Below the pieces are notes generated by a model. The model did not search any database, was not told the origin of the DNA, and saw only the letters and a list, made by a program, of their open reading frames with translations. From contig JAQSDX010000042.1 in assembly GCA_029946125.1 (NCBI GenBank), positions 1-32,120 on the forward strand: a DNA stretch of 32,120 bases, written 5' to 3'. Origin of the DNA: Candidatus Methylobacter titanis (lineage in GTDB: Bacteria; Pseudomonadota; Gammaproteobacteria; Methylococcales; Methylomonadaceae). Numbering within the stretch: position 1 is the stretch's first letter; every line of letters starts with the position of its first letter. Both the position numbers and the translations under genes were made by a program. Positions 1 to 32,120 of this stretch are shown piece after piece.

Positions 1-1
1 A

Positions 2-55
2 ACAGGCCTTGAGGGAATTGAAAGAACTCAGGGCTGCTTGTGCGTAACATCAGTT
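2..55 (+). repeat. 54-bp end repeat, left copy (inverted partner at right end)
   Basis: These 54 bases equal the reverse complement of the last 54 bases of the window, with no mismatch; identity stops exactly at the inner edge. In the frame starting at base 3 the repeat reads QALRELKELRAACA then TAA, which resembles the C-terminus of a protein, perhaps a transposase reading into the window. I do not recognise the family. The likely meaning is that both ends of the contig stop in copies of the same multi-copy element. Confidence 0.8.
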
Positions 56-59
56 CCTA

Positions 60-371
60 ATGCAAAACCAATATGAGGTCGATTCGCAAGTTGGCGAAGG
101 TGGGTTTCGAATAGATTTGGCAGTTAAGAATCCCAACGGAATGGGTTATCTATATGGTATCGAGTGCGATGGAGCTACTTACCATAGTGGATGGAAGGCT
201 AGATTTAACGATATTTGGCGTCAGAACATTTTGGAAAGCAAAGGCTGGAAAATCTTAAGAATTTGGAGTACAGACTGGTATCACGATAAACAAAATGTAC
301 AGGCCGAAATCTTAAAACAGTTAGCAAGCATTGATAATACTGGCTCGTCTGATGCGCTTTTAGAAATATGA
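60..371 (+). pseudogene. C-terminal fragment of helicase/REase_MTES_1575-type defence protein
   Basis: About 100 residues remain. They match the nuclease-like domain found at the end of very large DUF4011/AAA-helicase/DUF3320 proteins: VGEGGFRIDLAV, then GIECDGATYHS, then RQNILESKGWKILRIWSTDW. This is the REase_MTES_1575 fold of the PD-(D/E)XK group, with the D of FRIDLAV and the E/D of GIECDG as likely metal ligands. Full-length family members exceed 1000 residues, so nearly all of the protein is missing. The coding frame is cut at the 54-bp end repeat, which carries an in-frame stop (TAA at 48-50) before the ATG at 60. I see no ribosome-binding site for that ATG. It is best read as a relic of a defence gene truncated by the repeated element; the missing part might lie elsewhere in the genome. 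Confidence 0.7.
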
Positions 372-390
372 GCAAGTTAGTCCTGTAGGT

Positions 391-411
391 CAGGCATGCT
401 TTTTATGCCTG
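391..411. repeat. Hairpin repeat after the broken nuclease gene
   Basis: CAGGCAT, a 7-base GC+T5 loop, then ATGCCTG. The perfect 7-bp stem lies 20 bp after the stop of the truncated gene. It may be a terminator or one of the short palindromic repeats scattered in this window. The rest of 372-596 shows nothing else except the brnT promoter. Confidence 0.5.
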
Positions 412-555
412 CCATTTACAAGCTTCAATAACACAATAAATTCTAAACTTGCCCATCACAGAACACCAAAGAATCAGATAACGAAGAGCTATTGTCTGGG
501 TTTGGTTGATCTCACCAATTCCATAATACGATAAATCAAACAAACCATCCGTCAT

Positions 556-584
556 TTGTATTTACAAAAACAATACATTATATT
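556..584 (+). promoter_or_regulatory. brnT promoter with candidate operator
   Basis: TTGTAT (556-561), 17 bp, TATATT (579-584). An inverted repeat TGTATT-9-AATACA (557-577) overlaps the -35 and spacer, as expected of an operator for an autorepressing antitoxin. Predicted transcription starts only a few bases before the ATG at 597, and there is no Shine-Dalgarno motif, so the mRNA may be nearly leaderless. Confidence 0.45.
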
Positions 585-596
585 AGTCTTGCTTAT

Positions 597-893
597 ATGG
601 ATATTCACTACGAGAAAAACGGCGTCAGCTTTGTTTGGAATGCCCGCAAAGCTGCGGCGAACGCAATCAAACATGACGGGATTACGTTCGACCAAGCTGC
701 CGAAGCTTTCTTCGACCCGTTTTTAAAACTGGTTGATGCAGGACGCAATCATGAATCCCGTGATGCGGTTATCGGCTACGACGAAAAAGGCCGGTTGCTG
801 TTTGTTGTGCATATTGAACTTGAAGGTGAGTTTATCCGGCTTATTTCGGCTCGCAAGGCCACGCTAACGGAGCGCAATGATTATGATTTCTGA
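597..893 (+). CDS. brnT: BrnT family toxin (RelE-like ribonuclease)
   Basis: This is the toxin of a BrnT/BrnA type II toxin-antitoxin module, DUF497 family, whose members are RelE-fold ribonucleases that stop translation. The 98 residues have the family pattern: FVWNARKAAANAIKHDGITF near the start, then AAEAFFDP, an ESRDAVIGY segment, and the closing IRLISARKATLTERNDY. The length is usual for the family (about 90-100). It is followed by its antitoxin with a 17-bp overlap, the standard toxin-first order for BrnTA. A promoter with an inverted repeat lies directly upstream. No ribosome-binding site is visible before the ATG. Identification rests on clear motif agreement; activity is inferred from the family. 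Confidence 0.9.
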   Translation: MDIHYEKNGVSFVWNARKAAANAIKHDGITFDQAAEAFFDPFLKLVDAGRNHESRDAVIGYDEKGRLLFVVHIELEGEFIRLISARKATLTERNDYDF

Positions 894-1161
894 CACACTA
901 AAAAAACGCTTAACTAAAGACCGCCCCATGACTTCAATCACTCTGCGCATTCCGGTCGATGTGGTGGAGTCCATGAAGGTTATTGCACCCTGCAAAGGCT
1001 TTTCCGGCTATCAGGCTTTATTAAAGTCGTACATTAGCGAGTGCTTGCGCCGCGACGAAGCGCAGTTTGCATTGAGCAAGGAAGCCAAGTTGATTGCGGC
1101 ATTAAAAAAGCTTGGCGTACCTGATAGCATTATTGAAGAGGCGGCGCGTGAGGTGGCGTAA
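877..1161 (+). CDS. brnA: BrnA-like ribbon-helix-helix antitoxin
   Basis: This is the likely cognate antitoxin of the preceding BrnT. It contains SITLRIPVDVVESMKVIA, a ribbon-helix-helix strand and first helix, followed by GFSGYQALLKSYISECLRR as the second helix. BrnA proteins bind BrnT through one region and operator DNA through the ribbon-helix-helix fold, repressing their own operon. Translation may start at 877 or at the second ATG (883); GGAG at 869-872 lies 4 bp from the first and 10 bp from the second. The overlap with brnT suggests translational coupling. The C-terminus is helical and charged (KLGVPDSIIEEAAREVA). The specific BrnA assignment is from context plus fold. Confidence 0.8.
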   Translation: MIMISDTLKKRLTKDRPMTSITLRIPVDVVESMKVIAPCKGFSGYQALLKSYISECLRRDEAQFALSKEAKLIAALKKLGVPDSIIEEAAREVA

Positions 1162-1185
1162 CCATGACCGTGAATGAAGTCTCAA

Positions 1186-1238
1186 GTCTTGCATTGTGCG
1201 TAATTAAGCTTTCTTTAGAGGCATGCACAATGCAAGAC
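1186..1238. repeat. 14-bp perfect inverted repeat between the two left TA modules
   Basis: GTCTTGCATTGTGC (1186-1199) and its exact reverse complement (1225-1238) flank a 25-nt loop. It lies between brnA and the convergent GNAT toxin gene. There is no T-tract on either side, so it is not a classic intrinsic terminator; it could still block read-through between convergent genes, or be the trace of a small element. Confidence 0.6.
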
Positions 1239-1285
1239 CTTATATTCCCTTTCTTGGATCAGCCCATCCAAACTGACGAAGGTTA

Positions 1286-1795
1286 TTATGAGAGGTCGGC
1301 AAACTTGATAAGGTCTAGGGCGTAGGTTGGCGTTTCGGTTGGAAGGCGGGCAAAACCGTAATGCAAATAGAAGGCTTCCGCTTCTGGAGAAATGGCATGT
1401 GCAATCAAAAGACGGGCGGATACTTCTTTAGCCGCACGGGCTGACCTTTGCACTGCATCTTGAAGCAGGGCTTTGCCTAATCCTTGGTCTTGCCATCTCT
1501 GATCAATGGCTAAGCGTCCAAGTATTACCGCTGGAATCTGGCGGGGCATATTCCGACGCATGGAACCAATAACCTCTTGGCTAAAAATCTGCCCCATGCA
1601 AATAGCGTAGTATCCAATAACCTTATGCGAACCGGACGGACAAATAACATAAGTTCTGCTTGCTGATGCTTCCATATTGGCGAATGCCCGCTTATGCAAC
1701 CAAGTATCCAGCGTTTCCTCGCCCGAGCGGAAGCCCTCTGTATCATGCAGTACGATTAAATGATCAGGTGAACAAATTTTCTTATTTTCACTCAT
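1286..1795 (-). CDS. GNAT-type toxin (TacT-like tRNA acetyltransferase)
   Basis: TacT/AtaT-type toxins acetylate the amino group of charged tRNAs and stop translation. The 169 residues show the GNAT acetyl-CoA loop at about 100-107 (RWQDQGLG) after ILGRLAID, and the toxin-clade ending EAEAFYLHYGFARLP, where Tyr143 is the expected catalytic tyrosine. Early residues CSPDHLIVLHDTEGFRSGEETLDTWL match the N-terminal substrate-side motif of this group in composition and order (...FDSGEEXLDXWL). It follows its DUF1778 antitoxin with an 8-bp overlap, the normal antitoxin-first order. Convergent with brnTA. Toxin class is well supported; the exact tRNA target cannot be read from the sequence. Confidence 0.88.
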   Translation of the reverse strand: MSENKKICSPDHLIVLHDTEGFRSGEETLDTWLHKRAFANMEASASRTYVICPSGSHKVIGYYAICMGQIFSQEVIGSMRRNMPRQIPAVILGRLAIDQRWQDQGLGKALLQDAVQRSARAAKEVSARLLIAHAISPEAEAFYLHYGFARLPTETPTYALDLIKFADLS

Positions 1796-2078
1796 CCGAC
1801 CAAGGGGGATTGATTGTCCGCAATCGGTTCATCCCGTCAATCTGTTCTTGTGTTGCCGGTGTGTCCAGCCACTCCAATACGTTTTGGAATGTCTTGTTGT
1901 CTGCATAAATAGAGGTTTGGTCAAGGATCACATTCTTGGCTTCCTTAAGTGCTGAGGCCATCATAAATTGCGAACGATTTGAACCAAGCAACTCTGCCGC
2001 TTGGTCGATAAGCAATCTATCATGTGCTTTCGCGCGCAAGTGAATGTTTACTTCTGCGGGTGTGTGTTCTGTTCTCAT
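1788..2078 (-). CDS. DUF1778 ribbon-helix-helix antitoxin (TacA-like)
   Basis: This is the partner antitoxin of the GNAT toxin. VNIHLRAKAHDRLLIDQAAELLGSNRSQFMMASALKEAK is read as the DUF1778 strand-helix-helix DNA-binding domain. The C-terminal part (LEWLDTPATQEQIDGMNRLRTINPPW) contains the toxin-neutralising helices, ending with the common LRTxxPPW motif. I chose the ATG at 2078 (96 residues); a longer TTG start at 2093 adds five residues and has no better ribosome-binding site. The promoter just upstream has overlapping inverted repeats, consistent with autoregulation by the antitoxin-toxin complex. Confidence 0.87.
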   Translation of the reverse strand: MRTEHTPAEVNIHLRAKAHDRLLIDQAAELLGSNRSQFMMASALKEAKNVILDQTSIYADNKTFQNVLEWLDTPATQEQIDGMNRLRTINPPWSDE

Positions 2079-2113
2079 AGCCTTTAATGCCAATTAACTA
2101 ATTTCTTGTTAAA

Positions 2114-2160
2114 AGTATCTGCTAAATGTGTTACACATGTCAACACAGTGCTGCATGTGT
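2114..2160 (-). promoter_or_regulatory. Promoter/operator of the GNAT toxin-antitoxin operon
   Basis: Reading on the minus strand there is TTGACA (2143-2138), 17-18 bp, then GATACT (2119-2114). Two palindromes overlap it: TGTGT-T-ACACA at 2127-2137 in the spacer, and ACACATG (2133-2139) with CATGTGT (2154-2160) across the -35. Such sites are typical operators for ribbon-helix-helix antitoxins. Confidence 0.6.
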
Positions 2161-2161
2161 T

Positions 2162-3694
2162 TTAATCCTGCTCAGCCTTGCTTGCCAATACCGACTGATC
2201 CATTAGCCGACTCAACCAAGCCTCTGCCGTTGTTTTATTGATTTTCAATACACTATTCGGAAAGAAGCCAATTCCCAATATCAGCAATGCCGACACGCAC
2301 AACAAGGTCAGTTCTCGGGGACGCAAATCCTGCACCTGCTTGACGCTAGACTGGGTGATCGGGCCGAAGAAGGCGCGACGGGTAAAGGACAGCATATACG
2401 CCGCGCTGAGTATCGCGCCGATCAGGGCCGCGATGCTGATGCTGGGATGCGCCAGCATGGTGCTGACTATCAACAGTAATTCGGCCGGAAAACCGCTGGT
2501 GCCGGGCAAGCCCATGCTGGCCAGCGCAAATAAAAAATAAAAACAGGTTAAGCGCGGCATGACTTTAGCCAGGCCGCCCAGATGAATGGCTTCGGTACTG
2601 CCCAGACGATGCTGGATAAAACCGGCCACCAGCATCAGGGAACCGGCGACCATCGTGAAGTTCAGTAACTGGAAAATCGCCCCCTGTATGCCCTGCATAT
2701 TCAAGGAGGCAATGCCGACGATAACCAGTCCCACATGGCTGACGCTGGCATAAGCCAGCAAGCGGCGTAAATTGGTTTGTTGCAGGGCGATTAGTGCGCT
2801 GTAAACCAGCGTAATCGCGCCGAGTATGCCCAACACCCAGCTGTATTCAACCGCAGCGGACGGCGCCAGCGGCATGGTAAACCGAATGATGCCGAAAGCG
2901 CCGAGTTTCAAGCCGATTAATAAGGCTGTCATTTGCGTCGGACCTTCCATAGCGACAGTCGGCAGCCAGGTATGGAAAGGCACTAAGGGCGCTTTAACGG
3001 CAAAGCCGAGCAGTAATAAAATAAATACCAGCGTCTGCAAGTGATCCGGCAAGGCCGTTGCCAATAATACCGGCAAGCTGAAGGACAAGTCCTGCGGAAT
3101 ACTGCCGCCCACCGCCGTGGCGTGATTCATCGCCAGGATGATAATCGCAAACAATAACGGCACGCCGCCAAACAGCATAAACAGCGTGTATTTGATTGCT
3201 GCGCTGCGCCGTTCCGAGCCTATACCCCATAAACCGATTAAAAAGAAAATAGGCGGCAGGGTCAGTTCCCAGAACAAAAAGAACAGCGCCATATCCAGCG
3301 CCGAAAATACGCCGATAGTCACGCCTTCCAGCGCCAGCAATAAGGCTAAATGAAGTCGGGGCATCGTTTGCACCGAATTCCATGACGCCACGATCACCAT
3401 GAAGGTTAACAAGGCGGACATCGGCAAAAACAACACAGAAATGCCGTCTACGCCAAGCAGATATTCAATATTCAGGCCGGGTATCCAGGCATACCGCTCG
3501 ACCAGTTGAAAACCATCGCCTAGGTCGGCATTAAATAGTTGCACCACCCTCAGCGTTGCGATCAATTCCAGCACGGCAACCCATAACGCAATGTTTTTGG
3601 CCAGTTGGATATTACGAATAAACGTTACCGCAATCGCGCCTGATAAAGGCAGCAAAATAAGCAGGCTTAACAGGGGGAAACTGGCATTATTCAT
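2162..3694 (-). CDS. NuoM/MrpD-like proton-translocating membrane subunit (dab operon, gene 5)
   Basis: A polytopic inner-membrane protein of the complex I/Mrp antiporter family (NuoM type), 510 residues with about 14 hydrophobic segments. The canonical channel residues are present: Glu143 in LFFLFWELTLPP (TM5), Lys234 in GFAVKAPLVPFHTWLP (TM7) and Lys263 in GLKLGAFGIIRF (TM8). It is the last gene of an operon containing DabA and DabB and overlaps the preceding gene by 8 bp, so it is probably part of a membrane complex coupling cation flow to inorganic-carbon capture. No other complex I genes are nearby, which argues against a respiratory Nuo role. There is no strong ribosome-binding site, and the overlap suggests translational coupling. 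No terminator is evident before the toxin-antitoxin genes. Confidence 0.85.
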   Translation of the reverse strand: MNNASFPLLSLLILLPLSGAIAVTFIRNIQLAKNIALWVAVLELIATLRVVQLFNADLGDGFQLVERYAWIPGLNIEYLLGVDGISVLFLPMSALLTFMVIVASWNSVQTMPRLHLALLLALEGVTIGVFSALDMALFFLFWELTLPPIFFLIGLWGIGSERRSAAIKYTLFMLFGGVPLLFAIIILAMNHATAVGGSIPQDLSFSLPVLLATALPDHLQTLVFILLLLGFAVKAPLVPFHTWLPTVAMEGPTQMTALLIGLKLGAFGIIRFTMPLAPSAAVEYSWVLGILGAITLVYSALIALQQTNLRRLLAYASVSHVGLVIVGIASLNMQGIQGAIFQLLNFTMVAGSLMLVAGFIQHRLGSTEAIHLGGLAKVMPRLTCFYFLFALASMGLPGTSGFPAELLLIVSTMLAHPSISIAALIGAILSAAYMLSFTRRAFFGPITQSSVKQVQDLRPRELTLLCVSALLILGIGFFPNSVLKINKTTAEAWLSRLMDQSVLASKAEQD

Positions 3695-5234
3695 GTGGGT
3701 CGTTGTCGTCGGTGGAGGGTACGCCGTGCATCGGATATTGCTTGCCGATTTCAGCCGCGTCCTGGTCGATAAAATTCAGCCACGGGGTCGTGTAAAATCC
3801 GGTGCCGATCAGCAGCAGACAAATCATCGCGGCGATAATGCGCTCGGTTTTGACTGGATGGTGCGCACAGCTGTAGGGCTGTACAGCACGTTTGGACGCC
3901 GCCATAAAAATTCGCTGAAAAGCCCATAACAGGAACGCGGCGGACAACAGGTTGCCGACCAAAATAGCAATGGCCAGTAACCAGCCATATTCCTCAATAA
4001 TGCCTTCAACGAGCAAATGTGCCGCATCAAAACCGGTGGTACCGGGCATCACCATCGTACTCAGTGCGGACAGCAAAAACAGCAAGGCCAGCGTACCGTT
4101 GGTGTTAAATAACCCGCCCAGCCGGGGAATAAAAGCGGTGCGGGTACGCTCGTAAATCAGACCGATGCTGAACAACATACCCGCCATCGCCAGACCGTAT
4201 GCCACGGACAGCAATAGACTACCTTCCAGGCCGTTCGCATTAAAGCAGAAGGCGCCAATGACCAGCATCCCTGTTTGGCTGATGACCGCAAAAGCCAGCA
4301 ACCGCCGAATATTGATCTGCATTAATGCCAGCAAGGCGCCGTAAAAAATGCTGATCAGGCCCAGCGTCACCACAAAGCCGGCCCATTGTTCGACGACCCC
4401 GGGCACCATCGGTAAGATGAAGCGAATGGCTGCATAAATGCCCAGCTTCAAGCCGACCAGAAACACCACAGCACTGGCGACCGTGCCTTGTTCGGCCAAT
4501 ACCGGCAACCAGCCGTGAAACGGAAATAATGGCATACGGATCGCAAAGCCGAAAAACAGCAGGATAAAAATCAACACTTCATCATGCAAATAGGCGTTAT
4601 TCTGTTTTAGCGTCACCCAGTCGAAGGTCAATGCATGGCTGGAATCGATTAAGCCGAAAGCCAGCAGCAAAAAACCCGCCAGGGTCAACAACAAACCGCT
4701 GACCCAATATTGCAGCAATAAGACCACAACCCAGCGCCGTTTTTGTCCGGTTCCGGCATGCACCGTCAGCAGCACGACGGGAATCAGTTCCAGCACACAC
4801 CAAAACCAGAACTGCAAAACATTCAACGCGACAAAAGCGCCGATCAATATCGTTTCATAACCCAGCAGGCAGGCAATAAACAGCCGGTCGGTCACATGAC
4901 GGGTAATCAGCGTATAAATCAACGCCAGCAAGGTTAAAATGGCGGTCAGCGGGATAAATAAAATATTGGTCCCATCAACGCCGACACGATAACTAAGACC
5001 GGCAAAATGCAGCTGTTCAACCAGATGAATACCGGGAAGACCAGAATCGAAAACAGTCAGCAGATAGAGGCTAAGCAATACCGTCAACAGCGCTCCGGCA
5101 AAACCAAAACGCAACGCAACCCTTGGTGAGCGCGACAACAGGATAGCAATCATGGCCAGCAGAGGAACCAACGTCAACGTAGTGAGCAGCGGAAAGGCCA
5201 CAGATTCCGACCAGGGAGTCACAGTAATATCCAT
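3687..5234 (-). CDS. Divergent NuoM-like membrane subunit with altered channel residues (dab operon, gene 4)
   Basis: A NuoM-family polytopic protein of 515 residues. I chose the ATG at 5234 because GAGG lies 5 bp upstream; a TTG at 5252 would overlap dabB. Compared with the other two NuoM-like proteins of this operon it is unusual. In TM5 the motif is FWCVLELIP, so the position of the canonical Glu is Val147 and a Glu appears two residues later (149). In TM7 the conserved Lys is Arg233 (AIRMPLFPFHGWLP). The Lys in TM8 is kept (GLKLGIYAAIRF, 263). The stretch after HGWLP is AEQGTVAS instead of the usual EAPSPVS type. It may be a structural or regulatory antiporter-like subunit, or one with changed ion handling. 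It overlaps the next gene by 8 bp and follows dabB after 7 bp. Confidence 0.83.
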   Translation of the reverse strand: MDITVTPWSESVAFPLLTTLTLVPLLAMIAILLSRSPRVALRFGFAGALLTVLLSLYLLTVFDSGLPGIHLVEQLHFAGLSYRVGVDGTNILFIPLTAILTLLALIYTLITRHVTDRLFIACLLGYETILIGAFVALNVLQFWFWCVLELIPVVLLTVHAGTGQKRRWVVVLLLQYWVSGLLLTLAGFLLLAFGLIDSSHALTFDWVTLKQNNAYLHDEVLIFILLFFGFAIRMPLFPFHGWLPVLAEQGTVASAVVFLVGLKLGIYAAIRFILPMVPGVVEQWAGFVVTLGLISIFYGALLALMQINIRRLLAFAVISQTGMLVIGAFCFNANGLEGSLLLSVAYGLAMAGMLFSIGLIYERTRTAFIPRLGGLFNTNGTLALLFLLSALSTMVMPGTTGFDAAHLLVEGIIEEYGWLLAIAILVGNLLSAAFLLWAFQRIFMAASKRAVQPYSCAHHPVKTERIIAAMICLLLIGTGFYTTPWLNFIDQDAAEIGKQYPMHGVPSTDDNDPHE

Positions 5235-5241
5235 CAGAACC

Positions 5242-6813
5242 TCAAAAAGCAACGAGCAATGTTATCAACACAAACAACACCAGATAGCGGGGTCTAAGCA
5301 CTGATTGTTCAAATTTATTGGCGATATGTCCAAGTTGGCGGCCATACTTAATCGTATCTTTACCGATGCCGCGCAACACAAGACGGTCTTCGAACCAGTG
5401 CAGGATGGCTGCCGTCCATTCGGTGAGTTTCCCTGCCAGCCCGCTGCCTCGGGCAAATTTATCGGCGTCATTATCCAGTTTCGCGCCGACTATCTGTTCT
5501 TCCAGTTGCGCCAGTGACGATATCGCCTGGATGACGGGAGCAGCTCCGCCCATAACCCGGTCAACGATATGATCGTCAAAATAGCTCAGGTCATGCGCCA
5601 AGCCGCGCACCGGTTTGACCAGCGCCCAATCGGTAATCGGATCCAGCCAGAAACGCTGCACCGAGGCCACATATCTCCAGGCTGGGGTATCGCCTACAGA
5701 AGCTTTGCGCTGCGAACTGTCTACGCTCAGACCGTGCACATTATGCATCAGCGATGGCGCAGTCAGAAACAGATAACCACGCACCACCGCATGGGCACAA
5801 AGATGCCAACCGGCCAGTTGCCAAAACCCCAATCCGCATTCCAGAAACATCAGGCCCAATTGGCCGGAGGTCGCAAAAATTAACGAACTTTTAACGTCGG
5901 TCTGGGTCAGCCCAACCACAAAACTGTACACAGCGGTGATCAAACCTACGACAGCGAGCACCGCCATTGCCAGGGTTGAATATTCAAAAACCGGCCTTAA
6001 CAAAATAATCAGATAGACACCGGCATGCACCATGACCGCGCCGTAAAATACCGCGCTCGACGGCGTAGGCCCTTCCATCGCACGACCCAGCCAGGAAGTG
6101 AAAGGCAGTTGCGCCGATTTGGCAAAGGCGGCAACCGAAAAAGACAGCGCAATCGCGGTCACTTCACCCGAGCTCAACTGAGCCGCAGCAGCATTCAAAT
6201 CATTCCAGTTAATGCTGCCAACCCAAGCATACGTTAAGCCGATCCCCAGAATAAATCCGGCATCGCCGATACGATTGGTCACGAAAACACGCGTCGCATT
6301 AGCGGCGGCAACCGGGCGATCGTAAGCATAGGCAATCAAAAAATAAGAACTTAACCCGGCAATTTCCCAGCCGATAAAAGTGCCGACGGCACTACCCGAT
6401 AACACCAGCAGCAGCATCGCCGAAGAAAACAGGCTCAGCATAAAAAAGAAGCGGTGATAACCGGCTTCCCGGTGCATGTAGTTCATTGAAAAGCGGATAA
6501 CTAGGGCTAGCAGTACTGCAAACAGCGCCGCCAAACGCACATGAAAACCAGTAGTGATAAAGTTTACCGGTATGTCCAGCGTGTCGCTGTTCAGCCAATG
6601 TCCCAGCGTGTATGTGCCGGTATTTTTACCCAGTAAATCGGCACCCAGCAAGGCCAAAGCCAACAGGCAAGACATGGTAATCGCCCAGCCCACAATATCG
6701 GCAGTTATGCTTTCACCGGTTTCGCCGTCGATGAAACCGAATAGATGTCCCAAGCCGACAACCGCAGCTGCGGACAAGGGCATTAAGGGAATCAGAATGA
6801 CTAATGCATCCAT
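5242..6813 (-). CDS. dabB: DabB: NuoL-like membrane subunit of the inorganic-carbon pump
   Basis: DabB is the cation-translocating partner of DabA in DAB carbon-uptake complexes. The 523 residues carry the NuoL/MrpA core: MHREAGYHRFFF, then Glu150 in FIGWEIAGLSSYFL (TM5), Lys232 in AKSAQLPFTSWLGRAMEGPT (TM7) and Lys308 in TDVKSSLIFATSGQLG (TM8). The usual HAATM of respiratory NuoL after this is YGAVMVHAGVYL. The core ends near residue 360; a polar amphipathic stretch follows (about 365-500), then one last hydrophobic helix, PRYLVLFVLITLLVAF. It is therefore shorter than E. coli NuoL (613). Its ATG directly follows the TAA of dabA with no gap, which suggests coupled translation and joint assembly. 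Confidence 0.88.
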   Translation of the reverse strand: MDALVILIPLMPLSAAAVVGLGHLFGFIDGETGESITADIVGWAITMSCLLALALLGADLLGKNTGTYTLGHWLNSDTLDIPVNFITTGFHVRLAALFAVLLALVIRFSMNYMHREAGYHRFFFMLSLFSSAMLLLVLSGSAVGTFIGWEIAGLSSYFLIAYAYDRPVAAANATRVFVTNRIGDAGFILGIGLTYAWVGSINWNDLNAAAAQLSSGEVTAIALSFSVAAFAKSAQLPFTSWLGRAMEGPTPSSAVFYGAVMVHAGVYLIILLRPVFEYSTLAMAVLAVVGLITAVYSFVVGLTQTDVKSSLIFATSGQLGLMFLECGLGFWQLAGWHLCAHAVVRGYLFLTAPSLMHNVHGLSVDSSQRKASVGDTPAWRYVASVQRFWLDPITDWALVKPVRGLAHDLSYFDDHIVDRVMGGAAPVIQAISSLAQLEEQIVGAKLDNDADKFARGSGLAGKLTEWTAAILHWFEDRLVLRGIGKDTIKYGRQLGHIANKFEQSVLRPRYLVLFVLITLLVAF

Positions 6814-9800
6814 TTAGTAAGCTCCAAAGCGTTCAGGCTGTTTGATCAACATCGGCGCTATCGGTAACGTTTGATCCTGATAACAAGCCGGGGAGTTATC
6901 GCCAACCGGCAAGTCTTTTGTCTGAGCTTGCCACCGCACAAAGCCCTCGCCAGGTTGGAACAAGAAAATCTCACCGCTATCGGGGTCTTTAGCGCTCAGA
7001 TGCACCCAGCCGCCCCCTACCAGCTCCCGTATGCTTGGCTGGCGCTGATAAATGTGTTCCAGCACCGATGTTTTCGCCTCAACCAGCATCTGCAAGCGCA
7101 TCGCTTCGTGCGTTTCAACCATCTGCTTAGGCAGACCGGTGCGCAAATCACTGGCAGTGCCCTCCATAACCCCGAACAAACCGGTTACGTTATGCGGTAC
7201 TTTGGTGCCGCAACCGAAACGTTCGTTGTCGATCGAGGAAAAATAATATTCCAGATTGATGCCGGCGCCGACTGGGCCTGCGCTCAGTAAAATCGACTCG
7301 AGGATGCTCCCGTCAGGGTCTTGACTCGGATCGTAGGAAATCAGGAATACACGCCGATCCAGAAACAATCCCTGGGTCAAGGCGCGCCGACCGATCACGG
7401 CCGCCGCATTGGTCGCATGACCAAACTCGGGACGAACCTGACTTAAATCTTGCGCTCTCAGCGTCACATGCTGAAAAGCTTCCGCTGGCGAGGCCGAGCG
7501 CTCGGCCGAGAAAAATCGTCGGCAACGCTCATGCGCGGATAATTGTTGCGCTCGACTGATACAGTCCCTGAAACGCTCGAAATCCTCACGCAGCAAAGCC
7601 GGTATTGCGTCCAGATCGTACCAGATCATGGCATCGCTACAGGTATCGTGTTGCATAGCAACGAACCAGCAGTCGTCAGGAATAACAATACCTTGCAGCG
7701 CCAGCGATGCACGCACTTCAGGCCGGTTGGCCATGGCCGCGACTACCCGCGCATTAGGTCCGCCCTTGCCACCGCCGCAGGCGCCACAATTATGCGCGGC
7801 TTCATGCGGGTTGTTATGACTGGTCGAGCCATGACCTGCTAACGCGACAATCCGCGCAAAACCGGCGGTGAGTCCTAAAACACGCAGCAACGCCGCTACC
7901 CGTTCGACTTGTTCGCTATCGGTAAATCCCAGTTTTGGACGTTCCGGAACGGCAACCGTCTCATCCGTAGCGGTAAACAGCAGTTGCGTTTTAACCTTAG
8001 GCGTAACCCGCTGAGCGATAGAGGAAATCATCTTTTTCTGCAGCTTGGGAAACAGCGATGTCGCCAATAATCCGGCGAAGGTAAGCGGCGAAATCGCATC
8101 AATCACCACATGCGACAACAACAGATTATGGCGCAAGTCCTGATGCACCTGCCTGGCAAGCCACAGGCTTAACTTACGGCCACGGTTATGCTGGAGTAAC
8201 GCCGGTCCGCTACCGGATTGCGGCAGTTCCTGAACCTCATGAGCCGGCGTCACCACTACCGGACACAACGACGTCGCCTTGCTGTCATCCAGACCTTTAT
8301 AATTCATCGCAACGCCAAAAAATCCGGCTGCCCCCAAGGTTTCGATAGCCGGGTTCAGCTCTTCCACATGGCGGCGGAAGCTTTCCTCTCGCTCATCCAT
8401 GCATACGATAATCTGCGCTGCGGAGCGCTTAATGCGCTTGAACCAACCGCCACGCTGATGATTGGCATGCAGCGCCTGGAAAAAACCTTCCCGATAATGA
8501 TGCTCGTAAGCTATCAGCCAGACTTTACTGCGCTCGGTCAGCGTGAACTCATCAAGCACCGCCAACATGGCCTGTAAATCTTGGGCGTCCAATTGTTGCA
8601 GGTCGGAAGCGCTAAGCCCCAGATGCTGGCATAAACGGAACAAACGCCAGCCGCTGTTGTGTGCCGTATGTTGTTCCGAATGAGTTGCCGCCGGACTGCA
8701 TTGCCAAGTCCAAATCAGGTCGGCAAGTTGCTGCCAATCGCTGCGGTCGTAACGCTCGGAACCGGCATGTAAGGTCAAGGCTTCGGCACGGTGAACCAGA
8801 TATTCAGGCAGGTCGCCCTGATACAGGCGGCTGCGTACCATGAATTCGGACAGGTTCTTACAGAAATAACCGCGTATGGCGCTGAGCTTGGCTTCTATTT
8901 TCCAGGTATCACGGCAGACCTGATTCAACCACAGTCGATCCAGGGTCAGGCGTATCGCCAGATAATCGGCCAACGTCGGTGCTGCGTCATTGGCGGGCTG
9001 ATAATTGGGGTGCTGCTGCCGCCAGTTGATCAGGCCCGACCAGCCGGGTATTTCCAGCGCCAGTCGGCGAAGATAGGGGTTCCATTGGCTTTGCGGTATT
9101 TCCAGATGAGTCAGTTGCAGGATGATGGTATCGACCGCATCTTCGGGCAATTCGGCGATAATCTGTTGCCAGTCAAGCAACTCATGCAAAAACGGATTGG
9201 CATCATACTGAGCCGTTGCCCGCCAGGCGGCATAAAGACCTAAGCGGCTGCGCTCAGGCAACTGCCATGCCGCTACGCCTTCATCCAGGCCTGATGCACA
9301 AAAACGTATCAGCTGGGGCCGAACCGAATCGAGAATGTCGATGCCGGTCAATGCCAGGATGACACCGCGCAAACTGATGTTATCGCCGACCTCGCCCAGC
9401 AGTTGATCCAATGCCGCGCCTGCCTGTTGCTGCATTTGCTGGTGCGTTGTCAGAGTGCTTCCGGTTCCACTGGTCTCGTTCCCATGCTCCTGCGTGGGAA
9501 TGCTGACTTGCTCCAGCCATTCTTCAGCCTGTTCCACCGACAAATCCAGCATAGCTTCCGGATGCAAAGCCGCCTGCTCCAGTCCGAGCTTGGTTAAAAT
9601 ACTTTCCCATAAAGGCCGAATAACCTTGCCATCGGCTGCAAGCAATGGCTGGCGAATAGGCTCAGGCACATCGGCTTGCACCGCATCCAGCGCCCCCAAC
9701 TCTTCTATTTGCCAGTTCAACTGGCTGACGCTGACCGCCTGTAGATCGAATAACAGCGCAATCCGGTAAATAGCCTGCCGGGTAATGGTCTTATCTTTTA

Positions 9801-10101
9801 ACCTACAAACGCTTTGTTCTGCCTGCAAGTTTGAGCACTGGGCAAATGCAGCGGACAAATCGCCGTCATCGATACGCCCCTGCCGGTAAAAATCCCGGTT
9901 TTTCGTTTCGGGAGCATAACCGCCAATACCGGTCAAGGCTTCGAACTCGGCTAAAGCCTGAGCAAACGGCAGATGCTGAAAACCATGTAAGGTATTGTGA
10001 TGCACGAAATCGAGGATAGGCCCCTGCCCCGGCAACACGTGATCCAGATGATTTAACGCGGCAATGATTTGTTCGCGTAATAGTAAAGCAGTCTCTTGCA
10101 T
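6814..10101 (-). CDS. dabA: DabA: DUF2309/UPF0753 zinc protein of energy-coupled CO2/bicarbonate uptake
   Basis: DabA is a cytoplasmic, membrane-associated protein with a beta-carbonic-anhydrase-like zinc site. With DabB it hydrates CO2 to bicarbonate in one direction, driven by a cation gradient. The expected active-site residues are all visible: Cys567 and Asp569 in [15 protein letters not shown], His757 in [12 protein letters not shown] and Cys772 in [14 protein letters not shown]. The His-Cys distance (15) equals that in the characterised Halothiobacillus protein (H524/C539). At 1095 residues it is longer than that DabA (roughly 800-870) and has the N-terminal [16 protein letters not shown] typical of the long subgroup. 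Residues about 200-210 are encoded by a palindromic repeat (see 9474-9503) inside a poorly conserved Gln/Thr-rich linker. It starts 8 bp after the upstream NuoM-like gene. Confidence 0.93.
9474..9503 (-). repeat. Palindromic interspersed repeat inside dabA
   Basis: TTCCCA (9479-9484) pairs with TGGGAA (9495-9500), and inner GC/GC pairs extend the hairpin. Read on the minus strand it matches most of the repeat at 21784-21811, differing at about five positions. It is in frame with dabA and encodes [10 protein letters not shown]. This looks like a mobile intergenic repeat tolerated within a flexible linker. Confidence 0.6.
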
Positions 10102-10109
10102 GGCTAAAC

Positions 10110-11600
10110 CTATAAAATCCGCTGACTGATCAAGCCGTTCATCTGGCTGATAGTTGCTGCGGACAAATCAAGCAGCGGCGCGGGCAGCAGACCGAACAAC
10201 ACAATACCCGCCACTAATATTCCGGCCGCCAATAACTCCGGCGATCTCAAGTCTTCAAGCTGAAGCATCGATGACTTTACCGGGCCGGTAAATAACAGGC
10301 TGATGGTACGTAGCGCGTAGGCGGCTCCGATTAAAATGCTGATGCTGAAAAACGCCATCAAGCCCAACCCCATGCCGACACTTGAGAACACGCTAAAACC
10401 GCCAATCAAGGTATGCAGTTCGGCAACAAAGCCAACCGAACCCGGCAGCCCCATCGCCGCCAACAAGGTTAAGGTCATAAACAAAGTAAAACGCGGCATC
10501 ACTCGAATCAGCGAACTGTAATCCTGAATATTGCGGGTATGAGTGCGCTCATACAGCAGGCCGACCAGCAGAAATAACGCACCGGCAATCAGACCGTGAG
10601 CGCTCATTTGCAACACCGCGCCGGTAATGCCCGCCTCGTTCAAGGTCGCGATACCCAGCAACACAATGCCCATATGGCTGATTGAAGAATAAGCCACCAT
10701 GGCTTTAAGATCGCTTTGCCGCCAGGCCAGCAGTCCGCCGTAAAGCATGCCGAACAGCCCCAGAAAAACCAACACCGGTTGCAATAATTTTGCCGCTTCC
10801 GGCAGCATCACTACCGCCCTGATCAAGCCGTAAGCGCCCATTTTCAGCAAAATACCGGACAGCAAAATACTCACCGGACTGGGCGCTTCGACATGCGCCA
10901 GCGGCAACCAGCCGTGCAACGGGAAAATCGGCATCTTAACGCCGAAGCCGATCACAAAACCGAGCAGGACCAAGACCTGCTCAACCCTGGGCATGTCTTG
11001 TGCCGCCTGGTGCATGGAGGACATCAAAGAGCCGCCATGTTCAAGATCGTACTGACTGATCGCCAACAAGCTGATCAGCATAAAAATCGAGCCGCCCATC
11101 GTATACAGCACGAAGTTAAGACTGGCGGTGTGTCGCCGTTTGCCGCCCCAGCGGCCAATCAGGAAGAACAGCGGGATTAAGGTCACTTCCCAAAAGATAT
11201 AGAACAACGCCCAATCCTGAGCCAGGAACACACCCAACATGCCGAATTCAAGCAACAAGATACAAATGTGATAGCCCTTAACGCTGCTGGATACGGTAAA
11301 TGAGGCCAGCAATGCTATCGAGGTAAGCAATGTCGCTAATACCAACATCGGCATCGACAAACCGTCTATGCCCAACGCATAAGCGCTGCCTAACTTAGGG
11401 TTAAGCGGGAAATATTCATTAAACTGTAAATCCGCATCGTGCGCGTTATAAATGCTAAGCAGCCAGCAGACCAATAAAAAGGCGATAGTGGTAAACAGAT
11501 TCGCGATATAGCGGATGAGCTGAATGTTCTGCCCGGGAGTCAAGGTCAGAAGCAAGACCCCGGCAGCCGGAGTCCAGAGCAGTATACTGAGTATCCCCAT
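10110..11600 (-). CDS. NuoM/MrpD-like proton-translocating membrane subunit (dab operon, gene 1)
   Basis: The first gene of the DAB operon. I chose the ATG at 11600, which has AGGAAG 9 bp upstream, over an upstream ATG at 11678 that would add 26 polar residues. The 496-residue protein is a typical NuoM: Glu138 in [18 protein letters not shown] (TM5), Lys222 in [14 protein letters not shown] (TM7), Lys253 in [11 protein letters not shown] (TM8). The Lys222-Lys253 spacing (31) equals that of E. coli NuoM (234/265). It should carry protons or Na+ and is probably one of four antiporter-like subunits of the complex with DabA. It could be mistaken for respiratory complex I subunit M, but no nuoA-K/N genes accompany it. 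A plausible promoter lies 50-80 bp upstream. Confidence 0.87.
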
Positions 11601-11650
11601 GATTTTAGTCTTCCTTATGCTCTGTTGTCTGCTAGTTTCAAGGGTTAGCA

Positions 11651-11678
11651 ATTGTACGTTAAGGCCGAGGCAGTGCAA
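11651..11678 (-). promoter_or_regulatory. Candidate promoter of the dab operon
   Basis: Minus strand: TTGCAC (11678-11673), 16 bp, TACAAT (11656-11651). This would give a leader of about 45 nt before the ATG at 11600. I see no clear LysR- or other regulator-type site close to it. Confidence 0.5.
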
Positions 11679-11839
11679 GCATTAACCTTGCAAACTAACG
11701 TTGTTATTTCACCCGCGCTTCAAAAGCGTTTTGCACCTGCCAGTTTACCATTGCAACCTTTCAGTATCCTTTCAAAGCAAATGCGGGGCACATTTACAGC
11801 GGTTTCATGTCGGTTAGCGATCAATATAATATTGTCGCT

Positions 11840-11883
11840 GGAGTGCAGGATTCGCCTGCTCTGGCAAGCAAAGCTTGCACTCC
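11840..11883. repeat. Branched palindromic repeat upstream of the dab operon
   Basis: Outer arms GGAGTGCA (11840-11847) and TGCACTCC (11876-11883) enclose two smaller palindromes: CAGG/CCTG, and GCAAGC/GCTTGC with an AAA loop. The three-way fold is typical of mobile REP-like repeats. The rest of the 437-bp gap 11601-12037 holds the dab promoter; no gene or obvious terminator was seen in 11884-12037. Confidence 0.6.
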
Positions 11884-12037
11884 CAATGCGCCTATATTGA
11901 GTCATCAACTGAATTGAAAAACGCTGTAATTATGCAATCAGCATTGCGCTGCGTAGCGTTGATATGTGAAGGGGCGATGCCTAACAATATCTCATTGACC
12001 CTTTATCCGGTTTATAACTTATTTTTATGACATCCGC

Positions 12038-15000
12038 TCAGAAAACAAAGTTCCGCTTTAATAACGCTTCAAACTGCTCACTCGGTACCGGCTTGCTGAA
12101 TAAATAACCCTGCATCTCATCACAACCCTGTTCGCGCAGAAACGCCAGTTGCGCTGATGTTTCCACACCTTCGGCAATGGTTTGCAGGTCAAGGGCCTTG
12201 GCCAAATTGATAATGGCGCTGACAATAGCCTTGTCTTCAGGGTCGATATTGATGTCACGGACAAAGGATTGGTCGATCTTGAGTTTGTACACCTTGAATT
12301 TCTTCAGATAGCTCAGCGAGGAATAGCCGGTACCGAAATCATCGATCGACATACGAATACCGCGCTCGTGCAGATTGTTCATCACCGCGATGGCGCCTTG
12401 CGGATTGTGCATCGCCACGCCTTCGGTCAACTCCAGTTCCAGATACTCGGGTGGCAAGCCCTCTTCGTCGAGGATGCGTGTGATCAGCTCGGGCAAATCG
12501 GGATGACGAAACTGCACCGCTGACAGGTTCACTGCCATAATCAGAGGGCCGAAACCCTCATCCGCCCAGGCTTTCGCCTGACGCACGGCACACCTTAATA
12601 CCCATTCCCCAATCGGCAAGATCAAGCCACTGCTTTCTGCGACAGGAATAAATTCTGTCGGAGACACCCTGCCCAATTCGGGATGCTGCCAGCGCAATAA
12701 GGCCTCCGCCCCAATGACACGGCCATCTTCCATGGAAACTTGCGGCTGGTAATAGACCTGTAATTGCTTACGTTCCAGCGCGTGATGCAATGCATTCACC
12801 AATTGCAGATTGTGTGCCGAATGCTCTTGCATTTCTTGAGTAAAGAAACGATAGCATTGGCGTCCTTCCTGTTTGGCGCGATACATCGCCGCGTCTGCGC
12901 TCTTGGAAAGCGTTTCCAGGTCCTCGCCATCTGCCGGATAGAGCGCAATACCGATTGATGCGCTCAGGGTCAGGTCATAAAGCTCGATCCAATAAGACTC
13001 CGCAATGGCATCCAGTAACTTTTGCGCCACATGCGCAGCGCCGATGGCATCAACGCCGGGTAATAATAAAATAAATTCGTCCCCGCCCAGGCGCGTCACC
13101 GTATCTTCTGTTCGCAGCACCAGACGCAGACGTTTTGCCAGCTCAATCAACAAGGCATCGCCGATACTGTGGCCGAGCGAGTCATTAATATCTTTGAAAT
13201 GATCAAGATCGAGAAACATCAAGGCCAAGTGTCCGTTATGGCGCTTCGCCAAGCTGAGGGCGTACTGAAGATGATCATTCAGCTGAGTACGGTTCGGCAA
13301 TCCGGTCAGCGAATCGAAATTGGCCAGATAGTGAATACGCTCCTCGATACGCTTTTGCTCGGTTATATCTTCGTAAATTCCCAGTACACCGATAGTTTCC
13401 TTAGCCTCATTCTGAAGCGGCACTTTAGAGGTGCGCAGCCAGATATTGGTTCCATCAGGCGTGGTTTGCTGCTCTTCAAAGGCCAGTTTAGGACTATTTG
13501 AATCCATTACCCGCCGGTCGTCGACCCGATAAAGTTCCGCCTGTTCTTTCCAGGCCAACTGGTAATCGTCTTTGCCGATGATATCCTGCGCCGAGACTGC
13601 TCCCGCATCCCTGGCAAAAGCGGTATTGCAGCCCAAATAACGTAACTCCTGATCTTTCCAGAAAATACGCATAGGCGCGGTGTCGACGATCATTTCAAGC
13701 AGATGATAGGCATCTGCCAGCGAATTTTCAGCCTGCCTGCGCTGCGCCTCGCGCTCAAAGCTGTTCAGCGCATAGTCGATGTCCATCGCCATTTCCACCA
13801 GTAAGTCGCGTGCAGCTTGATCAAAGGCATTGATTTCGCCGCTATATAGCGTAAAAACCCCGATGACCACGCCGTTTCTGTGCAAGGGTAGCCCGGCTGA
13901 AGCCCCCCAACCGAACGTTACACCGCGCTCGCGCCATAGTGCGGTGGCAGGATCATGCTGAAAATCCTGACACCAGAAAGGCTGATCTTCACGCATAGCG
14001 GTTCCGGTTGGGCCGCGCCCGGCCGCCTCGTTTGCATCAACCGAGATTTGAATCCCTTCCAGATATTCGGTGCCGCAGCCATAAGACGCAACCGGCTTAA
14101 GCTGTTGGCTTTGTTGGTCCAATAAACCTATCCACGCCATCTTCATCGCGCCGAAAGTCACCGCAGCACAGCAAATTTGCGGGAATAATTCATCTTGCTG
14201 GTTGCAGCGCACAATGGCTTGGTTGCACTGGCTCAAAGCGGCATAAAGCTGAGTCATGCGCTGATTTTTCGCTTCGGCCTCGTTGCGCTGAGCATCAAAG
14301 CGGGCAAGGTTGATCTGCGTTGCCGACAGCCAGTCCAGCACACTGTTTTCCATGCCGGGTGCAACCGGAATGATGGCTGAAAAATCTCCGCTCCCTAGGC
14401 AGGCGATACGCCGATACAACTCATTTACCGATGAACCCAGAGTGGTATGCAAAGCCCGATAAGCGCGCCATAACATCCATATCAACAGCAAACCGAATGA
14501 GACGAACGCTATGCGTAAAAGCATAGCCACATGCTCCGCAGCGTTGACTCCATCCAGAGTGCGCTGATCCATCATTCGATAGACCTCGCTGATCGGTTGC
14601 ATCACAGCAGCCTTGGCCTGATGATAGCTTGCGTCTTGCAACATCCGGCTTGCCTTGAGACGGTTGACTTCGGTAGGTGCGCCTGTGTCTGTGGATTCGA
14701 TCAGCTTCATCGCGGCGAATTCAGTACGGGTGAGTTCATCCGAATGAGTCTTGGCTGTCGCCAGTTTGGCAAATTCTTCCTCGATAAAACCGGCTTGCCG
14801 CATCAGCTGCAGCAAGGCAACCTTTTGCCCGCTATCTGACCGCTGGTCATCAGCCAGTACCAGATCCCAATAGATCTCGTGATAATTGATCGGGCGGGAC
14901 ATCTTGCCGTCGCGGATGTCGAGAATATCCTGAAAGTGTTGTTTATAGATAGGGTTGCCGGTGATCACATAACTGCGCGCCATACGGGTAAGATCATCGG

Positions 15001-15175
15001 ACGACTGACGTAATTCATCAGCCAGCAAGTGGGATTGAAGCCGGGACGCATTGACGCGATCAAGCTGCTTTTCCGAACAGACGTATATGACAAAGAGAAT
15101 GGAAAAAATGGCAAACATTCCCAATGCCAGCCAGAGGCTGCGCGAAAATCGAGATAAATTGTTAGGAGGCCTCAT
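12038..15175 (-). CDS. Membrane GAF-PAS-GGDEF-EAL protein (c-di-GMP synthesis/degradation)
   Basis: A signalling protein of 1045 residues that could make or break the second messenger cyclic di-GMP. Order: TM1 about 14-31, a sensory periplasmic region, TM2 about 222-240, a short HAMP-like linker, GAF about 315-470, PAS about 490-615 ending in GIYEDITEQKRIEERI, GGDEF domain with intact motif GGDEF at 697-701, and EAL domain with Glu824-Ala-Leu in EALLRW. The RTED sequence five residues before GGDEF fits an inhibitory I-site (RxxD), so the cyclase is probably product-inhibited. The EAL domain also keeps DDFGTGYSSLSYL and KIDQSFV, so both activities look possible. It stands alone, upstream of and co-directional with the dab operon but 437 bp away. 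The ATG at 15175 has only a weak ribosome-binding site. Confidence 0.92.
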   Translation of the reverse strand: MRPPNNLSRFSRSLWLALGMFAIFSILFVIYVCSEKQLDRVNASRLQSHLLADELRQSSDDLTRMARSYVITGNPIYKQHFQDILDIRDGKMSRPINYHEIYWDLVLADDQRSDSGQKVALLQLMRQAGFIEEEFAKLATAKTHSDELTRTEFAAMKLIESTDTGAPTEVNRLKASRMLQDASYHQAKAAVMQPISEVYRMMDQRTLDGVNAAEHVAMLLRIAFVSFGLLLIWMLWRAYRALHTTLGSSVNELYRRIACLGSGDFSAIIPVAPGMENSVLDWLSATQINLARFDAQRNEAEAKNQRMTQLYAALSQCNQAIVRCNQQDELFPQICCAAVTFGAMKMAWIGLLDQQSQQLKPVASYGCGTEYLEGIQISVDANEAAGRGPTGTAMREDQPFWCQDFQHDPATALWRERGVTFGWGASAGLPLHRNGVVIGVFTLYSGEINAFDQAARDLLVEMAMDIDYALNSFEREAQRRQAENSLADAYHLLEMIVDTAPMRIFWKDQELRYLGCNTAFARDAGAVSAQDIIGKDDYQLAWKEQAELYRVDDRRVMDSNSPKLAFEEQQTTPDGTNIWLRTSKVPLQNEAKETIGVLGIYEDITEQKRIEERIHYLANFDSLTGLPNRTQLNDHLQYALSLAKRHNGHLALMFLDLDHFKDINDSLGHSIGDALLIELAKRLRLVLRTEDTVTRLGGDEFILLLPGVDAIGAAHVAQKLLDAIAESYWIELYDLTLSASIGIALYPADGEDLETLSKSADAAMYRAKQEGRQCYRFFTQEMQEHSAHNLQLVNALHHALERKQLQVYYQPQVSMEDGRVIGAEALLRWQHPELGRVSPTEFIPVAESSGLILPIGEWVLRCAVRQAKAWADEGFGPLIMAVNLSAVQFRHPDLPELITRILDEEGLPPEYLELELTEGVAMHNPQGAIAVMNNLHERGIRMSIDDFGTGYSSLSYLKKFKVYKLKIDQSFVRDINIDPEDKAIVSAIINLAKALDLQTIAEGVETSAQLAFLREQGCDEMQGYLFSKPVPSEQFEALLKRNFVF

Positions 15176-15280
15176 GATGTCTTTTTTCTGTTTATTCCGC
15201 GTGAGTCATCATAAGAAATCTTTCAATTGCAATGTAAACCATCATATTACGAAGGTGGTGAAATTTTTTAGTTTTTTTGA

Positions 15281-15340
15281 CTTCCCGTTTAAGTCGGGAC
15301 AAGTTGTTAAGCGTAAACCTGTCCCGACCTAAACGGGAAG
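15281..15340. repeat. Long inverted repeat (21-bp arms, 1 mismatch)
   Basis: Arm 15281-15301 begins CTTCCCGTTTAAGTCGGG, and arm 15320-15340 is its reverse complement except for one base; the loop is 18 nt. It sits between the secreted-protein gene and the GGDEF-EAL gene. There is no T-run on its downstream side on the minus strand, so although it may stop transcription it is better called a palindromic interspersed repeat. Confidence 0.7.
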
Positions 15341-15410
15341 ACCATCGAAGACAAGGAGTTGATTTTGTCACCGTATAGCGGATTGCCTTGCCGACAAATC
15401 CGCTTACCCC

Positions 15411-17231
15411 TTATTGAATGAGAGTGAGATCAATAAGCTCCAGCCATTGAGCTTTGCCGTCGACTTCCTGATGATATTGCATAGCAACAAAATAGGCGTT
15501 GCCAGTGACGGTATCGATCAGGCGAGGAATCAATAAGCGCTGATTTTTGGTGTCATAGACGGCCTGGAAAGACGCGCTAATTTCTTTAGGGCTAAGCGCC
15601 TGGATGTCTGACAGCGCAAAATTGAAAAGACTACGTCCGCTAGCGGGAGTCGCCTGATTTAGCAAGCTCAGGCGTGCCGCATACATCTTATCCAAAATCT
15701 GGAGTTTAGGGATATTCAGCTCACCGGACGTCGCATTGAATGTTGCTGATCCGGCGGCTGTCGTTGTCGGTATGGTCGGATCTAATGGATCGCGACCAGT
15801 ACCGGTAATTTTGATGGTGTACTGGTCATCGCTGTAGGGGAAAGCGGTGATATATTCTTCTGTCGTCGTAAACGTTTTCTTTTTAGAAGGGGCACTTGCA
15901 TCCTGACCCGATGCAGGAACGCCAGGCCTTTCTAAAACGGTGGATCCCGCTCCACATTGACCAGCAGGTACACCGGCATCACCCCCCATTAATGGTGAAG
16001 AAACAGCAATAAAATAATCTCTTGGCCCTGCTCCTACACCGATGTCAACAGAACTGGCCGTGTCAAAACAAGGGTCGACTATACCGATAAGAGCGCCATC
16101 GAAATAACCTTGCTCATAAGCCAGATACAGATGATTTGAAGCCCCGGCAGTGTTATCAGTGATAACATTTCCTTGCAAATCATTGGAATTACCCGTCTCA
16201 TCCACCCAACGGCTGAACGTGTATTCACGCCCCTCCATCAGCGGATTTTGCGGGTCATTTCCATTTTCAGCGGCTAATCTAGCGCCATCGAATACATAAA
16301 CCACCCAATTTTTCTTGCCGAAGCAAGCGCTACCTTGCGGACAAACATCAATGGTAATAACTTCATTGCCATTGCTACGCAATTTATACCAGTCTTTATC
16401 ACTGCCACTATATAAATGCCCGCTGATGTTTTTACGGCTATTCAGAAGCGTTGCTCGGGCGGAACGGTCATTAAACTCAATATCCACGTTATCAAGATGA
16501 CTATCCAGCTGTTCAATAATAGCATTGCCATTGGCATCTACCGGGTTGCCGATAATGGTGACGGTCAATTTCGCGTTGGCACTTTTCCCACGCTGATCGA
16601 CATACGTATAGGAAAAAATGTCATTAACCACTTCACCCGTTTTCAAGGCGATAACATTAGGGGCATTTCTATTCAGAATATAAGTAAAGCTGCCGTCAGC
16701 GGCTAACACCAACTTGCCGTAAGCGGCGACTGGAGAGCTGTTGCTGCTGATAAAAACACTGGTACCGTTACTGTCATTGGTGGTGACATCGCCAGTCACC
16801 GAAAAAACAGTATTAGTCGGTACCAGTGTGATGCTGTCATCTATTGCTATTGGGGTTTGCTGATTGCCCGCCACCTGAACAATCAAACGGGCACTGGAAC
16901 TTTGGCCCACATCGTTCGCATAAGTATAAGTAAAGCTATCGGTGACGACTTGACCGGCCGTTAACCTTGCGTTTTCGGCATTATCGTAGAGCGTATAAGT
17001 GGCGCTGGTACCTGACAACTCTACATAGCCATATTGACCTAATAAATTGCCCTTCATAGTAACAATACTGCCATAGCGGTCATTGGCACTCAGTGTTACC
17101 GAGGCAGTCGGCTTTATGCCGACCACCACCGAAACATAATCATCTTGAGCTTGCGGCGCTAATCTTATGCTGGCAGCAAACAGCTCAGTCGAGCAGAGCA
17201 GCAACACAAAAGGGGTTATTTTTTTCAACAT
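15411..17231 (-). CDS. Secreted protein with VCBS/cadherin-like repeats
   Basis: Function unknown. The 606-residue product begins with a signal peptide (MLKKITPFVLLLCSTELFAAS, cleavage near 20). Two VCBS-like immunoglobulin-type repeats follow, about 30-125 and 130-225; each has a YGxLxLxxxGxxTYxL core and a DxFxYTYxDxxGxSxxAxLxVxxxG ending. Residues about 240-420 resemble a prepeptidase-like beta domain (SGHLYSGSDKDWYKL, then cysteine-containing VCPQGSACFG). The rest is Thr/Ser-rich with no known motif; no transmembrane anchor, LPXTG or haemolysin-type GGxGxD repeats are visible. It is probably an exported surface or periplasmic adhesion-like protein. The start is supported by AGGAA 10 bp upstream. 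Confidence 0.75.
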   Translation of the reverse strand: MLKKITPFVLLLCSTELFAASIRLAPQAQDDYVSVVVGIKPTASVTLSANDRYGSIVTMKGNLLGQYGYVELSGTSATYTLYDNAENARLTAGQVVTDSFTYTYANDVGQSSSARLIVQVAGNQQTPIAIDDSITLVPTNTVFSVTGDVTTNDSNGTSVFISSNSSPVAAYGKLVLAADGSFTYILNRNAPNVIALKTGEVVNDIFSYTYVDQRGKSANAKLTVTIIGNPVDANGNAIIEQLDSHLDNVDIEFNDRSARATLLNSRKNISGHLYSGSDKDWYKLRSNGNEVITIDVCPQGSACFGKKNWVVYVFDGARLAAENGNDPQNPLMEGREYTFSRWVDETGNSNDLQGNVITDNTAGASNHLYLAYEQGYFDGALIGIVDPCFDTASSVDIGVGAGPRDYFIAVSSPLMGGDAGVPAGQCGAGSTVLERPGVPASGQDASAPSKKKTFTTTEEYITAFPYSDDQYTIKITGTGRDPLDPTIPTTTAAGSATFNATSGELNIPKLQILDKMYAARLSLLNQATPASGRSLFNFALSDIQALSPKEISASFQAVYDTKNQRLLIPRLIDTVTGNAYFVAMQYHQEVDGKAQWLELIDLTLIQ

Positions 17232-17281
17232 GGGCTGACGTTCCTGTAATCTTACAGATTATTCAATTGGGTAATATCTGG

Positions 17282-17309
17282 AGAATAGTTCAAATTTATA
17301 GGTAGTCAA
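17282..17309 (-). promoter_or_regulatory. Candidate promoter of the VCBS-like protein gene
   Basis: Minus strand: TTGACT (17309-17304), 16 bp, TATTCT (17287-17282). A small hairpin CTGTAA-2-TTACAG (17244-17257) follows in the leader and touches the ribosome-binding site, so it might influence translation. Confidence 0.45.
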
Positions 17310-17341
17310 GCTTGGCAAAAAATGAACAACCCAGCCTCGGG

Positions 17342-18208
17342 CTACTCTATATTTTGCACCTGCTCGCGCATTTGCTCGATCAGCACTTTAAGTTCTATCG
17401 CTATCCGGGTCATTTCCTTATCGGCCGATTTGGATCCCAGCGTATTGGCTTCGCGATTCAATTCCTGCATTAAAAAGTCCAGGCGCCTGCCGACCGGATC
17501 TTTTTGCTTGAGTACCCGCAACACTTCATTGATATGGGTTTCCAGTCTGTCGAGTTCTTCGGTGATGTCCAGTTTTTGAGCCAGCAGCACCAGTTCCTGC
17601 TCCAGGCGGTCAAAATCGGGCTCGGCGACCAGTTCGGTGATCCGGTCTTTGAGTTTATTGCGAATCAGCAATAAGACTTCCGGCATGCGTTTGCCCGCTA
17701 AGTCGACAAACCCCAGCATTTTTGTGCAACGCTCTTCAAGCAGAATTTTAAGTTGAGCGCCTTCTCGTTCCCGCGCTTCCAGCAGTTGAGCCAGTGTTTG
17801 GTCGACCAGGGCGGTGATACCCAGACCGAGCTGCTCTTTGTCAATATCCGGTTCCTGCTGGATGCCGGGGAATGCCAGTACCTCCAGCGCCGAAAATGAC
17901 AAAGTACCCAGCATTTGCTCCTCAATAGCATTGGTCGCAGCAAGTAGTGTGGCTACCGCATCCATATTAATGATGAAGCTAGGGCCGTTTTTAGCCTGTT
18001 TTTTGTAGCTCAATGAGCATTCAACTTTGCCTCGACTGATCTTTGCGGCGATGGCCGAACGCAATTCGGCTTCAACAAAACGCAGGCGCTCCGGCAGTCT
18101 CAAGCTAATATCGCAATAGCGGTGATTGACTGAGCGCAATTCACAGCTGAGGGTTAAGTCGCCGATTTCTATCTCATTGCCGGCAAATGCGGTCATGCTT
18201 TTGATCAT
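17342..18208 (-). CDS. yicC: YicC family endoribonuclease
   Basis: YicC/YloC proteins are endoribonucleases; E. coli YicC is linked to turnover of small RNAs and stationary-phase survival. The 288 residues match the family along their whole length: MIKSMTAFA at the start, LRSVNHRYCDISLRLPERLR (about 26-45), RGKVECSLSYKK, and the conserved end GRRLDFLMQELNREANTLGSKS followed by ELKVLIEQMREQVQNIE. E. coli YicC has 287 residues, so this is full length. AGGTGA lies just before the ATG. Divergent from the kinase gene with a 44-bp gap that must hold both promoters. Confidence 0.95.
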   Translation of the reverse strand: MIKSMTAFAGNEIEIGDLTLSCELRSVNHRYCDISLRLPERLRFVEAELRSAIAAKISRGKVECSLSYKKQAKNGPSFIINMDAVATLLAATNAIEEQMLGTLSFSALEVLAFPGIQQEPDIDKEQLGLGITALVDQTLAQLLEAREREGAQLKILLEERCTKMLGFVDLAGKRMPEVLLLIRNKLKDRITELVAEPDFDRLEQELVLLAQKLDITEELDRLETHINEVLRVLKQKDPVGRRLDFLMQELNREANTLGSKSADKEMTRIAIELKVLIEQMREQVQNIE

Positions 18209-18216
18209 TTTTCACC

Positions 18217-18222
18217 TATAAT
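18217..18222 (+). promoter_or_regulatory. TATAAT -10 element upstream of the kinase gene
   Basis: A perfect TATAAT lies 30 bp before the ATG at 18253. No good -35 hexamer is found at 16-18 bp, where the sequence is the start of yicC. Tentative. Confidence 0.35.
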
Positions 18223-18252
18223 TGATGGATTCTGGTACCGACAAACAACACA

Positions 18253-19152
18253 ATGGCTGAATATTACGATCCGAATACTTATCCCAAAGAATGGAACTAC
18301 CTGCAAACCGGCACTATTATAGACCAGTATGTCATTGAGAGGGAGTTGGCGCACGGCGGTTTCAGTTCCGTTTATCTGGCCAGACAAACAGCCGATCAGA
18401 TTCAGGTTGCCATTAAAGAATATCTGCCTAGAAAGTTTGCCCACCGAACCTGGAACAATGCCGTTGTCGCCAACAGCGAAGAAACTGCGGCTTTATTCAC
18501 CCGCGGCAGGATACTATTTTTTGAAGAAGCCAAGGTGCTGTCGACCTTAAAACATCCCAATATTGTCGAGGTTATCGGTTTTTTTAAAGCCCATTCTACC
18601 GTGTATATGGTCATGACTTATGACTACGGGGTGACGCTGGACAAGCTGCTAAGCAATAAAACACTGCCTGTTTCCGAAGATTTTTTCTTGAGCTTATTCA
18701 ACACCTTATTGGCAGGATTAAGCCATATTCATCGTCATCAGTTTATTCATCTGGATATTAAGCCCGCCAACATTCTGGTGCGGCCCGGCAATGATGCGTT
18801 ATTGCTGGATTTTGGCGCGATTCAGGGCTTTCCGAAATCATCCCTTAACAAGCAAAGCAAGGTTTTGACCAAAGGCTACTCGCCGATAGAGCAGCATGAC
18901 CTGAGCTCCGAGCTAGGCCCGTGGACGGATATTTATGCAGTGGGTGCGAGTATGCGCAATTGCCTGGAGCATAAAACGCCGGTTCCCGCATTGGATAGAG
19001 CGCGACAGGACACGCTGACTCCCGCAGTCCAGGCGCTTAAGCGAAAATTCCCGGAACATCTGTTAAAAGCCATCGACTGGGCTATGGCGTTGCAGCCGGA
19101 AAATCGTCCGCAATCGGTTGCCGAGTTGCAGCAAGTTCTTGCTGATGGTTGA
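18253..19152 (+). CDS. Hanks-type serine/threonine protein kinase
   Basis: A soluble, stand-alone eukaryote-like kinase of 299 residues. The Gly-rich loop is HGGFSSVY (34-41), the ATP-anchoring Lys55 is in VAIKEYLP, and the Glu partner is probably Glu91/92. The catalytic loop HLDIKPANIL has Asp168, and the DFG motif is 186-188 in LLDFGAIQ. The APE-like segment is replaced by GYSPIEQ, as is common in bacterial kinases of this type. No transmembrane helix, PASTA or FHA domain is present. HRD is HLD, which places it among non-RD kinases that may be constitutively active. Target unknown; no phosphatase gene is adjacent. No clear ribosome-binding site precedes the ATG. It sits between yicC and rph. 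Confidence 0.88.
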   Translation: MAEYYDPNTYPKEWNYLQTGTIIDQYVIERELAHGGFSSVYLARQTADQIQVAIKEYLPRKFAHRTWNNAVVANSEETAALFTRGRILFFEEAKVLSTLKHPNIVEVIGFFKAHSTVYMVMTYDYGVTLDKLLSNKTLPVSEDFFLSLFNTLLAGLSHIHRHQFIHLDIKPANILVRPGNDALLLDFGAIQGFPKSSLNKQSKVLTKGYSPIEQHDLSSELGPWTDIYAVGASMRNCLEHKTPVPALDRARQDTLTPAVQALKRKFPEHLLKAIDWAMALQPENRPQSVAELQQVLADG

Positions 19153-19177
19153 TAACGACTCAGCCGTTAGAAAAATG

Positions 19178-19202
19178 GAACGCAGCGACAGCTTCCGCGT
19201 TC
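19178..19202. repeat. Inverted repeat between kinase and rph
   Basis: GAACGC (19178-19183) and GCGTTC (19197-19202) with a 13-nt loop, 25 bp after the kinase stop. It may be a weak terminator. A TATACT (19267-19272) about 30 bp before rph is a possible -10 without a convincing -35. Confidence 0.3.
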
Positions 19203-19301
19203 TATTATATTGATGCCTGAATAATGACATGGGTGAATTGAAAATCCGAGCAGCGCGCTGTTCAGGTATACTGTTCGGTTTTTCAATTTAGCGGAACAAC
19301 T

Positions 19302-20024
19302 ATGAGACCAAGCGGACGTAACCCGGATCAACTGAGAGACATAAAATTCACCTGCGGTTTTACCAAACACGCAGAAGGCTCTGTCCTGGTTGAATTCGGC
19401 GATACCCGGGTGCTTTGCACTGCCAGTGTCGACCGGGGTGTACCGCGCTTTCTTAAAGGCAAAGGCGAAGGCTGGATTACCGCCGAATACGGCATGTTGC
19501 CGCGCTCGACCCATACCCGGATGGGGCGCGAAGCCAGTAACGGCAAACAGGGCGGACGCACCCAGGAAATTCAGCGTTTGATTGGCCGATCCTTACGGGC
19601 TGCCATTGATTTAAAGGCGCTAGGCGAACATACCATCATGATCGATTGCGATGTGTTGCAGGCGGATGGCGGAACCCGTACTGCGGCGATTACCGGCGGT
19701 TTTGTCGCGCTGTCGCTGGCGGTGCAAAAGATGCTCAGACGCAAACAAATCAAGACCAATCCGCTACATGGCCAGGTTGCCTCGGTTTCCGTGGGTATTT
19801 ATAACGGTGTGCCGGTGCTGGATCTGGATTATGCCGAAGACAGCAATGCGGAAACCGATATGAATGTGGTGATGAACGATGCGGCTGCGTTTATTGAAGT
19901 GCAGGGTACAGCTGAGGGTCATGCGTTCAGAAAAGAAGAACTGGATGCCATGCTGGAACTGGCGGGTTTAGGCATCAAGCAATTGCTGGAAAAGCAGCGC
20001 ATCGCGATAGAAAATCATAAATGA
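19302..20024 (+). CDS. rph: Ribonuclease PH
   Basis: A phosphate-dependent 3'-to-5' exoribonuclease that trims tRNA 3' ends and structured RNAs; it forms a hexamer. The 240 residues are standard length and show [11 protein letters not shown] at the start, the phosphate-binding region [16 protein letters not shown], then [17 protein letters not shown] with catalytic acidic residues, and [23 protein letters not shown] lies about 9 bp upstream of the ATG. Its TGA overlaps the rdgB ATG by 4 bp, a common gene pair: both enzymes protect RNA and nucleotide quality. Confidence 0.97.
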
Positions 20025-20644
20025 CCTTTTCAACCCTAAATAAAATCGTCCTGGCCAGCGGCAATCCCAGCAAGATCAGGGAAATTCAGGCGATACTTGC
20101 GGAACATCCCATTGTTCCGCAATCTACATTTAATGTTGTCGACGCGGAAGAAACCGGCGCTACCTTTGTAGAAAATGCCATTCTGAAAGCCAGAAATGCG
20201 GCGCTGCATTGCAAGCTGCCGGCGATAGCCGATGATTCGGGGCTGGTGGTTGATGCGTTGAACGGTGCGCCCGGCGTGATTTCCGCCCGGTATGCCGGCG
20301 TGCATGCCAGCGACCGGGACAATCTGAACAAGCTCTTGCGCGAGCTGGAAAGCGTACCTGCTGAACTGCGTACTGCCCGGTTTATCTGTGTGATGGTGTT
20401 TATGGAGCACGCTAATGATCCCTGCCCTGTGATCGCCCAAGGCGTTTGGGAAGGCCGGATTTTGGATCATGCGGCCGGCGAAAACGGTTTCGGTTATGAT
20501 CCAGTGTTCTGGGTACCCAGCCATAATTGCACGTCGGCAGAATTACCGGCGGCAGTTAAAAACGCGCTGAGTCACCGAGGTCAGGCTTTGGGGCATTTAA
20601 CGGCATTAATTAAAGCTAAACAATCTGTGCGGGGGCGACTTTAG
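20021..20644 (+). CDS. rdgB: XTP/dITP diphosphatase (RdgB/HAM1 family)
   Basis: A house-cleaning enzyme that removes non-canonical purine nucleotides (dITP, XTP) by hydrolysis to the monophosphate. The 207-residue sequence has the family marks: [18 protein letters not shown] (substrate and phosphate binding, SGNxxK), [50 protein letters not shown] and SHRGQAL near the C-terminus. Its ATG overlaps the rph stop (ATGA), implying coupled translation. The last residues (RGRL) and the stop codon come from a palindromic repeat spanning 20631-20671, so the C-terminus seems to have been changed by that element. Confidence 0.96.
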
Positions 20645-20673
20645 TCGCCCTTGGCGAATGAATTCGCCCCCAC
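20627..20673. repeat. Branched palindromic repeat joining rdgB to the next gene
   Basis: Outer arms GGGGGCGA (20631-20638) and TCGCCCCC (20664-20671) enclose GGGCGACT-TT-AGTCGCCC and GGCGAA-TGAA-TTCGCC. It supplies the end and stop of rdgB and occupies the place where the ribosome-binding site of the next gene would be. Confidence 0.7.
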
Positions 20674-20677
20674 ATCT

Positions 20678-21742
20678 ATGTTGATGAACACATTACTCAC
20701 TATCGCCAAGCAATTCGCCAGCACCGTTACCGAAATAACCCCGCTCGGCAATGGCCTGATCAATGATACCTACCTGGTCGCAACGCCATCAGTTCCGTTT
20801 GTTCTGCAGCGCATAAACCGCACGGTTTTTGCTGCGCCTGAGCAAATCATGGCCAACCTGATAACGCTTAATCGGCATATAGCGCAAAAAACCGGCACGT
20901 CGGTTAAGCTGCAAATCCCGGAAATTTTAAAACCCCTCGATAACAGCACCTTTTATCAGGATCAAAACGGCGGCTGCTGGCGGGCGCTGAGCTTTATAAA
21001 CGATAGCGAAAGTGTAGAGGCCATAGGTAATATCAGCGATGCCGAGCAGGCCGGATTTGCGTTGGGGCATTTTCATCGCCTGCTTAGCGACCTTAACCCG
21101 GTGCTTTTGCATGATACCCTGCCGGGCTTTCATATAACGCCTCAATATTTAAAGCATTATCATCAGGTTTTACCGTTATCGGGTCAGCCCAAAAACCGTT
21201 ATTGCGCCGAATTTATCACCCGGTTACAGCCTATCGCCGATGATCTGGAAGCTGCAAAACAACAAGGTTTGCTGTCTTTACGGGTTATTCATGGCGACCC
21301 TAAATTAAACAATTTCCTGTTTGATAAACACAGCAAAAAGGTCATCAGCATTATCGATCTGGACACCGTCAAACCGGGACTGGTTCATTACGATATTGGC
21401 GATTGTCTGCGCTCTTGCTGCCAAACGGTTGAGGGCGTGTTCAATCTGGCTATTTGCGCCGCGCTGTTAAAAAGCTACCTAAGCGAGGCCGGCGCATTTT
21501 TTACTGCATACGATTATCACTATTTGTACCCCGCCATCCGTCTGATTCCTTTTGAATTAGGCCTCCGCTTTTATACCGATTATCTGGAAGGCAACCGGTA
21601 TTTCAAGGTGACCGAGCCCGAACAAAACTTGCATCGTGCCATTAATCAATTCCACTTATGTGAGAGCATCATCGCGCAGGAACCGGCGATTAAGCGCCTG
21701 ATCTCGCAGTTACAAAATAGCCAGCCACTGTTATCGGATTAA
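20678..21742 (+). CDS. Phosphotransferase, N-acetylhexosamine kinase (NahK)-like
   Basis: An ATP-dependent small-molecule kinase of the aminoglycoside/choline kinase fold, nearest to the NahK group that phosphorylates N-acetylhexosamines at C1. Key motifs: NGLINDTYLV (about 25-35), FVLQRINRTVF (ATP-side), the Brenner-type catalytic HGDPKLNNFLFD, and the metal-binding IIDLDTVKPGLVHYDIGD. Substrate cannot be decided from sequence. The ATG at 20678 or 20684 is likely; a TTG at 20651 would place the start inside a palindromic repeat. No ribosome-binding site is visible because the repeat lies there, so translation may depend on read-through from rdgB. It is 33 bp after rdgB on the same strand and convergent with the receptor gene. 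Confidence 0.82.
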   Translation: MLMNTLLTIAKQFASTVTEITPLGNGLINDTYLVATPSVPFVLQRINRTVFAAPEQIMANLITLNRHIAQKTGTSVKLQIPEILKPLDNSTFYQDQNGGCWRALSFINDSESVEAIGNISDAEQAGFALGHFHRLLSDLNPVLLHDTLPGFHITPQYLKHYHQVLPLSGQPKNRYCAEFITRLQPIADDLEAAKQQGLLSLRVIHGDPKLNNFLFDKHSKKVISIIDLDTVKPGLVHYDIGDCLRSCCQTVEGVFNLAICAALLKSYLSEAGAFFTAYDYHYLYPAIRLIPFELGLRFYTDYLEGNRYFKVTEPEQNLHRAINQFHLCESIIAQEPAIKRLISQLQNSQPLLSD

Positions 21743-21759
21743 CAGCCGACATCATGCTT

Positions 21760-21811
21760 GGCAACGCTGGAGCGTTGCCGGATGCGTTCCCACGCCCGAG
21801 CGTGGAAACGA
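21760..21811. repeat. Double palindromic repeat between convergent genes
   Basis: The first hairpin is GGCAACGCT-GG-AGCGTTGCC (21760-21779). The second part starts GCGTTCCCACGC (21784) and pairs with GAGCGTGGAAACG; this half is the same family as the repeat in dabA. It lies between the phosphotransferase stop and the receptor stop and may end transcription from both sides. Confidence 0.65.
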
Positions 21812-21830
21812 TAAAGCACTGTTAGAATAC

Positions 21831-24110
21831 TTAGATATCGAAATCCAGTTCAAAACCGCCGTAGGCAAAGATGGGCATACCGGGACGCGGGCCGTAGGGT
21901 TGCCTGGAAACCAGATATTGCTCGTTGGCCATATTTTGCACTCCGCCCAAAATTTTAACCCCTTTGGCAACCTGATAATACGCGGAGACGTCGGCGATGA
22001 TATAGTCGTCGGTTTTACCGAATCGCGCATCCGGCAAGCCTGCACCGTTGAGTTGATCCCCGGTATTATTGGCGCTGGTGAAGGTTTCACCAACGTAGTT
22101 ACCGGCGACATCGATACCCCATTTGTTAAAATGCAGTCCGCTGCCGAAGCTGAGTGCATATTCCGGTATATAAGGTACTTTGTTGCCTTTTTTACCGTAA
22201 CTGAAAATCGACTCCGCATCGGTCGAATTCGCATTATTCAACTGTTCAGTATCGGTGTAGGTAAACGACAGGAAGTAAGGATTGCGAAAACCCCAGTCGA
22301 AGGCTTTGCCGGCATCGAAATTCATCGCCATTTCGACGCCTCGGCTATCGACAGCTCCGAAGTTTTCGCTTTGTCCGGTTCCGGCGCCGCCGATGTTATT
22401 GACCACCAGCAAATTATTAAACTGGGTATAAAAACCGGTCAGCTCCGCAGAAAAAGCACCTCGGCTATAACGGCCGCCTAATTCGTAGGCATTGCTCGAT
22501 TCCTCGGTCAGCTTGTCGATCACAGCATTTTGCGGACTGGGCGGCGAAAAACCGCGATGGGCGCTGCCGAACATCATGAAATCGTCGTTGAAGCGATAAT
22601 CCAGACTGGCACCGCCCGCATACATATCCAGCGAACTGCTACCGTTTGTACTTGGACTGAGATTATTTTTATAGACCTGATTCAAATGCTCGTAACGCAT
22701 ACCGGGCGTAAATCCCCATTTACCCAATTCGATCCGGTCTTTCAGGAAAAACGCATAGGCATTGGTCAGGCCGGAACGGTCGTCCTGGCTACCCGGCGCA
22801 CCGACAGCGGAGCTTGAAATAGTGCCGTTGGCCGCCTGACGATGAGTGGTATCGTGTTGAAAACGGGTTTCCTGGTCTTCGTGATAACGGAAGCCGCCAT
22901 TCAGCTCATGCTGGGTCGAGCCTAGATCGAAACGGTAATTGGCAGCGGTTTCAACACCACCTGCATAATAACTGCGGTTATTGTCGCGGACGCGCAGTTG
23001 GCAGGCCAGGTCGCCCTTAAGACAGGCCAAACCGTTGCCGCCGTTGGTACCTGCCAAGGCCGCCGCCAAATCCATATTTTGGGTGCCGGTGCCAGTTGCG
23101 TTAGGCACGCTACGGATATCGTTCAATTTGCTCCAGTTACGGTCGAACTCGCTATAATACGCGGTGGTCACAATATCCAGGTCATCGGTCGGCGAGATGA
23201 AATAGCGCGCAAAGCCGCCGTTTCGATCCGATTTGATATTATCGAAACGCGATGCCGAATAGCGCCGGTAGGGATCATTTCTGAAATCGGCTTCGCTGGT
23301 GCCTAAGTAGGTTTCATCGGCATCCATGCTGGAATAACCGTACTTGACTTCAAGCTTCTGGTACAGATCCGTATTCGGTTCCCAGGACAAACGCACCATA
23401 GGCTCGACCTGCTGGAAACCGGTTTGGCCGCTGTTTTGGAAATCCGGCGTGGTATCAATGCTTTTAAATCCATCGGATCCCCGGTAAAAGCCTTCTACCA
23501 AGTAACCGACGCGGCCATGCGCTGTTTCCACAGTATCGCCGACATAGCCGTGGGTTCTGACTTCGTTATAACTGCCGTAAATAGTTTTAAGATAAGCCTT
23601 GCCGCTGTCCGGAATCGCGGTTGACAAATAGTTGAGTACGCCGCCGGTGATATGCGGGCCGAACTTAATCTGGCTGGAACCTTTCAACACTTCCACACCG
23701 CTCATGCGACCGCCGGCCGGATTAAAGTAAGCGGCGGGCGCGGAATAGGCTGCAGGGGCGACCAGTACGCCATCTTCCATGACGGTGATCTTGGCGCTAC
23801 GAGTGGTATCCACGCCGCGAAAACTGATATTGGGGAATAGTCCGAAGCCGTCCTCTTCACGGATATTAACGCCGGGAACACGACGCAAAATACGGTTAAT
23901 GTCGCTATAGCTTTGATCGCGGATCTGCTCGGTATCAATAAGTTGGGCAGAAGCCGGCATATCTTTTACGTCGGCAGAATCGCCGAGAATGTTGACGGTA
24001 TCCAGGATGATAGGTTTTTCGGTTTTGTCAGCACTCTCGGCCACGGTGACAAAGCTGCCGACAAGAACGACCGATGATAACAGTCCAAAAAGCCGTTTCG
24101 AGTGCAACAT
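21831..24110 (-). CDS. TonB-dependent receptor, FecA-like (ferric-chelate uptake)
   Basis: An outer-membrane gated channel of 759 residues for an iron chelate or similar ligand, driven by TonB. It has a signal peptide (about 1-26, ending VTVAESA), a plug domain about 45-160 with MPASAQLIDTEQI, LRRVPGVNIREEDGFGLFPN, ISFRGVDTTRSAKITVMEDG and GGRMSGVEVLKGSSQIKFGP, and a beta-barrel ending GGFELDFDI. The plug wording (RSAKITVMEDGV-AP) is close to ferric-dicitrate FecA. There is no N-terminal signalling extension and no fecIR pair nearby. A Fur-like sequence overlaps its promoter, so iron repression is likely. GGGA about 9 bp before the ATG serves as ribosome-binding site. It is divergent from the haem-protein operon. 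Confidence 0.93.
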   Translation of the reverse strand: MLHSKRLFGLLSSVVLVGSFVTVAESADKTEKPIILDTVNILGDSADVKDMPASAQLIDTEQIRDQSYSDINRILRRVPGVNIREEDGFGLFPNISFRGVDTTRSAKITVMEDGVLVAPAAYSAPAAYFNPAGGRMSGVEVLKGSSQIKFGPHITGGVLNYLSTAIPDSGKAYLKTIYGSYNEVRTHGYVGDTVETAHGRVGYLVEGFYRGSDGFKSIDTTPDFQNSGQTGFQQVEPMVRLSWEPNTDLYQKLEVKYGYSSMDADETYLGTSEADFRNDPYRRYSASRFDNIKSDRNGGFARYFISPTDDLDIVTTAYYSEFDRNWSKLNDIRSVPNATGTGTQNMDLAAALAGTNGGNGLACLKGDLACQLRVRDNNRSYYAGGVETAANYRFDLGSTQHELNGGFRYHEDQETRFQHDTTHRQAANGTISSSAVGAPGSQDDRSGLTNAYAFFLKDRIELGKWGFTPGMRYEHLNQVYKNNLSPSTNGSSSLDMYAGGASLDYRFNDDFMMFGSAHRGFSPPSPQNAVIDKLTEESSNAYELGGRYSRGAFSAELTGFYTQFNNLLVVNNIGGAGTGQSENFGAVDSRGVEMAMNFDAGKAFDWGFRNPYFLSFTYTDTEQLNNANSTDAESIFSYGKKGNKVPYIPEYALSFGSGLHFNKWGIDVAGNYVGETFTSANNTGDQLNGAGLPDARFGKTDDYIIADVSAYYQVAKGVKILGGVQNMANEQYLVSRQPYGPRPGMPIFAYGGFELDFDI

Positions 24111-24195
24111 ACAATTTTCCCTTTTAAAGTTGGTTTAGTCAGAATTATGGCTCATTAAGTGCTGATTCAAATGACAATTAAATGAGTAGGGGAAT

Positions 24196-24228
24196 ATAAT
24201 ATATCACTCTTAAATGATAATCAATCTT
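24196..24228 (-). promoter_or_regulatory. Receptor promoter with Fur-like box
   Basis: Minus strand: TTGATT (24224-24219), 17 bp, TATTAT (24201-24196). The palindrome TGATAATCA (24215-24223), the centre of the Fur consensus, overlaps the -35; over 19 bp I count 13 matches to consensus. This predicts repression by Fur-Fe(II). Confidence 0.55.
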
Positions 24229-24241
24229 ATTCGCATGCATA

Positions 24242-24271
24242 TTGAGAACGAGTTCTTGCCAACGCTATAAT
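24242..24271 (+). promoter_or_regulatory. Candidate promoter of the dihaem peroxidase operon
   Basis: TTGAGA (24242-24247), 18 bp, TATAAT (24266-24271), with an inverted repeat AGAAC-GA-GTTCT (24246-24257) across the -35. The leader would be about 255 nt. Only about 15-20 bp separate it from the Fur-like box, so both promoters could be controlled together. Confidence 0.45.
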
Positions 24272-24396
24272 GTCATAATAAGAAAATTGAAATCTTTGAC
24301 GATGCATGGCCTAGCCTTTGCCAAATATCAGGCACCAAACTCAACAAAACCAGGCGATGCGCCCTGCGCATTGACGCTGTTGGCGAAAATTCAAAT

Positions 24397-24428
24397 TAAG
24401 TGGTTTTACTAGTTGTCCGAACCACTTA
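24397..24428. promoter_or_regulatory. 9-bp inverted repeat in the long leader of the peroxidase operon
   Basis: TAAGTGGTT (24397-24405), 14 nt, AACCACTTA (24420-24428), a perfect match. It lies about 105 bp before the ATG at 24534. It could be an RNA hairpin or an operator. The remaining bases of the 423-bp gap 24111-24533 show no open frame of interest. Confidence 0.45.
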
Positions 24429-24533
24429 CTTCCTCTAAACTTCAAATTACGGCTATTTTTATACCGCCCCGAGTCCAGGCTGGACGATAACAAAAAACGC
24501 TCGTTTTCTCTACGATTCATCAGGAGATCCACC

Positions 24534-25727
24534 ATGCGCTATGTCGTATTGCTAGCTCTTATCCTGACCGCTTTGTTCGCCTATAAGCAGATCAGCACCA
24601 ATTCTATGGTTGTTTCAGCCGCCGTCATTTCTCAACAGGACGACGCGAAAAATCAGACTGACGAAAATGATCTATACGGTTTGCCGCCGGTCCCCATACC
24701 GGTAAACAATCCCCAAACCCCGGCAAAAATTGCCTTGGGCGATAAACTGTTTCATGACAAACGCTTTTCTGTCGACGGCACGGTCAGCTGCTCAAATTGC
24801 CATGATAAACAAAAGGCGTTTACCGATGGCTTAGCCATCTCGGTGGGTCATCACGGACTGACCGGAACGCGAAATGCCCCCACCGTACTCAACGCCGCAT
24901 TCAACCCCTCGCAATTCTGGGACGGACGCGAACCGGATCTGGAAGGCCAAGCCAAGCAGCCGCTGATCAATCCGGTTGAACATGGCTTGGCCGATCATAA
25001 GCAGGTACTCGAAATTATCCGTAGCGACCCCGATTATCTTGCTACCTTCCAAACCGTGTTTGAAGTGAGCGGTAAAAGACTGTCCATCGATCATGTCGCC
25101 AAGGCGATTGCCAGCTTCGAGCGTACCCTGGTTTCGGGCAACTCCGCTTTCGACCGTTATCATTTCAATAGCCAGGCCGATGCGATGACTGCGGCCCAGA
25201 TTCGCGGATTCGAGCTGTTCATCGGGCAGGGCCGCTGCGTTTCCTGTCATACCATTGAGCAGGATCACGCCCTCTTTACCGACAGCCGTTTTCACAATAT
25301 CGGCATCGGCATTAATCGGATCCAGCAAGACATTCCCCGACTGGCCCAGGCCTTTCTGGAAGACAAAAACAAAGGCGGCGATGTCGATAAAATGGTGTTG
25401 ACCGATAAAAAGTCGTCGGAATTGGGCCGCTTTGCCGTGACCGATGACTTGAGCCAAATCGGCGCTTTCAAAACGCCGACCTTGCGCAATGTTGAGCTGA
25501 CGGCGCCCTATATGCACGACGGCAGCCTGAAAACTCTGAAAGAAGTGATGGTTCATTACAACAACGGCGGCGTAGCCAAAGCGGGCGAACCGGTCAACGA
25601 TTTTCTCAGCGGCGGCATTCGTCCGCTGGATCTGAGCGACCCGCAGCTGGATGACTTGGTGGACTTTATGAAGGCCCTGACCAGCTCAAAATTTGCTGTT
25701 CCTACATCCACCCAAGCGGCCAACTGA
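24534..25727 (+). CDS. Dihaem cytochrome c peroxidase / MauG-like protein
   Basis: A periplasmic protein with two c-type haems, of the bacterial cytochrome c peroxidase/MauG family; members reduce H2O2 or oxidise partner proteins. Residues 1-20 form a signal sequence or membrane anchor. Haem motifs are CSNCH (86-90) and CVSCH (235-239). Other family marks are LGDKLFHDKRFS, GLTGTRNAPTVLNAAFN, FWDGREPDLEGQAKQPL and FKTPTLRNVELTAPYMHDG (Met327 at the place where MauG has its tyrosine ligand, so peroxidase-like rather than MauG-like ligation is possible). 397 residues is a usual length. Start supported by CAGGAG 7 bp upstream. First gene of a three-gene operon with a metallophosphoesterase and a small cytochrome c. 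Confidence 0.93.
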   Translation: MRYVVLLALILTALFAYKQISTNSMVVSAAVISQQDDAKNQTDENDLYGLPPVPIPVNNPQTPAKIALGDKLFHDKRFSVDGTVSCSNCHDKQKAFTDGLAISVGHHGLTGTRNAPTVLNAAFNPSQFWDGREPDLEGQAKQPLINPVEHGLADHKQVLEIIRSDPDYLATFQTVFEVSGKRLSIDHVAKAIASFERTLVSGNSAFDRYHFNSQADAMTAAQIRGFELFIGQGRCVSCHTIEQDHALFTDSRFHNIGIGINRIQQDIPRLAQAFLEDKNKGGDVDKMVLTDKKSSELGRFAVTDDLSQIGAFKTPTLRNVELTAPYMHDGSLKTLKEVMVHYNNGGVAKAGEPVNDFLSGGIRPLDLSDPQLDDLVDFMKALTSSKFAVPTSTQAAN

Positions 25728-25741
25728 AAGAGGAATTCACC

Positions 25742-26818
25742 ATGAACACCATCAATAACAGTCGCCGGAATTTTATCAAAAGCGCAGGTGCGTTAGCCAT
25801 CGGTACAACCTTGCCGATCAGCCTGATCGAACTGGCTTTTGCAGAAAGCAGCCAGAATTTCAGCTTCGCCTATATTTCCGACTCCCATATTCAGCATATT
25901 AAAGACAATCGTTTCGTCAGAAACTGGGATCGCGGCCTGATTCGCGCTGTTGCGGAAACCAATCTATTGCTGCCTAAACCCGATTTTGTGATGTACGGCG
26001 GCGATCTGGCGCAGCTGGGCAGCAAAGCTGAACTGGATCATGGTGCCCAAATCCTGTCGGCGCTGCATGGCGATGTCCGTTATGTGATGGGTGAGCATGA
26101 TTATTACCTGGATCTGGGCGAATATTGGGAGAAGCTATTCGGCCCGCAATACTATAGCTTCGATCATAAAGGCGTGCATTTCGTGGTACTGAACAGCATC
26201 AAAACCTATGACGACTGGACCTTTAAACGCTGGCCGACCGCCGAACAGCGGATGCTGGAAATGGCCGGACTCGACAACCCGAATAGCTCACCGTTTATGG
26301 TTGGCGATGAGCAACGGCTGTGGCTGAAAGATGATCTGGATAAAATCGACAAAGATACACCGGTGGTGGTGTTTTCGCATTCGCCGTTGCAAAAAATATT
26401 TAAAGGCTGGAATTTCTGGACAGAAGACGCCGAGCAGGTTCAGGCCTTGCTGAAACCGTTCAACAAGGTCTCGGTTATCTACGGTCACGTTCACCAGATC
26501 CAGTACAACCAGATCGGCAACATCAGTTTCAATTCGGTGATGGCAACTGCCTGGCCGTGGCCTTATCCGCAAGCCTACGCCCAAGCCGAACAGTACCTGC
26601 CGAAACTGACCGTACCGATGAACCGGGCAGACCCGTTTTTCGAACGCGACGCCACCGGCTGGCAGTTTATTAATCTGGCTAATGGCAATGCCGATCTGAA
26701 CTTTACGCTATATGACAACACCAGCCGGATTGTCCGCTATAACCAAAAACAAAAACGCCCGGAAGATGCTGTCTATCAGGACGAAAAAGCGCGGATTATT
26801 CCGCAAACACACTATTAG
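25742..26818 (+). CDS. Tat-exported calcineurin-like metallophosphoesterase
   Basis: A probable periplasmic phosphoesterase with a binuclear metal site. The N-terminus SRRNFIKSAGALAIGTTLP is a twin-arginine signal, cleaved near residue 35 (AFAES). Metal-binding motifs in order: ISDSHI (Asp47, His49), MYGGDLAQ, MGEHDYY (the usual GNHD with Asn replaced by Glu), VFSHSPL and YGHVHQI. The Asn-to-Glu change in GNHD is unusual because that Asn normally bridges substrate phosphate. The substrate is unknown. Tat export implies folding and metal loading in the cytoplasm. It lies 14 bp after the peroxidase gene, with AGAGGAA as ribosome-binding site, and 21 bp before the cytochrome gene. Confidence 0.9.
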   Translation: MNTINNSRRNFIKSAGALAIGTTLPISLIELAFAESSQNFSFAYISDSHIQHIKDNRFVRNWDRGLIRAVAETNLLLPKPDFVMYGGDLAQLGSKAELDHGAQILSALHGDVRYVMGEHDYYLDLGEYWEKLFGPQYYSFDHKGVHFVVLNSIKTYDDWTFKRWPTAEQRMLEMAGLDNPNSSPFMVGDEQRLWLKDDLDKIDKDTPVVVFSHSPLQKIFKGWNFWTEDAEQVQALLKPFNKVSVIYGHVHQIQYNQIGNISFNSVMATAWPWPYPQAYAQAEQYLPKLTVPMNRADPFFERDATGWQFINLANGNADLNFTLYDNTSRIVRYNQKQKRPEDAVYQDEKARIIPQTHY

Positions 26819-26839
26819 CCACCGTACCGGAGCAAGATC

Positions 26840-27244
26840 ATGTCGACTTATCAAAAAATAACCCTAGCATTGTGTTTGGCATTTGCGACCACCGGATCAG
26901 CGCTGGCGGATGAATTTACCGATGCCGATATACAACGCTGGCAGCAGCAGTTTATGGATGTTGCCTCTGAAGGCCGCGAGTTATGGACCAGCCCCAAGCT
27001 GGGCACCAACGGCGTTGCCTGCGCCCAGTGCCATCCCAATGCGGCCAATACCCATCCCGAAACCTATCCGAAATTTCAAAAACAGCTAGGCAAAGTCGTC
27101 CCGCTTTGGCAAATGATCAATTGGTGCCTTAAAAACCCGCTGGAAGGGCAACCGCTAGCCGCCGACGATCCCAAAATGACTGCGCTACAGGCCTATGTGA
27201 CTTATGAAAGACGGGGAGTAAAACTGGAACCGGGCAAGCATTGA
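26840..27244 (+). CDS. Small periplasmic monohaem cytochrome c
   Basis: A 134-residue exported cytochrome c. The signal peptide ends near 23 (GSALA). The single haem motif is CAQCH (61-65), and Met93 in LWQMINWCLKNPLEGQPL is a likely second axial ligand. The NWCLKNPLEGQPL-type segment is shared with SoxA/TsdA-like sulfur-oxidation cytochromes, although the full SoxA or TsdA length is not reached. Another cysteine (97) is nearby and could be a ligand or disulfide partner. It is probably the electron partner of the dihaem peroxidase two genes upstream. GGAG precedes the ATG by 7 bp. Confidence 0.85.
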   Translation: MSTYQKITLALCLAFATTGSALADEFTDADIQRWQQQFMDVASEGRELWTSPKLGTNGVACAQCHPNAANTHPETYPKFQKQLGKVVPLWQMINWCLKNPLEGQPLAADDPKMTALQAYVTYERRGVKLEPGKH

Positions 27245-27370
27245 TGTAACCTGAAAAAATCAATCGTCCACGAAAGGCACGAAAAAAAATGCTGTCAGGG
27301 TTATAGTGCTTCTGAACACCGCGCGTCATTGCCATTAAATGAATGGCCGAAATAGTTATGGTTAAATGCC

Positions 27371-27396
27371 GTGGGCGCGAATAAATTCGCGCCCAC
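27371..27396. terminator. Perfect 11-bp hairpin between the cytochrome gene and gnd
   Basis: GTGGGCGCGAA-TAAA-TTCGCGCCCAC. The strong GC-rich stem could end transcription of the haem operon, although no T-run follows directly. It may equally be another interspersed palindromic repeat, similar in plan to the inner part of the 20627-20673 repeat. Confidence 0.5.
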
Positions 27397-27490
27397 ACTA
27401 TAGTAAATCCTATCTTAATGGCAGTGACGTAGCACGCAGGATCGAGAATACTTACATTATCTCCCTATCACTTAATTACAGAAGACAACT

Positions 27491-28936
27491 ATGAAAGCAA
27501 ACATCGGCTTAATCGGCCTAGGGGTCATGGGACAAAATCTGGTTCTTAATATGAACGACCATGGTTTTACCGTGGCGGTATTTAATCGCACGACCAGTAC
27601 AGTGGATGAGTTTCTGGCTGGCCCAGGCAAAAACACACAGATTATCGGCACACACTCGCTGGAAGCGTTGATCGACAACCTGGAATCGCCGCGCATCGTC
27701 ATGTTAATGGTCAAAGCGGGAGAGGTGGTCGATCAGACTATCGACAAGTTAGCGCCGCTGTTATCAGCAGGTGATATTATTGTTGACGGCGGCAATTCAC
27801 TGTTCACCGACACCCAACGTCGGACTATTGCCCTAAAAGAACACAATATCCTATACATAGGCGCCGGTGTTTCCGGCGGCGAGGAAGGCGCAAGACACGG
27901 GCCGTCCATCATGCCCGGCGGAAACAAGGACGCATGGCCTATCATCAAAAACATTTTCCAGTCCATCAGTGCACAGGTTGATGGCGAGCCTTGCTGCGAA
28001 TGGGTTGGCGATAACGGCGCCGGACATTACGTCAAGATGGTGCATAATGGTATTGAATACGGCGACATGCAATTGATCTGCGAAGCCTATCAACTGCTAT
28101 CCGACGGCTTGGGCTTAAGCGCTTATGACATGCAGGCGATATTCACCGAGTGGAATCGAGGTCCGTTAAGCTCCTACCTGATTGAAATCACCGCCGCTAT
28201 TTTAGCTTACAAAGATACCGATGGTCAGCCCTTGCTGAAAAAAATTCTCGACACTGCCGGACAAAAAGGCACCGGTAAATGGACCGGTATCAATGCTCTG
28301 GAACTGGGTATCCCGTTAACCTTAATTGGCGAATCAGTATTTGCCCGCTGTTTATCCGCCCAAAAAGAGGAGCGGGTTAAAGCGGCATTGGTACTGCCTA
28401 AACGGCCGCTGAAATTTATCGGCGACAAGAAAACCATGATTAATGCTATCCGCGATGCGTTGTATGCGGCCAAGATTATTTCTTATGCACAAGGTTTTCG
28501 CTTGATGCGCGAAGCCTCGAAAGAATATGGCATGGCGCTCAATTATGGCGATATTGCGCTGATGTGGCGCGGCGGCTGCATTATTCGCAGCCGGTTTTTA
28601 AACGACATCAAACAAGCCTATGAGGCGAACCCGGATTTGGAAAATCTGCTGCTGGCCGATTTCTTTGTCGATGCGATGAAACAGGCTGATGAAGGCTGGC
28701 GTAGAGCCGTTATTTTAGGCATAGAGCTCAGCATCCCAACCCCGGCCTTGTCTTCCGCGCTGGCGTATTACGACGGCTATCGCAGTGAAAAATTACCGGC
28801 TAATTTGCTGCAGGCCCAACGGGACTATTTCGGTGCGCATACTTACGAACGGGTAGATCAACCCAGAGGCCAATTCTTTCATACCGATTGGACCGGTCAG
28901 GGCGGTAAAATCGCATCGACGACCTATAATGTTTAG
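27491..28936 (+). CDS. gnd: 6-phosphogluconate dehydrogenase, decarboxylating
   Basis: Converts 6-phosphogluconate plus NADP+ to ribulose 5-phosphate, CO2 and NADPH in the oxidative pentose phosphate pathway. In bacteria using the ribulose monophosphate cycle it also completes dissimilatory C1 oxidation (inference only). The 481-residue product is the long, normal form. Visible: the Rossmann GLGVMGQNLVLN at the start, FNRTTSTVDEF (NADP-side), GGEEGARHGPSIMPGG (substrate), the catalytic GHYVKMVHNGIEYGDMQL, and the C-terminal tail with RVDQPRGQFFHTDWTG. It has no close partner; a hairpin precedes it and a weak GTGGA/TCCAC stem follows near 28976-28996. Confidence 0.97.
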   Translation: MKANIGLIGLGVMGQNLVLNMNDHGFTVAVFNRTTSTVDEFLAGPGKNTQIIGTHSLEALIDNLESPRIVMLMVKAGEVVDQTIDKLAPLLSAGDIIVDGGNSLFTDTQRRTIALKEHNILYIGAGVSGGEEGARHGPSIMPGGNKDAWPIIKNIFQSISAQVDGEPCCEWVGDNGAGHYVKMVHNGIEYGDMQLICEAYQLLSDGLGLSAYDMQAIFTEWNRGPLSSYLIEITAAILAYKDTDGQPLLKKILDTAGQKGTGKWTGINALELGIPLTLIGESVFARCLSAQKEERVKAALVLPKRPLKFIGDKKTMINAIRDALYAAKIISYAQGFRLMREASKEYGMALNYGDIALMWRGGCIIRSRFLNDIKQAYEANPDLENLLLADFFVDAMKQADEGWRRAVILGIELSIPTPALSSALAYYDGYRSEKLPANLLQAQRDYFGAHTYERVDQPRGQFFHTDWTGQGGKIASTTYNV

Positions 28937-29035
28937 ATAAAGCATTTCGGGTTCCAGTGAAAAATTAATATTTGTGTGGACAGCCCCTCCATCCACTATT
29001 TATTGTGCCTACTTTCCTTATAACAAGGCGATACA

Positions 29036-29260
29036 ATGTTAACCCTCAAACTTACAACGATTGGCAATTCCGTGGGCGTTGTTTTACCCAAAGAAGCGTT
29101 GGACAAGCTGCACCTCGAAAAAGGCGATAAAGTGTACCTGACCGAATCCCCTGACGGCTTCCGGCTGACACCTTACGACCCGGAATTTGAAAAACAAATG
29201 ACCATAGCACGGCAAATCATGAAAAAGCGCCGTGAAGTTTTGCATGAACTGGCAAAATAA
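29036..29260 (+). CDS. AbrB/MazE-family antitoxin
   Basis: A 74-residue swapped-hairpin AbrB protein: LKLTTIGNSVGVVLPKEALDKLHLEKGDKVYLTE is the DNA-binding beta-strand fold, followed by an acidic-to-basic tail (DPEFEKQMTIARQIMKKRREVLHELAK) that probably wraps the toxin. Such proteins are frequent partners of Doc/Fic or VapC toxins. Ribosome-binding site AAGG is 7 bp before the ATG. Its TAA overlaps the toxin ATG by one base (TAATG), giving tight coupling. Confidence 0.9.
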   Translation: MLTLKLTTIGNSVGVVLPKEALDKLHLEKGDKVYLTESPDGFRLTPYDPEFEKQMTIARQIMKKRREVLHELAK

Positions 29261-29643
29261 TGTCAATTGAATGGATTGAAGAATCCGTTGTCCTTGCTTT
29301 GCATGAGGAGCACTTGGCAGAACATGGCGGCCCTGTTGGCGTTCGTGATCGCGGACTACTGGAGTCCGCGTTGTTTCGGCCGCAGAATTTAGTCGGCTAT
29401 GGTGATCCAGACCTCGCCGCTCTTGCCGCCGCCTATGGTTTTGGCCTTGCCCGCAACCATCCTTTTATCGACGGCAACAAGCGCACAGCCTTTACAGTAA
29501 TGGAACTGTTCCTTGCTTTGAACGGACAGGAATTGATTGCCGATGATACGTCGTGCATTGTCACCATTTTAAAACTTGCTGAAGGTAGCCTGTCCGAAAC
29601 AGAGTTTGCAGATTGGATCAGGGCAAACACTAATCCTGCCTGA
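29260..29643 (+). CDS. doc: Death-on-curing (Doc) family toxin
   Basis: Doc toxins are compact Fic-fold enzymes; phage P1 Doc phosphorylates elongation factor Tu and stops translation. The 127 residues contain the Fic/Doc motif HPFIDGNKRTAF with His67, Asn73 and Lys74-Arg75, and the early region SVVLALHEEHLAEHGGPVGVRDRGLLESALFRP typical of Doc. It is paired with an AbrB-type antitoxin rather than the Phd antitoxin of P1; that pairing is also common in chromosomes. No regulatory site clearly belongs to it alone. Confidence 0.93.
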   Translation: MSIEWIEESVVLALHEEHLAEHGGPVGVRDRGLLESALFRPQNLVGYGDPDLAALAAAYGFGLARNHPFIDGNKRTAFTVMELFLALNGQELIADDTSCIVTILKLAEGSLSETEFADWIRANTNPA

Positions 29644-29678
29644 TTGATGGCGTATATAACATACGGTGCGGATGGATT

Positions 29679-29712
29679 GTAGCCTGGATTCCGCAAGCTA
29701 CATTCAGGCTAC
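29679..29712. repeat. Palindromic repeat after doc
   Basis: GTAGCCTG (29679-29686) and CAGGCTAC (29705-29712) with an 18-nt loop. It sits between the convergent doc and darG genes and may serve as a terminator for either; it also looks like an interspersed repeat. Confidence 0.5.
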
Positions 29713-29794
29713 TTGCTGAGTGTAATGTTAAGACGGATGCTTGATAGCAAGACCTGCCCCGTATTTCTTTTTTCGTATGTGGATATTACTCATA

Positions 29795-30865
29795 TCAGTC
29801 AATTCTAGGAACCGGCGGATGGATCAACCGCTCTAAGGCTATGTTGATTGAAAGCTCATCGAACAATTTGCATTTACGTTCTGCCGCACCAGAGGGCCAG
29901 CGTTTCAAACCTTCGCGCACAGCTGCAACTGTTGAATCACTCTGTTCTCGACTAATCAACCAATCGACAGTTGCCAGCAACTCCATACCAAACGGCGATT
30001 CAAAACCATCGATCAAGGCCGCAGTATATTCTAAAGCCTGAGTATAAGCTTTAGCTTCGGTTTTCAAATAGGTCTGCAAGTAGTCTTTACGGTTATCGTC
30101 GAACCAGATCACATCTAGTGGCCCTGCATCGCTGATGCGTTTTTCGCAATGCAAATAACTCCCGTCCAAGCCATTCAGTAAATGCCGCAAGCGATCTGCA
30201 TATGGCCCATATTTATTGGCCTCAAAGCGCAAATCCAACGGATTATCAACAGAAAGCCGTTCGACAGCTTGCTCTAAAAACCACGCCAACTTCTGGATTT
30301 CCAATAAACTGCATTCCATGCCCAACACCCAATAACGGCGCACTAACTCAGCAATCAAGGCGCGCGCAGGGGTAAGCTTTTCAATACCGCTACGTTTGGC
30401 AATATTTTGATATTTTTGGGTGGGTTCATACACTAAAATTTCGATATCCAAATCGCCTAAAGCTTTCTCGATTTGCGCTCGAACGGTAGACCATTCCAAA
30501 CCGCCGTTACCTGCGCCCAAAGGCGGAATGGCAATCGATTTAACTTGATGCTCCAATAAAAAATGCCGTAAATCCTGCAAGCCGGTGACGATCCATTCCA
30601 TCCGCGATTTAGTGCGCCAATTTTGCTTGGTCGGGAAATTAATAATCCAACGCGGCCCGTCTAGCTCATGCACTTCGGTCACAAACATTTTGCCTGTTTG
30701 AACTTGCTTAGTCTTACAAGCAGCCGCGTACAAATCAAAATTTCTACGAAATCGTTCCTTAAACATCAACGCGATGCCTTTACCCATCACACCCACGGTG
30801 TTGACAGTATTAACCAGCCCTTCAACTGGCGCTTCTAGCAAATTGCCTTGCTTAAATATAATCAT
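29795..30865 (-). CDS. darG: DarG antitoxin: macrodomain DNA ADP-ribosyl glycohydrolase with DarT-binding domain
   Basis: DarG removes the ADP-ribose that DarT puts on DNA bases and also binds DarT. I chose the ATG at 30865 ([10 protein letters not shown]), which overlaps the darT stop as ATGA; the longer frame from 30961 would overlap darT by 100 bp. The protein has 356 residues. The N-terminal macrodomain (about 1-155) shows [27 protein letters not shown] and [14 protein letters not shown], where Lys80 falls exactly at the catalytic Lys80 of Thermus DarG. The region from about 165 ([20 protein letters not shown]) to the end is the toxin-binding domain of long DarG proteins, including [21 protein letters not shown]. 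It is the third gene of a coupled operon. Confidence 0.93.
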
Positions 30866-31509
30866 GAAAAATACCACCCTGTACGTGCGATAACTTGTAA
30901 TTCTAGGCCGCGCTCGTACGCCTCCTGTTCTATATTTTGTTTTAATAATTCTGAGTAACACACGACGCCAATAAGCCCTTCAATTGGCAAGTGTTGATAG
31001 ATCAAAGCTTCAGCCTGATAACGCTCCATTTTTCTCGGATCGTCAGTATCACGCTTAAAATCCCGACGTTGCAAAATACCCCAATCGATTTCTTTTAAGT
31101 TCACCAAATCATTGTAATAATTCGTCCAATCCGGATAAGCGTGGGCGTTTGTAAATACAAACGGTAAACCCAACTCATGAACCCTATGTAAGCTAGAAAC
31201 CAAGATCACGATTTCTTCATTCGCTCGTTGCTGAACGCTACCCCATCCAGAATGGATATTTTTCATCATTACCGAAAATGGTGTGAAATAGAACGGCACA
31301 TAATCGGCTAAGGTACCTCTCGGTTCAATAGGCACAAAACGATGGCGGCGTTTGCTGATTAAATCGGGGTTGCCAATGTTAATGTAGCTTGACGATTGAA
31401 TACTCGAATTTGCGCAATGCAAGCCATTGTTCAAAATCCAAGGCAGATTGTCACGATGGATAATGCGCCAAATCAATGCTTTTTCAGGATTGAGGTTCGT
31501 ATAAATCAT
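30862..31509 (-). CDS. darT: DarT: DNA ADP-ribosyltransferase toxin
   Basis: DarT transfers ADP-ribose from NAD+ to a base in single-stranded DNA, blocking replication; DarTG also serves in phage defence. The 215-residue protein has the DUF4433 pattern: [20 protein letters not shown] near the N-terminus (NAD+-contacting His18), the loop SKRRHRFV with the candidate Arg, [17 protein letters not shown] (66-82), a [16 protein letters not shown] segment, [13 protein letters not shown], and the catalytic Glu167 in [18 protein letters not shown]. It overlaps darG by 4 bp (ATGA) and the upstream darT-like gene by 4 bp (ATGA). Target base cannot be read from the sequence. Confidence 0.93.
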
Positions 31510-32084
31510 TTTAAAAACATATGTTCATTAATATCAACCTTTAGTTGAATACCAAGTTCTGAACATTTCTTTTGAACATAGTTCTCAACTTTTACATCAG
31601 GAACAAAAACATTAAAAAAATTATCAACTAGAACCGTTGTTGGCGATAAACATTCTGCCATACAAACACTTTTACTGTACGGATTATGATAATCGCGAAG
31701 ATTCATAGCTTCCCAATCAATTGAATCAAATCCTTCTGTATAATTCATCAACTCGATTCTGTCATTTGCTAATGGATGACGAGGAATTACTTTCCAATTT
31801 AGGTTTTTAGCCAAAGCTCTTTTAACAGTAAAAATAACAAAATATTTGTCTGAAATTGCCGCTTGTATACCGCCATCAAATGGATTACGAGCAAACCAGT
31901 GGAATGGAACAAAGTTTTCCAAGCCATGATCGCTACGCTTTTGAAGTATTTCATGATCAGCGATATCTTCAAAATTATCCAGTTGAGAGCGTGACTTCAA
32001 ACCTTCATTTATAATCCCCTCTAGATTTTTTAGAGGAGTTAAATGATAAAGAAGTTTTTGTTCTTTAACTGATGTTACGCACAA
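31506..32084 (-). CDS. Second DarT-like ADP-ribosyltransferase, 5' end in the end repeat
   Basis: About 192 residues with the same general plan as DarT: LYHLTPLKNLEGIINEGLKS (His14), ADHEILQKRSDHGLENFVPF (Arg50 and the VPFxxF element), a central strand region, GFDSIDWEAMNLRDYHNPY, and SVCMAECLSPTTVL with Glu144 matching the catalytic Glu of DarT. It is clearly different from its neighbour and much richer in A+T, which suggests another origin. The first codons lie in the 54-bp end repeat: the only start I see is a TTG at 32084 with AGGG 4 bp before it. The frame stays open to the window end, so the true N-terminus may be lost or replaced. It is joined to darT by an ATGA overlap. Confidence 0.8.
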   Translation of the reverse strand: MCVTSVKEQKLLYHLTPLKNLEGIINEGLKSRSQLDNFEDIADHEILQKRSDHGLENFVPFHWFARNPFDGGIQAAISDKYFVIFTVKRALAKNLNWKVIPRHPLANDRIELMNYTEGFDSIDWEAMNLRDYHNPYSKSVCMAECLSPTTVLVDNFFNVFVPDVKVENYVQKKCSELGIQLKVDINEHMFLK

Positions 32085-32120
32085 GCAGCCCTGAGTTCTT
32101 TCAATTCCCTCAAGGCCTGT
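32067..32120 (-). repeat. 54-bp end repeat, right copy
   Basis: Exact reverse complement of bases 2-55. Here the repeat runs in frame into the darT-like gene in one reading frame, while another frame gives the same short ALRELKELRAACA ending as at the left. Both copies face inward. Confidence 0.8.

Follow-up and report, generated by a model that had tools for sequence, protein, structure and literature searches.

Among the described systems that stand closest to the one considered here are DAB2 of Halothiobacillus neapolitanus (DabA2-DabB2, PDB 9rd0) and MpsAB. Coupling in DAB2 is local and runs through a glutamate of the DabA finger, Glu444; according to the excerpted text of the DAB2 report (PMC13144422), a change in it abolishes activity, and the same text notes that cyanobacterial NDH-1 complexes also hydrate CO2. 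Larger gene sets have been noticed as well. In the parts of the COGNAT study of 2017 drawn on here (PMC5700660), a "clade C" is described in which the gene for YbcC (DabA) lies upstream of one for a NuoL homologue and genes for NuoM and SulP are often found close by, and for the YbcC family the number of membrane-subunit genes is proposed to be linked to the number of ions. Neither the extra NuoM genes nor the idea of an altered ion stoichiometry, which an earlier note on this DNA also put forward, is new, both having been published in those parts of the 2017 text. The same parts contain no five-gene order, three NuoM clades, M2 changes or catalytic-site differences, and we found no earlier description of the five-gene type, and no experimental work on any of its members, among the matches listed, which came mostly from the open literature.

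The window, by which we mean the whole 32,120-nucleotide stretch of Methylobacter DNA that was analysed, carries on its reverse strand, from 11600 to 2162, a gapless run of five ORFs in the order M1-DabA-DabB-M2-M3 (Table 1). The ORF coordinates confirm the five-gene operon of the earlier note, together with its spacings of 8, 0 and 7 bp and an 8-bp overlap, and the complex-I-like set of membrane subunits that it had seen beside DabA is supported; Pfam PF00361 is matched in M1, DabB, M2 and M3 (123-230 bits). A pattern scan of positions 1200-12500 gave 9 promoter-like and 24 terminator-like sites, where shuffles gave 10.1 of the former and 16.1 (sd 4.5) of the latter.

Table 1. Genes of the operon and residues discussed in the text, in 5' to 3' order (M2 residue numbers in the text are counted from the TTG at 5252, in the 521-aa frame)
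Feature	Position	Strand	Remarks
M1, NuoM-like, first gene	10110..11600	-	496 aa from inner ATG; mechanical ORF from TTG at 11678
DabA, long beta-carbonic-anhydrase-like subunit	6814..10101	-	1095 aa
DabA residues 632-699, predicted helical hairpin	8005..8208	-	place of the DAB2 transmembrane "finger"
DabA D668 codon	8098-8100	-	place of finger Glu444
DabA His895 codon	7417..7419	-	place of DabA2 Leu658 (beta-CA Gln/His place)
DabB, NuoL-derived	5242..6813	-	523 aa
DabB E150 codon	6364-6366	-	NuoL E144 equivalent
M2, altered NuoM-like	3687..5234	-	515 aa from ATG; ORF from TTG at 5252, 521 aa
M3, NuoM-like, last gene	2162..3694	-	510 aa

All five genes stand in order at 61 of the 80 named loci, which include Methylobacter, Methylomonas, Methylomicrobium, Methylovulum, Nitrosomonas, Nitrosospira, Nitrotoga and others, and at 15 of the 18 phylum loci from other families or classes. 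The concern that the arrangement might be absent in relatives is thus answered by its clear presence across genera, families and classes, and the five-gene type is common to methane- and ammonia-oxidising bacteria. In a tree of 117 of the 157 collected proteins, M1, M2, M3 and DabB form one clade each. M1-DabA-DabB-M2-M3 is an anciently inherited unit; the claim of one co-inherited unit is upheld by the conserved order together with the single clades, and chance co-location is excluded because the order is conserved over such taxonomic distances. An M2 match of at least 400 bits occurs in 35 of 398 phylum genomes (the window genome included; the next score down is 298 bits), and DabA is present in all 34 other M2-bearing genomes. 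At 31 other DabA loci no M-type match was seen within 3-5 kb on each side (shorter at contig ends). Partial second copies, consisting of DabA alone or of M1-DabA, are found (L100, L113, L129 and L142), with a full-type M2 elsewhere in all six examined genomes that have such copies, and one locus (L190) reads M1-M3-DabB-M2, with DabA on a separate contig. DabB is split at another (L070), which was omitted from the identity medians (60 loci). In two species pairs dN/dS is 0.09-0.13 for M1-M3, below the 0.15-0.20 of DabA and DabB. The residue counts given below refer to rows above a length floor (M1 91, M2 82, M3 78 and DabB 84; DabA 98, i.e., 96 rows and two added), with second copies of partial loci included in the M1 and DabA rows, and they count related sequences rather than independent events.

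The explanation that we favour, with a probability of about one half when taken as a whole, is that the five proteins make up one membrane complex for inorganic-carbon uptake, in which coupling runs along the row of subunits. A dedicated five-subunit inorganic-carbon complex we consider highly probable; the coupling route proposed for it, from M1/M3 through M2 and DabB to DabA, is put forward tentatively and at somewhat less than even odds. In such a complex the membrane potential would drive CO2 hydration in one direction only, with bicarbonate formed at the DabA Zn site, in the manner of a vectorial carbonic anhydrase (DAB/DAC). M1 and M3 would be the main proton-conducting modules, charge movement would travel along the subunit row by analogy with complex I, M2, reshaped for coupling, would relay it to DabB, and the complete interface ion pairs of DabB, E150/R181 and K232/D184, would receive it, followed by DabA.

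By alignment, M1 and M3 are the only antiporter-like subunits that carry the full set of checked NuoM residues. Equivalents of EcNuoM E144, K234, K265, H322 and E407 occur in 91/91 M1 and 78/78 M3 sequences, and both proteins are over the cut-off of TIGR01972 (NuoM), with 477 bits for M1 and 456 bits for M3 (PF00361, 230 and 205 bits). M2, whose clade is sister to that of M3 (SH-aLRT 97), is barely over the same cut-off (276 bits vs 264). All 82 M2 sequences are without Glu at the exact E144 (TM5) and E407 (TM12) places and have Arg for K234 (the TM7 Lys); two residues past the E144 place there is Glu in 66 (Gln in 15, His in 1), one residue past the E407 place His in all 82, and five residues past it Glu or Asp in 81. 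The central axis of M2 also holds an invariant Arg-Lys-His set (R239, K269 and H412). Decay of the gene is rejected by these invariant residues of its own and by a dN/dS of 0.11 in two pairs, and M2 may still conduct, since acids are kept at shifted places in most sequences. The "four ion-translocating modules" of the earlier note hold up for M1 and M3, which have the checked NuoM residues, but not in that form for M2, without the exact Glu residues, or for DabB, which lacks the NuoL K399/D400 half in 84/84 sequences. A more speculative version, to which we give little credence, is that M2 has given up the usual mode of proton movement and acts as a clutch between M1/M3 and DabA-DabB, or as a positively lined bicarbonate path, the complex then resembling a complex I that runs in reverse and drives a carbonic anhydrase from afar, at about two protons per CO2.

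The same residues bear on the possibility that DabA-DabB alone are the CO2-hydrating pump and that M1-M3, though encoded in the same operon, work apart from it as a Na+/H+ exchanger of the Mrp-like kind, exporting the protons of hydration or making a sodium gradient. M1-M3 do match MrpA/MrpD models weakly, and the relative MpsAB is described as Na+-linked in the excerpted DAB2 report (PMC13144422); the Mrp matches, however, lie far under the cut-offs (e.g., 165 vs 1104 bits), genes for the small Mrp subunits are absent from the operon, and M2 is without the standard residues. Furthermore, DabA-DabB stand between M1 and M2-M3 in 61/80 loci, and this splitting of the M genes suggests that the five make one product. 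We regard an independent exchanger as unlikely.

The catalytic subunit of the favoured five-subunit complex matches PF10070 with 833 bits, and among PDB sequences it matches only DabA2 of 9rd0 (E 3e-81). In 98/98 DabA of the five-gene type there is no variation in the Zn ligands or in the Asp-Arg dyad (C567, D569, R571, H757 and C772 in the window; C351, H524 and C539 and the D353-R355 dyad in DAB/DAC), which bears out the long DabA (1095 aa) with a complete Zn site that had been reported. Its AlphaFold2 model has a mean pLDDT of 78.6, all structure predictions used here being of single chains. A Foldseek search with this model gave no match at E 0.001 or better and no DAB2 entry among the best 50, and ranked a CsoSCA carbonic anhydrase second (E 0.02). 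In the finger region the model has helices at 632-658, 660-683 and 685-699. Position 658 is His in 98/98 five-gene-type DabA and in 7/7 of the two-gene DabA-DabB group, as compared to Leu in 30/30 of the DabB-DabA group. At the Glu444 place Glu is found in none of the 98 sequences, 48 of which are non-acidic there (D 50, N 18, A 11, L 5, Y 5, V 3, M 2, T 2, H 1 and F 1). Since Glu444 is essential in DAB2, the proton-coupled mechanism would not transfer directly from that system; in the window itself D668 makes a carboxylate at the finger possible.

DabB is NuoL-like (PF00361, 141 bits over 142-360) but under the NCBIfam NuoL cut-off, and it is sister to canonical DabB in the tree (SH-aLRT 99). 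Its TM1-11 are NuoL-like, its C-terminal third has diverged, and it lacks the second half-channel; the structure model is mostly confident up to about residue 350 and poor beyond, and NuoL-type chains (NuoL, ND5 and NdhF) are among the 50 Foldseek matches listed. The E144 equivalent is Glu, and the R175 place Arg, in 84/84 DabB of the five-gene type, as against Glu in 0/29 DAB2-type DabB (V 10, I 8, M 3, A 2, S 2, T 2 and L 2). The interface Glu and His658 occur also in the two-gene DabA-DabB group (7/7) and therefore mark a deep subclass, not the M subunits as such.

Inorganic-carbon genes accompany part of these loci, at least one lying within 5 kb at 37 of 98 (a raw count), with none seen within that distance at 61; many flanks are cut. 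They include, within 5 kb, a CsoSCA-like CA that follows M3 at 19 loci and has the motifs CMDGR and HxxC, SbtA at 7 loci and beta-CA at 7, and SulP or CA at others. No RuBisCO match was found in the window genome, 24 of the 27 DabA-bearing genomes among 41 Methylobacter relatives (the window's included) are likewise without one as compared to 3 with one, and only 1 of the 34 other M2-bearing genomes has such a match. A role tied to RuBisCO is rejected, as most M2- or DabA-bearing hosts examined have no RuBisCO match, and in RuBisCO-free methanotrophs the complex would probably supply bicarbonate for non-RuBisCO carboxylations. PF00484 (carbonic anhydrase) is matched four times in the window genome, once in a sequence that holds a stop, and DabA is therefore not the sole possible source of bicarbonate there.

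The scarcity of RuBisCO also fits a reversed direction of work, in which CO2 hydration in CO2-producing methanotrophs, or another exergonic reaction of DabA, drives ion export and more membrane subunits mean more ions. The SbtA, CA and SulP neighbours, however, point to uptake, and near equilibrium CO2 hydration yields little free energy. Reverse running has been proposed for operons with several membrane subunits (the 2017 COGNAT text in the parts drawn on, PMC5700660), but purified DAB2 in the absence of a membrane potential gave no CO2 hydration, according to the excerpted report (PMC13144422), and we find it quite improbable.

That M1-M3 are extra NuoM-type subunits of another complex (an enlarged complex I or a Hyf-like one), lying beside dabAB by chance, is in our opinion extremely improbable, for although M1-M3 are over the TIGR01972 cut-off, their clades stand apart from complex I NuoM, M2 goes with DabA in 34/34 genomes and the order is conserved, and the window genome has no complex I antiporter genes that we could find. 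Only six PF00361 matches occur in that genome, four in the operon and two in a Hyf-like cluster, so that M1-M3 do not represent spares of complex I in this genome; its PF01512 matches, which also speak against such spares, are confined to frames of 600 and 527 aa, and several genomes of the same genus add frames of 425-435 aa, a length that we take to be that of NuoF.

If the five-subunit explanation is true, membrane energy would be coupled to CO2 hydration in a second way, by parts distributed over separate complex-I-like subunits. How energy passes along antiporter-like subunits is a long-standing question for complex I, and the removal or addition of modules would test such passage directly, without electron transfer. 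The matter bears also on the bicarbonate supply of methane oxidisers and nitrifiers. By hand calculation, a single proton brings about 14.5 kJ/mol at 150 mV, or about 340-fold accumulation of bicarbonate, and two would bring about 10^5-fold.

A row of NuoL/M-type subunits is shared with complex I and with cyanobacterial NDH-1MS (CupA). Unlike complex I, the five-gene operon has no genes for electron input (NADH or quinone module), and DabB reaches 151 bits against a cut-off of 589 with the NdhF3 CO2 model TIGR01960 of NDH-1MS. A four-gene DabA-NuoL-NuoM-NuoM locus (L054, genome G032) likewise combines DabA with extra NuoM genes, but its NuoL falls with that of complex I at an SH-aLRT of 89, below the mark of 95, its two NuoM proteins are sisters of each other (100) and its DabA is only 33% identical; it is apparently, from these comparisons, a separate assembly. 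The NuoL - hypothetical membrane protein - 1046-aa DUF2309 - PII locus of H. neapolitanus, which we take to be the one named DAB1, shares a long DabA and a PII-type neighbour (seen at some Nitrosospira-type loci) but has another order, and the excerpted description of it names no NuoM gene. The two-gene DabA-DabB operons (L063-L066, L118, L126 and L137), three of which adjoin a five-gene operon, share His658, the lack of a finger Glu and the DabB interface Glu, and they differ in having a DabA of 855-873 aa, a DabB of 626-668 aa and no M genes of their own that we could see. With DAB2 and MpsAB the five-gene type shares a DabA that has a Cys2-His Zn site along with the Asp-Arg dyad, a DabB that resembles NuoL in its first two thirds and is devoid of the K399/D400 half, and a helical hairpin at the finger position. 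As compared to DAB2, it adds three co-inherited NuoM-type subunits, has the order A-B where the DAB2-type loci compared have B-A, has a DabA that exceeds the other by about 225 aa, and has a DabB with Tyr and Arg where NuoL has H254 and K342; and, judged from the aligned residues, the marks of DAB2 coupling differ in it, with His for Leu658, no finger Glu444, and the DabB interface Glu lost in DAB2 but kept here.

The five-gene operon proposed in the earlier note, M1-DabA-DabB-M2-M3 (M1, M2 and M3 being NuoM-like subunits, DabB NuoL-like, and DabA the long beta-carbonic-anhydrase-like subunit), is borne out by the ORFs and by Pfam and NCBIfam, as are its spacings of 8, 0 and 7 bp followed by an 8-bp overlap. 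It probably encodes a machine, driven by membrane potential, that converts CO2 to bicarbonate. Upstream of the operon lies a GAF-PAS-GGDEF-EAL protein and then a Big_9/cadherin-like (VCBS-type) protein. The window genome (3.5 Mb in 146 contigs, 99.98% complete, the window being contig C83) yielded no complex I antiporter gene: four of its six PF00361 matches belong to this operon and two are Hyf-like, and its PF01512 matches are confined to frames of 600 and 527 aa. On its contig C124, two ORFs, one of them scanned and SulP-type and the other similar by eye, stand directly before the Hyf-like antiporter cluster, the genes of which we take to be HyfB and HyfF.

Positions of the operon genes and of other features named in the text (L-numbers are fetched loci)
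Feature	Locus	Position	Strand	Basis
M1	window	10110-11600	-	ORF; Pfam and NCBIfam agree
DabA	window	6814-10101	-	ORF; Pfam and NCBIfam agree
DabB	window	5242-6813	-	ORF; Pfam and NCBIfam agree
M2	window	3687-5234	-	ORF; Pfam and NCBIfam agree
M3	window	2162-3694	-	ORF; Pfam and NCBIfam agree
GAF-PAS-GGDEF-EAL protein	window	12038-15175		
Big_9/cadherin-like protein	window	15411-17231		
ORF pair and Hyf-like cluster	L008	8293-19414		
DabA-NuoL-NuoM-NuoM set	L054	7802-16278		
M1-M3-DabB-M2	L190	1567-7530		
Insert in DabB	L070	14642-15479		
CsoSCA-like gene	L108	17954-19030		

Nor is the arrangement absent from relatives. In a phylum sample of 398 genomes, M2 reaches at least 400 bits in 35, the window's included (the next match has 298 bits), and DabA was found in all 34 of the others. 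Loci fetched from 18 of these hold the complete order in 15 cases; L187 and L192 run into contig ends; L190 carries M1-M3-DabB-M2 without an adjoining DabA, which in that genome lies on another contig (L244). Since DabA occurs in 69 of the 398 genomes (68 above the cut-off), roughly one in two of the sample's DabA-bearing genomes has the five-gene type; one genome, G185, has DabA plus a truncated M2 match (290 bits). The 31 loci fetched for other DabA genes (L213-L243) gave no M-type match within 3-5 kb per side, less at contig ends; DabB lies upstream of DabA in 29, DabA comes first in L233, and no separate DabB was seen in L226. The conserved order that the earlier note had suggested searching for was present, on one strand, in 61 of the best 80 of at least 560 named loci encoding a relative in a DabA-alignment scan, the hosts of these 80 including methanotrophs (Methylobacter, Methylomonas, Methylomicrobium, Methylovulum, Crenothrix) and nitrifiers (Nitrosomonas, Nitrosospira, Nitrosovibrio, Nitrotoga). 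In 13 of the other 19, a contig end cuts the locus short, or lies no more than about 320 bp away, on the side where the missing gene is expected. Six partial loci have DabA only (L100, and L113, which starts at a contig end), M1-DabA only (L129, L142), or 846 and 823 bp left after DabA with no DabB match there (L120, L135); because all six genomes carry a full-type M2 elsewhere, these loci are second copies. In L070, one of the 61 (Methylobacter tundripaludum SV96), DabB is in two pieces, separated by some 0.9 kb of inserted DNA that holds two ORFs on the opposite strand; the insert looks like an insertion sequence, and the split like a natural disruption in the strain's assembly.

A tree of 117 antiporter-like proteins, made by a quick search with SH-aLRT support only, places the five-gene M1, M2, M3 and DabB each on one side of a branch (SH-aLRT 100, 100, 99 and 100), and the inner order of genomes is, by eye, much alike across all four clades. 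M2 is the sister of M3 (97), and the five-gene DabB that of canonical DabB (99), with NuoL outside. Where exactly M1 came from is uncertain, since it sits in an open fork with NuoM of complex I (83) and the NuoM sequences, ten rows in all, do not form one clade (two changes). The four-gene set at L054, from a genome of another family in the same order (G032), looks like DabA put together independently with further antiporter-like subunits: its NuoL goes with that of complex I (89, below the 95 mark), and its two NuoM copies are sisters (100). Extra NuoM subunits have thus probably joined DabA more than once.

With E. coli NuoM as the reference, E144, K234, K265, H322 and E407 are kept in M1 (91/91) and M3 (78/78). 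At the E144 place the 82 M2 sequences have V, L, A, F, M, G or T and never Glu; none has an acid at the exact E407 place, and all have Arg at K234 and keep K265. Two residues past the E144 place stand Glu (66), Gln (15) or His (1), and around the E407 place are Asp at -2 (80), His at +1 (82) and, five residues past it, Glu or Asp (81). Selection on M2 is as strong as on the other operon genes (dN/dS in two species pairs 0.11, next to 0.09 for M1, 0.11-0.13 for M3 and 0.15-0.20 for DabA and DabB). DabB keeps NuoL E144, R175, K229 and H338 in 84/84, with Asp (83) or Glu (1) at D178, and its similarity to NuoL stops before K399/D400, with gaps in all 84. Judged by residues, the four ion-translocating modules first proposed are thus not alike: two look full (M1 and M3), one is a half-channel (DabB) and one is reshaped (M2). 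The DabA prediction (mean pLDDT 78.6) forms helices where the finger would be (residues 632-699); that of DabB (71.4) is mostly good up to residue 350 or so and poor after it, in the part where DAB2, the two-subunit system of Halothiobacillus neapolitanus, has the DabA finger docked. Foldseek placed NuoL-type chains among the 50 matches listed for the DabB model and gave the DabA model no match at E 0.001 or better, CsoSCA carbonic anhydrase ranking second; the DabA sequence matches the DAB2 chain at E 3e-81.

An inorganic-carbon gene lies within 5 kb in 37 of 98 loci, a count from often cut flanks and with no background rate. In 19 loci (17 with Nitrosomonadales names, and L109 and L130 with broader ones), a protein of 352-373 aa follows M3 by 16 to 331 bp, on the same strand in 16 and the opposite in three; CMDGR and HxxC motifs are present in all 19, and the one representative scanned hits PF20686, the domain of carboxysome carbonic anhydrase, at 29 bits. 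This free-standing CsoSCA-like beta-carbonic anhydrase gene, found behind M3 in L108 and the 18 loci like it, is perhaps a sixth operon member in Nitrosomonas-type loci. SbtA (PF05982) and beta-CA (PF00484), one of each scanned, are within 5 kb in seven loci apiece, with SulP or CA in others; scans of ten window proteins, five from outside the operon, gave no CsoSCA-like, SbtA, beta-CA or SulP protein. The window genome has four PF00484 matches, one containing a stop, and no RuBisCO match. Across a set of 41 genomes, the window's included, 27 bear DabA and three of these give a RuBisCO match; of the 34 other M2 genomes, one does. Hence the system is not tied to RuBisCO.

In the mechanism that we favor, protons would flow through M1 and M3, and the drive would reach DabA by way of M2 and the intact ion pairs of DabB. 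Gene order, co-inheritance and the DabA-M2 association argue for a single complex, and a separate exchanger function of M1-M3 is the less probable alternative. Operation in reverse, as put forward in 2017, is likewise less probable than uptake, for which homology, the zinc site and gene context argue. The COGNAT paper of 2017 (PMC5700660) describes DabA (YbcC) with NuoL homologues, reports NuoM and SulP genes in cases with ybcC upstream, and ties membrane-gene number to ion number; PMC4633670 describes an H. neapolitanus neighbourhood with a 1046-aa DUF2309. Among the papers listed in searches of mostly open-access literature, we found no earlier account of the five-gene type, of the altered M2 or of a His658 class.

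The DAB2 cryo-EM work (PMC13144422) reports a buried Cys2-His zinc site in DabA, an essential Glu444 in the transmembrane finger that stands for NuoL K399/D400, a Leu658 that is strictly conserved across 150 DabA2 homologues and replaces the Gln/His of beta-CA, and DabB2 Ile151 where NuoL has the interface Glu. The five-gene DabA has equivalents of the zinc ligands, the dyad, C542, H585 and E655 in 98 of 98. Unlike DAB2, it has His at the Leu658 place in all 98 and Glu at the 444 place in none (Asp in 50, the window's included, and a non-acid in 48), and the interface Glu is kept in 84 of 84 five-gene DabB; like DAB2, this DabB is without the NuoL K399/D400 part. Since Leu658 changes in DAB2 left in vivo activity unimpaired (PMC13144422), His658 need not be decisive. 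The DAB2-type group, of DabB-DabA order, has Leu658 and Glu444 in 30/30 DabA and the interface Glu in 0/29 DabB, and seven two-gene DabA-first loci have His658, Gln444 and the interface Glu in 7/7; because these two-gene loci share the class, the M subunits alone are disfavoured as the cause of the residue differences. The sampled DACs, the vectorial carbonic anhydrases, thus form two classes by residues that track gene order, with the five-gene type in the second.
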